Source: Geobacteraceae bacterium GWC2_55_20
GTDB taxonomy: Bacteria; Desulfobacterota; Desulfuromonadia; Geobacterales; Pseudopelobacteraceae
Assembly: GCA_001802125.1 (NCBI GenBank)
Contig: MGZK01000032.1
Coordinates: 1 to 47,033, forward strand
Length of the DNA: 47,033 bases
Direction of reading: 5' to 3'
Part shown: piece by piece, positions 1 through 47,033 of the stretch
How the letters are laid out: every line of letters starts with the position of its first letter
Numbering within the stretch: position 1 is the first letter of the stretch
Position numbers and translations under genes: made by a program
Notes under the pieces: generated by a model
Databases searched by the model: none
What the model was told of the DNA's origin: nothing
The model's input: only the letters and a program-made list of their open reading frames with translations

Positions 1-176
1 AGGAGTTGCTGCACAAACAACATTCCAGCCGTTTGTTTGTCCACCGCATCCTCCGCCTGTATGACCATAATGTTGTCTTCATGGTCAAGCCTAATCAGAA
101 GCGTTACTGGCTCCGTTCCATCGCCCTTCGTGATGCCGACGAGACGTTAATTGATCTCTTGGAGCAAGGGTTTTGA
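1..176 (+). CDS. C-terminal end of an unrecognised protein (cut by window edge)
   Basis: An open frame enters from the left edge (first full codon at base 3) and ends at TGA 174-176, giving about 57 residues. The fragment is basic and ends in ETLIDLLEQGF. I do not recognise the family. The stop overlaps the TTG start of the next gene in the arrangement TTGA, so the two are probably translated together. Because the partner looks like a PD-(D/E)XK nuclease, this could be the tail of a restriction or defence component, but that is only a guess from the neighbour. Confidence 0.6.
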   Translation, partial: ELLHKQHSSRLFVHRILRLYDHNVVFMVKPNQKRYWLRSIALRDADETLIDLLEQGF

Positions 177-886
177 ACACAGGGGCAAACTATCCAATCG
201 AGCGGCTGCAAAAGGGCATGGGGGCGTTCAGTGGTCCGGCTCAGAATACTCAATTCAATCAAATTGTTGAGCTTATCAAAGTTGCCATGCCTTTATTCGC
301 GGCATCAGCCCAGCAAGAGAACATCAACAACGAAAATGGGTTGAACAGGCGTTTGGCGCGATTTATTACTAACATTGCCGACAATCATGATCTTCCCTAT
401 TTCGCTCAAACCGAGAGCATGGAAGACGAAACGCGTGGCGATAGTCCGGCAACAGATTTTGGTATTCACCTCAAGATAGACGATATTTCGGTCGACCCAC
501 CAAAGATTGCCTTGTTCGAAGGGAAGCGTCTGTCTGGACATACCGGGTCATCCCGGCGACGAGAATACGTAATCGGGCACGAGAAAAATGGCAGGCATGT
601 TCCCTGTGGCGGGATAGAGCGTTTCAAATGCTCGCTTCATGGACGTGACTTCAGATATGCGGGAATAATCGGCTATATCCAGGAGGAAACACCCGACTAT
701 TGGTATCAGCAGCTCAATTCATGGATATCCGAGTTAACCTCGCAGGAGGAGGCCCCCAGGTGGTCACATGAAGAGCAACTTTCACCAATCTGCACCTCTG
801 AGCTACTGAGCGAATCTGCATCAATTGTCATCAGAAAAGCTGACAAACTTCATTTGACACACCTCTGGATTAATCTTGTTTCTTAA
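173..886 (+). CDS. Hypothetical protein, possible PD-(D/E)XK nuclease
   Basis: Encodes 237 residues starting at TTG, which overlaps the stop of the preceding gene. No signal peptide or membrane segment is visible. Around residues 94-120 there is a D95 (TDFGIHLK), then a hydrophobic strand ending in F-E116-G-K118-R-L. This Asp ... Glu-X-Lys spacing is typical of the core of PD-(D/E)XK restriction-like nucleases, and the strand-like segments fit. Family assignment rests on this motif alone. The coupling to the upstream gene suggests a two-protein unit, perhaps restriction or phage defence; a non-nuclease role cannot be excluded. The region downstream is AT-rich, unlike the GC-rich genes that follow. 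Confidence 0.65.
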   Translation: MNTGANYPIERLQKGMGAFSGPAQNTQFNQIVELIKVAMPLFAASAQQENINNENGLNRRLARFITNIADNHDLPYFAQTESMEDETRGDSPATDFGIHLKIDDISVDPPKIALFEGKRLSGHTGSSRRREYVIGHEKNGRHVPCGGIERFKCSLHGRDFRYAGIIGYIQEETPDYWYQQLNSWISELTSQEEAPRWSHEEQLSPICTSELLSESASIVIRKADKLHLTHLWINLVS

Positions 887-977
887 CCCATGCCCATATA
901 AAAACACTTCGACATCCCCTTCATCTCCTCGCTGGCCCTGCTTAAAACAGAGATTATTGCATATCCCGTAAATCGGA

Positions 978-1031
978 AATATTTATTGCCAGATCAATAA
1001 TTAATCAGTAATATTTATTACCATTATTGCC
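978..1031. repeat. AT-rich short direct repeats upstream of the DUF4143 ATPase
   Basis: Two 13-base copies, AATATTTATTGCC at 978-990 and AATATTTATTACC at 1010-1022, lie 32 bases apart, and a partial third copy ATTATTGCC is at 1023-1031. They fill the short AT-rich gap before the ATPase gene and could form a protein-binding region or promoter. Nothing else recognisable lies between 887 and 1054. Confidence 0.45.
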
Positions 1032-1054
1032 ATAGCCACAACAACGGATTACCC

Positions 1055-2362
1055 ATGCTCGAAACCATTAAAAGCATCATCCTGGACTTTCAGGAATCCG
1101 AGCCGGAAACCGGTGTGCCACGCCATCTGCGGATCGAAACACTCCCCGGCAAGGCGACGGTCTGCATCGGGGTGCGCCGTAGCGGCAAGTCCACCTATAT
1201 GTACCAACAGATGCAGGGGCTGCTGGCTGTCGGGGTGTCACGCCGCAACATCCTCTACCTTAACTTTTTTGACGACCGTCTCCATAAATTGCAATACGAT
1301 GGGCTGGGATTGATCATCGAGGCCTATTTCTCGATCTATCCCGAGAAAAAAAACAGTGAAACGGTCTACTGTTTCTTCGACGAAATCCAGGCGGTTGCCG
1401 GTTGGGAGCCGTTCGTGGACCGCCTGATGCGCACGGAGAAATGCCAGGTTTTTATCACCGGCTCGTCGGCGAGGATGCTGTCGAAGGAGGTCGCCACCCA
1501 GATGCGCGGCCGGGCCGTGGCTTGGGAGATGTTTCCCTTTTCGTTCCGGGAATATCTGGACTGCAAGAGAATTGCGACCGGCGGATCGTTCTCCACCAAG
1601 AAGCGGCTGCTGGTACAGAAGGGGTTCGAGGAGTTCTGGGAAACCGGTGGCTTCCCGGAAGTGTCGGGATTAAACCGTAATCTGCGAATCAAGGTTCATC
1701 AGGAATATTTCAATGCCATCCTGTTCCGCGACCTGGTCGAACGCCACGACGTCTCCCACCCCAGGGCGGTAAGCGACCTGGCGCACTGGCTGGCGGACAA
1801 CATTGCCTCTCTCTATACGCTCAACAGCCTGACAGGTTATCTGAAAGCACTGGGGCACAAGGCCCCCAAATCCTCGGTTTCAGACTATCTGGAGTGGTTC
1901 GAGGACGCCTATTTCCTGTTTACCGTGCGGCTGTTCGATGCCTCCCTTTCCCGCAGCAACGCCAATCCGAAAAAAATTTACTGCATCGACCATGGGCTGG
2001 TCAGATCGGTTGCGTCGGGAATCCTGACCAACAGCGGCCACCTGTTAGAAAATCTGGTCTTCACGGCGCTGAGGCGGCTCTGCCCCGAAATTTTCTACTA
2101 CCGGACCAGAAGCGGCCGTGAGGTGGACTTTATCGTGCAATGGCCGGACCGCAGCCGGCAGTTGATCCAGGTCTGCGAGTCGATGGCCGAGCCTCAGACC
2201 AGAAAGCGCGAACTGGCGGCCATGAACGAGGCCCTGCAGGAGATGGGTCTTACATCTGGCCGTATCGTGACCCGTTCCGAGGAAGAGCAGATAGCAACGG
2301 GCGCGCGAACGATTGAAGTGATGCCGATCTGGCGTTTCCTGCTCGATCTGCCGGAACAGTAA
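1055..2362 (+). CDS. AAA-family ATPase with DUF4143 domain
   Basis: Encodes 435 residues. The N-terminal AAA_14-type domain has a Walker A GVRRSGKST (residues 39-47, Lys45), a Walker B strand ending FFDEIQ (Asp109-Glu110) and a sensor-like ITGSSARML. The C-terminal part has the features of DUF4143, with a nuclease-like element REVDFIVQ near residue 350 followed by a hydrophobic strand ending LIQVCE. Such ATPases are common as single genes in anaerobic bacteria and archaea; their role is not settled, though links to toxin-antitoxin, defence or DNA functions have been proposed. No good Shine-Dalgarno precedes the ATG. The gene ends only 28 bases before an ABC-2 permease with which it has no obvious functional link, so it may have been inserted there. 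Confidence 0.9.
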   Translation: MLETIKSIILDFQESEPETGVPRHLRIETLPGKATVCIGVRRSGKSTYMYQQMQGLLAVGVSRRNILYLNFFDDRLHKLQYDGLGLIIEAYFSIYPEKKNSETVYCFFDEIQAVAGWEPFVDRLMRTEKCQVFITGSSARMLSKEVATQMRGRAVAWEMFPFSFREYLDCKRIATGGSFSTKKRLLVQKGFEEFWETGGFPEVSGLNRNLRIKVHQEYFNAILFRDLVERHDVSHPRAVSDLAHWLADNIASLYTLNSLTGYLKALGHKAPKSSVSDYLEWFEDAYFLFTVRLFDASLSRSNANPKKIYCIDHGLVRSVASGILTNSGHLLENLVFTALRRLCPEIFYYRTRSGREVDFIVQWPDRSRQLIQVCESMAEPQTRKRELAAMNEALQEMGLTSGRIVTRSEEEQIATGARTIEVMPIWRFLLDLPEQ

Positions 2363-2390
2363 AAACAACTCGCCATGGTACAATAACCAC

Positions 2391-3548
2391 ATGAACCTCC
2401 GCCGCCTGAAAGCCGTTGCCCGGAAAGAGTTCCTGCACGTACTGCGTGACCCGCGCAGCCTGATGATGGGCATCGGCATGCCGATGATGCTGCTGTTTCT
2501 GTTCGGCTATGCACTGACCATGGATGTAGACCGGGTGCCGCTGGCGGTGTGGGACCAGTCGCAGACTGTGGAGAGCCGTGAGTTTATCAGCCGCTTCTCC
2601 GGTTCGCGCTACTTTGACCTGCGCATCTCCACCGACAACTACCGCCAGATCGAAGAGGCCATCGACCGGCGCGAAGCGCTGATCGCGCTGGTGATCCCGG
2701 CCGACTTTTCCCGTCGGCTCTCAATGGGCGAAGCAGCAGTGGTCCAGACGGTCGTCGATGGCAGCGACCCCAACACCGCCACCATCGCGCTGGGTTACGC
2801 CGAGGCCGCGACGGCTACTTTTTCCCGCGACATCATGCTGAAACAGATGCAAAACATCTCCCTCAGCAGGACTGCGGCCACCCTCTCCCAAGGAAAATTA
2901 CCGGTCATGGAGCTGCGGCCGCGGGTCTGGTTCAACACCGACATGGTCTCGCGCAACTTCATCTTCCCCGGCCTGATCGCGGTGGTGATGATGATCATGG
3001 CCGCCATCCTGACCTCGCTCTGCATGGCACGGGAGTGGGAGACCGGCACGATGGAACAGCTGATCGTCACGCCGGTTACCGCCACCGAGCTGATCTTCGG
3101 CAAGCTGACCCCCTATTTCTGCATCGGCATTCTGGACCTTCTGCTCTGTGTCGGGGTGGGAGAATTCGTCTTCGACGTGCCGCTGCGCGGTTCCCTCTGG
3201 CTGCTGGCGCCGCTCTCGATGCTGTTTCTTTTCGGCGCGCTTTCATTCGGGATTTTGATCAGCATCATCACCAAAAGCCAGCTGCTGGCCAGCCAGGTCG
3301 GAATTGTCACGACGGTCCTGCCGGCCTTTCTGCTGTCCGGTTTCATTTTCCCGATCGAAAACATGCCGTTGCCGATCCAGGCCGTGACCCATATCGTCAC
3401 CGCCCGCTACTTCGTTTTCATCCTGCGGGGGATTTACCTGAAGGACGTGGGGATCGGCGTGCTCTGGCCGGAGGTGCTGTTTCTGGCCGGCTTCGGGGTG
3501 TTGGTGATGACGGCGGCGATCAAAAAGTTCAGAAAGAAGATCTATTAG
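2391..3548 (+). CDS. ABC-2 type transporter permease (YbhS/YbhR/YhhJ family)
   Basis: Encodes 385 residues. One N-terminal membrane segment (about 24-45) follows the typical opening RKEFLHVLRDPRSL; a large extracytoplasmic domain follows (about 50-190), and five more hydrophobic segments fill the C-terminal half, with the family-typical ARYFVFILRGIYLKDVG near residue 340. Members export drugs or other hydrophobic compounds with an ATP-binding partner and an HlyD-like adaptor. Here a second, paralogous permease follows directly, as in the ybhS-ybhR pair, but the ATPase and adaptor that normally precede such a pair are absent from this window. The start lacks a clear ribosome site but matches the family N-terminus. 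Confidence 0.93.
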   Translation: MNLRRLKAVARKEFLHVLRDPRSLMMGIGMPMMLLFLFGYALTMDVDRVPLAVWDQSQTVESREFISRFSGSRYFDLRISTDNYRQIEEAIDRREALIALVIPADFSRRLSMGEAAVVQTVVDGSDPNTATIALGYAEAATATFSRDIMLKQMQNISLSRTAATLSQGKLPVMELRPRVWFNTDMVSRNFIFPGLIAVVMMIMAAILTSLCMAREWETGTMEQLIVTPVTATELIFGKLTPYFCIGILDLLLCVGVGEFVFDVPLRGSLWLLAPLSMLFLFGALSFGILISIITKSQLLASQVGIVTTVLPAFLLSGFIFPIENMPLPIQAVTHIVTARYFVFILRGIYLKDVGIGVLWPEVLFLAGFGVLVMTAAIKKFRKKIY

Positions 3549-3574
3549 CCACAGAGGAACTGTGTCCTCTGTGG
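3549..3574. repeat. Perfect 10-bp inverted repeat between the two permease genes
   Basis: CCACAGAGGA and its exact reverse complement TCCTCTGTGG are separated by six bases. The repeat begins on the base after the stop of the first permease and ends 15 bases before the start of the second. As RNA it forms a stable hairpin, but no T-run follows. It may be a REP-like element, or it may protect or attenuate the transcript between the two genes. Confidence 0.7.
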
Positions 3575-3589
3575 CAAAAAGGTACTAAA

Positions 3590-4720
3590 ATGTTCGAGCG
3601 TCTCCGTGCCATGCTGATCAAGGAATTCATCCAGGTCTTTCGCGACCCGCGCATGCGGATCGTGCTGTTCGTGCTGCCGGCGCTGCAGACGGTCATCTTC
3701 GGCTATGCGGTCAACATGGATGTGAAAAACATTCCCACTGCGATTCTTGACCGGGACAACAGCAGCGAAAGCCGTGAGCTGGCCGCCATCATGGCCTCCT
3801 CGGGATACTTCCGGGTTGTGCGCCATATCAACCGTGACGACGATGCACGCAAGCTGCTGGATCGCGGCACCGTACGGCTGGTACTTCATATCGAGCACGG
3901 TTTCAGCGAACAGCTGTTGCGGGGAGAGGTTGTGCCGGTGCAGGCCCTGCTGGACGGCAGCGACTCCAACACGGCCGGGGTGATCATGGGTTATCTGGCG
4001 CGACTGGCAAGCGACTACAACAGTCGCCTGCAGAGCACGTACGCCACCAGACTGGCGGGCCAGCCCCCCCGGATCGGACGGGTGGAGCTGGCCAGCCGGG
4101 CCTGGTTCAACCCGAACCTGGAAAGCCCCCCCTTCTATGTCCCGGCGGTGATAACCAACATCCTGTTCGTGATCACGATGCTGCTCTCCTCGATGGCGAT
4201 TGTGCGCGAGAAGGAGATCGGCACGATCGAACAGGTGATCGTCACCCCGATCCGCAAGGGTGAATTCATCCTGGGTAAGACCCTGCCCTTCGTGCTGATC
4301 GGCTACATCGATGTTTTCCTGATCAGCGCGGTCGGGGCGCTGGTGTTCGACACGCCGGTTCGGGGCAGCCTGTGGCTCCTGTTTCTGGCCACGACTCTCT
4401 TCCTGATGAGCTCACTGGGGATCGGGCTGCTGATATCCACCGTCAGCCATACCCAGCAGCAGGCGATGATGAGCGCCTTCTTCATCATCTTTCCGGCCAT
4501 GCTGCTGTCCGGCTTCGCCTTCCCGATCGAGAACATGCCCGAGCCGGCGCAATGGCTGACCCTGCTGAACCCGCTGCGCTACTACATGGTGGTCATCCGG
4601 GGGATTTTTCTGAAAGGGGTAGGGTTGGAGATCCTCTGGCCGCAACTGGCAGCGATGACCATGATCGGCAGCGTGGTGCTGCTGGTGGCGGTGGGAAGAT
4701 TCAAAAAAACGATCGGGTGA
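3590..4720 (+). CDS. ABC-2 type transporter permease, second of pair
   Basis: Encodes 376 residues from ATG 3590, preceded by AAAAAGG at a good distance. The reading frame is open much further upstream, but that part is a shadow of the previous gene; the family N-terminus MFERLRAMLIKEFIQVFRDP fixes the start. Topology equals that of the first permease: one N-terminal helix, an extracytoplasmic domain, then five C-terminal helices with the signature PLRYYMVVIRGIFLKGVG. The two proteins are paralogues and probably form a heterodimeric export channel. Their energising ATPase is not encoded nearby. Confidence 0.93.
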   Translation: MFERLRAMLIKEFIQVFRDPRMRIVLFVLPALQTVIFGYAVNMDVKNIPTAILDRDNSSESRELAAIMASSGYFRVVRHINRDDDARKLLDRGTVRLVLHIEHGFSEQLLRGEVVPVQALLDGSDSNTAGVIMGYLARLASDYNSRLQSTYATRLAGQPPRIGRVELASRAWFNPNLESPPFYVPAVITNILFVITMLLSSMAIVREKEIGTIEQVIVTPIRKGEFILGKTLPFVLIGYIDVFLISAVGALVFDTPVRGSLWLLFLATTLFLMSSLGIGLLISTVSHTQQQAMMSAFFIIFPAMLLSGFAFPIENMPEPAQWLTLLNPLRYYMVVIRGIFLKGVGLEILWPQLAAMTMIGSVVLLVAVGRFKKTIG

Positions 4721-4731
4721 AGTATTGTCGT

Positions 4732-5349
4732 TTAAATCGCGCCGCTCTTTTTCAGTAGCGCGGCCAGCGCTTCGGCCAGCTGCCGGTAACCGGACGCGTT
4801 GGGATGGATGTAATCCGATTTGAGCGAACCTTTGCCCAGTATCTTTCCCAGCGCCTTCGATTCGATCGGAATGCCGGATTCGGCGGCCAGCTCCCTGTAG
4901 AAAGCTGGCGGTTTCAGGGAAAGATCGGGTGACGGAACCGCTACCAGCACGACCGCGACGCCCCGCTCCCGTGCCATCCGAATCATGCCCCGCAGATTGT
5001 CGGCCGCCTGGCGTTGGTCCATATGCCGCAGCAGATCGTTGCCGCCGTGGCACAGGATCAGCAGGGCCGGCCTGACGCTATCCAGCACTTCCGGCAAGCG
5101 TGCCGCCCCTTCGGCCGTGACCTCGCCCGGGATCCCGGCATTGACGACTTTCCTGCCGATCAAGCCCCCCAGAATTTCCGGATAACTTTCTCCGCCGCCG
5201 GCGCCGGTGCCGGCGGTGATGCTGTCGCCAAAAGCCAGCACCACTCCGTCGGCCGCAAGAGGAGGCGATTTCGCCCCCTGACTGCACCCCGTCAACAGCG
5301 GCAGAATGCAGACAAGAAACAGCTGGATCAAGATCGATGATTTTCTCAC
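4732..5349 (-). CDS. SGNH/GDSL hydrolase lipoprotein (arylesterase/TesA-like)
   Basis: Encodes 205 residues. The hydrophobic leader ends in the lipobox LLTGC, so the protein is probably a lipoprotein facing the periplasm. Block I GDSITAG carries the catalytic Ser, NAG in block II and GGND in block III supply the oxyanion residues, and DYIHPN near the C-terminus supplies the Asp and His. The set is complete, so esterase, thioesterase or lysophospholipase activity is likely; the substrate is unknown. I chose the GTG at 5349, seven bases after GGAG; a TTG two codons earlier is too close to that site. The gene lies 13 bases after the DUF4149 gene and converges on the permease genes. Confidence 0.88.
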   Translation of the reverse strand: MRKSSILIQLFLVCILPLLTGCSQGAKSPPLAADGVVLAFGDSITAGTGAGGGESYPEILGGLIGRKVVNAGIPGEVTAEGAARLPEVLDSVRPALLILCHGGNDLLRHMDQRQAADNLRGMIRMARERGVAVVLVAVPSPDLSLKPPAFYRELAAESGIPIESKALGKILGKGSLKSDYIHPNASGYRQLAEALAALLKKSGAI

Positions 5350-5362
5350 AGACAATCTCCGG

Positions 5363-5803
5363 CTATAACAGGATCACCAGCACCACGCCCCCCGCCACCA
5401 CGGCCAGGTTGCAGACCGCCGAAACGCCATGCAGCTTGGAGAACTGCTGCCGCAGAGGATCACTCTTGGGCGTTGTTTCAAAGGATACGATCCGGCTCTT
5501 GATGTCAGCCGCCTTCGGCTCGACGTAAAATGCCTGGAAAGACGTAACCGCCAGCATCAAAACCAGGATCACACCGGCAAGTTCCAGGCGACCGCCGCGC
5601 TGCAATAGACGACTAACCAGCGCAATTGCCCCGCAGGCCAGACCCCAGCGGAAATAACCGGGGAAAAATGTGCCCACGATCCGTCCGGCCGTGTCACGAC
5701 TTTCGGTTTTAAACAACAGCGGTGTCAGCACGAAGGTGAACAGGGCGCCACCCCCAACCCAGAGTGCGATTGCCAGACGATATATGGTTTCCGCGTATTT
5801 CAT
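5363..5803 (-). CDS. DUF4149 / TMEM205-like integral membrane protein
   Basis: Encodes 146 residues with four hydrophobic segments. The start IYRLAIALWVGGGALFTFVL and the inner FPGYFRWGLACG are typical of the DUF4149 (TMEM205-like) family, whose function is not established in bacteria. The ATG at 5803 follows AGGAGG by six bases, a near-ideal site; a TTG one codon earlier is too close to it. The lipoprotein esterase gene follows 13 bases downstream, so the two are probably co-transcribed. Confidence 0.85.
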   Translation of the reverse strand: MKYAETIYRLAIALWVGGGALFTFVLTPLLFKTESRDTAGRIVGTFFPGYFRWGLACGAIALVSRLLQRGGRLELAGVILVLMLAVTSFQAFYVEPKAADIKSRIVSFETTPKSDPLRQQFSKLHGVSAVCNLAVVAGGVVLVILL

Positions 5804-6150
5804 CAATTTCCTCCTGACCAGGTTAACAAAATTTATTGGATTTAGCTCCAGCGACGATCAGATGTCAACTGCAAATCCTGACTAAAACAGACATGGCAAC
5901 AAGACTGAAAGCGGTGATTCAATTTATCAGTATGCAGTTAACATACGGTTGATCTTTCGCAGTGAATTTTCTTTGCTTTATCGGAACATTATTTGCAGCT
6001 TTTACTGCCTGAAACAGGTATTTTTGCATGTTATTACCTAGTATTCTAATGAGTAATTATGCAATTGACCTGGCACAAACCCTCATTAAGAATGATCTTG
6101 TTGAAAATCCCACTGCTGAAGAGTACAAATAGTTCGAAAGGAGTCAATCA
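5804..6150. other. 347-base divergent intergenic region
   Basis: This AT-rich gap lies between the minus-strand DUF4149 gene and the plus-strand cytochrome gene and must hold promoters for both. I found no convincing sigma54 element: TGGCAC at 6071 lacks the downstream GC box. A weak hairpin CCTG-AAA-CAGG followed by five Ts is at 6008-6025. A short open frame occupies the end of the region and is listed separately. Confidence 0.5.
6028..6132 (+). CDS. Possible 34-residue small ORF upstream of cytochrome
   Basis: ATG 6028 to TAG 6130-6132 gives a 34-residue peptide whose C-terminal part reads SNYAIDLAQTLIKNDLVENP, a plausible amphipathic composition. A weak AGG lies nine bases upstream, and an internal ATG at 6049 is an alternative start. 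It ends 18 bases before the cytochrome gene, so it could be a leader peptide or a first gene of that operon. I do not recognise it, and such short frames arise by chance in AT-rich DNA. Confidence 0.25.
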   Translation: MLLPSILMSNYAIDLAQTLIKNDLVENPTAEEYK

Positions 6151-6522
6151 ATGAAGAGAATAATTGTTGCATGCCTGCTCTGCTGCATCATGGTTTCACC
6201 GGCCTTGGCCGCACTTAAGGTAACCGGTCGTGGCGAGGCACTGCGCTTCGATCCGGCCGAATTTACACCACAGATGAAAGCCAATTATGAAATCTTCAAG
6301 GTCAAATGCACCAAGTGCCACTCCCAGCAAAGAATTGTGATCTCATTCCTGTCCGGACACATGCCGGTCTCGGGTCAGACTTTTGACATGGACTCACTGA
6401 AATCCATATCCTTCAGGATGTATCGCAAGGCGATGAACAAGCCCGAAACACTGATCACCAAGGAGCAGATCAAGCCCATCCATGCCTTGCTCAAGTACAT
6501 GATGCAAGAATCATCACGCTGA
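6151..6522 (+). CDS. Periplasmic monoheme c-type cytochrome
   Basis: Encodes 123 residues with a Sec signal peptide cleaved after about residue 20 (VSPALA). One heme site, C53-TKC-H57, lies about 33 residues into the mature protein, and Met residues downstream (HMPVSG; KYMM) could be the distal ligand. It therefore looks like a small class I-like electron carrier of the periplasm. The ribosome site AAAGGAG lies seven bases before ATG. The gene precedes a PstS-like binding-protein gene by 25 bases with its own AAAGGAG, so the two form a small operon; the functional connection is not obvious. Confidence 0.88.
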   Translation: MKRIIVACLLCCIMVSPALAALKVTGRGEALRFDPAEFTPQMKANYEIFKVKCTKCHSQQRIVISFLSGHMPVSGQTFDMDSLKSISFRMYRKAMNKPETLITKEQIKPIHALLKYMMQESSR

Positions 6523-6547
6523 TAACCCAAAAAGGAGTTAACTACAT

Positions 6548-7303
6548 ATGAATATTTTACATGTGATGATAGCCACCGCTTTTCTTTCAGCGCCTTTTGT
6601 TCCTGCCAATGCAGACGAGATCAGGATCGAGGGGGGAGCGGCCGCCATAGCAACGGTTTTCTCTCCAATCAAGGAAGCCTATGAGAGCAGTACCGGCGAC
6701 AAAGTAACCATCGTGCTTTCCAACCCGGCAAAGGCGCTTATATCGCTCGAAAAAGGCTCCGTGGACATGGCTTCACTGAACCTGCTTTCATTCGACGATG
6801 CCATCGGCAAGGCCAAGGCCCAGGGGGTCGCAATCGATCCCGCTTCGCTCAACCGCACCGAAGTGGCCACCAGTTCGCTGCTGGTTTTCTTGAACAAGTC
6901 AAACAAGATAAGCAAGCTTGACAAAGAACAACTCAAGGCAATTTTTACCGGCAAGGTCACAAATTGGCGTGATGTCGGTGGCGATGATGGTGAAATCACG
7001 GTTTATTGGGGCAAGGAAACTCCCTACCTCAACAAACTCTTCACCAAGACTATCCTGGATGGCGAGAAGGTAACCGCCAAGGCAAAACCTGCCGGCGACC
7101 ACTTTCAGCTGAGAGAGATCATCCTGGCCAACCCCGGAGCAATCGTGATCAACACGAGCGGATTGATTACCCCGGCGACAAAGGTTCCTGACATCCCCCC
7201 GATGAAGCTGCCGATTCTGGTGTTCACCAAGGGAGAACCTTCGGCAAAAGTTCTGAAACTGCTCAAGTATTACAAAGATGAATTCGGGTATATGGACGAA
7301 TAG
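6548..7303 (+). CDS. PstS-like periplasmic substrate-binding protein
   Basis: Encodes 251 residues with a signal peptide ending near residue 22 (PANADE). The mature protein has the layout of phosphate-type binding proteins: IRIEGGAAAIATVFSPI at the N-terminus, then LDKEQLKAIFTGKVTNWRDVG, a hallmark of PstS-like proteins, and a C-terminal strand ILVFTKGEP. The classical phosphate-binding TGSG-type loop is replaced by GGAAA. No permease or ATPase genes lie alongside, so it may act as a stand-alone anion sensor or carrier. It shares an operon with the monoheme cytochrome. A hairpin follows at 7339-7367. Confidence 0.88.
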   Translation: MNILHVMIATAFLSAPFVPANADEIRIEGGAAAIATVFSPIKEAYESSTGDKVTIVLSNPAKALISLEKGSVDMASLNLLSFDDAIGKAKAQGVAIDPASLNRTEVATSSLLVFLNKSNKISKLDKEQLKAIFTGKVTNWRDVGGDDGEITVYWGKETPYLNKLFTKTILDGEKVTAKAKPAGDHFQLREIILANPGAIVINTSGLITPATKVPDIPPMKLPILVFTKGEPSAKVLKLLKYYKDEFGYMDE

Positions 7304-7338
7304 TATTCCAACACAGATGAATCCAGCTCAAACTGAAC

Positions 7339-7367
7339 AAGGCCGAAAGGAAATTCCTCTCGGCCTT
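7339..7367. terminator. Hairpin between convergent genes
   Basis: AAGGCCGA at 7339-7346 pairs perfectly with TCGGCCTT at 7360-7367, with a further AGGA/TCCT pairing inside. It lies between the ends of the plus-strand binding-protein gene and the minus-strand futalosine hydrolase gene and probably ends both transcripts. A T-rich stretch follows only on the minus strand (TTGTTCAGTTT), and it is weak. Confidence 0.6.
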
Positions 7368-7413
7368 GCATAATTTACAGTGGGTTTTTCTTGTCAGGCG
7401 CAGAATCAACTTG

Positions 7414-8178
7414 CTACATTTCCGGGACCGCCATCGGGTACGGAGATGTATCGGGCCGGTCCAGCTCTTCGATGTATTTCAGGATGAATCGTTGTGCGAC
7501 GTCAACCGCGCGCTGGATTTCCCATTTTTTCAGATCCCGTTCTTCCACCAGATTACTGATTCCACGGATTTCCAAGCAGTCCACTCCGTAGCGCAGACAG
7601 ACCTGAGCCACCGCAGCGCCCTCCATGTTTTCCGCGATCACGTTCCAGCGCCGGGACAGCTCCGCACCGCGCATGCTGGTGCCGCTGCAGGTCGAAACGG
7701 TGGCAAAACGCCCCCGCATCAGGAAAACACCGTAATAATCGGCCAGCTGCATGGCCTTTTCGGAGGCATGTTTAGAAAGCGGTATCGTGTTGAAGCAGAG
7801 CCGCCCCCCCAGTTCCAGCACAGGAAGCGACATGAAACGCAGGTCCTGCCATCCCTCTTCCACCAGCACCCCTTCATCCACCAGCACCTCGTCACTGGCC
7901 ACCACCAGATCGCCGATCGAAAGGCCGCTGCCGATATAGGCTCCGGCACAGCCGATGCTGACCACCAATTGGGGACAATGACGTTCAATCATCACGGCCG
8001 ATGCGGCGGCGGCATTGATCTTGCCCACGCCAGCGGTGCAGACGACGACACGCAGGTTTCCGAGCATGCCCTCAACGGACTCCATGCCATTCGATTTAGA
8101 TCTGACCGGCTGAGCCAGGTAATTTTCCAGCAGGAGTGTCTCCAGCGGCACCGCCGCGATAATCAGGATAGGTTTCAT
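7414..8178 (-). CDS. mqnB: Futalosine hydrolase
   Basis: Encodes 254 residues of the purine-nucleoside phosphorylase/MTA-SAH nucleosidase fold. It should split futalosine into dehypoxanthine futalosine and hypoxanthine in the futalosine route to menaquinone, in the cytoplasm. Supporting features are the opening MKPILIIAAVPLETLLL, the glycine-rich VSIGCAGAY with SIGDLVVASDEVLVDEG, and the ribose-binding NMEGAAVAQ; the short start and the DEG segment favour MqnB over Pfs. The frame is open upstream, but the ATG at 8178 overlaps the TGA of the histidine-kinase gene in ATGA, so translation is coupled. This is the last gene of the minus-strand operon that starts at the M48 protease. Confidence 0.85.
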   Translation of the reverse strand: MKPILIIAAVPLETLLLENYLAQPVRSKSNGMESVEGMLGNLRVVVCTAGVGKINAAAASAVMIERHCPQLVVSIGCAGAYIGSGLSIGDLVVASDEVLVDEGVLVEEGWQDLRFMSLPVLELGGRLCFNTIPLSKHASEKAMQLADYYGVFLMRGRFATVSTCSGTSMRGAELSRRWNVIAENMEGAAVAQVCLRYGVDCLEIRGISNLVEERDLKKWEIQRAVDVAQRFILKYIEELDRPDTSPYPMAVPEM

Positions 8179-9806
8179 AAGACTCCCAAGGTGATTGCTT
8201 CGAGGCCGCCCGGCAAATCTCCGGCCGGGTTTGCCAGCCATTTACCCAGGACTTCTTCCAACTGCCTCACCAGTACCGGCTTGGTTATAAAGTCGTTCAT
8301 ACCGGCCGCCAGACACTGCCGGCGAATTTCCTCCAGGGCATTGGCGGTCAGCGCTATCACCGGTATCGAGTGGTTCCGGACTGACGATTGCGGGTCGCGG
8401 ATCATGGCGGTGGCCTGGTAGCCGTTCATCTCCGGCATCTGGCAATCCATCAGAACCAGATCATACTCCGCCGATTCCAGCGCCGACACCGCCAGTGAAC
8501 CATTTGTCACCGCATCCACCCGGTATCCCAACGAGGCGATCATCATCTTGATCACCCGCCGGTTGGTGGCATGGTCTTCCGCAAGCAATATCCGTCCTTT
8601 ATCAACCATGGCGCCGGATACGATACTCTTCGTTGTATTCTTCTCGGCCCCATTGCTCAACTGTTTTCCGGCACAGGACTGTTTTTTCAGTTCCACCGTG
8701 AAGCGGAATGTCGATCCGGCCCCTTCGCTGCTCTCTACCGAAATACTGCTGCCCATCAATGCCGTCAGTTGCCGGCAGATGGAAAGTCCCAGGCCGGTGC
8801 CGCCATATTTGCGGGAAGTGGAACCGTCAACCTGGGTAAAGGGGGCAAAGATGGCTTCAAGCCGGTCACGGGGGATACCAATACCGGTGTCCCTGACCGA
8901 AAATTCCAGGGTCGCGCTCCGGGTGGTCTGCGATATCAGTCGGACGTTGACCTTGATACTACCGCTTGCGGTGAACTTGATCGCATTTGAAACCAGATTG
9001 ATAACAATCTGGCTCAAGCGTGTGCTGTCGCAATGCAGATAGGCCGGCACATCCGCTTCAATAACGCAATCAAAATGCAGGTTCTTTTCGGAGGCCTGCA
9101 GCCTGAGCAATGCCAGGGCATCGTTCATCAGATATGACAGGTTGAAGTCCTGCGGATGCAGCTCCAGCTTGCCGGCCTCGACCCTGGCAAAAGTCAGCAG
9201 GTCGTTGATCAGCTCCAGCAAGAGTTCCGAGCTGGTCCGGATGATGCCAACATATTCGCGCTGTAAAGCATCCAGACCGGTATTCCGCAGCAGGTCGGTC
9301 ACTCCGACCACCCCGCTGAGCGGTGTGCGCAGTTCGTGGCTCATGTTGGTCAGAAAGTTACTCTTGATCCTGTTGGCCGTTTCAGCAGCCTCTTTGGCCT
9401 GGCGCATTTCCTGCTCGGCGAGTATGTGGGTCGTGATGTCCTGACAAAACACGATCAGGCGGTCTTCACCCAGCTTGACGACCTGCAGGGCACCCCACAT
9501 GGCGGAATTATCCTTGCACCTGAAGAGAATCTGTCGGGAACGGACGCCATCGGAACCGGCGGACTCAAGATGAACTTTCAACGTATCGCACCACCCGGAA
9601 TCGGCCAGATCCTTAATCGCTTTACCAATCATCTCCCCGGCTTCGTAGCCGAGCATGCGGGTCATGGCCCGGTTGACTTCCAGGCAGAAACCGTTCAGGT
9701 CCATGACCAGCACGCCCAACGGCGCGTTCTGCATACAGGAACGGCACATGGCCTCACCGTGCCTCGGGTCTTTGCTGCCACGATTTTTCAATAACTGCTC
9801 AAACAT
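8175..9806 (-). CDS. Hybrid sensor histidine kinase (PAS-HisKA-HATPase-REC)
   Basis: Encodes 543 residues without membrane segments, so it is cytoplasmic. Order: a PAS domain (about 25-140, NAPLGVLVMDLNGFCLEVNR), a HisKA helix with FLTNMSHELRTPLSGVVG carrying the phospho-His (about 155-225), a HATPase with N-box VINLVSNAIKF, DTGIGIP and GGTGLGLSI boxes (about 260-385), and a C-terminal receiver (about 405-525) with LLAEDH, phospho-acceptor in VLMDCQMPEMNG, and ITKP Lys. All key residues are present. An N-terminal MCRSCMQNA offers a CxxC that could bind metal or sense redox, but it is short. It sits between a glycosyltransferase-like gene and mqnB, with which it overlaps by four bases; its output partner is not evident. 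Confidence 0.93.
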   Translation of the reverse strand: MFEQLLKNRGSKDPRHGEAMCRSCMQNAPLGVLVMDLNGFCLEVNRAMTRMLGYEAGEMIGKAIKDLADSGWCDTLKVHLESAGSDGVRSRQILFRCKDNSAMWGALQVVKLGEDRLIVFCQDITTHILAEQEMRQAKEAAETANRIKSNFLTNMSHELRTPLSGVVGVTDLLRNTGLDALQREYVGIIRTSSELLLELINDLLTFARVEAGKLELHPQDFNLSYLMNDALALLRLQASEKNLHFDCVIEADVPAYLHCDSTRLSQIVINLVSNAIKFTASGSIKVNVRLISQTTRSATLEFSVRDTGIGIPRDRLEAIFAPFTQVDGSTSRKYGGTGLGLSICRQLTALMGSSISVESSEGAGSTFRFTVELKKQSCAGKQLSNGAEKNTTKSIVSGAMVDKGRILLAEDHATNRRVIKMMIASLGYRVDAVTNGSLAVSALESAEYDLVLMDCQMPEMNGYQATAMIRDPQSSVRNHSIPVIALTANALEEIRRQCLAAGMNDFITKPVLVRQLEEVLGKWLANPAGDLPGGLEAITLGVL

Positions 9807-9824
9807 GAGAATACAACTCCAATA

Positions 9825-10484
9825 TCACAAAGCGGTTGCGAGAGTTGCCGTATCGCATCCGTTGCCTGAAAACCGGCCGGAACGTTTGATGAACGCATCC
9901 AGGTCTTCCGGTGTGTCAATGTCATACCACTCCGGCAAAAGTCCAGCCACTGCACCGGCAGAGCCGGCGGCAGCAAGGCTCTGCCGGAAAACATGACTGG
10001 TGCTCCAGTCAATCCCGTGAAACAGCTGTGGATAAAGCCGCTTGAGACCGAGCAGGTAATAGCCGCCATCGGCGCTGGGTCCGAGGACCGCGTCGAACCG
10101 CCGATCCTCCAGCAATTCAAAGGCATCCAGGATGTATGCATGCGGCAGGTCGGGAGTATCGCTGCCGATTATGCAGCAGCTCTCAAAGCCGTCAGCAAAC
10201 ATTTCCTCGAAGGCGGCTTGCATGCGCTGTCCCAAGTCACCCGGGATCTGCCGGCGAGAGCCGCATCGGTAGATCTGCTCCAGCCGCGGAAGTGATTTTT
10301 CTTCACAGTCCCAGTAAATGACTGTTTCGACGTCCGTCAAGCGGCGGCTGAGATCCAGCACATCCCGCAGCATGGCCCGGTACAGCTCGACAGCAGCCTG
10401 ATCGCCGATGGCCGCCGCCAGGCGGGTTTTGACCCGGCCGGGCAAAGGCTCGCGGGCAAAGACAATCAACCCTTTCCTGGTCAA
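9825..10484 (-). CDS. DUF2064/TIGR04282 glycosyltransferase-like protein
   Basis: Encodes 219 residues of the nucleotide-diphospho-sugar transferase fold. MTRKGLIVFAREPLPGRVKTRLA opens with the conserved N-terminal PxxGxVKTRL nucleotide-binding loop; IIGSDTPDLP holds the metal-binding DxD-like element, and GPSADGGYYLLGL is the family signature. The family (TIGR04282) is related to CofC/MobA-type nucleotidyltransferases, and its substrate is unknown. The ATG overlaps the folE2 stop in ATGA, so the two are translationally coupled. The C-terminus past about residue 195 is unique. Confidence 0.88.
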   Translation of the reverse strand: MTRKGLIVFAREPLPGRVKTRLAAAIGDQAAVELYRAMLRDVLDLSRRLTDVETVIYWDCEEKSLPRLEQIYRCGSRRQIPGDLGQRMQAAFEEMFADGFESCCIIGSDTPDLPHAYILDAFELLEDRRFDAVLGPSADGGYYLLGLKRLYPQLFHGIDWSTSHVFRQSLAAAGSAGAVAGLLPEWYDIDTPEDLDAFIKRSGRFSGNGCDTATLATAL

Positions 10485-11287
10485 CGCCGGTCCAGTTCCA
10501 CCGCTGCAAAGGCCGAATGATTGTGGATAGATTCGAAATTCTCGGTTTCCACCGAGAACCAGGTGATATTGTCCAACGCCGCCAGGCGGGAATAGGCCTC
10601 GCGTACCATATCCTCGACGAAACGGGGGTTCTCGTAGGCATGTTCGGTAACGTACTTCTCGTCCTCACGCTTCAGCAGCGAATAGAGCGGACTGCTGCCG
10701 CACTGCTCGATCAGCTCCACCAGATCCTCGATCCAGATGAAATCACGGTAGCGCACCCGTACCGTCATGATGCTGCGCTGGTTATGGGCGCCGAAGCGTG
10801 AAAGCTCCTTGCTGCAGGGACAGAGCGAGGTCAGCGGCACCCGGACGCCGAGTACGAAATCCAGCGAATCGGTCATCGAGGCGCTGAATTCGCAGGTGTA
10901 CTCCATCAGGCTTTTGGCCCCCGAAACCGGGGCGGCCTTGTCGATAAAATAGGGGAACTGAATCTCCAGGTGGGCACTGGCCGAACCGAGTCTGGACTTC
11001 ATCTCCTCCAGTATCGTTTCCAGCTTGTCCAGCGCGATCTGTTCGCGGTATTTGTTGAGGATTTCCACGAAACGGCTCATGTGGGTGCCCTTGAAGTGGT
11101 GCGGCAGATCGACGTACATGTTAACCCTGGCCACGGTGTGCTGCAGGGTACGGTTCTTGTCCATCACGACGATCGGATAGGTGATATCCTTGACCCCGAC
11201 CTTAGAGATCGGTATCCGGCGGTGATCAGGGCGTTTCTGCATGTCGGGCATGCTCGGCTTTGCCGGTGAAGCACTGATTCTTGGCAT
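10481..11287 (-). CDS. folE2: GTP cyclohydrolase FolE2 (type IB)
   Basis: Encodes 268 residues. It should convert GTP to 7,8-dihydroneopterin triphosphate, the first step of folate and queuosine-type biosynthesis, using a metal that need not be zinc. Family marks are VGVKDITYPIVVMD near the N-terminus, DLPHHFKGTHMSRFVEIL, and the Cys-containing LTSLCPCSKELSRFGAHNQR. I chose ATG 11287, eight bases after AGGA, which gives the usual family length; a TTG at 11326 overlapping the acylphosphatase stop is open but has no ribosome site. It precedes the DUF2064 gene with a four-base overlap. Confidence 0.93.
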   Translation of the reverse strand: MPRISASPAKPSMPDMQKRPDHRRIPISKVGVKDITYPIVVMDKNRTLQHTVARVNMYVDLPHHFKGTHMSRFVEILNKYREQIALDKLETILEEMKSRLGSASAHLEIQFPYFIDKAAPVSGAKSLMEYTCEFSASMTDSLDFVLGVRVPLTSLCPCSKELSRFGAHNQRSIMTVRVRYRDFIWIEDLVELIEQCGSSPLYSLLKREDEKYVTEHAYENPRFVEDMVREAYSRLAALDNITWFSVETENFESIHNHSAFAAVELDRR

Positions 11288-11322
11288 GTTGAAGTTCCTG
11301 TAAAAAATATGATCTGTGCGGT

Positions 11323-11598
11323 TCAAGCGGTGATGGTAAAACTATCGAATTCACCGGTGTAGCTATCCCGGCGGACATCCAGGCGATCCACCCTTGCGGC
11401 GGCCGGACCGAGCCGGCACCACTCCACCAGCGCCTGCACCGCGGAATCGCTCCCCTCGAACAGTCCTTCTACGGTCCCGTCCGGCAGGTTTCTGACCCAG
11501 CCGGACACACCCAGTTCCAGGGCCCGGCGGCTGGTATAATAACGGAAGGAGACCCCCTGCACCGAGCCGTGAACGATTATGTGCACTCTTGTGTTCAC
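11323..11598 (-). CDS. acyP: Acylphosphatase
   Basis: Encodes 91 residues from a GTG that overlaps the engB stop in GTGA. It hydrolyses acyl phosphates in the cytoplasm. The signature [20 protein letters not shown] contains the catalytic Arg, and [17 protein letters not shown] contains the catalytic Asn, as in the whole family; length and fold order are standard. The frame is open far upstream of the start, but that part is the shadow of engB. The role of acylphosphatases in bacteria is poorly defined. Confidence 0.93.
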
Positions 11599-12194
11599 GG
11601 TTTTTGCTCCGGAAGCTCCAGCACACTGAAGATCTCGCTCCAGATCCCGTCGCGTCCGTCCCTGGAAAGCGCCGAAAATGGGAGCAGCATGCCCTTGTCG
11701 CGCTTGATCGCGGCGGCAATCACGGTCTTCTGCTTGGCCTGCTCGTTCTTGGAGAGCTTGTCGCACTTGGTCAGCACGATGATCGGCGGGATGTTGTACA
11801 TTTCCAGCCAGCGCAGCATCTGCAGATCGCCATCGGACGGCACGCGGCGAATATCCAGGATCAGCACCACCGCCTTGAGGCTTTCGCGCAACGACAGGTA
11901 ACTTTCGATCATCGGTCCCCACTGTTTGCGCAACGCGGGGGGCGCCTTAGCATAACCATAACCGGGCAGGTCCACCAGGGTCAGGATTCCGTTGATATCG
12001 AAAAAATTGATCAGCTGCGTCCGGCCGGGAGTCGAGCTGGTGCGGACCAACCCCTTGCGGCCGGCCAGCACGTTGATCAGCGATGACTTGCCGACGTTGG
12101 AACGACCCACGAAAGCCACCTCCGGCAATCCGGGCGGGGGATAATCCTTGGGTTTGGCCGCGCTTTTTATGAATTCTGCCTGGTTAACATCCAT
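11595..12194 (-). CDS. engB: Ribosome-biogenesis GTP-binding protein EngB/YsxC
   Basis: Encodes 199 residues. EngB is a small Ras-like GTPase needed for assembly of the large ribosomal subunit. All G motifs are present: G1 GRSNVGKSS, the TPGRTQ switch I region (G2), G3 DLPGYG, G4 TKCD and G5 SALS. The length is normal. It follows the M48 protease gene by 112 bases and overlaps acyP by four. It is likely essential, so the operon is probably expressed under most conditions. Confidence 0.97.
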
Positions 12195-12306
12195 CTAGGT
12201 TATCTCCTCTTCGGACTGCATTATAGTATTCACTCTCCTACCGATACAAGCTTTAAGCGGAATCAGCGCGATACAATTCCCGGTAGCCGGTTCAGGACGG
12301 CGCTTT

Positions 12307-13563
12307 TCAGCTATCAGCGGACTGTATTGCCCATTCCCGCAGTGTTCGCACACGCTCGACCACCGGTGGATGACTGTAATAGAACTTTGCGTAAAACGGA
12401 TGCGTGAACAGGTTGGAGAGATTTTCAGCGGACATTTTGACCAGGGCCGAAGCCAGATCCTGCGGGCGGCCGGTAAGATCGGCGGCAAAACGGTCGGCCT
12501 CACGCTCGTGGCAGCGGGACCGCCAGGCGGAAAACGGAGTTAGCGGGAACAGCGCCAGTGAGGCGACAAACCCCAGAACCACCATCCTGGCCGGCAGTGA
12601 AATATCGCCCGGCAACCCCAGCAGATCCGGCAGTCCCGGCCAGTTCAGCAATCCGAAAGCGAGCCACGATCCCGCCAGTGCCATCACTTCCGCCACCAGC
12701 AGCCGTTTCCAGATATGCCCCTTCTTCCAGTGCCCGATCTCATGGGCCAGCACCGCCACGATCTCGCCGTGGCTCATCTGCCGAATCAAGGTGTCGAATA
12801 GCACGATGCGCTTGACCTTGCCGATCCCGGTGAAGTAGGCGTTGGAATGCCGGCTGCGCCTGGATGCGTCCATCTGCAGGACCTTGCCCGCCTTGAGCCC
12901 CGCCTTCTCCATCATCGCCCGGATTTCGTCCTCCAGACCCGGTTCACTGACCGATTCGTATTTGTTGAAGAGCGGCTCTATCAGATAAGGGGAGATGAAC
13001 ATCATGAACAGGCTGAAAACCGCCATGAAACCCCATACCCAGAGCCACCAGTGCAGCGGGCTCCAGTATATAAGCCAGAATACCACCGCAATCAGGAACG
13101 ACATCAGCACGGCTCCGATGGCCTGGGATTTCAGCAGGTCGGCTAACCAGAGTCGCGGGGTGGTGGTGTTGAAGCCATAGCGGGCCTCGATTCTGAAGGT
13201 GCCGTAGAGATCGAAGGGGAGGCCCAGCAGGGTCTGGAACCAGGACAGCAACATGAAAAACAGGATCGCCGTGACAATCCGCGAGTCACTGATTCCGCCG
13301 ATGAAACGGTCATAAAGCGTGATCACCCCGCCAAACAGGAACAGCACCAGCAGCGCATTGTCGAACAGGGAGTCCCACAGCCCCAGCCGGCTAGATTCGA
13401 AGGTATAGGCGCTGCTCTTGCAAAGCTTCTCTTGATCGATGTGCCCCTCGAAGCCGTCCGGGACTTTTGAGCCGTGCTGTTTAAGATGTTTGAGATTGAT
13501 ATGACGCAGCCAGTAACTGAAGGCGGTTATGGCGGCGAACAGGCAGAACAGCGTGAGTTTCAT
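12307..13563 (-). CDS. M48 family metalloprotease (CAAX prenyl protease 1/Ste24-like)
   Basis: Encodes 418 residues with seven or so membrane segments. The zinc site is LAHEIGHWKKGH (HEXXH), with a third ligand in HEREADRFAADL downstream. The full-length multi-helix layout and the N-terminal domain match the Ste24p-like branch rather than short HtpX. Such proteases sit in the inner membrane and cleave membrane or secreted proteins; the bacterial substrates are mostly unknown. Start ATG 13563 follows AAAGGA; upstream codons are open but lie in a terminator. Only about 19 bases separate that terminator from the start, so the promoter must overlap it or lie inside elbB. Confidence 0.92.
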   Translation of the reverse strand: MKLTLFCLFAAITAFSYWLRHINLKHLKQHGSKVPDGFEGHIDQEKLCKSSAYTFESSRLGLWDSLFDNALLVLFLFGGVITLYDRFIGGISDSRIVTAILFFMLLSWFQTLLGLPFDLYGTFRIEARYGFNTTTPRLWLADLLKSQAIGAVLMSFLIAVVFWLIYWSPLHWWLWVWGFMAVFSLFMMFISPYLIEPLFNKYESVSEPGLEDEIRAMMEKAGLKAGKVLQMDASRRSRHSNAYFTGIGKVKRIVLFDTLIRQMSHGEIVAVLAHEIGHWKKGHIWKRLLVAEVMALAGSWLAFGLLNWPGLPDLLGLPGDISLPARMVVLGFVASLALFPLTPFSAWRSRCHEREADRFAADLTGRPQDLASALVKMSAENLSNLFTHPFYAKFYYSHPPVVERVRTLREWAIQSADS

Positions 13564-13582
13564 CGATTTTGTATCCTTTTGC

Positions 13583-13614
13583 AAAAAATAAGGGCGAAGC
13601 AAGCCTCGCCCTTA
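13583..13614 (-). terminator. Rho-independent terminator after elbB
   Basis: Read on the minus strand, AAGGGCGA (13613-13606) pairs exactly with TCGCCCTT (13597-13590), with an eight-base loop, followed by ATTTTTTGC. It closes the long operon that ends with elbB. It ends about 19 bases before the M48 protease start, so read-through could control the next operon. Confidence 0.9.
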
Positions 13615-13635
13615 AAAATTAATTTCGGCGGGATT

Positions 13636-14289
13636 TCAGATAAGTTTGATAACTTCCCGGACACACTTGTCAATCCCCTCATAGGCTTCGGAGATGCGGT
13701 TGGCCAGCATGTAGGCCGGGGTCGAGACCAGCTTGTTTTTTGCATCGATCACAAATTCGGTGACCGGGCAATCCTGGTGCCTGGCGCCGGTTTTTTCAAT
13801 TTCGGAGGCGGTGCCGGCATCATTGCCGATGGTCAAAGTCGGTGCGAATTCCTTGCCGAGTACGGCGGCGATCAGAACCGGCGCGATGCAGATGGCTCCG
13901 ATCGGTTTGCCGGCCGCGGCCATCTCCTTCAACAGGCGCGACACCTGCGGGTGGACCGCCGCCGCCGCTCCCTTCATCGCAAAGTCACACAGGTTTTTGG
14001 CCGCGCCGAAGCCGCCCGGAAAGATGATCGCATCCAGTTCTCCGGCCTTTACCTCGGCAATGTCGCGGATGTTGCCGCGTGCGATACGAGCCGATTCGAC
14101 CAAAGCATTGCGCTTTTCGCCGCTCTCCTGCATCGCCAGATGGTCGGTAACCGGAAAATCCGCATTTGGCGCCATGCAGACCGCTTCCGCACCCTGCCGG
14201 TCAATGGCCAGCAGAGTGAATACCGCCTCGTGAATCTCGCTTCCGTCCCTGACACCACATCCTGAAAGTACTACGCCGATTTTTTTCAT
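13636..14289 (-). CDS. elbB: ElbB-like DJ-1/PfpI superfamily protein
   Basis: Encodes 217 residues of the class I glutamine-amidotransferase-like fold. Marks are VVLSGCGVRDGSEIHEAV at the N-terminus, IIFPGGFGAAKNL, and the nucleophile elbow GAICIAP with the conserved Cys. E. coli ElbB is reported to be a weak glyoxalase and to be connected with isoprenoid synthesis; the physiological role is unclear. A strong site GGGGGA precedes ATG. It is the last gene of the long minus-strand run, 29 bases after the NAD(P)-binding protein gene, and is followed by a terminator. Confidence 0.92.
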   Translation of the reverse strand: MKKIGVVLSGCGVRDGSEIHEAVFTLLAIDRQGAEAVCMAPNADFPVTDHLAMQESGEKRNALVESARIARGNIRDIAEVKAGELDAIIFPGGFGAAKNLCDFAMKGAAAAVHPQVSRLLKEMAAAGKPIGAICIAPVLIAAVLGKEFAPTLTIGNDAGTASEIEKTGARHQDCPVTEFVIDAKNKLVSTPAYMLANRISEAYEGIDKCVREVIKLI

Positions 14290-14318
14290 GTCTGTTCCCC
14301 CTGCAACTGTAAATTGAT

Positions 14319-15242
14319 TTACGGACCGGATCCGTAATTATTGCTGTCCTCCAGAAGTGCCTGGCGGATGGCGTCATCGTAGGTGGTCAACTGTAACGGG
14401 ATCAGATCTCGGATAGAGTTGTCCCGGCAGATCACTTCATTTCCAAGCCCTTCGATCAGCGGCATCGAGACGGAAGGGGGCACCGGGCTGAACAGCGCCA
14501 CCCAGTACGAGGAGAGCCTGGGGGTCAATACCGGCACCGGGATGATAAACAACCTCTTTCCCTCCAGCATGGCAAATCGTTCCATCATTTCACGGTAGGT
14601 CATGACCTCCGGCCCACCGATGTCAAAGGTCCGCCCGGCGGTACGTTCATCCGCCAGACAGCCGGTGAGATAGGAGATCACGTCATCCACTGCTATCGGT
14701 TGACATTTTGTCGAGACCCAGCGCGGAGTGATCATCACCGGCAGGCGTCTGACCAACCCCCTAACCAGTTCGAAGGAGGCGCCGCCGGCTCCTACTATCA
14801 CGGCCGCCCGGAGAAAAGTCGTGGAAAATTTCCCGGCGCGGAGAATGTCCGCCACCTCCAGCCGGCTTTTCAAGTGTTCGGAAAGTTGATTGCCGGTTTC
14901 CCCCAGCCCACCCAGATAAATTACCCGTCGCACACCGGCCCTCTCGGCGGCCCGGACAAAATTCCCGGCCGCCTCGCGATCACGGCGCTCAAAGCCGGCC
15001 CGACCGCCGGCCATGGAATGCACCAGATAATAAACGGAATCGATGCCGTCCAGTACCGGCTCAAGGGTAGCCGGCACCAGCATATCACCGGTGACTCTTT
15101 CAGCACCAGCGGCTATTTGTGCATTTTGACTGCGTACCATGCCGCGTACACAATGCCCACTGTCAAGCAGAGTTTTTGTGAGCCGTCTGCCGATGAATCC
15201 GTTTGCGCCTGTTACCAGGACTTTTGCTCTTCCGGTTTGCAT
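14319..15242 (-). CDS. NAD(P)-binding protein, atypical SDR (NDUFA9/YwnB-like)
   Basis: Encodes 307 residues. The Rossmann loop is VLVTGANGFIGRRL (residues about 8-21), followed by VTGDMLVP and YYLVHSM, the latter typical of the NDUFA9-like branch of atypical short-chain dehydrogenases in which the catalytic YxxxK is missing. Later QPIAVDDVISYL and DIGGPEVMTYREM fit the same branch. It may bind NAD(P)H as a sensor or quinone-related factor rather than catalyse. ATG 15242 has no Shine-Dalgarno; more upstream in-frame codons are only TTG and do not help. It lies 58 bases after the DUF401 gene. Confidence 0.85.
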   Translation of the reverse strand: MQTGRAKVLVTGANGFIGRRLTKTLLDSGHCVRGMVRSQNAQIAAGAERVTGDMLVPATLEPVLDGIDSVYYLVHSMAGGRAGFERRDREAAGNFVRAAERAGVRRVIYLGGLGETGNQLSEHLKSRLEVADILRAGKFSTTFLRAAVIVGAGGASFELVRGLVRRLPVMITPRWVSTKCQPIAVDDVISYLTGCLADERTAGRTFDIGGPEVMTYREMMERFAMLEGKRLFIIPVPVLTPRLSSYWVALFSPVPPSVSMPLIEGLGNEVICRDNSIRDLIPLQLTTYDDAIRQALLEDSNNYGSGP

Positions 15243-15300
15243 GGCAGTGATTGTGCCACAACTCTCGCAGAAGGCAAGAGTCAAGATGGGAGGATGGATT

Positions 15301-16509
15301 TCAGTATGCGTAAAGCGGGATCAGGGCGGCCAGCAGGACCAGCGCGGAGGGGACGATCAGCCGGCGGTAGACCAGGGCGATATCGGCCCGGAAATATTCG
15401 CAGGTTAGCACATAGCAGAGATGCACTGGGGAGAGCATCACACCGGCAAAACCCGATCCGAAGGCCAGGGCGGTCAGCCCCGGAGATGGCGCCGGACTCC
15501 CCATCAACGGCAGCAGCAGTGGAAAGGTGATGCCGACGAAACCGACCGTCAGTCCGGTCATGATTCCGGCAATGAACGGAATCAGAATCAGCAGCAGGTA
15601 CACCGGCATGCGCGAATCCGTAAAATAGCCGGAGATGCCCGCAAGAGCGCCGGTCACACGCAGAACTTCCTGAAACACCATGATTCCGGCCACCAGGAAC
15701 AGAGCCTTGACGGAAATGCTTTCGCGAATATTTTTGACTATCATTCGGGGTGTATAGCGGTGGACAGCATACAGCGCAACGACTGCTCCTCCCAGCGCCA
15801 GAGGCGACCTGATCCGGAAAATCACCACCAGCATCAACGCCAGCATGATCGGGGAAATCATTGCCAGAAATGTCAGAAACTCACGACCGCGGTGATTTCC
15901 CGAGGAGACAGTGTTTTGATGACCGATGCCGCGAAAACAGAACAAAGCTCCCCAGAAAATCACCGAAAGGGCATAGGGCAGGTTGGCGGCAAACAGCGTC
16001 CGTGTGGAAAGCCCGGTCAGGCCCGCCGTCAGGATGATTCCGGGATAGAGCGGAGATATATACTCCCAGACATGGCGATACCAGTAGTTGATAAACGCCT
16101 TCTCTTCCGGAGTCACATCGGCTTTTCCGGTGGCTTCGTCGACCATCGGCGCCGAAAAAATCGCGCCTCCGGGAGAGGGGAGCATGCCGATCATGGCCGG
16201 CATCGCGGCCATAACCACCCGCCGGTCCGAGAGTGTGGCCGACAGTGATGCGACCATCCGTTTCAGCATTCCGGTGTTCCGCAGGATGTTCTCCATAACC
16301 ATGGTCAGCACCAGGGTCAGGGTCATTTCCAGCGATGTGGTGGCAAAAATAGCGGTGTATGTTGCTTTGAGGAAATCGGCGGGAGGGGTCAGGTAGATAA
16401 TTGCCAGCGCAAGGGAGCCGATCGGCATTACCGCCGCCATGGAAACCTTGCGGCGCAGCAGGATGATGATCAGAATCAGGACCGCGGATGTTTTCAGCAG
16501 GTCTGGCAT
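15301..16509 (-). CDS. DUF401 family integral membrane protein
   Basis: Encodes 402 residues with about ten hydrophobic segments. It matches the DUF401 (TIGR00529) layout of ion-transporter-like proteins related to gluconate/dicarboxylate permeases: MLPSPGGAIFSAPMVDEA in the middle, INYWYRHVWEYISPLYPG, and a C-terminal repeat with SAPSPGLTALAFGSGFAGVM type sequence. The substrate is unknown. The ATG lies six bases after the stop of a receiver protein and no ribosome site is evident, so translation may be coupled. Confidence 0.88.
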   Translation of the reverse strand: MPDLLKTSAVLILIIILLRRKVSMAAVMPIGSLALAIIYLTPPADFLKATYTAIFATTSLEMTLTLVLTMVMENILRNTGMLKRMVASLSATLSDRRVVMAAMPAMIGMLPSPGGAIFSAPMVDEATGKADVTPEEKAFINYWYRHVWEYISPLYPGIILTAGLTGLSTRTLFAANLPYALSVIFWGALFCFRGIGHQNTVSSGNHRGREFLTFLAMISPIMLALMLVVIFRIRSPLALGGAVVALYAVHRYTPRMIVKNIRESISVKALFLVAGIMVFQEVLRVTGALAGISGYFTDSRMPVYLLLILIPFIAGIMTGLTVGFVGITFPLLLPLMGSPAPSPGLTALAFGSGFAGVMLSPVHLCYVLTCEYFRADIALVYRRLIVPSALVLLAALIPLYAY

Positions 16510-16514
16510 TGCAT

Positions 16515-16901
16515 TCAGACCGCTCCGGCTTTTCTGTTGAGCGAACTGAAAACCATGTCAAGCACCGCTTTCTGGCGGGCTTCGAACTTGTTCAGAACAG
16601 CCAGGCAGGTTCCCATCGGGCAGAGCCCGTGCAGAAAATCCGCATCCCGCCCGGAGAGTATCACGATCCGGTTCTTGTCCATTCCCGTCTCAACAGCGAA
16701 CTTGAGCAGTTTGAGCCCGTCCATGGCCGGCATTTCCAGGTCGATCAACATCAGATCGTAACCGCCGGTTTTGATCGAATGCAGCGCCGCAACCGGATTG
16801 TTGCGGATCTCCACCTGCAGGAGCGGGTAGTTTTCGCGGATATAGTCACCCAGGAACCGGGTAAAGGCCGGGTCGTCATCGATTAACAGTATTCTTCCCA
16901 T
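16515..16901 (-). CDS. Single-domain response regulator (CheY-like receiver)
   Basis: Encodes 128 residues made of one receiver domain. The acidic pair is LLIDDDP (residues about 5-11), the phospho-acceptor lies in LMLIDLEMPAMDG, the switch Ser in ILSGRD and the Lys in VLNKFE. There is no output domain, so it acts through a partner, or as a relay. It follows the ABC-type binding-protein gene by 45 bases and is tightly followed by the DUF401 gene. Its kinase is not encoded next to it; a hybrid kinase gene lies about 7 kb further along the same strand. Confidence 0.92.
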   Translation of the reverse strand: MGRILLIDDDPAFTRFLGDYIRENYPLLQVEIRNNPVAALHSIKTGGYDLMLIDLEMPAMDGLKLLKFAVETGMDKNRIVILSGRDADFLHGLCPMGTCLAVLNKFEARQKAVLDMVFSSLNRKAGAV

Positions 16902-16946
16902 AAGAAGGCTACTATAGCCGATTCGACGCCATGGTGAAATAAAAAT

Positions 16947-17882
16947 TTACTTGATCAGCCTTGTGGCGCCACCGATCACCGCGAACGGGATTTCTATCCC
17001 CATTTCACGGGCGATCCGCATGTTGATGATCAGGTCTATTCGGTGCGGAGAGAGGAGGGAGAGGTGTTCGGTCTTTGCGCCTTCCAGAACGCGGGCTACC
17101 ATATCTGCCGCCAGATGCCCCTGCTCCTGGGGACTGATCTCCAGCGAAACCAGAGCGCCCTTAACCGCGGCATCCGGCATGGTTGACACGACCGGAATGT
17201 TCCGGGCCTTGCCCTTGGACACGACTCGATCAAACTGGCGGCTGACGGCAGCGCTCTCGGTCGCCACGATAACTTCAGCCTTGTCGAGCAGCTTGTTTAC
17301 AGCCGCGTCGAGATTGGCCGGAGAAGTAACACTTGCTTCAATTATCGTCAGGCCGAGCTGTCCGGCGTATTTTTTGATATCATCCAGCTGACGCTGTGAA
17401 CCTGCTTCACGGGGGGTGTAGAGCACTCCCACCTTGCGATAGTGCCTGACCCCCTGCAGAGTTTTGAGCAGAGTCACCATCGGCACGCGTGAACTGACTC
17501 CGCACATTCCTTTTACGGGCTGATCCGTTGCGAACACATCCACCGATACCACCGGAATTCCGTTGGATTCGCGAAAAGCGGTCATTGCGGCCGGCGCTCC
17601 ATAGGCAACTATAAGGTCAGGATTATATGCATTGAATTTGCGGACGGTATTGGTCCATGAGAGCTGGTCCGGATTCGGGGTTTGCAGGATGATTTCGGTG
17701 CCGGGCGCGGCATAGCCGCGTGCCGCTATCGCTTTGACAAATGCCCGGTGAGCTTCACGATAACGCGGCTGGTCGCTGCTCATCATTGCCGCGATAACCA
17801 CTGCGGCGAAGGAATTCAACGGTGTCATCACAGCCAGCATGATCATGCCCGCCAGGGCTATTTTTCTTACGATACGCGTCAT
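16947..17882 (-). CDS. ABC transporter substrate-binding-like protein (PF04392 type)
   Basis: Encodes 311 residues with a signal peptide cleaved near residue 26 (PLNSFAAV). The mature part has the two-lobe periplasmic fold of the ABC_sub_bind family: repeated short strands VIAAMMSSD, LIVAYGAPAAMTAFRES, IPVVSVDVF, KVGVLYTPRE, EVIVATESAAV, IPVVSTMPD and GALVSLEISPQEQG. The ligand is unknown; some relatives bind aromatic amino acids. No permease gene of that family is here. The ATG at 17882 follows AAAGG, and the upstream in-frame stretch belongs to the barrel gene. It lies eight bases after the barrel gene, suggesting a common role. Confidence 0.88.
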   Translation of the reverse strand: MTRIVRKIALAGMIMLAVMTPLNSFAAVVIAAMMSSDQPRYREAHRAFVKAIAARGYAAPGTEIILQTPNPDQLSWTNTVRKFNAYNPDLIVAYGAPAAMTAFRESNGIPVVSVDVFATDQPVKGMCGVSSRVPMVTLLKTLQGVRHYRKVGVLYTPREAGSQRQLDDIKKYAGQLGLTIIEASVTSPANLDAAVNKLLDKAEVIVATESAAVSRQFDRVVSKGKARNIPVVSTMPDAAVKGALVSLEISPQEQGHLAADMVARVLEGAKTEHLSLLSPHRIDLIINMRIAREMGIEIPFAVIGGATRLIK

Positions 17883-17890
17883 GTCAACCT

Positions 17891-19906
17891 TTACCAGCGC
17901 CCGGTCAGGGCCAGCAATGTTTCGTGAGCAGCGCCGTCCAGGCTCGGCTGTCCTGCATTCAGCATCCTGAAACTGTAACCGAGCGAACAACCCAGGTGTT
18001 TGCTGATGCGCATATCCGCACGGCTGGTCAGTGAGGTTGCGGTAGAGACCAGTCGTGCCTGGTCGCCAATTCCGTCTACTGAATATGTTGTTGAATTGTT
18101 TGTATCGCCGGAAGCCGAAAAACTGATGTCCGAGAAGGTCTGCTGCAGCGCCAGGGACAGGTCGAGTATGCTGGTCAGCGCCACGACCGTATCCAACGAT
18201 AATACATGGGCGGTCGAGCTGTAGGAACCATAAGCCCGGATTGGGAGTTCGATCTCATTTTCACCGAAATAGGTATAAATGCTGGCCTGTTCGGTATGCA
18301 GTTGTTGAAAGGAGTAGCCGGCGTTGACCGTGACCCGCTGCATCGGACTGAACCAGGAGCTGCAGTTGACGGAAGTGGAGAGTCTCTCCACCGGCAACAC
18401 CGCCTGTTCATAACTACTCTCTCCCTTTTCAAACCGCCCCAAATAGCTGGCTGTCATTCCCCAGCGTCCGCCGTCAGTATAACTGATCAGCGCCTGTCCG
18501 GTGTGGCGCTCCGCAAAAGAGGACTGATAGGCCGGGTTGTCGGTTTCGGCGTAGCTGTAGGAGGCGTTAAGTTTCACACCGTCAAGCGGCTTCCAGATAA
18601 AGGTCGCTTTCCCGGTATGGGTCTGGCGGCTATCGTTTTTGGTGGCGTTGGGTACGCTTGATTGAAGATCCGGCAGATCATCGCGGGATTCGAGTTCCGC
18701 GCGGTATTCGAAGCGGTACACGACTTTAAGTCGCGGCCTGTAGCTGGCCGACACGACGAGCGTATCCTTCACCGAGGAGCTTGACGGTCTCACCGCCAGG
18801 CTGGTTGCGGAAGGAGGCACTGACAGCGGTGAATAGAGCGTTTCGGGAGATTCCCGGTCGATTTGCAGGCGACGGTACTTGACGGCCAGCATCAACTCCT
18901 TGAAGGGGGTGTAGCTGAGATCGCCGGCGGCTGTCTGCAGTGTATCCGTTGGAGCGCTGGAGGGGCGGGCGTCACCACGGTCCGTAGCGGTTTCATGCCG
19001 GCTGATCGAATAGAGCGCGCTGGTGGTCAACCCGCCGCTCAGGTCACTGAAAAGTTTGAAGGTGTGCGAAACCAGCCGGCTATCGTTGATCACATCGTGG
19101 GCCAGCGTGTCGCGAGCAGCAAACTGATAGCGGTTGTCCGGCGCCTGGTTCGAAAAATCGCGGATAGTAAAGAGATAGGCCGCATTGACCGGGCCGAGAT
19201 GGGCGTCCAGTCCGATCGATCCCTCGCGGGTTACGCTGTCGATCGGAATCGAACGTGTGGCACTGCTGTTGGGGTTTCCATCAAAAGCGTAATCCGAAAA
19301 ACGGAGCTGGGTCGTCCCTTCACGGCTCAGCTGCCAGTAGTTTAGATTCAGGTGGATCGGATTGTTCCCCAATTTGATGCGATTGTCGGCGCGGGTGATG
19401 ACAGCCCTGGCTCCATAGTTACTGCCGCTGTCCAGTTCGCGGGCAGTGACGGGGGCTGTGCCAGAGGCGATGGAAACGGGCGGAGTCCGTTCCAGGTTAT
19501 GCCAGAGCGAGGTGCTCTGGATTTTCAAACGGTACAAGCCGGAATAGTCCAGCACCAGTCCGGCATTGTAATCATCGGCGTGCAAAAACTGGGTTTCAGC
19601 CAGAAGTTTCAGATCACTGCCGACCGTGCCGACGGAAAAACCGCCGCTGACACCAGACTTGAGTCTCAGATACGGCGCGGCGGCGGCCGGATTGTCAACC
19701 GGCGATACAAAACGATAGCCGGCATAGGCCGCGGCATGCTGATACCCTTCATCATCCGCGACAAAATCTTCAGCAATCAACGGATCATCATAATCGGTTG
19801 TATCATCACAAAGCGCCGGATGGGCCGCTGCCAGAAGGGCCGCGACCACCAGGGGCAGTCTGAGGAAAAACAGGTTTGGCGGAATTTTGTTGAAGATCCG
19901 TTTCAT
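17891..19906 (-). CDS. Outer-membrane beta-barrel, MtrB/PioB-like porin of cytochrome conduit
   Basis: Encodes 671 residues. A signal peptide ends near ALCDD (about residue 33). The rest consists of many alternating amphipathic strands with aromatic girdles and short turns, ending in LALTGRW, an aromatic end as expected for a barrel inserted by the BAM machinery. Length and position directly after an MtrA-sized decaheme cytochrome match the porin of porin-cytochrome electron conduits (MtrB/PioB family), although I see no classical N-terminal CxxC of MtrB. The start is three bases after the cytochrome stop, with its GGAG inside the previous gene, so the two are tightly coupled. Function is inferred from fold and context. 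Confidence 0.8.
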   Translation of the reverse strand: MKRIFNKIPPNLFFLRLPLVVAALLAAAHPALCDDTTDYDDPLIAEDFVADDEGYQHAAAYAGYRFVSPVDNPAAAAPYLRLKSGVSGGFSVGTVGSDLKLLAETQFLHADDYNAGLVLDYSGLYRLKIQSTSLWHNLERTPPVSIASGTAPVTARELDSGSNYGARAVITRADNRIKLGNNPIHLNLNYWQLSREGTTQLRFSDYAFDGNPNSSATRSIPIDSVTREGSIGLDAHLGPVNAAYLFTIRDFSNQAPDNRYQFAARDTLAHDVINDSRLVSHTFKLFSDLSGGLTTSALYSISRHETATDRGDARPSSAPTDTLQTAAGDLSYTPFKELMLAVKYRRLQIDRESPETLYSPLSVPPSATSLAVRPSSSSVKDTLVVSASYRPRLKVVYRFEYRAELESRDDLPDLQSSVPNATKNDSRQTHTGKATFIWKPLDGVKLNASYSYAETDNPAYQSSFAERHTGQALISYTDGGRWGMTASYLGRFEKGESSYEQAVLPVERLSTSVNCSSWFSPMQRVTVNAGYSFQQLHTEQASIYTYFGENEIELPIRAYGSYSSTAHVLSLDTVVALTSILDLSLALQQTFSDISFSASGDTNNSTTYSVDGIGDQARLVSTATSLTSRADMRISKHLGCSLGYSFRMLNAGQPSLDGAAHETLLALTGRW

Positions 19907-19909
19907 CGG

Positions 19910-20896
19910 TTATCTCCGCAGTGATCCGGGAACGAAAGTTCCGGGGGCGTCCGGTGTATTAGAACCATGTATGGCAGTGTGACAATCGGTGCAGCGATTG
20001 GCAAAGAGCCTCTTGTCAGTCGAGCTCAACACGTTGGGATGTACCGGAGTGTGGCACTGGATACAGAGAAACGGCATCGCCGCCGACAGCAGGCGCCGGT
20101 TGACCGAACCGTGCGGCTGGTGGCAATTGATACAGTTCTCGGTCACGTCGCCATGCTCATAGACAAACGGCCCGCTCTTTTCCATGTGGCAGCGTGCGCA
20201 GAGCTCACGCGTGCTGTTCCCCTTCAGCATTTTGGGGCTGGTGGAGCCATGGGCCTCGTGACAATCGAAACAGTTCTGTTTGCGCTCATGCATCGGATGG
20301 TGTGATACCAGGCTGAACTGGGCTTTGACATCCGGATGACAGCCATAACAAAGTTCAGCCATCTTGTCGCGGTTGACCTTCTGCTGGGGACCTTCGTGCA
20401 GCTTATGGCACGTAGAACAGCTCAGGTCATTCAGCGCGTGCGCACTGGTATTCCAGTGTGAAAGGGAGGGGGTGGAGGCAAGACTGTGGCATTTCAGGCA
20501 GATCAGCGACTGCGCCTGCGGCGGAAGGGTTTTCAGGTTGATCAGCTTGGTAGTGTCGCAGCGATTGCCCTTCTCGCCCAGCAGCTTCACATTCTGCTCG
20601 ATCTTCGCTATGGCGAGGTTGCCGGGACCATGGCACGACTCACAGTTCACCAGCGGAAGACCGGTTTCCGGCTTGATCTGCTCGCCATGCACGCTCAGCC
20701 TGGAAAATTCCCTGATTTTGTCATGGCTATGGCATTTGGATACACAGTTGTCGTCGCCGACATAATCCGCATCCATACGTCCGACAACCATCTTTTCGTA
20801 CTCGGATACGGGCAGCAGCGGATAGGGCTGTTTCAGCGCCGTACAGGCGCTCAACAGCGCGATTGCGGAAAATATCAGTGTTAATAATCGACGCAT
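19910..20896 (-). CDS. Decaheme c-type cytochrome lipoprotein (MtrA/DmsE-like)
   Basis: Encodes 328 residues, close to MtrA in size. The leader ends in the lipobox LLSAC (Cys18), so the protein should be lipid-anchored. Nine CXXCH motifs are seen: CESCH, CLKCH, CSTCH, CYGCH, CFDCH, CARCH, CINCH, CIQCH and CTDCH. Before them lies C51-VSK-C55-H56, a CX3CH at the place expected for the first heme, giving ten probable hemes. Spare His residues fit bis-His ligation. With the barrel gene three bases downstream it probably forms a conduit carrying electrons across the outer membrane. Ribosome site AGAGGGA precedes ATG. Confidence 0.92.
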   Translation of the reverse strand: MRRLLTLIFSAIALLSACTALKQPYPLLPVSEYEKMVVGRMDADYVGDDNCVSKCHSHDKIREFSRLSVHGEQIKPETGLPLVNCESCHGPGNLAIAKIEQNVKLLGEKGNRCDTTKLINLKTLPPQAQSLICLKCHSLASTPSLSHWNTSAHALNDLSCSTCHKLHEGPQQKVNRDKMAELCYGCHPDVKAQFSLVSHHPMHERKQNCFDCHEAHGSTSPKMLKGNSTRELCARCHMEKSGPFVYEHGDVTENCINCHQPHGSVNRRLLSAAMPFLCIQCHTPVHPNVLSSTDKRLFANRCTDCHTAIHGSNTPDAPGTFVPGSLRR

Positions 20897-20914
20897 TAAA
20901 TTCCCTCTTGCAGA

Positions 20915-21658
20915 CTACGGCCCGTTGATCCCCTTGGTGGTGGTGCGGATGAAGCCTTTTACAAACGGGTTTTCGCTGCTCTTTATCTCCCTGGGCGTTC
21001 CTACCTCGACAATGCGCCCCTGGTGCATCATGGCAATCCGGTCGGACAGGTACAGGGCAAAATTAAGATCGTGGGTAACTATGATCGTGGTGGTGCTGGT
21101 ACGGCTGCGCAGCGAGACGATGGTTTCAGCCAGTTCATCGGTGGTTACCGGGTCCAGCTCGGCGGTCGGCTCGTCATACAGAACCAGATCCGGTTCCATG
21201 GCCAGAGAGCGCGCAATGGCGACCCGTTTTTTCATGCCCCCTGAAAGCTCCGACGTCCGCAGTTCCTCTTTTCCTTCCAGCCCGACAATCGCCAGCTTTT
21301 CAGCAATGATTTCAAGAATGCGCTGCTCCGGATAAATCCGGTGTTCACGAAGCCAGAGGCCGATATTTTCACCGACCGTCAGTGAATTGAAAAGAGCCGA
21401 AGATTGAAACACCATGCTGCTGCGATAACTGCGGGGAAGCTTTCCATGCGGCTCTTCATTAATGAGAATCCGGCCACTGTCGGCTGTTTCCAGGCCGATG
21501 ATATGTCGCAGTAGTATGCTTTTGCCGGTACCGGAAGGTCCGATGATGGAAAATGTTTCTCCCGCCCTGACTTCCAGGTCCACATCCTTGAGCACATGAT
21601 TGCCGCCGAATGATTTATTCAGTTTTTCAATACAAACAGTAACGCCGTGTGGTTGCAT
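20915..21658 (-). CDS. MlaF-like ABC transporter ATP-binding protein
   Basis: Encodes 247 residues with Walker A GPSGTGKSILLRHI, Q-loop VFQSSALFNSLTVGENI, signature LSGGMKKRVAIARS, Walker B DLVLYDEPTAELDP and H-loop VTHDL. The signature LSGGMKKR and SSALFNSLTV are typical of the MlaF/Ttg2A/MCE branch that moves phospholipids between the membranes. Normally mlaE (permease) and mlaD (MCE protein) follow, but here the neighbours are a four-helix membrane protein upstream and cytochrome genes downstream. It may serve permeases encoded elsewhere or use the neighbouring small membrane proteins as partners. It precedes the decaheme gene by 18 bases. Confidence 0.92.
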   Translation of the reverse strand: MQPHGVTVCIEKLNKSFGGNHVLKDVDLEVRAGETFSIIGPSGTGKSILLRHIIGLETADSGRILINEEPHGKLPRSYRSSMVFQSSALFNSLTVGENIGLWLREHRIYPEQRILEIIAEKLAIVGLEGKEELRTSELSGGMKKRVAIARSLAMEPDLVLYDEPTAELDPVTTDELAETIVSLRSRTSTTTIIVTHDLNFALYLSDRIAMMHQGRIVEVGTPREIKSSENPFVKGFIRTTTKGINGP

Positions 21659-21703
21659 TATTTATTCCAGTTTTACATGCGCGCTAATTTGTCTCGATTA
21701 ATT

Positions 21704-22153
21704 TCAAAACAGGTACCAGGAACGGTTGGTGAAGTATTCCCGATGTTTGTAAATAAAGCCGGAAAGCAGTAGTATAGCAACCATTACCGATATGTTGCTC
21801 ATCATTATTCCCTGGGGATCGACCTTGTCGCCGACCAGCTTCTCAAGCTCCGCGGATGTAATCCAGAACAGGTTTGTCAGTGTATTCACCAGTTCAAAGG
21901 CGTTATAACCGAGCAGCAGGTACCATGTCAGGGTCTGGCGCTTCATCAGCCCCAGAAAGAGGTAGAGGCAGATCAGGCTATCTACGAATACCAGCGCTTC
22001 GGCGGCTCTTCCCTGGTAGATGGTCCCGAAAAAAGGGAACGGGTGCCCGAATGTTGACATGGTCAACAGGAAGAAGAACAGATACAGCCCCCCCAGAAGC
22101 ACCATCCCCAGAGGCCGGCGGTGTTCTTGCTCGTCGTTGTCGATTTCCGTCAT
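21704..22153 (-). CDS. Hypothetical four-helix membrane protein
   Basis: Encodes 149 residues from ATG 22153, five bases after GAGGA. A charged N-terminal tail (about 14 residues) precedes four hydrophobic segments, roughly residues 16-37, 50-68, 75-95 and 118-135, with a basic/aromatic end RSWYLF. I do not recognise the family. The segment PFPFFGTIYQGRAAEALVFVD looks like a connecting loop between helices 1 and 2. It lies between a 34-residue membrane peptide and the MlaF-like ATPase, so it could be part of a membrane complex with them. Confidence 0.75.
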   Translation of the reverse strand: MTEIDNDEQEHRRPLGMVLLGGLYLFFFLLTMSTFGHPFPFFGTIYQGRAAEALVFVDSLICLYLFLGLMKRQTLTWYLLLGYNAFELVNTLTNLFWITSAELEKLVGDKVDPQGIMMSNISVMVAILLLSGFIYKHREYFTNRSWYLF

Positions 22154-22178
22154 GGAGTCCTCGCGTTTCCGGCGTTTT

Positions 22179-22283
22179 TCACGATTGCTTTTTCTTGCGC
22201 ATGTCGCTGACAGCGACACATAGAAAGATCACCACCAGCACTCCGCCGCAGAAAATCCAGTCAGCCAGGCTGAATCCGAACAT
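22179..22283 (-). CDS. 34-residue single-span membrane peptide
   Basis: ATG 22283 to TGA 22181-22179 encodes 34 residues: a short N-terminus (MFGFSLADW), one hydrophobic helix IFCGGVLVVIFLCVAVS and a positively charged tail MRKKKQS, so N-out/C-in topology is expected. AAGGAG six bases before the ATG is a near-perfect ribosome site, and the start is only two bases after the stop of the TPR gene. This placement and the clear helix make it a real gene in my view. It resembles CcoQ-like small subunits only in size and layout. A role as a subunit of a membrane complex of this operon is inference. Confidence 0.75.
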   Translation of the reverse strand: MFGFSLADWIFCGGVLVVIFLCVAVSDMRKKKQS

Positions 22284-22285
22284 GC

Positions 22286-23194
22286 TCAACTCCTTTTGAA
22301 AGCTTGCGCCGCTTGATCCATCAGTCCGATTTTCTGATAGCAGGTGCCCAGCAGATAGTAAATCTCGTTCATTGGAAACTGTTCCGCAAAAACGGTGTCG
22401 GACAGGACATCCTCGATAATTGCGACCGCTTCGTCGTTTCGTCCGGCATGCTGCGCCTCTACCGCCACGGCCAGCGCCGTCAGATAATCCAGCGGGGGAA
22501 CCATGGGCAGCTTGCCTGTCAGGATACCCGCGATCCTGGATTCCACCCGCGCCCGCTCGGACGGTTCGAATTGCTGCAGCGCGCCGCTCCAGATTTCGGC
22601 CGCCTGTTGATAGCGTCCAAGCACATAAAGCGCTTCTCCATACTCATAGATCGCATGCCGGTCGTCAGGATTCAGTTCCAATGTTTTTTTGAGAAATTTT
22701 TCAGCGTTGTACCAGCTGGATACGGCCTGGTGCAAGGTCGAAATACGGGTGCCCTTGTCCGTAAAGGTGCGGGCTATCTCCAGGGGCAACCCGGCGTTGG
22801 CCGGGTCGAACAGGGTCATGATCTTCAGAAAGTTGATCTTGCGATCCAGGTAAGGAGTGTCAACCTCCTTTGCATCCAGCATTATGATCTGGCCGCCCAG
22901 GTCGGAAACGATGTGCGGGTAAGCCTCTTTCAGCAGCGCGGCGTAATCGGCCGCAAACGCACATTCAGGGTTCTGGCGCAAGGCATGGTAGACTCCGCGC
23001 CCCACCATGTCGTAATCGGGTGATCCGCAGGTTTCCGCAGCCGGATAATCTTCATCAATCAACGGAATGGGAGGCCGGCCTTCCCAGGCGATATCAACCA
23101 GTCCATCCCTGCCGGTCAGGACATAGCCGGCTGGAGGAGTAAAATAGCGAATGCCGTCAAGCGGCGTTGGTGCAAACTGTTTGCTGTCGTTCAT
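22286..23194 (-). CDS. TPR-repeat protein of unknown function
   Basis: Encodes 302 residues with no signal peptide. The N-terminal third is unrecognised (DGIRYFTPPAGYVLTGRDG). From about residue 165 there are TPR-like helical pairs: AEKFLKKTLELNPDDRHAIY, EYGEALYVLGRYQQAAEIW, AVEAQHAGRNDEAVAIIEDV and IYYLLGTCYQKIGLMDQAAQ. TPRs bind partner proteins, so an adaptor or assembly role for this operon is plausible. The ATG overlaps the preceding stop (ATGA), and the small membrane peptide gene starts two bases after its end. Confidence 0.85.
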   Translation of the reverse strand: MNDSKQFAPTPLDGIRYFTPPAGYVLTGRDGLVDIAWEGRPPIPLIDEDYPAAETCGSPDYDMVGRGVYHALRQNPECAFAADYAALLKEAYPHIVSDLGGQIIMLDAKEVDTPYLDRKINFLKIMTLFDPANAGLPLEIARTFTDKGTRISTLHQAVSSWYNAEKFLKKTLELNPDDRHAIYEYGEALYVLGRYQQAAEIWSGALQQFEPSERARVESRIAGILTGKLPMVPPLDYLTALAVAVEAQHAGRNDEAVAIIEDVLSDTVFAEQFPMNEIYYLLGTCYQKIGLMDQAAQAFKRS

Positions 23195-24033
23195 CGTTTC
23201 TCCTGTTCTCTGTCCGGAAACATTTCCACTCCGGCGTTGACTCCGATTACCTTGTAGATCTGCACATCATCCCATGGTTCATCCATGATGCCGTCATGAA
23301 TGGCCCAGCTCCGGCCCCTTACCGTGCGTTCCATCCCCGGCATGCGGAAAGGCGTGGAACCGTCCAGACGTTTATGGTAGCGCCCCCCGGGCCGGAACTC
23401 CCGGTCAATCTCCCGCATCAGCCGCTTACCGCGCAGATAGTCGAAACCATACTTTTCATAGCGAATGGCATTGTCGTAGGAAAGCGGCTCAGCCACGATC
23501 ATCTCTATACCCAGAGCATCGGTAAAACGCTCCAGCAAGGGGAAAAATTCGGAAAACAACTGCAGGCCGCGCCTGGTCTGGTTCGGAAACAGTCCAGCCC
23601 GCATCGAGCGCAGCTCTTCGGCAATATTACGGCCATGGGACGCGAACCAGTTGATTTTCCCATGTTCATCCACATCCACATCAAAGCGCGGCGCTGACGG
23701 GTCGCAGATAACACAGAAGCAGAGCTCCAGCTGATGGAACTGTGTATCGGCCAGCTCAAGAAAAAAAACCGTGTCACTGTCATCCGGCCGTTTTCGCACT
23801 TCGATTCTCACCAGCGCCAGGCCTTGGGGGGCGATAAAGGCAACCAGACGCTCCCCGGCGGCGTTACACGGTGAATCACCGCAAAGCCCCACCAGATGCC
23901 GAAGGCGCTCCGGCAGCAGACCGGCATAAAGCCGTTCTTTTTCCGCCACCTTCAGGCGGTTGATTGCCCGAATCGAGCGGAGCGGTGCTCCGCTGGCGTC
24001 CAACAGCTGACTATTTCCGGGTAACCGAGCCAT
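23191..24033 (-). CDS. Hypothetical protein, partner gene of AcuC-like deacetylase
   Basis: Encodes 280 residues from ATG 24033, which overlaps the end of the deacetylase gene by 23 bases; the ribosome site is weak and coupling is likely. No membrane segments. The C-terminal half contains SYDNAIRYEKYGFDYLRG, which recalls the A-x-x-x-YEK-x-GF element at the end of GNAT acetyltransferases, but the acetyl-CoA loop is not obvious. I therefore do not assign a family. If it were an acetyltransferase-like protein, its pairing with the deacetylase would echo acuA-acuC. It overlaps the TPR gene by four bases. Confidence 0.75.
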   Translation of the reverse strand: MARLPGNSQLLDASGAPLRSIRAINRLKVAEKERLYAGLLPERLRHLVGLCGDSPCNAAGERLVAFIAPQGLALVRIEVRKRPDDSDTVFFLELADTQFHQLELCFCVICDPSAPRFDVDVDEHGKINWFASHGRNIAEELRSMRAGLFPNQTRRGLQLFSEFFPLLERFTDALGIEMIVAEPLSYDNAIRYEKYGFDYLRGKRLMREIDREFRPGGRYHKRLDGSTPFRMPGMERTVRGRSWAIHDGIMDEPWDDVQIYKVIGVNAGVEMFPDREQEKR

Positions 24034-25171
24034 ATCGACCAATAATACCTGGGAAAATGCTCTTTTTGATGCGGGCAATGCTTGTTTCCACGGCCGTCAG
24101 AGCCAGATTGCGGTCCTCTTCCGAGGCCCAGTGCATCGCATCCAGCAGAACGCGATGGGGATATCCCAGCGGTTTTATTCGGGACATGAAGGCTCCGGGC
24201 AGGCGCGGGTTTAGCTGCCGGCCGTTCATTACGGCCCAGGCGATGGTCCAGGCGCGAGCCGTGTTCATCAGGTCGTATCCGCCTCCGCCCAGGGCCACCC
24301 AGGGTATTTTCAGCGCTTTCAGCTTTCGCATGATGTAGCTGTAACTGTGGGTGGTTATCTCCAGACGGGTGAGCGGGTCGGTGCGAAAAGTATCCGCTCC
24401 TATCTGGGTGACGATCACATCCGGGTCGTAAGCCGCTATCAGCGGGTAAGCCACTTCGTCGAATGCTTTCATAAACAGGGCGTCATCGGTGTGGGCTATC
24501 AACGGTACATTGACCGAATACCCCTTGCCGCGCCCCTCTCCGATCTCATCCTCGAATCCGGTGCCCGGATAAAAGTAGATGCCGCTTTCATGCAACGATA
24601 TGGTCAGAACCCGGTCGCTGTCGTAAAAACCTTCCTGCACTCCATCCCCGTGGTGGGCGTCGATATCAAGATAGACTACCCGGCGGCCACGGGCAACCAG
24701 CCAGTTTATCGCCACCACGGCATCGTTGATGTATGAAAAGCCCGATGCCCTGGCGCGGTGGGCATGGTGCCAACCTCCCGCCAGATTGAAGGCGATCTCG
24801 AAGCCTTCCTCCTCCACCAGCCTGACAGCCTCGAATGTTGCTCCGGCTCCCAAGGCGGCGCAATCGAAAAGCCCCTTGAATACCGGACAATCCGCATCGC
24901 CGAGTCCGTATCTGAAATCCGCGCGCGGTTCGTCGGAAGCGCTGAATTCCCGAAGACGGTCGATGTAGGCCGGATCGTGAAATGTCAGCAACAGTTCGTC
25001 ACTGATCGGCCCGCAATCACGAATCTCCATGTTTGGCAGATCAAGCAGCCCGTATGCGTCAAACAGGTCATATGCCAACCGGTTGCGCTGCAGCTTGAAC
25101 GGGTGTTCATCGCCATAACTGAAATTGCCGAAAAGCGGCGAGTAAATCAAGGCAGTACGGCGGGGGCGCAT
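24011..25171 (-). CDS. acuC: AcuC-like class I/II histone-deacetylase family protein
   Basis: Encodes 386 residues. Zn-dependent deacetylase motifs are complete: LAGGWHHAHRARASGFSYIN (the HH pair), LDIDAHHGDGVQEGFY (metal Asp and His), IGADTFRTDPL (second metal Asp) and GGGGYD (catalytic Tyr region). In Bacillus AcuC deacetylates and thereby activates acetyl-CoA synthetase, so control of acetate use, the key electron donor of such bacteria, is a natural proposal. I chose ATG 25171, where homology begins and AGG lies eight bases upstream; ATG 25213 is an alternative. This is the first gene of the 13-gene minus-strand run. Confidence 0.92.
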   Translation of the reverse strand: MRPRRTALIYSPLFGNFSYGDEHPFKLQRNRLAYDLFDAYGLLDLPNMEIRDCGPISDELLLTFHDPAYIDRLREFSASDEPRADFRYGLGDADCPVFKGLFDCAALGAGATFEAVRLVEEEGFEIAFNLAGGWHHAHRARASGFSYINDAVVAINWLVARGRRVVYLDIDAHHGDGVQEGFYDSDRVLTISLHESGIYFYPGTGFEDEIGEGRGKGYSVNVPLIAHTDDALFMKAFDEVAYPLIAAYDPDVIVTQIGADTFRTDPLTRLEITTHSYSYIMRKLKALKIPWVALGGGGYDLMNTARAWTIAWAVMNGRQLNPRLPGAFMSRIKPLGYPHRVLLDAMHWASEEDRNLALTAVETSIARIKKSIFPGIIGRYGSVTRK

Positions 25172-25328
25172 ATGGCGTGCCTCATGGCGGCAAATTCTGT
25201 GAGCAGGAAACATTTTTCCAGCCTTATCGCGGAAAAAAGCCTTCACGGCAAGCCGGGTTTTTCAGGATTGGGGGATAATGCACTATTTGGAGAGTCACGT
25301 CCAGAGTAAAGGCAATTTATCCGGAGGG

Positions 25329-26144
25329 TTATGCGTAGAAGGACAGCGGCTGGAATACTTCGGCGGCAGCTGGAGTTTTCGATGAGGTTCCTGGCATTGC
25401 TGGAGAGGAGATAGTTGAAGAACTCTCGGGCGAAGTTCCGGAAGACGCGTCCGCAGCGGTGGAAGACTCTTCTGTTCCGGTTGCCGCCGCTGCAGCCGCC
25501 TCCTGCCGGGCCTGTTGCTGCTGAGTGGAGGCCTGTGCGGCAACAGCGCGGTCCTGGGGTGACGGGTCGGCCGGCGCCAGGGCTGCCCGGATCACCTGCT
25601 GCATGCGGCTGATGGTCTCCTGCGGGGTCTTGCCGGGAGAAACCTCGATCGGCACTTCACCGCCGGTGACATAACTCCTGCCATCGGGGCCACGGGTATA
25701 GGTATAGGAAACAGGTCCGGTCATCGTGCCCCCGGCCGATTTGTGGGCGGCCTCGTGGGCCTTGACCTTTGCTTCGATCGACTTGAGCCGGGCAATTTCG
25801 GCCTGAACCTGCGCATCCTGTTCCTGGTCACTACCGCCGGCGGTTGCGAGTGGAGCGCTGGTGGAACTCTTTTCGCTGCTTCCGCTCCGGGATTCTTTAC
25901 CGTCTTTCGCAGTAACGGCCACATCTCCGCCAGATTTTTGTAACGATGGCGAATATGGAGTAAACTCCGCCGCGCCTGAGACGGACTGTTGAACCCCCAG
26001 CTGCCGGCCGGATTGTTCAGAATAGCCCCAAGTCGGACGCCCGGCGCCGCTGTTGACGACGCCGACTCCGCTCTCCCGCATCAGGCGAGCCGCATAGCCG
26101 GATCGATCCGGCGAAGAAGCATATGTGGAGGAGATGGCTTCCAT
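25329..26144 (-). CDS. SprA-related putative metalloprotease (PF12118)
   Basis: Encodes 271 residues. The conserved core, about residues 125-205, carries KVKAHEAAHKSAGG, with the HExxH-like HEAAH, followed by GPVSYTYTRGPDGRSYVTGG and IEVSPGKTPQETISRMQQV. This is the signature of the SprA-related family, annotated as putative metalloproteases and common in proteobacteria. The flanks are low-complexity Ser/Gly/Ala/Gln-rich stretches, giving a disordered appearance. No signal peptide is evident. The gene stands alone, 157 bases ahead of the deacetylase gene. Function is not established. Confidence 0.85.
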   Translation of the reverse strand: MEAISSTYASSPDRSGYAARLMRESGVGVVNSGAGRPTWGYSEQSGRQLGVQQSVSGAAEFTPYSPSLQKSGGDVAVTAKDGKESRSGSSEKSSTSAPLATAGGSDQEQDAQVQAEIARLKSIEAKVKAHEAAHKSAGGTMTGPVSYTYTRGPDGRSYVTGGEVPIEVSPGKTPQETISRMQQVIRAALAPADPSPQDRAVAAQASTQQQQARQEAAAAAATGTEESSTAADASSGTSPESSSTISSPAMPGTSSKTPAAAEVFQPLSFYA

Positions 26145-26257
26145 CCGTTACCCCATGTTTCCCTACTTTGCCGATTGAGTATACTAAATCGATATCGTGT
26201 CAGGCAACAGGAATTTTGTCGCATATCCGGTATGATAGCGAATATCCCGGAACAGGC

Positions 26258-26289
26258 GCGGGGCCAGCGGAAATGTATGCAGGCCCCGC
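26258..26289. repeat. Perfect 8-bp inverted repeat downstream of the MCP gene
   Basis: GCGGGGCC (26258-26265) and GGCCCCGC (26282-26289) are exact reverse complements around a 16-base loop. The repeat lies about 35 bases after the MCP stop (minus strand). It would form a strong hairpin in the 3' end of the MCP transcript. There is no T-run, so it is a stability hairpin or a Rho-type end rather than a classical terminator. Confidence 0.55.
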
Positions 26290-26323
26290 ATGGTGACGCT
26301 ACCGGCATGTTACCGGGCTTAGA

Positions 26324-28039
26324 TCACATCCTGAACTGAGCCACGATCCGCTTCAGCTCCTCGGCCATTCTGGCCAGCTGGCTGGCGGCTCCGGCGGTGT
26401 CCTGTGAGCTGTGCGATGCGCTGCTGACAACCCCGGTGATCTCGTGCATGCTCTTACTGATCTCGTTGGTGGTTGCGGTCTGCTGTTCGGCCGCGGTGGC
26501 GATCTGGTTGATCTGGCTGGTCACGTCGCCAACCTGGCTGAGGATCTCTTCCAGCGCCTTGCCGGAACGGGCCGCGTCCTCGGTGCCGCGTTCAACCTCG
26601 TGGACACCTTCCTCCATCGCGGCTACCGCGGACTTGGTCTCCTGCTGAATGGCCTTGATCATTTCACCGATCTCACGGGTGGCCTTGGTCGTGCGTTCGG
26701 CCAGGGCGCGCACTTCATCGGCAACGACCGCAAAACCGCGGCCCTGTTCGCCGGCCCTGGCCGCTTCGATGGCCGCATTGAGCGCCAGCAGGTTGGTCTG
26801 GTCGGCAATGTCCTCGATGGTTCCGACGATGTTGCCGATCTGTTCCGAGCGGGAGCCGAGCGATTCAACCGTTTTGGCGCTCTGCTGAACCTTGACCGCA
26901 ATACGCTGAATGCTTTGAACCGCGTTGCTGACAACTTCCGAACCGCTCATGGCGGTCTGGGTGGCGCGGTTGGATATTTCAACGGTCCGGATGCAGTTCT
27001 GGGCAATCTCCGCCGATGTGGCCGCCATCTCCTCGCAGGCAATAGCCACCGAGGTTGATTGCGAAGCAGCCGTTTCAGTGCCTCCGGCGATCGTGGCAGC
27101 GGTCATGTTGAGATGCTCCGCCGACGAAGCCACCTCAATCGCATTATTGTTGATACGGGTAACGATCTCTTTCAGGTTGTCAAGAAAGTTGTTGAAAGAG
27201 CGTGCCAGCGACCCGGTTTCATCTTCACGTTCGACCTTCAGCCGTTTGGTCAGGTCGCCGCCGCCGCTGGACATCTCTTCCAGGCTTGCGTCAACATAAC
27301 CCAGGGTTTTAGTGATGCCGCGACTGATCAGATAGCAGAGCGTCAGCATGAACACTGCAAAAACGATATTCAGGCTGACCAGAATCCATTTGACGGTATC
27401 CACGTCTTTTTTAACGTCATCAACATAGATACCACTTCCCAGAACCCAGCCCCAGGGTTCAAACTTCTGGACATAGGAGAGCTTGGTGTAGAGCTCGCTG
27501 GTCGTACCGCCGCCGGCCTTGGGCTTCGGCCATTCATAGTTGACGAATCCCAGGCCGGCCCGTTCAACCACCTCGTTGAAGGTTACAAACAGGTTCTTGT
27601 TATCGATTTTCTGAACTGCGCCGGCCAATCCGTCACTCATCGTGGTGGCCTTGTTGAATTTGGGATCATCCAGCACCTTGCCGTCCAATGATGGCACGGT
27701 CGGATGCATGATCATCTTCGGCACCGGCTTACCCAGATCATTGATCCATACGTACTCCTTTTTTTCGTACCGCAGCTTTGAAATACGTGCCGCGGCATCC
27801 TTCTGGGCCTGTTCCAGCGGCAGCCTGCCGGCCTTCACCTCAGCGTCCTGAAACTCTAATATCCCCATGGCCACCTCGACGATATGACGGGTGGCATCTT
27901 GTTTTTCCCTGATGATGCGAGATTCGATCAATGGCAGCAGGTATGTAAACAGGCCGATCATCATCACCGCAACACTGATGACCGAAATGGACATGATCTT
28001 GTACTGAATGCGCCAGTTTTTGAATTGGGTGATTTGCAT
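26324..28039 (-). CDS. Methyl-accepting chemotaxis protein with single Cache_2 sensor
   Basis: Encodes 571 residues. Membrane helix 1 is at about 13-34 and helix 2 at about 210-230. Between them lies an sCache_2 domain with [20 protein letters not shown] and [18 protein letters not shown], which in relatives binds small organic acids. HAMP (about 232-285) and the signaling hairpin follow, with the conserved tip [20 protein letters not shown] and [16 protein letters not shown]. There is no C-terminal CheB/CheR-tethering pentapeptide. AAAGGAG lies seven bases before the ATG. It is the third gene of a set with a receiver and a CheB, so these may form a dedicated sensory module. Confidence 0.95.
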
Positions 28040-28067
28040 GCTTTGTCTCCTTTGGGCGGTCTGGGAA

Positions 28068-28631
28068 TTATCCGAAAAGTGAAAAAAGTTTATCTGCTAT
28101 TTTTTCCGTTCCAAGTATGAAGTCGATCATGCCGGTCTCGGCGGCCGCCTTGGGCATGCCATAGATCACACTGGTCTTCTGGTCCTGGGCGATGGTAACC
28201 CCACCCAGTTGCTTGATGTGCGCGATGCCTGCCGCCCCGTCACTGCCCATGCCGGTCAGGATTACTCCTGCCACTCTCTGACCTGCCGGCGAGGTGAGTG
28301 ATTTCATTGCCACATCGATCGAGGGGCGCACGGAATTGACCTTTTCGCCATTGGACAGGTGAAAAGATCGATTTCCCACCAGATGCAGGTGCAGCCCGCC
28401 CGGAGCCAGGAAAACATTGCCCGATTGAAGCGTCTGCCCCTCACGCGCAAGCATGACCGGCATCTTTGAGACCCTTGCCAGCGAGGTTACAAAGGCCTGG
28501 TCGATCAACGGAGTTATGTGCTGGACGATCACAACCGCCGCCTTCAATACCGGCAGGCGCGGAAACAACTGCTCCAGAACCTTGAGGCCGCCGGTGGAAG
28601 CCCCGATCATGACAAGGTTGCATTGCGGCAT
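28068..28631 (-). CDS. CheB methylesterase domain protein lacking a receiver
   Basis: Encodes 187 residues covering only the CheB catalytic domain. The triad is present: Ser12 in GASTGG, His in IVQHIT, Asp in [18 protein letters not shown] closes the domain. CheB removes methyl groups from chemoreceptor glutamates and can deamidate glutamines. Without the usual N-terminal receiver, activity is either constitutive or set by a separate protein; the stand-alone receiver gene ends three bases before it. No cheR is next to it. Ribosome site GGAG lies eight bases upstream. Confidence 0.93.
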
Positions 28632-28634
28632 CCG

Positions 28635-29063
28635 CTAGGCTCCGCTCTGGATACGATCCAGAAGTTTCAGGTACATCCGGATCGAGGCTATCAATTCCGA
28701 CGGCTCAAAGGGTTTGATGATATAATCGATCACGTTCTCCTTGAGCCCTTCCAAACGTTCGTCCGGGACATCCATCGCCGTCAGCATCGAAATGATATTG
28801 CCCTGTATCAACCCCTCTTTTTTCATCTCGCGGATCGTCTCCCAGCCATCTTTTCCGGGCATCATCACATCCATCAGGATTAAGCCCCGAAACCCCTCCC
28901 GCAGAAGCCTCAGACAGTCGCCGGCTTCGGCGACGATCAATGCGCTAATCCCCTCGGAGTCGAGCAGTTCGTGCATGGTTTCCCGGATACATTCTTCGTC
29001 ATCAACCACCATGACCCGTGGAAAATGGGAGTCAGAACCCTTCAAAGGAACCGCTTCGATCAT
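28635..29063 (-). CDS. Single-domain response regulator
   Basis: Encodes 142 residues with a receiver domain from about residue 16. VMVVDDEECIRETMHELL holds the acidic pair, LILMDVMMPGKDGWE the phospho-acceptor Asp, SMLTAMD the Thr, and DYIIKPFEP the Lys. No output domain exists. GGGAG lies seven bases before the ATG. As first gene of the receiver-CheB-MCP set it probably regulates the receiver-less CheB or the receptor. The LysR gene is divergent across a 220-base gap. Confidence 0.92.
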   Translation of the reverse strand: MIEAVPLKGSDSHFPRVMVVDDEECIRETMHELLDSEGISALIVAEAGDCLRLLREGFRGLILMDVMMPGKDGWETIREMKKEGLIQGNIISMLTAMDVPDERLEGLKENVIDYIIKPFEPSELIASIRMYLKLLDRIQSGA

Positions 29064-29176
29064 TTTAAATCTCCCAGGATATTCACAAAATAAGCATGCT
29101 TTGTAAAAGGGGGTATAATATCAGAACCGCAATCAAATATCCGCACAAAAATGAGTATAATAAACCATGGTTCTAA

Positions 29177-29195
29177 CAGATTGGTAATTAATCTG
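29177..29195. promoter_or_regulatory. Inverted repeat in the divergent receiver/LysR gap
   Basis: CAGATT and AATCTG, separated by seven bases, form a 19-base dyad about 113 bases upstream of the receiver gene start (minus) and about 89 bases upstream of the LysR gene. It may be a regulator binding site. It is weaker evidence than the dyad at 29226. Confidence 0.35.
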
Positions 29196-29225
29196 CTGTC
29201 ATGCAGACCATTTTTAGTGTAATAG

Positions 29226-29247
29226 ATAATATGCATATCCATATTAT
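29226..29247 (+). promoter_or_regulatory. Perfect dyad just upstream of the LysR gene
   Basis: ATAATATG (29226-29233) and CATATTAT (29240-29247) are exact reverse complements around six bases. The dyad ends 36 bases before the LysR start. LysR proteins usually bind an AT-rich dyad near their own promoter, so this is a good candidate for the autoregulatory operator. Assignment rests on position and symmetry only. Confidence 0.55.
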
Positions 29248-29283
29248 TAAACGACAAGTTAAAACAGGGGCAATAGACAACAC

Positions 29284-30204
29284 ATGGAATCCATCTATCT
29301 GAAAACACTGGTGGAAGTTGTAAAAGCAGGCAGTATTTCGAAGGCTGCCGACATTCTCTGCGTCACCCAACCGGCCGCTTCACGACGCATCAAATTCATT
29401 GAAGAGCAGTATGGCTACCCGCTTCTGGACCGCAGCGGCCAGACGCTGGCTCTGACCGATGCCGGCAAACTGGTATTCGAAAAAGCCATCAAGCTGCTTG
29501 AAATCGAGCAGGAGCTGCTTTCCGGCCTCAAGTCGATGAGGGATAACAAAAGCATCGCATTCATCTGTACGCCCACCTTCGGAATCATCCACCTGCCGTC
29601 GATCATGCGCGAATTCATGATGGAACACGCCGACCTTGCCGACCTCTCGTTCATGTTCGACACACCCGCTAAAATAGTGGAGTCCCTGCGGGACGGCATG
29701 TATGACCTGGCCGTAATTGAGCATTGCGAAAGCGTTGATTTTTCGGACTTGACCACGCTTGACCTGCCGGGTGACGAGATGATCTTTGCCAGTGCTCCCG
29801 CACTGGGGATACCTGCCGGAGACATCACCCTTTCCGAATTGTTTTCTTTCAATATATTCATACGCAAGGAAGGCTGCTGTTCGAGAACGCTTCTGGAAAT
29901 CAATCTGCGCGCCATCGGCAGGGAACTTTCGGATTTCAGGAGCTGTGTCGTGGTTGATGACCTTCTGATGATTGTCCGGGCCACACTGGGTGGACAGGGG
30001 GTATCGTTCCTTCCCCGCGACCTTGTACAGGACCAGCTTGAAACCGGTCTGCTTCGTGAACACCGTATCGCAGGATTCCGCCATCATCGCAATCGCAACC
30101 TGATCATCCATGCCGGTTGCTGCCGGAAACCCGAGTCCCCGATCAGCCACTTCATCGACATAATCACCAACCGCTTCGATTTGCCAGCTTACAAGACAGG
30201 CTGA
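29284..30204 (+). CDS. LysR-family transcriptional regulator
   Basis: Encodes 306 residues. The winged-helix N-terminus has TLVEVVKAGSISKAADILC and the recognition helix TQPAASRRIKFIEEQYG, followed by a typical linker helix to about residue 85 and a periplasmic-binding-like effector domain (SIAFICTPTFGIIHLP ... FLPRDLVQDQLETGLL). A Cys-Cys pair (EGCCSR) lies in the effector domain and could respond to redox or sulfur species, which would suit control of the adjacent PsrABC-like operon; that is inference. It is followed by a strong terminator, so it is transcribed separately from that operon. Confidence 0.93.
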   Translation: MESIYLKTLVEVVKAGSISKAADILCVTQPAASRRIKFIEEQYGYPLLDRSGQTLALTDAGKLVFEKAIKLLEIEQELLSGLKSMRDNKSIAFICTPTFGIIHLPSIMREFMMEHADLADLSFMFDTPAKIVESLRDGMYDLAVIEHCESVDFSDLTTLDLPGDEMIFASAPALGIPAGDITLSELFSFNIFIRKEGCCSRTLLEINLRAIGRELSDFRSCVVVDDLLMIVRATLGGQGVSFLPRDLVQDQLETGLLREHRIAGFRHHRNRNLIIHAGCCRKPESPISHFIDIITNRFDLPAYKTG

Positions 30205-30233
30205 CCAGCCCACATTTTTGCGATTGGTTTACA

Positions 30234-30274
30234 AGAGCAGGGGGTTCCGGACCGGAACCCCCTGCTCTTTTTTT
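30234..30274 (+). terminator. Strong Rho-independent terminator after the LysR gene
   Basis: A perfect stem of 16-17 base pairs runs from 30234 (AGAGCAGGGGG ...) to 30268 (... CCCCCTGCTCT), followed by seven Ts. It ends the LysR transcript and insulates it from the molybdoenzyme operon. On the minus strand AAAAAAA precedes the stem, so it acts in one direction. Confidence 0.97.
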
Positions 30275-30447
30275 ACCCATAAAAATTATGCATGACCCCA
30301 TGCAAATGTCTGACTTTACTAAGCTGCTATTTAGTCTTAGCATAAACACATCAAAATATATCAATACGCGCATACAGTAACATGTCGGTTGTACGCACAT
30401 GAAAGACCAATGCTTGATAACGATAACGCTGCAAAGGGGAGCTCATT

Positions 30448-32652
30448 GTGACAGCTAAATTTTCACGCAGAACGTTCTTGAAAACATCGGGACTGCTATC
30501 GGCAGGAATCGCCGCCACCACAATGCTCCCCGACAGGTTTCTCCTCTGGGCCGAAGAACAGGGCATGCTCACTTCCACGCTGATACCCACCTACTGCGAG
30601 ATCTGTTTCTGGAAGTGCGGGGCAATGGCCAAGGTGATCAACGGCCGGGTTGTCAAACTGGAAGGCAACCCGGCCCATCCCGGCTCCCGCGGCAAGCTCT
30701 GCGGCCGTGGCAACGGCGGCACAGGCCTGCTTTACGATCCGAATCGGCTCAAGACACCCCTGATCAACACCGGCGCCCGTGGTGAAGGCAAATACAAAAA
30801 AGCATCCTGGGACGAAGCGCTGAACTTCACCGCGGAAAAGATGACAAAGATCGCCGAACAGTATGGCCCGGAGTCCATGGCTATCTTTACCCACGGCACC
30901 CCGACCGACCATTTCCTCCCGCTGATCTCCGCGTTCGGCTCACCCAATGTGGGCATGCCCTCCTTCGCCCAGTGTCGCGGCCCGCGCGATGTCGGGCTGG
31001 AGCTGACCTTCGGTGAAAGCATCGGCTCGCCGGAGCGTCTGGACATGGCCAACAGCAAGGTCGTAGTCCTGTTCGGTTCGCACCTTGGCGAAAACATGCA
31101 CAACTCCCAGGTGCAGGACTTCTCCGAAGCCATTGCCCGTGGCGCCAAACTGATCGTTATCGATCCGCGCTTTTCGATTGCGGCCGGCAAAGCCGAAAAA
31201 TGGCTGCCTATCCGGCCGGCAACCGATATCGCGCTGCTGCTGACCTGGATCAACATCATCATCTCCGAGGAGTTGTACGACAAACAGTACATCAACAGTT
31301 ACGCCAATGGCATGGATCAGCTGCGCACTGCCGTCAGCGGCTACACCGCCGAGTGGGCCGCCGGGGAGACCGATCTCAAGGCCGCCGATATCATCGAAAC
31401 GGCACGGATGATGGGCAAAAGCGCCCCGGCGGTCTGTATCCATCCCGGCCGGCATGCCACCTGGTACGGTGATGACGTTCAGCGCACGCGGGCACTGGGC
31501 ATCCTCATGGCATTACTTGGGAGCTGGGGGCGCGAGGGCGGCGCTTTCTTCGCCACACAGGCCACCTTTCCCAAGTTGGACTCAAAACCGTATCCCGAGC
31601 CGTCCAGAGAGCCCCTCAACCTTGGAGGATACCCGTTTGCCGGAGGGGAAGGGGTTACCCAGGCCATCCGCACCGCCACCATCAGCGGCGCACCGTACCC
31701 GATCAAGGGGTGGTTCGTCAGCGGCACCAACCTCCTCAAATCCTTGCCGAACCAGAAGGAAACCATCGAGGCGATCAAGCGGCTCGACCTGCTGGTTGCC
31801 GTGGATGTCATGCCCTTCGACACGGTCATGATGGCGGATGTGATCCTGCCCGAGTGTTCCTATCTGGAGCGGCACGATGCGCTGGCGGTCGGCAAGGGCA
31901 AGTCGCTCACCGTATCGCTGCGGCAGCCGATCATTGAGCCTTTGTATGAATCAAAACCGGGCTGGTGGATTGCCAAGGAGCTGTCAAACCGCCTGGGACT
32001 TGGCGATTACTTCCCCTGGAACACCTATGAGGAGAAAATCAAGAGTCAGTGCTCACTCTGGGGGATCAACTACGAAGAGTTGAAAAAGGTCGGCACCATA
32101 ACCATCCCGAACACGGCGAAACCGTTCATCACTGCGCTGAACCCACCCCAGTTCAAAACCGCATCGGGCAAGATCGAACTTTACAGCAAGGAGCTGGAAG
32201 AGAAGGGTTTCGACCCGATCCCCCGCTATACAAAACACCCGTTGCCTCAATCCGGGGAATTCCGGTTGATATATGGCCGCCACGCAGTCCACACCTTCAG
32301 CCGTACCACCAACAATCCGGAACTGCATGAGCTGTACCCGGAAAACGAGGTCTGGATCAATACCTCCAAGGCCAGCGACATGGGCATCAGCAATGGCGCC
32401 TATGTCACGCTGGTCAACCGGGACGGCATCAAGAGCACTCCCATCAAGGTCAAGGCCACCGAACGCATCCGCGAGGACTGTGTCTATATGGTGCACGGCT
32501 TCGGAACCACCAGCAAGGGGATGGATAAAGCTTTCGGCAAAGGCGCCGACGATCAGCAGCTGGTAACCAGATATGCCGTGGATCCGATCTGCGGAGGGAC
32601 CGGAATGAGGGTTAATTTTGTCCGTATCGAGAAGGGAGCTTCACATGCCTAA
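30448..32652 (+). CDS. Molybdopterin oxidoreductase catalytic subunit (PsrA/PhsA-like)
   Basis: Encodes 734 residues. The start is GTG, six bases after GGGGAG. The Tat signal FSRRTFLKTSG directs folded export. The [4Fe-4S] site is C50-x2-C53-x3-C57-x27-C85, followed by the DMSO-reductase-family molybdenum domains; C176 in FAQCRG is the likely molybdenum ligand, as in polysulfide and thiosulfate reductases (formate dehydrogenases use Sec/Cys elsewhere and arsenate enzymes have other neighbours). Length fits PsrA/PhsA. It overlaps the gene for a four-cluster ferredoxin subunit by eight bases, and an NrfD-type anchor follows. Substrate is likely a sulfur compound (polysulfide, thiosulfate, tetrathionate); it is not proven. 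Confidence 0.93.
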   Translation: MTAKFSRRTFLKTSGLLSAGIAATTMLPDRFLLWAEEQGMLTSTLIPTYCEICFWKCGAMAKVINGRVVKLEGNPAHPGSRGKLCGRGNGGTGLLYDPNRLKTPLINTGARGEGKYKKASWDEALNFTAEKMTKIAEQYGPESMAIFTHGTPTDHFLPLISAFGSPNVGMPSFAQCRGPRDVGLELTFGESIGSPERLDMANSKVVVLFGSHLGENMHNSQVQDFSEAIARGAKLIVIDPRFSIAAGKAEKWLPIRPATDIALLLTWINIIISEELYDKQYINSYANGMDQLRTAVSGYTAEWAAGETDLKAADIIETARMMGKSAPAVCIHPGRHATWYGDDVQRTRALGILMALLGSWGREGGAFFATQATFPKLDSKPYPEPSREPLNLGGYPFAGGEGVTQAIRTATISGAPYPIKGWFVSGTNLLKSLPNQKETIEAIKRLDLLVAVDVMPFDTVMMADVILPECSYLERHDALAVGKGKSLTVSLRQPIIEPLYESKPGWWIAKELSNRLGLGDYFPWNTYEEKIKSQCSLWGINYEELKKVGTITIPNTAKPFITALNPPQFKTASGKIELYSKELEEKGFDPIPRYTKHPLPQSGEFRLIYGRHAVHTFSRTTNNPELHELYPENEVWINTSKASDMGISNGAYVTLVNRDGIKSTPIKVKATERIREDCVYMVHGFGTTSKGMDKAFGKGADDQQLVTRYAVDPICGGTGMRVNFVRIEKGASHA

Positions 32653-33205
32653 GTATGCGATGGTGATAGATCAACGCCGCTGCGTTGCCTGCATGGCCTG
32701 CGTCGTGGCCTGCAAGAAGGAGAACGACGTCCCGCCGGGGGAGTTCCGCACCAGGGTCGTAGAACAGACCGAGGGTAAATTTCCCGAGCTGCGGATGGAA
32801 CTTCGTTCGGAGTTGTGCAACCACTGCGACAACCCGCCTTGCGTTTATAACTGCCCGACCGGGGCTTCCTATAAAAACAAGGAAAACGGCATGGTGCTAT
32901 TGAAGTCCTATCGCTGCGTCGGCTGCAAATCCTGCGTGGCGGCCTGTCCCTACGATGCCCGTTACATCAATGAAGAAAAAGGCTATGTCGATAAATGCAC
33001 CTTCTGCGCGCACCGGGTCAAGGAGGGCAAGGAACCGGCCTGCGTCGCCACCTGCGTTGGCAAATCCCGCATCTTCGGCGACCTGGATGACCCCAAGAGC
33101 CTTGTCAGCATAGCACTGCACCAGAACCACTCGGAGGTGTTGCTGAAGAGCGTCGGCACGATACCACGGGTTTACTACATCAAGAAATTCAGCAAACCGG
33201 AATAG
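32645..33205 (+). CDS. Four-cluster ferredoxin subunit (PsrB/PhsB/NrfC-like)
   Basis: Encodes 186 residues from ATG 32645, preceded by GGGAG. Four Cys sets each able to bind a [4Fe-4S] cluster are present: RRCVACMACVVACKKEND, CNHCDNPPCVYNCPTG, CVGCKSCVAACPYDARY and CTFCAHR with CVATCVGKS. No signal peptide is seen, so export would be by the Tat signal of the catalytic subunit. It passes electrons between the membrane subunit and the molybdenum site. The start overlaps the catalytic-subunit stop by eight bases. Confidence 0.95.
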   Translation: MPKYAMVIDQRRCVACMACVVACKKENDVPPGEFRTRVVEQTEGKFPELRMELRSELCNHCDNPPCVYNCPTGASYKNKENGMVLLKSYRCVGCKSCVAACPYDARYINEEKGYVDKCTFCAHRVKEGKEPACVATCVGKSRIFGDLDDPKSLVSIALHQNHSEVLLKSVGTIPRVYYIKKFSKPE

Positions 33206-33216
33206 GAGCGTAGCGC

Positions 33217-34182
33217 ATGGAAATCACGGTTACCGGATTGAACGCCATCTCAAACCCGCATCTGCATGCCTGGGACTGGCGGGTATCGCTGTATCTGTTC
33301 CTGGGGGGGCTCTCGGCCGGCCTGGCGATGATGAACTCCGTACTGCATGTCCGTAAGAATGGCAGACTGGCCGAAGGTGACAAGGCCTCGATCAGCGCGC
33401 CGATGTATGTGCCGATCATCCTTAGCATCGGCATGTTCTTCATCTTTCTGGACCTGGAGAGCAAGCTGCACGTCTTCTGGTTTTACCTGACCGTTCAACC
33501 GTTTTCGCCGATGTCGTGGGGTTCCTGGGGACTTTTGGCCTTCTACCCGATCAGCATCATGTATGCCCTGGCCATGTTTCCGGAAAACAAACGCAGTCTC
33601 CTGGCCTTCCGGCAACTGCAGGAACTCTCCATCTGGATGAGCCGCTACAAGCTGCAGCTCGCGGCAGCCAATTTCGGAATGGGCCTGTTTATCGGCATTT
33701 ACACGGGAGTACTGCTAAGCGCATACGTTGCCCGTCCGCTGTGGAACTCGGCCCTTTTGCCGATAGTTTTCCTCACCTCGGCCATGTCCGCCGGCGCGGC
33801 CTTCATGATCATAATTTCCTCTCGCAAGCAGGTAAAGCTGTTCTTCACCAAGATCGAAATCTGGATGATACTGGCTGAGATGGTAATGCTGCCTCTGTAC
33901 TTCTACGGCCAATACATAGCATCCGATGCGCAACGCGAATCGATCATGCCATTTTTCACCTTCAACCATGAATATTTCTGGTACGGCCTGGCCATGCTGT
34001 TCCTGGTGATGATACTGCCGATAGCGCTGGTGATGAAATATATGGAAATCACCGAAGAACATGGCGAGGAATTGACCTCGGCCGCTCTGTTCAAAATGAA
34101 CCTGAGCGCACTGATGGTGCTGGCGGGAGGGCTGGTGATACGGCTGTCATTTGTCTACGCCGGGCAGTTAAGCCACTTGTAG
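33217..34182 (+). CDS. NrfD/PsrC-type membrane anchor and quinol-binding subunit
   Basis: Encodes 321 residues with about eight hydrophobic segments, typical of PsrC/NrfD. It opens WDWRVSLYLFLGGLSAGLAM, the conserved first helix, and FFIFLDLESKLHVFWFYL forms helix 3. It takes electrons from menaquinol (or delivers them) for the catalytic pair at the outer face of the inner membrane. The gene begins 11 bases after the ferredoxin subunit stop and completes the three-gene operon. Confidence 0.93.
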   Translation: MEITVTGLNAISNPHLHAWDWRVSLYLFLGGLSAGLAMMNSVLHVRKNGRLAEGDKASISAPMYVPIILSIGMFFIFLDLESKLHVFWFYLTVQPFSPMSWGSWGLLAFYPISIMYALAMFPENKRSLLAFRQLQELSIWMSRYKLQLAAANFGMGLFIGIYTGVLLSAYVARPLWNSALLPIVFLTSAMSAGAAFMIIISSRKQVKLFFTKIEIWMILAEMVMLPLYFYGQYIASDAQRESIMPFFTFNHEYFWYGLAMLFLVMILPIALVMKYMEITEEHGEELTSAALFKMNLSALMVLAGGLVIRLSFVYAGQLSHL

Positions 34183-34204
34183 CTTATATCAAATTGATAC
34201 GACT

Positions 34205-34252
34205 CGGACACATATCCCCCGCCATCAGCATGAAGAACGGAATATGTGTCCG
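34205..34252. repeat. Inverted repeat with GGACACATATCC arms
   Basis: CGGACACATATCC (34205-34217) and GGAATATGTGTCCG (34239-34252) are inverted copies differing by one inserted base. A third copy of the core (GACACATATCC) sits in the neighbouring CGGC relic at 34326-34336. The arms border the point where the relic loses similarity to its parent. It may be the end of a small mobile or REP-like element, or the product of a rearrangement. Confidence 0.6.
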
Positions 34253-34371
34253 ATGATTTCCACGACCCAATCCCCTCGAAAGCCATTGCCTCTTCCCCCT
34301 GCAACCTAGAAATCAGTGCTGCCGCGACACATATCCTCGATCAACTGACAACGTATGAATCTTGCCTTCAG
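34249..34371 (-). pseudogene. Decayed N-terminal fragment of a CGGC-domain gene
   Basis: Read on the minus strand, this stretch aligns with the first ~40 codons of the intact CGGC gene at 38643-38972. The relic reads IRCQLIEDMCRGSTDF where the intact gene reads IRCQLTEDMCPGSTDF; its start codon is CTG instead of ATG, a TAG follows GSTDF, and a one-base deletion shifts the frame after MAFEG. Even the GGAG-like ribosome site seems to be kept. Similarity ends at 34249, at the inverted repeat. It is a broken duplicate and not expressed as protein. The plus-strand open frame at 34246-34467 is its antisense shadow. Confidence 0.8.
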
Positions 34372-34526
34372 GTTTATCTCCCCTTTCCCGCCGGCGTGCT
34401 TATTACTGATTACCTCCTCAATTTATGGGATAAATCGTTGTATTCCATATTTCTGACAAAACGGTAAGGAAAACGTCAGTTGAATTAGACCTTGTAGGGA
34501 GTATGCTTACTCTCACAGGGGATGAT

Positions 34527-35213
34527 ATGCGCATACTGGTAGTGGAAGACGAACGTAAAATAGCCGAAGCCCTCAAGAAAGGATTGGAGTCAGAGGGGTA
34601 TCAGGTGAAACTTGCTTTGAGTGGAGAAGATGGTTTTTTCTGCCTCACTACAGAAGAATATGACCTGATGCTGCTGGACCTGATGCTGCCCGGTCGTGAC
34701 GGCATCGAAATCCTCCAGTCCATCCGTAAAAAAGGCATCACTACTCCGATTCTGCTCCTGACCGGTCGAGATACGGTTGAAGATCGAGTTCTCGGCCTGG
34801 ACAGCGGCGCTGATGATTATCTGGTAAAACCGTTTGCATTCCCCGAGTTGTTGGCCCGCATCCGCCTGCTGTTGCGACGAGGTCAGCAGGAGCCGCAGTA
34901 TATCCTGAAAATTTCCGACCTTGAGATCAACCTGCTGACGCACCGGGCAACACGATCCGAACAGCTTTTGGATCTGACCGTTAAGGAATTTGAGCTACTT
35001 GCATACCTGGTACGCCATCAGGGACATGTTGTCTCACGTGAGATGCTGGCCCAGGATGTCTGGTTGACCCGTGAGCGGTCTACCCCACTTGACAACGTCA
35101 TTGATGTGAACATTGCCAGACTGCGGCGCAAGGTAGATGGCCCTTTTGAATTGAAGCTGATTAGAACTATCAGGGGAGTCGGTTTTTGCCTTGGGGAGTC
35201 GGATCATGGCTAG
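34527..35213 (+). CDS. OmpR/PhoB-family response regulator
   Basis: Encodes 228 residues from ATG 34527, preceded by GGGG at six or seven bases. The receiver domain has VVEDERK, phospho-acceptor Asp in LMLLDLMLPGRDG, Thr in LLLTGRD and Lys in YLVKPFAF. The C-terminal winged-helix domain contains LDLTVKEFELLAYLVRH and RRKVDGPFELKLIRTIRGVG. It overlaps the following kinase gene by eight bases, forming a classical pair. The family resembles CusR/CopR-type regulators; its likely neighbour-target is the hexaheme cytochrome gene downstream. Confidence 0.95.
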   Translation: MRILVVEDERKIAEALKKGLESEGYQVKLALSGEDGFFCLTTEEYDLMLLDLMLPGRDGIEILQSIRKKGITTPILLLTGRDTVEDRVLGLDSGADDYLVKPFAFPELLARIRLLLRRGQQEPQYILKISDLEINLLTHRATRSEQLLDLTVKEFELLAYLVRHQGHVVSREMLAQDVWLTRERSTPLDNVIDVNIARLRRKVDGPFELKLIRTIRGVGFCLGESDHG

Positions 35214-36567
35214 CCGATTAGGAGTCAGGGCACGTTTCACCCTGCTGTATGGTATGGCGATGATGGTCACAGTCGTCATGATGTGCGGCGGAATCTATTT
35301 CTTTGTGCAACGGGCACTGCTGAGACAGGTTGAAAACCATCTTCGCAAGGACTTTTCCACCATCAGCGAATATCTCAAGCATGATCCGGCAGCTCTTTCA
35401 AAAGTGGCAAATCACGGGCCTATCCTTCTGTTCAGTGTGCAGGACGGACTCCAGGCTCTGGTCTCCTCGGATGATTGGATACACGAAAAACTTGAGCAGA
35501 TCGTCGTTGGTCAACACGCGGAAAACAAGCCGTTTTCCGTTCGTGCCGCAAACGGTAAACATTACCGGGTTCTGATTGCCACTGCCGCGCAGGCTGACCG
35601 CTCCTACCGGATTGTTGTTGCACATGACGAAGATTCGGTAAAGCAGACACGGAAAACGCTGGCGCTGATCATCCTGTTGACCCTGCCAATTGCTATAACA
35701 ATCTCACTGGCCATAGGCTACGTGATTGCAGGTCGTGTACTTGCACCGATTATCTCCATAACCCGCAAGGCTGAAGAGATCAGTGCCGAGAATCTTTCCG
35801 AACGCCTGCCGATTGGCGAAAACAATGATGAATTCAGTCGGTTGGCAACAGTATTTAATCAGACCTTTGCTAGAATCGAAGATTCATTCGACAGATTACG
35901 CCGTTTCACGGCAGATGCCTCCCATGAATTGCGTACTCCGTTGGCAGCAATTCGCAGCATTGGTGAAACCGCCATGCACACGCCTGAAGAGCAGCTGAAC
36001 AGCCGCGAAACCATCGGAAGCATCCTTGAAGAAAGCGATCGCTTAAGGCAGTTAGTGGACGCGCTTCTTATGCTCTCTAGAGCCGATGCGGGTGAAGTCG
36101 GGGTGCAGCGTGAAATATTAGACCTGGCAGAACTTGCAAGGGATACCGTTGATTTCATGTATGTCCTGGCTGAGGAAAAACATCAATCGATAAAAATAGC
36201 CATACTTGGCGAAGCAATCGCGAAGATTGACCGGGCAAGCGTTCGCCAGGCGATTACCAACCTTCTGGACAATGCCATCAAGTATTCGCCGGCAGAGAGC
36301 GACATTCTCATCAGTATCGGGGTTACCACTCATAATGAAGCCTTTATTGAAATTGCCGACAGCGGGATCGGAATTCCCGAACTGGATCTTCCACATATAT
36401 TCGACCGCTTTTACCGGGTGGATAAAGGAAGGTCCCGTGAAGTGGGAGGCGCGGGCCTGGGACTCTCAATAGCCAAGTGGGCTATAGAAATTAATGGCGG
36501 CAAAATCGAGGTTGAGAGCACAAGCAGTCAAGGCAGCGTCTTCCGGGTAGTTTTCCCTGAACTATAG
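35206..36567 (+). CDS. Membrane sensor histidine kinase (HAMP-HisKA-HATPase)
   Basis: Encodes 453 residues from ATG 35206, seven bases after GGAG. Membrane helices are at about 11-33 and 150-171, with a periplasmic domain of about 115 residues between them. HAMP (172-225), HisKA with RFTADASHELRTPLAAIR carrying the phospho-His, and HATPase with ITNLLDNAIKYSP, DSGIGIP and GGAGLGLSIAKW follow. Layout and length resemble heavy-metal sensor kinases such as CusS, but the signal is unknown. It forms a coupled pair with the OmpR-type regulator. Confidence 0.95.
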   Translation: MASRLGVRARFTLLYGMAMMVTVVMMCGGIYFFVQRALLRQVENHLRKDFSTISEYLKHDPAALSKVANHGPILLFSVQDGLQALVSSDDWIHEKLEQIVVGQHAENKPFSVRAANGKHYRVLIATAAQADRSYRIVVAHDEDSVKQTRKTLALIILLTLPIAITISLAIGYVIAGRVLAPIISITRKAEEISAENLSERLPIGENNDEFSRLATVFNQTFARIEDSFDRLRRFTADASHELRTPLAAIRSIGETAMHTPEEQLNSRETIGSILEESDRLRQLVDALLMLSRADAGEVGVQREILDLAELARDTVDFMYVLAEEKHQSIKIAILGEAIAKIDRASVRQAITNLLDNAIKYSPAESDILISIGVTTHNEAFIEIADSGIGIPELDLPHIFDRFYRVDKGRSREVGGAGLGLSIAKWAIEINGGKIEVESTSSQGSVFRVVFPEL

Positions 36568-36666
36568 ATCTGCATCAGGCTTTCTTGCATATGGAGGTGG
36601 AAGAAAGCGTAAGTTTTAAGATGGTCGTATAACTACACAGATGAATCACACCAAGAAAGGAGCAGT

Positions 36667-37842
36667 ATGATGAAAAAGCATGTTGTTGTAACCGTAGTAG
36701 CCGGCGCCCTGATGCTGGGGATGACCGTTGTTGCCAGTGCAGCCAAGGCGCCACAAAAAGAGTACACCGGTTCGGAATCCTGTAAGAAGTGTCACGCAGA
36801 GGAATACAAAACCTGGAAGGAGAGTTATCACAGCAAGATGGTGCGGAAAAAAGATGACGGCATCCTGAAAGGTGTGGTGGAAAAGTGGGCCGCTGACGGA
36901 CCGACCAAGGGGAACGTAACCGGCAAGGAGTTCAAACTAGGTGATGTGGAATACGTAGTCGGATCCAAGTGGAAACAGCGCTTCCTGGTCAAAAACGACC
37001 AGACCAACGGCCTGCAGTTTCTGAACAAGCAGTATAACAGCATGAGTGGCAAGTGGGAAAACTACGGTAATAAAAACGACTGGGGCACCATCTGCGGAAC
37101 CTGCCACACCACCGGCTACCGCATAGTCGAATACGATGCCAAGTTCGGAAAACATGGCAGGACGGTCAAGGACACCTTCAGCGAGATGAACGTTGGCTGC
37201 GAGGCATGCCACGGTCCGGGCGCCAAACATGTAAAGAGCAAATCCAAGAAAGACATCTTTACTTTTGCCGGCAAATCAAAGGCCGAGCAGTCAAAGGTCT
37301 GTGGCTACTGTCACAACCGGATCGAGAACGAGAAGTTTGCGACTGCACAAGGGAACCCGAGGGAAGACCTGCCGGCACCCAAAGTCGGCGACACTTACAA
37401 GCCAGGCGATGACTGGACCAAGTGGTATCCCGAGCATGCGGTGATGCCTGGCATTCAGCCTGAGGACAAGGTCGATGCTGACTATACTGGTGACCTGAAG
37501 GGACTGTTCATCAAGGATGAAAAATCCAAGGAAATGGGTACCTATGATGCTGCCAAGCATCACCAGCAGTATCAGGAATTCTTGCAGTCCAAGCATTACA
37601 AGAACGACATCCTGAGCTGTACCAGCTGCCACGGCGGTCTCCACGGTTCAAAGAAGGCTCCGGCTAAAGACGCCAAGGTGAGTTGTGCAAGCTGCCACGA
37701 TGCTTCGTACACAATAGAAAAATATATGCCGGGTACCGGCAAGACAGCCGATAATCTGTTTGTGAGAGCCCACACCTTCAACAAAAAACAGACCCGTCCC
37801 GGCGGACCGACTGCTAAGGGCGAACCTGTGTATAACAAGTAA
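36667..37842 (+). CDS. Periplasmic hexaheme c-type cytochrome (cytochrome c554-like)
   Basis: Encodes 391 residues (or 390 from a second ATG one codon on; GGAG is four or seven bases away). A Sec signal ends near ASAAKA (residue ~26). Six CXXCH motifs are present: C39-KKC-H43, CGTCH, CEACH, CGYCH, CTSCH and CASCH. The spacing, with YTGSESCKKCHAEEYKTW near the N-terminus, matches the cytochrome_C554 domain family. Abundant Lys makes it basic. No catalytic motif is obvious, so it is probably an electron carrier. It stands 99 bases after the kinase gene, possibly under control of that two-component pair, and is closed by a terminator. Confidence 0.93.
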   Translation: MMKKHVVVTVVAGALMLGMTVVASAAKAPQKEYTGSESCKKCHAEEYKTWKESYHSKMVRKKDDGILKGVVEKWAADGPTKGNVTGKEFKLGDVEYVVGSKWKQRFLVKNDQTNGLQFLNKQYNSMSGKWENYGNKNDWGTICGTCHTTGYRIVEYDAKFGKHGRTVKDTFSEMNVGCEACHGPGAKHVKSKSKKDIFTFAGKSKAEQSKVCGYCHNRIENEKFATAQGNPREDLPAPKVGDTYKPGDDWTKWYPEHAVMPGIQPEDKVDADYTGDLKGLFIKDEKSKEMGTYDAAKHHQQYQEFLQSKHYKNDILSCTSCHGGLHGSKKAPAKDAKVSCASCHDASYTIEKYMPGTGKTADNLFVRAHTFNKKQTRPGGPTAKGEPVYNK

Positions 37843-37866
37843 GTAGCTGGTTGACAAAATCAAAGG

Positions 37867-37890
37867 GGCGGGGGCAACCCCGCCTTTTTT
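37867..37890 (+). terminator. Rho-independent terminator after the hexaheme cytochrome
   Basis: GGCGGGG (37867-37873), a GCAA loop and CCCCGCC (37878-37884) are followed by six Ts. This ends the hexaheme cytochrome transcript. Confidence 0.95.
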
Positions 37891-37929
37891 GTGTGAACGG
37901 CTCATATTTACCGGCAGGTAGGTTTCTAA

Positions 37930-38163
37930 TTCCTGCTGGCACTACCAACGATGTTCGCGGCTACCGCCTATGACATCTACAAAAACCATGCTCTCTTTAA
38001 CTTTGGAGATTGGCAGAACATTATGGTCGGCTTCATCACCTCATTCATTTTCGCAGTCATCGGCATCAAAGCGCTGCTGAAATTCATCACCAGCCATACA
38101 TTCGTACCATTCGGCATCTATAGGATCGCGGTTGGTGTCATCTTCCTGATCTTCTTTACGTAG
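37930..38163 (+). pseudogene. uppP: 3' remnant of undecaprenyl-diphosphatase (uppP/bacA)
   Basis: From 37930 the frame reads FLLALPTMFAATAYDIYK and ends RIAVGVIFLIFFT, which is the last ~77 residues of UppP: the PTMFAATAYD motif that includes part of the active site, two membrane helices, and SHTFVPFGIYRI. A full-length protein is about 270 residues, so about 70% is missing; an in-frame TAA (37927-37929) sits just before the kept part. The apparent ATG at 37951 is a Met inside the motif. The truncated product cannot dephosphorylate undecaprenyl diphosphate. Its break point lies just after the cytochrome terminator. Confidence 0.8.
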
Positions 38164-38195
38164 CCAGCCACGTTCGTCCCGGAACGGAGACTGCC

Positions 38196-38281
38196 ATGGC
38201 AACAGCCGACCAGACTAAAAATGTAACAGTTCCGGAAATTTTTCTGATATTCCTCCGTTTGGGACTCACCTCTTTCGGTAT
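38196..38281 (+). pseudogene. 5' remnant of a chromate transporter (chrA)
   Basis: ATG 38196 begins MATADQTKNVTVPEIFLIFLRLGLTSFG. The last part of that stretch (VPEIFLIFLRLGLTSFG) is the first helix signature of CHR-family chromate transporters; similarity stops after the ~28th residue, where family members continue with GPVAHLG-like sequence and this frame goes into unrelated codons up to a stop at 38445. The rest of the gene is absent, so it is a 5' relic. It follows the uppP relic by 32 bases in the same direction and abuts the end of the minus-strand J-domain gene. Confidence 0.7.
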
Positions 38282-38342
38282 CTCGTCCTATTGCAAAAAT
38301 ACCAAAGAAAAAGGCGAGACTAATGGTCTGTTCTCTGCCGTG

Positions 38343-38633
38343 TTATTTCTTCCCCCAAAGCGGATCGTCTGCAAATTGCATCCAGATCCGCTCTTCCGGG
38401 TTCTGTTCGTAAAACTCATCCTCGGAAAAAGAGAAGCGGTACGCTGAAACGTACTCGAACACGATCCGGTAGGCAACGTTAACCTGCCGGATCATATCCG
38501 GTTCAGCCACGTTGCCGGTATCCGGGTGATGTCGTTTTACCAGTTCCCGATGCCTGGCTTTGATCTCCTTGAGCGTGGCACGCTCTCCCAAGCCCAAAAC
38601 CAGTAGCGCATTTTGTATTTCGACATAAGTCAT
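38343..38633 (-). CDS. Small J-domain (DnaJ-like) protein
   Basis: Encodes 96 residues. A J domain covers about residues 3-62, with the Hsp70-stimulating HPD in VKRHHPDTG and preceding helix LKEIKARHRELVKRHH. No Gly/Phe-rich or zinc-finger domains follow, so it is a minimal type III co-chaperone, with an acidic tail. It starts nine bases after the CGGC gene stop, so it belongs to the ArsR-controlled minus-strand operon. Its client may be one of the operon products. Confidence 0.88.
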   Translation of the reverse strand: MTYVEIQNALLVLGLGERATLKEIKARHRELVKRHHPDTGNVAEPDMIRQVNVAYRIVFEYVSAYRFSFSEDEFYEQNPEERIWMQFADDPLWGKK

Positions 38634-38642
38634 GTTCAGATC

Positions 38643-38972
38643 TCAGTGGGTCCAGTCGATTATCTTCGTATCGTGCCCAAGCCTTTTCTCAACCGCTCCC
38701 TTGATTGCGGCGAAGTGCGGACAGGGATACCCGATGGGGTTGCCGTTCTTCATGCAGGAGGCGAATACAATGGCCTCCGCCCCCCGGTCAACCATCATCC
38801 TGGCCCTGGTGACGGCTTTTTTGCCGGAGCAGCCGCCACACGAGAGAAATCCGATGATCTCCACCGGACCGGTTTCCTCGAAAGCCATGGTCCCTTCCTT
38901 GGCTATTTTAAAATCGGTACTGCCGGGACACATGTCCTCGGTCAACTGACAACGGATGATTCCTACCTTCAT
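38643..38972 (-). CDS. CGGC-domain protein (PF08821)
   Basis: Encodes 109 residues. It opens MKVGIIRCQLTEDMCPGSTD and carries the name-giving motif FLSCGGCSGKKA, then IVFASCMKNGNPIGYPCPHF. Eight or so Cys suggest a metal-binding or redox protein of the cytoplasm; family function is not established. GGAGG lies nine bases before the ATG, which overlaps the methyltransferase stop in ATGA. A decayed partial copy of this gene lies at 34249-34371. Confidence 0.9.
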   Translation of the reverse strand: MKVGIIRCQLTEDMCPGSTDFKIAKEGTMAFEETGPVEIIGFLSCGGCSGKKAVTRARMMVDRGAEAIVFASCMKNGNPIGYPCPHFAAIKGAVEKRLGHDTKIIDWTH

Positions 38973-39610
38973 GCTTGTTTCCCTCCTTCTGTCTTATGCG
39001 CCCGTATAATCACAAATCCCCCGCTGCCGTGACCTTCCCGGACAGTCAGATCAGTTGTTTCTCCCGGAACCAAAGTCTGGCGGTATTCGAAACCGGAAAA
39101 ACCGGCTTCGTTCAGCAGCGCCTCAAGTTCGCTCACCGAATAAAAGGTCGCGTCGCGGTAGAACCGGCTTTGTGCCTTTTTCTGGCCGTACTGCTGCCCC
39201 AGTTCGCTCTCCCGGTCGATGAATCCGATGACAAAAACCCCATTCGGTTTGAGAATGCGGCAGGCCTCCCGAAACGCCAGGGCTACATTGTCCAGAAAGC
39301 AGACAACCGTTACCATGACGGCAAAATCAAAACTGGCGTCAGCAATCGGTAGATTTTCCGCGACAGCTTCCAGAACCTCGATCCCCCGTTGTCGTGCCAG
39401 TCCGGCCATGCATGGCGCTGGCTCCACTCCGATGGAAATGCCAAGCGGAGCCGCAAAGCGGCCGGTACCCACGCCTATCTCGACCCCGCTGCCACCGGCA
39501 GGAATGAAGCTTCGCACAGCCTCCAACTCTGCCCGATAGAGGTCGGAATGTATCTCAAACCAAGCATCGTAATCATCAGGCTGCTCATCAAAAGCTGCTG
39601 TTTTGCCCAT
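38969..39610 (-). CDS. Class I SAM-dependent methyltransferase
   Basis: Encodes 213 residues. AAFDEQPDDYDAWFE is the typical N-terminus of the Methyltransf_11 group, motif I is VEIGVGTGRFAAPLG, motif II lies in IGVEPAPCMAGLA, and motif IV in DFAVMVTVVCFL. The substrate is unknown. I chose ATG 39610, where family similarity starts; ATG 39649 overlaps the stop of the previous gene (ATGA) and is a real alternative that adds 13 basic residues. Both lack a good ribosome site. It overlaps the CGGC gene by four bases. Confidence 0.85.
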   Translation of the reverse strand: MGKTAAFDEQPDDYDAWFEIHSDLYRAELEAVRSFIPAGGSGVEIGVGTGRFAAPLGISIGVEPAPCMAGLARQRGIEVLEAVAENLPIADASFDFAVMVTVVCFLDNVALAFREACRILKPNGVFVIGFIDRESELGQQYGQKKAQSRFYRDATFYSVSELEALLNEAGFSGFEYRQTLVPGETTDLTVREGHGSGGFVIIRAHKTEGGKQA

Positions 39611-39645
39611 CTTGGTTCTCGGCCGTCTCGCAGAATGTAGGAGGC

Positions 39646-40227
39646 TCATCTGGAAAGTGGTTTTCTGAATAGTAATCCGTAGTGGTACGGCTGCAGGTCG
39701 TAGCGGTTCCGTTTTTTGAAATGGAAGCCGGCTTCTCTTCCCCACTCGATACACTGTTCCGGCCGGGGACGTATCTCCATCGCCGGACCGCGTGGCGTCG
39801 TGGGGTCGTAGTTCCAGTGAATCACCGCCAGCATGCCGTCCGGCTTGAGTACACGGAGGGCTTCTTTCATCAAGGCCACCGGCTCTTCGTGATGCAGGAT
39901 ATTGAAGAGCAGGGCGGCGTCCATCGAATTGTCGGCCAGGCCGGTACCCTCGGCTACAAAATCGCGCAGTTCTGCCCGCACATTGGTAATGCCGGCCAGA
40001 TCGCATTTTTGGCGGACTACCTCCACCATCTCCGGTTCAATGTCCAGAGCATGGACGGTTCCCGCGGCAATTCCGGCAGCGGCCAGGGTGAAGGTTCCAT
40101 AACCGCAACCAAATTCCACCAGGTCCATCACTCCACGGTCGAGACCGAACATGGCCAGCACAATGGCCGGGTCAAAAAAACCGGTCCACATCTCTTCATC
40201 GGGCATGCCGCTGTCACGGACTTTCAT
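39646..40227 (-). CDS. Class I SAM-dependent methyltransferase
   Basis: Encodes 193 residues from ATG 40227, seven bases after GGAG; an ATG four codons earlier is less well placed. Motif I is LVEFGCGYGTFTLAAAG, the acidic residue after strand 2 is in ALDIEPEMVEVVRQK, and motif IV is DAALLFNILHHEEP. The protein lacks the three Cys arrangement of arsenite methyltransferase, so ArsM is unlikely. It is the first gene after the ArsR repressor and is followed by a second methyltransferase. Confidence 0.88.
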   Translation of the reverse strand: MKVRDSGMPDEEMWTGFFDPAIVLAMFGLDRGVMDLVEFGCGYGTFTLAAAGIAAGTVHALDIEPEMVEVVRQKCDLAGITNVRAELRDFVAEGTGLADNSMDAALLFNILHHEEPVALMKEALRVLKPDGMLAVIHWNYDPTTPRGPAMEIRPRPEQCIEWGREAGFHFKKRNRYDLQPYHYGLLFRKPLSR

Positions 40228-40269
40228 GATTTGCTCCATATGGATAATTTCGACGCTCTTGACTGGCGT

Positions 40270-40620
40270 TTACCGGACACAGCAAGTACCCCCTTCCGAA
40301 TGTTTTTCCCGGTCGAGCTCATCCTTCGATTTTCGAATGGCCGGCTCACCCTCCTCAAGCAGCGCAATTACGGATGAAGCCAGCTTCGGACGGCTGACAT
40401 AATAACATCGCTGGGAACCATCCTGGGCAAAGTCCACCAGACGGGCATTTCGCAGCACGGTCAAATGCTGTGAGATATTGGCCTGGGACGCCGGCAGAAT
40501 TTCCTGGATGTCGTTTACGCACTTGGTGCCTTTAAGCAACTCGGCCACGATCTGGAGACGGGTCGGATGGGCGAGCGCCTTTAGGAGTTCAGACCATTCA
40601 TTTACAGAATTTGTATCCAT
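40270..40620 (-). CDS. ArsR/SmtB-family transcriptional repressor
   Basis: Encodes 116 residues. LLKALAHPTRLQIVAELL and the recognition helix SQANISQHLTVLRNARLV, followed by the wing QDGSQRCYYVS, are typical of ArsR repressors. Possible metal ligands are Cys in GTKCVND, RCYYV and the C-terminal TCCVR; the CVC site of ArsR is not present, so the effector may be another thiol-reactive metal or sulfide. An AT-rich dyad lies 18-37 bases upstream. Downstream are two methyltransferase genes, a CGGC gene and a J-domain gene. Confidence 0.92.
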   Translation of the reverse strand: MDTNSVNEWSELLKALAHPTRLQIVAELLKGTKCVNDIQEILPASQANISQHLTVLRNARLVDFAQDGSQRCYYVSRPKLASSVIALLEEGEPAIRKSKDELDREKHSEGGTCCVR

Positions 40621-40637
40621 GCGGACCCCTTAAAAAC

Positions 40638-40657
40638 ATATTCGCATATCCTAATAT
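40638..40657 (-). promoter_or_regulatory. Candidate ArsR operator
   Basis: ATATT at 40638-40642 and AATAT at 40653-40657 form an AT-rich dyad with a ten-base spacer, 18 bases upstream of the ArsR start codon. ArsR/SmtB proteins usually bind such AT-rich dyads over their own promoter. Assignment is by position and composition only. Confidence 0.45.
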
Positions 40658-40793
40658 CACCAGGTCCGGGAAAATGCAACCGACTATTTTCCCTGCTGAT
40701 ACATTTTGATTGGCGTCACGCCACAGCCTAAGACCGCCAATCTCTTGGCAAATTCAGGACAACGGTCTCCGGCACTGTAACGAATTGATCCGC

Positions 40794-43700
40794 TTACACC
40801 TCTTCCTCTACATCCTTCTTCTCGAACCAGCTGTAAACCGCTGGAATGATCAGCAGCGTCAAAATGGTTGAAGTAACCAACCCCCCGACCACAACGGTCG
40901 CCAACGGTCTCTGTATTTCCGAGCCGGCACCGCCGGCAAACAGCATCGGCATCAGGCTGAAGATTGAAATAGAGGCGGTCATCAGTACCGGCCGCAGGCG
41001 ATCAAGACTCCCCTTCCTGATGGCATCCGACAGTTCAAGTCCCTCTTCCCGCAGTTGCGAGATGCGCGACACCAGTACCAGACCGTTCAGCACCGCCACG
41101 CCGAACAACACCACGAACCCCACCGAAGCGGGCACGGAGAGGTACTGCCCCGAGAGGAAGAGCGCGAAGACGCCGCCGATCAGGGCGAAGGGCAGGTTGG
41201 AAATAACCAGCAGCGCCAGGCGGATGGAGCGGAAAGTCGTGTAAAGCAGAAGCAGGATCAGGGCGATCGCAACCGGGCCGATGATCATCAGTTTGCCCAT
41301 GGCCCGCTGCTGGTTTTCGAACTGGCCGCCCCAGGTCAGGTAATAACCGGGAGGCAGCTTTACATTGTCTTTGATCTTCTGTTTGGCTTCGGCCACAAAG
41401 CTGCCGATATCCCTGCCGCTGACGTTCATCTCCACGCCGATCCTGCGGATGCCGTCCTGTCGGCTGATCTGCACAGGACCTTCGACCATCTTCACTTCGG
41501 CCAGCTGTTCCAGCGGCACGTTGATGCCGGTTTTAGTGGTGATCAACAGGTTTTTGATCGCTTCCAGCGAGTTGCGCTTCTCTTCCGGCAGACGCACGGT
41601 GATGTCAAAACTCCGGTTCTGTTCATAGAAGCGGGAGGCGGACTTTCCGGCCACCGCGATTTCGATCACCTTCTGCACGTCGCTGATATTGAGTCCATAA
41701 CGGGCGATCCTGGCCCGGTCGATGTTGACCGTCAGGTAGGGCTGGCCGGAAACCTTTTCGGCGTTGAGATCGGTCCCCCCCCGGACGGTGGAAAGCACCC
41801 TGGCTATTTCAGTAGACTTCTCGCTGAGAACGTCAATATCGTCGCCGAACAGCTTGACAATCAGCTGGGCGCGGGTTCCGGCCACCAGCTCGTCAATCCG
41901 GCACTGGATCGGCTGGCTGAAACCGAAACTGATCCCGGCCACCGATTCCAGCGATGTACGCATCTCGTTGATAAGCTCTTCCTTGGAGATGTCCCGTTTC
42001 CATTGGTCCTTTGGCTTGAATATGCCCACATAGGCGGTCTTGTCCACCCCGCGGGTGTCCATGGCAACGCCGGTCTGGCCGGTTCGTCCCACGATAATAT
42101 CCAGCTCGTCGAATTTTTTCAGTTTTGCCGCTGCCTGCTGGTTCACCTCCATCGCTTTTGCCAGGGAAACGCCGGGCAGCATGGCGATATCCATGTCAAA
42201 CGAGCCCTCGTCCATGGCCGGGATGAACTCGGTGCCCAGCTTCGTAACCAGAAACAGCGATACGACCAGGAAACCACCGGCAACGCCAAGAATCACCTTT
42301 TTGCCGTTCATGGCGTATTCCAGCAGTGGCAGATAAAAGCTCTTGGCGTGCTTCATGATCGCGCTCTCCTTCTCCGGATGCGGTTTCAGAAACAGGATGC
42401 AGAGCACCGGAATGACGAAAATGGAGAGAAACAGCGAAGCCAGCAACGCGATTGCCACCGTGATCGCCAGCGGCCCGAACATCTTCCCTTCGATCCCCTC
42501 CAGTGACAGAATCGGAATAAAGGTGATCGCGATAATCAGTTCGCCGAAGATGCTCGGCTTGCGAACCTCCATCACCGCCTGCAACACCGTTGACAGCTTG
42601 GGATGCTTTCCACCCTCCTCGCACAGATGGCGCTGCACGTTTTCCACCTGGATGATGGTGGTGTCGATGATCATGCCGATCGAGATCGCCAAACCGCCCA
42701 GTGACATCAGGTTGGCGCTGATACCGGCCAGTTTCATCACGATGAAGGTGGCCAGTAGCGACAGCGGCAGCGCGATCAGCACCACCAGGCTCCCCCGGAT
42801 GCTGTTCAGCAGCAGATACAGCACGATCAGTACCAGGACGGAGCCTTCGATCAGGGCCTTGTTGACCGTGCCGACACTGGCGCTGACAATATCGCTGCGG
42901 TCGTAGTAGGGCACGATTTTGATGCCGTCCGGCAGCATGTTGTTGCCGTTGATCTCTTTAACCTTTTCCTTGACCCGGCGCACGACATCGCGGCTGTTTT
43001 CCCCGCGCAGCATCATGGCGATGCCGCCGACCGCCTCATCCTTACCGTTCTTCATCGACGCGCCCATGCGCACCGCTTCACCGACTTTGACCTGGGCCAC
43101 ATCCCGGATATAGGTCGGAGTGCCCCCCTGGGATTTGAGGACAATGGTTTCAATGTCGCTGATATCCTTGATCAGGCCGACGCCGCGCACGATGTACTGG
43201 TCCGTACCCCGTTCCAGCACATTGCCGCCGACGTTTTCATTGTTGCTGCCGATGGCGGAATGGACATCATCGACGGTTATGCCGTATTTCAGCAATTTTT
43301 CCGGCGACACTATCACCTGGTACTGCTTGAAGTAGCCACCATAGGAGTTGATCTCGTTCACTCCGGCAACAGATTTCAACTGCGGGGTGACGACCCACTC
43401 CTGGATGGTCCGCAGGTTGGTCAGGTAGGCGATTTTCTGTTGCGGATCATCGGGCATCTTCCCTTCCAGCGTGTACTGATAGATCTCCCCCATGGCGGTG
43501 CCGATCGGCCCCATGGCCACCTCAACCCCTTTGGGAACCTTTTCCTTGGCCTCGGCCAGACGCTCGAACACCAACTGCCGTGCAAAATAGATATCCACAT
43601 TGTCCTTGAAGACGATGGTGACGATCGACAGGCCGAACTTGGTGACCGAGCGCATCTGCTCGATATCCGGCAGTCCGCGCATGGCCATCTCGATCGGATA

Positions 43701-43898
43701 GGTAACATTGCGCTCGATCTCGATTGCGGAGAGTCCATCGGCGTGGCTGACAACCTCGACCTGGATGTTGGTAACATCGGGAAAGGCATCGATCGGCAGT
43801 TTCAGATAGGAATAGGCCCCAAAGACGATTATGAGAAGGGAGAGAAAGATGACCATCCCCTTCTGCCTTAGCGAATAGGATATGATTTTCTCTAGCAT
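40794..43898 (-). CDS. Heavy-metal efflux RND pump (CusA/CzcA family)
   Basis: Encodes 1034 residues with the 12-helix RND layout and two large periplasmic loops; it opens MLEKIISYSLRQKGMVIFLS and keeps LPIDAFPDVTNIQVEV. It uses the proton gradient to export metal ions through a tripartite complex. In helix 4 the sequence is AISIGMIIDTTIIQVEN: one Asp and one Glu, lacking the extra Asp of CzcA (DFG...D), so it is closer to CusA-like or other HME classes. The metal is not certain. The ATG shares one base with the adaptor stop (TGATG). It is the last gene of the efflux operon. Confidence 0.95.
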   Translation of the reverse strand: MLEKIISYSLRQKGMVIFLSLLIIVFGAYSYLKLPIDAFPDVTNIQVEVVSHADGLSAIEIERNVTYPIEMAMRGLPDIEQMRSVTKFGLSIVTIVFKDNVDIYFARQLVFERLAEAKEKVPKGVEVAMGPIGTAMGEIYQYTLEGKMPDDPQQKIAYLTNLRTIQEWVVTPQLKSVAGVNEINSYGGYFKQYQVIVSPEKLLKYGITVDDVHSAIGSNNENVGGNVLERGTDQYIVRGVGLIKDISDIETIVLKSQGGTPTYIRDVAQVKVGEAVRMGASMKNGKDEAVGGIAMMLRGENSRDVVRRVKEKVKEINGNNMLPDGIKIVPYYDRSDIVSASVGTVNKALIEGSVLVLIVLYLLLNSIRGSLVVLIALPLSLLATFIVMKLAGISANLMSLGGLAISIGMIIDTTIIQVENVQRHLCEEGGKHPKLSTVLQAVMEVRKPSIFGELIIAITFIPILSLEGIEGKMFGPLAITVAIALLASLFLSIFVIPVLCILFLKPHPEKESAIMKHAKSFYLPLLEYAMNGKKVILGVAGGFLVVSLFLVTKLGTEFIPAMDEGSFDMDIAMLPGVSLAKAMEVNQQAAAKLKKFDELDIIVGRTGQTGVAMDTRGVDKTAYVGIFKPKDQWKRDISKEELINEMRTSLESVAGISFGFSQPIQCRIDELVAGTRAQLIVKLFGDDIDVLSEKSTEIARVLSTVRGGTDLNAEKVSGQPYLTVNIDRARIARYGLNISDVQKVIEIAVAGKSASRFYEQNRSFDITVRLPEEKRNSLEAIKNLLITTKTGINVPLEQLAEVKMVEGPVQISRQDGIRRIGVEMNVSGRDIGSFVAEAKQKIKDNVKLPPGYYLTWGGQFENQQRAMGKLMIIGPVAIALILLLLYTTFRSIRLALLVISNLPFALIGGVFALFLSGQYLSVPASVGFVVLFGVAVLNGLVLVSRISQLREEGLELSDAIRKGSLDRLRPVLMTASISIFSLMPMLFAGGAGSEIQRPLATVVVGGLVTSTILTLLIIPAVYSWFEKKDVEEEV

Positions 43899-45163
43899 CA
43901 GTGGTTATGCCCCTCCAGCTCGCCCTTTTTGACCTCGGACTTCAACACGAAACCCCCTTTGATTGCGTAGCGTTCCCCCTCCTTGAGCCCGGCCGTTATT
44001 TCAACCAGGCCGGCCGCTGCACGCCCCAACTCGACAGGACGCTGTTCGAACTCGGTGCCGTTTTCGGTGACGAACAGCAGCTTTTTGCCGTCCAGCTCCT
44101 GCACCGCCTCTTCGGGCACCGCCAGCACCGGCGGCGCGTCGGCGGCCAGCGCCAGCTCAGCCGTGGCAAACATCTCCGGTTTAAGTTTGCGCCCAGGGTT
44201 GGCGACCTCGATTCGTGCCTTGACCGTGCGGGTGGCTTCATTCACCAGGTCGGCGATATAGGTGATGCGCCCCTTCAGTTTCAGGTCCGGAAAGGCGCCG
44301 ACCATGACCGTGGCTGTCTGTCCCTTACGCACCTTGGCCAGATCTTTTTCGTTGATGTCCACCAGCACCCAGACCGAGGAGAGATCGGCCACGGTGTAGA
44401 GACTTTTAGAAGGATCGGAGAGTTCGCCGACAATGGCATGCTTCTCGGTAATGATGCCGCTGATCGGCGACTTGACTGGCAGCAGCGGCCTCTTGCGGTT
44501 TTCTCCCTTCAGATCCGATACTGAAATGCCATACAGGGACAAACGTTCTTCATCGGTGTGCAGTTCGGTCTGGGTGGTCTTGTAGTCGGTCTCGGCCTGG
44601 AAAATGTCTTTTCTGGCCGCGATCTTCTTCTCCACCAGCACCTTGATCCGGTCCATGTTGGCCTGGGCCAGGGCCAGCCGGGTCTTTGACTGGTGATAGC
44701 GGTTGAGCGCTTCACCCAGCTCGACACTGTCCAGGGTCACGAGCGTCTGGCCGGAAGCGACGCTGTCGCCCAGAGAGGCCCTGACCGTGACGATCTTGCC
44801 GCTGATGCGCGGCGAGACATGGGCGATGCGGTCGGCATTGGCCTCGACCTTGCCGGTGGCGCTGATCACGCCCGCCAGTCGCTGTTTGCTTGCCGGGGCA
44901 ACCACCACGCCGTTTAGCTTCTGCGCCTCGGCGGTCATAGTCACCGTACCTTCTTCCCCATGCTCGTCATGGCCTTCATGCTCCTCTTCCTTATGGCCTT
45001 CTTTGCCTTCATCATGGCCACCCCCCTTTTCCTCCTTATGGCCGGCCTCCTGCTTTTCAGCATGCTCGCCGCCAGCGCTTGTCAATTGGGTAAAACGATA
45101 GAAGAGGCCGCCACCCAGGGCCACGGCCAGAATTACCACGATGATGATTGTTTTTTTGTTCAC
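43898..45163 (-). CDS. RND periplasmic adaptor with His-rich N-terminus (CusB/CzcB-like)
   Basis: Encodes 421 residues from GTG 45163, five bases after GGAGG; open codons upstream lack a site. A membrane anchor (IIIVVILAVALGGGLFYRF) is followed by a region, about residues 30-75, with at least nine His and many Glu/Lys, likely a periplasmic metal-binding arm. The barrel-sandwich, alpha-hairpin and MP domains follow (ISGKIVTVRASLGDSVASG; VKSPISGIITEKHAIVGELS). It links the RND pump with the outer-membrane channel. The His-rich stretch supports zinc, cobalt, nickel or copper as substrate. Confidence 0.95.
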   Translation of the reverse strand: MNKKTIIIVVILAVALGGGLFYRFTQLTSAGGEHAEKQEAGHKEEKGGGHDEGKEGHKEEEHEGHDEHGEEGTVTMTAEAQKLNGVVVAPASKQRLAGVISATGKVEANADRIAHVSPRISGKIVTVRASLGDSVASGQTLVTLDSVELGEALNRYHQSKTRLALAQANMDRIKVLVEKKIAARKDIFQAETDYKTTQTELHTDEERLSLYGISVSDLKGENRKRPLLPVKSPISGIITEKHAIVGELSDPSKSLYTVADLSSVWVLVDINEKDLAKVRKGQTATVMVGAFPDLKLKGRITYIADLVNEATRTVKARIEVANPGRKLKPEMFATAELALAADAPPVLAVPEEAVQELDGKKLLFVTENGTEFEQRPVELGRAAAGLVEITAGLKEGERYAIKGGFVLKSEVKKGELEGHNH

Positions 45164-45191
45164 TGCATCCTCCATATTGTTCGCACGCGAT

Positions 45192-45247
45192 GTAGGGGCA
45201 AACCTTGTGTTTGCCCAATAACGGGCGATCACGAGGATCGCCCCTAC
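45192..45247. repeat. Composite palindromic GTAGGGGC repeat
   Basis: The element starts GTAGGGGC and ends GCCCCTAC. Inside are two hairpins: GGGCAAAC with GTTTGCCC and GGGCGATC with GATCGCCC, read in either strand. The whole forms a cruciform-like structure. Elements with these ends are a known type of dispersed intergenic repeat in many bacterial genomes. It occupies the gap between the outer-membrane channel gene and the adaptor gene, where it could tune the relative amounts of message. Confidence 0.8.
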
Positions 45248-45258
45248 GGGTCCATGAA

Positions 45259-46548
45259 TTATTCCAGCGAGTCTCCCACTGCCGATTCCAGCCTTGTCAG
45301 AGCTGCCTGACGGTCGTGCAACGCCGTAAGATAGCCGTCGCTGACCTCGAAAAATTTCTTCTGTTCCTGGATCACGGCCAGAATATCGACTTCACCCAGG
45401 CGATAGGCCTCGCGGGTCAATTGCAGGTTTTCTTCCAGCTGGGGAATGATGTTTGATTTATAGAGTGATAGAACTTTTTCGGCATTCAGCAGGCCGGCAT
45501 AGGCCGTCTCCACTTCCCGTTCAGCGTTTCTGATGGCAGCCGTTAAACGGCTTTCACTGCTGCTCTTCCTGGCCTTGGCTTCCTGAACACCGGCCCGATT
45601 CCTGTCGAACAGCGGAATGGGGAGCGACAGCCTCAAAGCGATGCTATAGGCCGTGTCCTTCCCCTCGATCCCGCCGATTTCCATGGCGGTCGTGTCCCGC
45701 CTGAATGCAAGGCCAGCGGTGAGGTTGGGAATCCCATCAGCCCGGGCCAGAGTTATGTCAGCCTCGCCCCTGTCTTTTTCGGCTTCCAGCGCTTTCAGGT
45801 CCGGCCGCTTTCCTTGCGCGAGCTGTTTCAGTTCAACCGGTTTCTTTGCCATGACGGTTCCGGCGTCAAACGTCCCGGCAATCGCAGGCGTTTCACCCGT
45901 GGCCAGTCCCATCAATGCCCACAATTTGGCCTGACTCCGGTTCAGCGTGTTTTCGACCTCAATCCTGGCCCCTTCGCTGCGTGCCAGTTCCACCTTGACC
46001 AGACCCATCTCCAGCTCCGGAATATCTCCGGCGGCCAGCCTCTCCCTGGTCACATCAAGCAGTTGACGATTGAGCGCAATCGAACGATCCGACAGGGCGA
46101 TGCGCTGCTCTGCCAGGACCACATCGTAAAAAGACGTCTTTACCTCTTCGCGAAGCAGCCGCTCACGATCGGCCAGCTGCCAGCGGTAGATCTCCAGTTC
46201 CTGTCCGGCGATGGCCAGCCGCTTCTGCCGTTTTCCCGCCAGCAGAAATTCCTGCGACACTCCCAGCGACAGGTTGTTCTCGGAACTGCTGCCGGTCAGA
46301 GCGCCCGTGCCCGCCTCAAAATCCAGCGTCGGGTTCGGCAGGAGTTCCGCCCTGGCCTTGCCGGCATCACGGATGCCTTTTTCTTCACGATACGACTTGA
46401 GGTCGCCGTTATTCTGTAGCGAGACCTCGACAACCTGAGTCACCGAGAGCTTTTGTTGTGTTTCTGCCAGCAGCGGTGTTGACGATAAAACGAACAAGAT
46501 TCCTGACGCCAGGAGCAAAGCCCGCCGTGCAAATACAGTCGTTCCCAA
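45259..46548 (-). CDS. TolC-family outer-membrane channel of metal efflux (CusC/CzcC-like)
   Basis: Encodes 429 residues from TTG 46548, eight bases after AAAGGAGG. A signal peptide ends around STPLLAET (residue ~29). The long helical repeats of the OEP family are present twice, each with helical stretches such as LSVTQVVEVSLQNNGDLKSY and ALRLSLPIPLFDRNRAGVQE, and a motif ELLPNPTLDFEAG for the first strand. It provides the exit duct for the RND pump. It is the first of the three efflux genes. Confidence 0.95.
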   Translation of the reverse strand: MGTTVFARRALLLASGILFVLSSTPLLAETQQKLSVTQVVEVSLQNNGDLKSYREEKGIRDAGKARAELLPNPTLDFEAGTGALTGSSSENNLSLGVSQEFLLAGKRQKRLAIAGQELEIYRWQLADRERLLREEVKTSFYDVVLAEQRIALSDRSIALNRQLLDVTRERLAAGDIPELEMGLVKVELARSEGARIEVENTLNRSQAKLWALMGLATGETPAIAGTFDAGTVMAKKPVELKQLAQGKRPDLKALEAEKDRGEADITLARADGIPNLTAGLAFRRDTTAMEIGGIEGKDTAYSIALRLSLPIPLFDRNRAGVQEAKARKSSSESRLTAAIRNAEREVETAYAGLLNAEKVLSLYKSNIIPQLEENLQLTREAYRLGEVDILAVIQEQKKFFEVSDGYLTALHDRQAALTRLESAVGDSLE

Positions 46549-46630
46549 AGGAATAACCTCCTTTATTCAGTTTTGAATGATGAGATGAAAAGCGTTTGCA
46601 GACGTACCACAACCTGGAGAGAATACGGAT

Positions 46631-46644
46631 CTGTCCCTGGACAG
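46631..46644. promoter_or_regulatory. Short dyad upstream of the efflux channel gene
   Basis: CTGTCC and GGACAG flank two bases, 83 bases upstream of the TTG start of the channel gene. It may be an operator or part of a small hairpin in the leader. Confidence 0.3.
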
Positions 46645-46675
46645 CGCGGACTGCTCCCGGCGCGGCGTTTTTGGC

Positions 46676-47033
46676 CTATTTCTGTGGGGGAATAAACTTG
46701 GAAAGGTAGACTTCGGGTAAAAACCTGAAAGGGTCGGACGTTTGCAGATCAAGAATCAACGGGTTGAAATCGAATTTAAACTGTTGAACAATCAGAGGCG
46801 CGTGACAGGCGCAGTTGAGGCAGTTGTCGCAACCGTCATAATCCTTATGCTGTTCCAGGGGAGAGCACGGGCACTGGTGAGGTTCGGCAATTTCCGGCGA
46901 CAGTGTTTGATCGCCTGCAGCCGCAAGGTGACTCTGCATGGCATGCGCGCTTTCATGCACGCCATTGACCGTGACGGTCAGCATGACCACCAGCAGCAGC
47001 CGGGCAAAGAATTGTATCGGGATAAATTTTCGC
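46676..47033 (-). CDS. Cys-rich periplasmic protein, first gene of efflux operon (cut by window edge)
   Basis: The frame enters from the right edge and gives at least 118 residues. It begins with a hydrophobic stretch FFARLLLVVMLTVTVNGVHE like a signal peptide, so the true start is just beyond the window; an internal GTG at 46990 would cut the leader. The mature part has HQCPCSP and CDNCLNCACHAPL, seven Cys and several His in a short stretch, which suggests metal binding. The position 127 bases ahead of the efflux channel suggests a metal chaperone or sensor for the pump; the family is not known to me. Confidence 0.75.
   Translation of the reverse strand, partial: RKFIPIQFFARLLLVVMLTVTVNGVHESAHAMQSHLAAAGDQTLSPEIAEPHQCPCSPLEQHKDYDGCDNCLNCACHAPLIVQQFKFDFNPLILDLQTSDPFRFLPEVYLSKFIPPQK

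Follow-up and report, generated by a model that had tools for sequence, protein, structure and literature searches.

A conserved envelope gene locus that apparently carries an optional outer-membrane electron conduit

Introduction

In Geobacteraceae bacterium GWC2_55_20, a run of thirteen genes places a decaheme cytochrome and an outer-membrane barrel beside an MlaF-like ABC ATPase, small membrane proteins, a histone deacetylase (HDAC)-like protein and a receiver domain. Do these genes encode one machine, or does a conserved locus carry parts that come and go independently? A preliminary description had favored the first answer, namely a conduit coupled to the ATPase. We analyzed the run within the window, that is, the whole stretch of 47,033 nucleotides, and compared it with the corresponding loci of relatives. 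Judged from gene content and order, the run is apparently a conserved envelope gene locus with an optional outer-membrane electron conduit.

Results

Layout of the run and samples of relatives

The thirteen genes span positions 13636-25171, all on the minus strand (as are all features given below with coordinates), and the largest gap between them is 58 bases. An intrinsic terminator-like hairpin (13589-13614; 11 pairs, 6 of them G-C, followed by T6) lies after the ElbB gene and is the one convincing terminator, at the end of the run; over the whole region, terminator-like matches were about as frequent as expected by chance (18 vs 15.0 ± 3.2 in shuffled sequences). Searching the window against Rfam gave no match above the gathering score. 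The coordinates and the hairpin at 13614-13589 bear out what had been proposed on this point: co-directional genes, gaps of at most 58 bases and a convincing terminator only at the end. The thirteen genes would form a single, co-transcribed unit.

Two samples of relatives were used. The named loci are the best 80 of 100 relatives found; 11 of the 80 lacked a receiver gene on their contig and did not enter the module count, leaving 69. The genome sample started from 98 genomes, 93 with the locus, 83 of which had the TPR and receiver genes on one stretch. Because the samples overlap, their module counts are not independent. The set of genomes at least 90% complete held 84 members with contamination ignored (79 in a stricter set). 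After removal of near-duplicates and fragments, the TPR alignment (A1) kept 34 of 39 sequences (window plus 38), the barrel alignment (A2) 33 of 40 (window plus 39) and the GNAT-like alignment (A3) 28 of 31 full-length sequences (window plus 30).

The first ten genes, from the deacetylase to the receiver, keep their order in relatives; the last three are local additions to the run. These encode a DUF401 membrane protein (15301-16509; PF04165, E 2e-54), found in 7 of 40 loci and 28 of 80 named loci; an NAD(P)-binding SDR/NmrA-like protein (14319-15242; PF13460), found in 4 of 40 and 6 of 80; and ElbB of the DJ-1/PfpI family (13636-14289; NF008747, 322 bits against a cut-off of 180), found in 5 of 40 and 24 of 80.

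A frame of conserved genes

Six of the ten conserved genes form a frame. With gene starts picked from spacing and from the sequences of relatives, the HDAC-like gene (25171-24011) is overlapped by 23 bases by the gene of a 280-aa, weakly GNAT-like protein (24033-23191), which is overlapped in turn by 4 bases by the TPR gene (23194-22286). The HDAC-like gene occurs in 74 of the 83 loci with TPR and receiver, and its product matches Hist_deacetyl (PF00850, E 5e-84). The stretches DxDxHHGDGVQ and GGGGY can be read in this protein and accord with a histone-deacetylase-like identity. It had been called an AcuC deacetylase; the deacetylase part of that name agrees with the Pfam match, but AcuC itself is unconfirmed beyond Hist_deacetyl, as the NCBIfam scan gave no match.

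The GNAT-like protein had no Pfam or NCBIfam match, the Pfam result being the same for 28 of 28 members, and PDB sequence profiles gave nothing below E 0.2. Its AF2 model was of low confidence (pLDDT 62.5); the best Foldseek match had E 0.37 and the best VIA match Z 4.6, with acyltransferases making up most of the 50 matches listed. This missing clear match is not evidence for a new fold. The gene was present in 58 of the 83 loci. The TPR protein, identified by Pfam TPR matches and with no evident signal peptide, was found in 92 of 98 relatives.

Next in the run is a 34-aa peptide (22179-22283), a single-pass membrane protein as judged by eye. It was found in all 40 other barrel-bearing loci; tblastn detected it in 78 of 80 named loci, and a profile with a 12-bit cut-off in each of the 83 loci with TPR and receiver; a profile count of 55 of 69 named loci is an undercount because the script discards overlapping frames. 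Synonymous divergence far exceeded nonsynonymous divergence (pS 0.70 vs pN 0.17 over 820 pairs), and the peptide is under strong purifying selection. The frame also includes a 149-aa four-helix membrane protein (21704-22153; helices by eye, no match in the Pfam scan), present in 71 of the 83 loci, and at its 3' end a stand-alone receiver domain (16515-16901; PF00072, 49 bits against a cut-off of 30.2), present in 37 of 40 loci and 69 of 80 named loci.

As for how far this frame extends, profiles found no other frame genes beside the TPR relatives L159, L161 and L164 of the class-level families f5 and f6, so that the frame is documented within the order and partly in family f7; L162 and L163 lie on short contigs where little is visible.

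A putative MtrAB-type conduit with a binding protein

The decaheme cytochrome (19910-20896) scored 258.9 bits with TIGR03508 (cut-off 192.2), as expected of an MtrA/DmsE-like protein, and matched 6r2q_A in the PDB with E 2.4e-37. By eye, its N-terminus is lipobox-like and a CxxxCH motif accompanies nine CxxCH motifs; the same set of nine plus one was present in 40 of 40 relative decahemes. The adjacent barrel (17891-19906) had no Pfam match, nothing below E 0.2 among PDB sequence profiles, and 101.1 bits with NF041027, under the cut-off of 350. Its AF2 model (pLDDT 80.3, approximately 24 long strands) matched 6r2q_B best in Foldseek (E 4e-17; next 4e-8), and VIA gave Z 18.6 over 548 residues with an rmsd of 12.4 (next Z 16.2). 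Consisting of a decaheme lipoprotein and a barrel that in fold comparison came closest to MtrB, the conduit is MtrAB-like. Profile scores and the predicted fold thus support the outer-membrane electron conduit that had been proposed, as a putative porin-cytochrome conduit of the MtrAB type.

Beside the pair lies the gene of a periplasmic binding protein (16947-17882; PF04392, 120 bits), with no permease in the run. All 38 conduit-bearing loci that hold both the TPR and receiver genes contain it, and it thus travels with the conduit wherever the stretch is complete.

As had been noted, the run holds no outer-surface MtrC/OmcA decaheme. This is a known situation: mtrAB clusters with no adjacent surface cytochrome have already been described (PMC4245776, PMC12133095). 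The genome has one TIGR03507 gene outside the run, and genes above the TIGR03507 cut-off occurred in 16 of 41 barrel-bearing genomes vs 8 of 57 others. MtrC/OmcA as an obligate partner in trans is not supported by 16 of 41.

The conduit comes and goes within the frame

Wherever named loci were found with the TPR protein, the detected core genes stood in the same order (80 of 80). Together with the peptide's presence in 40 of 40 other barrel-bearing loci, this goes beyond a chance arrangement. In 45 of the 83 loci with TPR and receiver, the conduit was absent and the other frame genes were together; it was also absent from 42 of 69 named loci, a sample that overlaps the former. The run is therefore modular. 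Among the 83 loci, the four optional genes (ATPase, decaheme, barrel, binding protein) were all present in 36 and all absent in 27, while the binding protein occurred by itself in 8, the ATPase by itself in 7, ATPase plus binding protein in 3, and conduit plus binding protein in 2. The preliminary description had itself named separation of the conduit from the other genes as the pattern that would speak against it, and the gene-order comparison shows the conduit missing from more than half of the loci.

The combinations bear on the idea that conduit, ATPase and small membrane proteins make up one transport-coupled electron machine. Conduit and ATPase genes neighbor each other and face the same way in 36 of 83 loci, and in the raw table barrel and ATPase co-occur above chance (at the search thresholds, in 37 of the 41 genomes with a barrel). 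However, genomes G044, G045 and G053 carry the conduit and have only ATPase paralogues of at most 43% identity, and in the set of at least 90% completeness 9 of 84 genomes show an ATPase but no conduit at these thresholds (10 with G069). On the tree, the barrel switches state nine times; six supported independent pairs show a barrel difference, and on average the ATPase differs the same way in 1.0 of these and shows no difference in 4.9. We rejected the single machine on these differing presence/absence patterns across genomes and consider it very improbable.

The ATPase follows MlaE and MlaD encoded elsewhere

The ATPase (20915-21658; PF00005) was described earlier as an orphan of the MlaF type. 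It is true that the run contains no MlaE or MlaD, but both are encoded elsewhere in the genome, MlaE (PF02405) on contig C4 and MlaD (PF02470) on contig C44, so that the three genes lie on three contigs. The ATPase shares 68% identity across 251 residues with its counterpart in class relative L160, which is encoded between MlaE and MlaD. Against the NCBIfam MlaF equivalog NF008809 it reached 158.9 bits (cut-off 441), and PhnT2, PotA and other import ATPase models outscored the MlaF model. In the PDB search the top-ranked entries are labelled just "ABC transporter ATP-binding protein", with MlaF-labelled chains ranking 12th and below; presumably those top entries are Mla complexes. A CcmA-like role in cytochrome maturation was weighed because of the TPR protein and the small peptide, and was set aside, CcmA not being named among the best 25 of 189 NCBIfam matches.

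At the search thresholds, 42 of the 84 genomes at least 90% complete had the ATPase, MlaE and MlaD, 41 had none, and one (G069) had MlaE and MlaD only. In G069 the ATPase is present in two pieces on two contigs, which brings the count with all three to 43 of 84. The conduit-bearing genomes that lack the ATPase (G044, G045, G053) also lack this MlaE and MlaD. Four genomes that are 66-88% complete had the ATPase with no detected MlaE, one of them also with no detected MlaD. The presence of the ATPase thus follows MlaE and MlaD encoded elsewhere, not the conduit. The number of independent events behind this phyletic match is small: three supported independent pairs, which agree in direction, gave a sign-test p of 0.25 in an underpowered test on a tree built by a quick method from the cluster's own proteins.

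Gene positions in relatives point the same way. G433 (L160) has its deacetylase, GNAT-like and TPR genes first, then those of an outer-membrane-like protein, MlaE, the ATPase and MlaD, and G415 (L158) has the TPR gene with the same MCE set; MlaE, MlaF and MlaD are thus contiguous within the locus in these two class relatives. Among 47 genomes with all three genes at the thresholds, MlaE and MlaD lie at most 2 kb apart in 34, none of them of the window's family, and the ATPase shares a contig with MlaE in 14, always at a distance of at least 15 kb. The window genome's MlaD is just 34% identical to the class-relative MlaD. Its contig C84 encodes another MlaE with no neighboring MlaF, which is a possible competing partner, although it shares only 30% identity with the class-relative MlaE, across 70% of the latter. 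Because it tracks MlaE and MlaD genes located elsewhere, the ATPase is probably not an orphan; most likely it belongs to an MCE lipid transporter whose genes are dispersed.

In a different partnership, the four-helix protein and the 34-aa peptide would combine with the ATPase to form a minimal ABC transporter. Their genes are adjacent, and in three f2 genomes (L199-L201) the peptide, ATPase and receiver genes stand together away from the TPR gene; one of these genomes also has a detected four-helix gene there. Against this, the peptide is present in 83 of 83 loci, including 37 without the ATPase; some ATPase-bearing loci have no detected four-helix gene, although divergence can hide it; and the ATPase is matched far more closely by MlaE and MlaD. 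Such a transporter is disfavored and seems unlikely. Taken together, the coupling of conduit and ATPase is unsupported because the conduit is missing from 45 of 83 loci and the ATPase tracks MlaE and MlaD.

Discussion

The reading that we prefer, with a probability of roughly 0.7, is a modular envelope locus: a frame plus an optional cassette that holds an MtrAB-type conduit with its binding protein and, independently, the ATPase of an MCE transporter. The frame (HDAC-like, GNAT-like, TPR, 34-aa peptide, four-helix and receiver genes) is found throughout the order, and the cassette sits between the four-helix gene and the receiver. Its first part is the conduit with the permease-less binding protein, in which electrons may pass from periplasmic cytochromes through the ten hemes of the lipoprotein inside the barrel to an outside acceptor. 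Its second part, independent of the first, would be the ATPase, a putative motor that would assemble in trans with the MlaE and MlaD encoded at G000:C4 and G000:C44 and drive phospholipid movement between the membranes.

The same modules might have no more in common than a promoter and a site that tolerates insertions, with frame, conduit and ATPase functionally unlinked. Every combination of ATPase, conduit and binding protein was seen except the conduit without the binding protein, as such a site would allow; however, all 41 barrel-bearing loci (window plus 40 others) lie inside the frame, and the detected core gene order is invariant in the named sample. We regard this alternative as a serious one, somewhat short of even odds. 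Within the modular envelope locus, the frame may control the cassette. One rather speculative version, which we hold to be doubtful, is an undescribed envelope-control module, in which an inner-membrane hub of reversible acylation and phospho-signaling, with the conserved micropeptide as a membrane switch, would govern whichever outer-membrane program is plugged in: an MCE lipid transporter in the ancestor, the electron conduit with the binding protein in later lineages.

On this reading, six conserved partner genes, one of them for a 34-residue membrane peptide, provide a fixed genomic setting for an MtrAB-type conduit, and questions of conduit assembly and control can therefore be addressed to defined genes. 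Partners are also predicted for an apparently orphan ATPase. Cultured strains with differing module sets, which occur in the named sample, make the comparison direct: Oryzomonas japonica has all modules, Pelotalea chapellei the conduit and no ATPase, and Trichlorobacter thiogenes frame genes only. The ATPase, permease and MCE protein of the lipid transporter are apparently scattered, and a survey of MlaF that depends on synteny would overlook cases of this kind. The Mla survey PMC10665443, which looked for MlaF no farther than five genes from other Mla genes, would miss this ATPase for that reason.

How does the locus compare with known systems? PioAB and MtoAB are porin-cytochrome conduits like MtrAB, made of a DmsE-family decaheme and an MtrB-type barrel. 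The run resembles MtrAB in its ten-heme cytochrome above the TIGR03508 cut-off, its adjacent gene pair and its MtrB-like predicted barrel fold. Unlike in MtrAB, PioAB and MtoAB, the decaheme has a lipobox-like N-terminus, a PF04392 binding protein stands beside the pair, and the whole is set in a frame locus; unlike MtrCAB, the run has no outer-surface MtrC/OmcA decaheme, as in some described mtr clusters (PMC4245776). The nearest named Geobacter families are those of GSU2203 (OmcK) and GSU2204 of Geobacter sulfurreducens, a species that did not turn up by name in the samples of relatives. For the GSU2203 family, the window decaheme scored 221.8 and another scanned decaheme 237 bits, both below the cut-off of 325; for the GSU2204 family, the window barrel reached 101.1 of the 350 bits of the cut-off, and CxxCH, for one of which that family is named, is absent from 39 of 39 relative barrels. 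In the literature as far as our search of partial texts covered it, no description of the cluster as a unit was found, which agrees with the earlier suggestion that it may not have been described before. The putative transporter resembles the Veillonella-type MlaEFD, a minimal MCE lipid transporter (PMC10665443), in having an MlaF-like ATPase, an MlaE and an MlaD that extends beyond the MCE domain, and its three genes are contiguous in two class relatives. Unlike in MlaEFD, they lie on three contigs in the window genome.

Organization of the thirteen-gene run

The preliminary description of a run of thirteen genes facing one way at 13636-25171 was borne out; they lie on the minus strand and are closely packed, with gaps of at most 58 bases and several overlapping junctions. 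The terminator noted at its end was likewise found after ElbB, as a strong hairpin followed by six T at 13614-13589; terminator-like matches across the region numbered near the chance level. The run encodes a deacetylase (PF00850), a 280-aa protein without family assignment, a TPR protein matching the TPR family, a 34-aa peptide, a four-helix protein without family assignment, an ATPase of the ABC ATPase family, a decaheme cytochrome of the DmsE family, a barrel for which a Pfam search gave no match, a binding protein (PF04392), and a stand-alone receiver domain. DUF401, SDR, and ElbB, each with a family assignment, lie at its 3′ end. Resemblance of the 280-aa protein to GNAT enzymes is weak at most; this protein and the deacetylase could together constitute a pair for reversible acylation. 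The stretch at 25329-29063, upstream of the run and on its strand, encodes an SprA-related protein, a Cache-domain chemoreceptor, and two more proteins, presumably a CheB-like protein and a receiver, judging by resemblance. Of the 40 loci other than the window, 5 have the SprA-related protein with the cluster, and 5 the chemoreceptor.

Gene order and modularity among relatives

The barrel was searched for in 98 genomes (the window's own and relatives) and was present in 41. Among the 40 barrel loci besides the window, a sample biased through its selection by the barrel, decaheme, TPR, and peptide genes were each present in 40, the binding protein in 39, deacetylase, receiver, and ATPase each in 37, the four-helix gene in 35, and the GNAT-like gene in 30, some absences being contig ends. 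DUF401, ElbB, and SDR were found in 7, 5, and 4. The TPR protein was present in 92 of the 98 genomes, and a TPR search provided a sample selected without regard to the conduit (decaheme plus barrel), namely 80 named loci, the best 80 of 100 relatives found, from Geobacteraceae, Desulfuromonadaceae or Desulfuromonadales, and unplaced Deltaproteobacteria or Proteobacteria. Here, DUF401, ElbB, and SDR occurred in 28, 24, and 6 loci. These counts from both samples indicated that ten genes form the core and that DUF401, SDR, and ElbB are local. Detected core genes showed identical order in all 80 named loci. The 34-aa peptide was detected in 83/83 loci at a lenient profile cut-off and in 78/80 named loci by tblastn, and synonymous change far exceeded amino-acid change (pS 0.70 versus pN 0.17, 820 pairs).

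We then counted the four optional genes (ATPase, decaheme, barrel, and binding protein) lying between the four-helix gene and the receiver. In the 69 named loci with the receiver on the TPR contig, none was present in 30 and all four in 24; the remainder carried the binding protein alone (8), ATPase plus binding protein (3), conduit plus binding protein (3), or the ATPase alone (1). The same module pattern was observed in 83 loci from the 98-genome set: all four 36, none 27, binding protein 8, ATPase 7, ATPase plus binding protein 3, and conduit plus binding protein 2. Many loci in both samples thus hold the frame (deacetylase, GNAT-like, TPR, peptide, four-helix, and receiver genes) without the conduit, indicating that the frame is independent of it. 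In the loci examined, the conduit was found inside the frame only, and in loci bounded by TPR and receiver it was accompanied by the binding protein in 27/27 (named loci) and 38/38 (98-genome set). On a tree of cluster proteins from genomes at least 90% complete, its state changes at least 9 times.

Three loci from other families of the order (L056, L070, and L071) carry a conserved ~130-aa protein and another gene, which by resemblance we take to be signal-peptide-peptidase-like, 3′ of the receiver in place of DUF401/SDR/ElbB. In L199-L201 (family f2), peptide, ATPase, and receiver lie on a contig separate from the TPR gene, and the four-helix gene was detected in L200 only.

The ATPase and its putative partners

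The ATPase had been read preliminarily as an orphan MlaF-like protein, possibly part of a machine coupled to the conduit. It scored 158.9 of 441 bits against the NCBIfam MlaF model, and several import-ATPase models scored higher, so that family models do not clearly identify it as MlaF. Its top-ranked PDB entries, which we take to be Mla complexes, are labelled merely ABC transporter ATP-binding protein, with MlaF-labelled chains ranked 12th and lower. Gene context, rather than family models, points to MlaF. In two class relatives, G415 (L158) and G433 (L160), genes for an outer-membrane-like protein, MlaE, an ATPase, and MlaD, checked with Pfam, are consecutive and adjoin the TPR gene; L160 additionally holds the deacetylase and GNAT-like genes. 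The window and L160 ATPases share 68% identity. The window's own genome encodes on contig C4 an MlaE 63% identical to that of L160, with neither MlaF nor MlaD adjoining and a TolC-like gene upstream; its best and sole full-length match to the L160 MlaD is an MCE gene on contig C44 (34%), where the MlaE and ATPase searches gave no match.

At presence thresholds of E 1e-90, 1e-60, and 1e-50, the ATPase, MlaE, and MlaD were found in 51, 49, and 52 of the 98 genomes, respectively. Among 84 genomes at least 90% complete, 42 had all three, 41 had none, and G069 lacked the ATPase only. Its ATPase is split over two contigs (residues 3-126 and 139-245), and the match therefore becomes 43 with all and 41 with none. 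The other mismatches were G082, in which two fragments of the ATPase lie in different frames, and four genomes with a completeness of 66-88%. MlaE and MlaD adjoin without the ATPase alongside in families f2-f4, and all three are separate in the window's family wherever detected together. An independent-pair test had just three supported pairs, all concordant (p 0.25), so that on the statistics alone shared ancestry may account for this match; separate evidence comes from the contiguous MlaE-ATPase-MlaD genes of G415 and G433.

As side observations, the C4 MlaE (L166) comes after the TolC-like outer-membrane factor and two further genes, presumably pabB-like and RND-pump-like by resemblance. 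A protein of ~490 aa, which begins with a signal-like segment and matched no Pfam family, is encoded at L160:10390-11868 and has homologues in L211-L217; its gene precedes MlaE in the examined f2-f4 loci, f7, and one f1 genome (L211), and it is possibly an outer-membrane partner of MCE transporters. On contig C8 of the window's genome (L225), a small ABC-ATPase-like ORF is followed by an MCE protein, with no MlaE within the 3.2-kb stretch.

A published survey proposed MlaEFD as the ancestral core and sought MlaF only near other Mla genes (PMC10665443). Our literature search, which covered listings and passages of papers mainly outside subscription journals, returned no account of the locus, nor one of a split MlaF among these bacteria.

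Proposed mechanism and comparison with known conduits

From the families of the proteins, we infer as most likely that quinol-pool electrons would reach periplasmic cytochromes through enzymes encoded outside the run, pass through the lipoprotein decaheme held in the barrel, and exit, with either an acceptor or surface cytochromes produced elsewhere receiving them. Because the run has no permease, the binding protein is likely to act in sensing a periplasmic ligand or in delivering it. The ATPase would assemble with MlaE and MlaD encoded at other loci.

The decaheme contains nine CxxCH and one CxxxCH in the window and in 40/40 relatives. It scored above the DmsE-family cut-off and matches chain A of 6r2q, entitled 'Structure of the Mtr complex', although the depositors' label for that chain is odd. 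About 24 long strands were counted in the predicted barrel structure (pLDDT 80). The fold it matched best was that of 6r2q chain B, with a large lead in Foldseek (E 4e-17, next 4e-8) and a moderate one in VIA (Z 18.6, next 16.2). Both proteins scored under the cut-offs of the GSU2203/GSU2204 families; the two genes of that name are reported to be raised by iron oxides in G. sulfurreducens (PMC4070692).

The window's genome encodes one MtrC-family protein over the cut-off outside the run, an OmcA/MtrC-family decaheme (ORF ~1030 aa, 10 CxxCH) at 54627-56930 of contig C44, which also holds the orphan MlaD; proteins over this cut-off were found in only 16 of the 41 barrel-bearing genomes. A surface cytochrome is indeed absent beside the conduit, as first described, but this is not new. 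MtrAB is reported to transfer electrons by itself, and some clusters to have no mtrC (PMC4245776); in Desulfobacterota, mtrC has been reported at a distance from mtrAB (PMC12133095).
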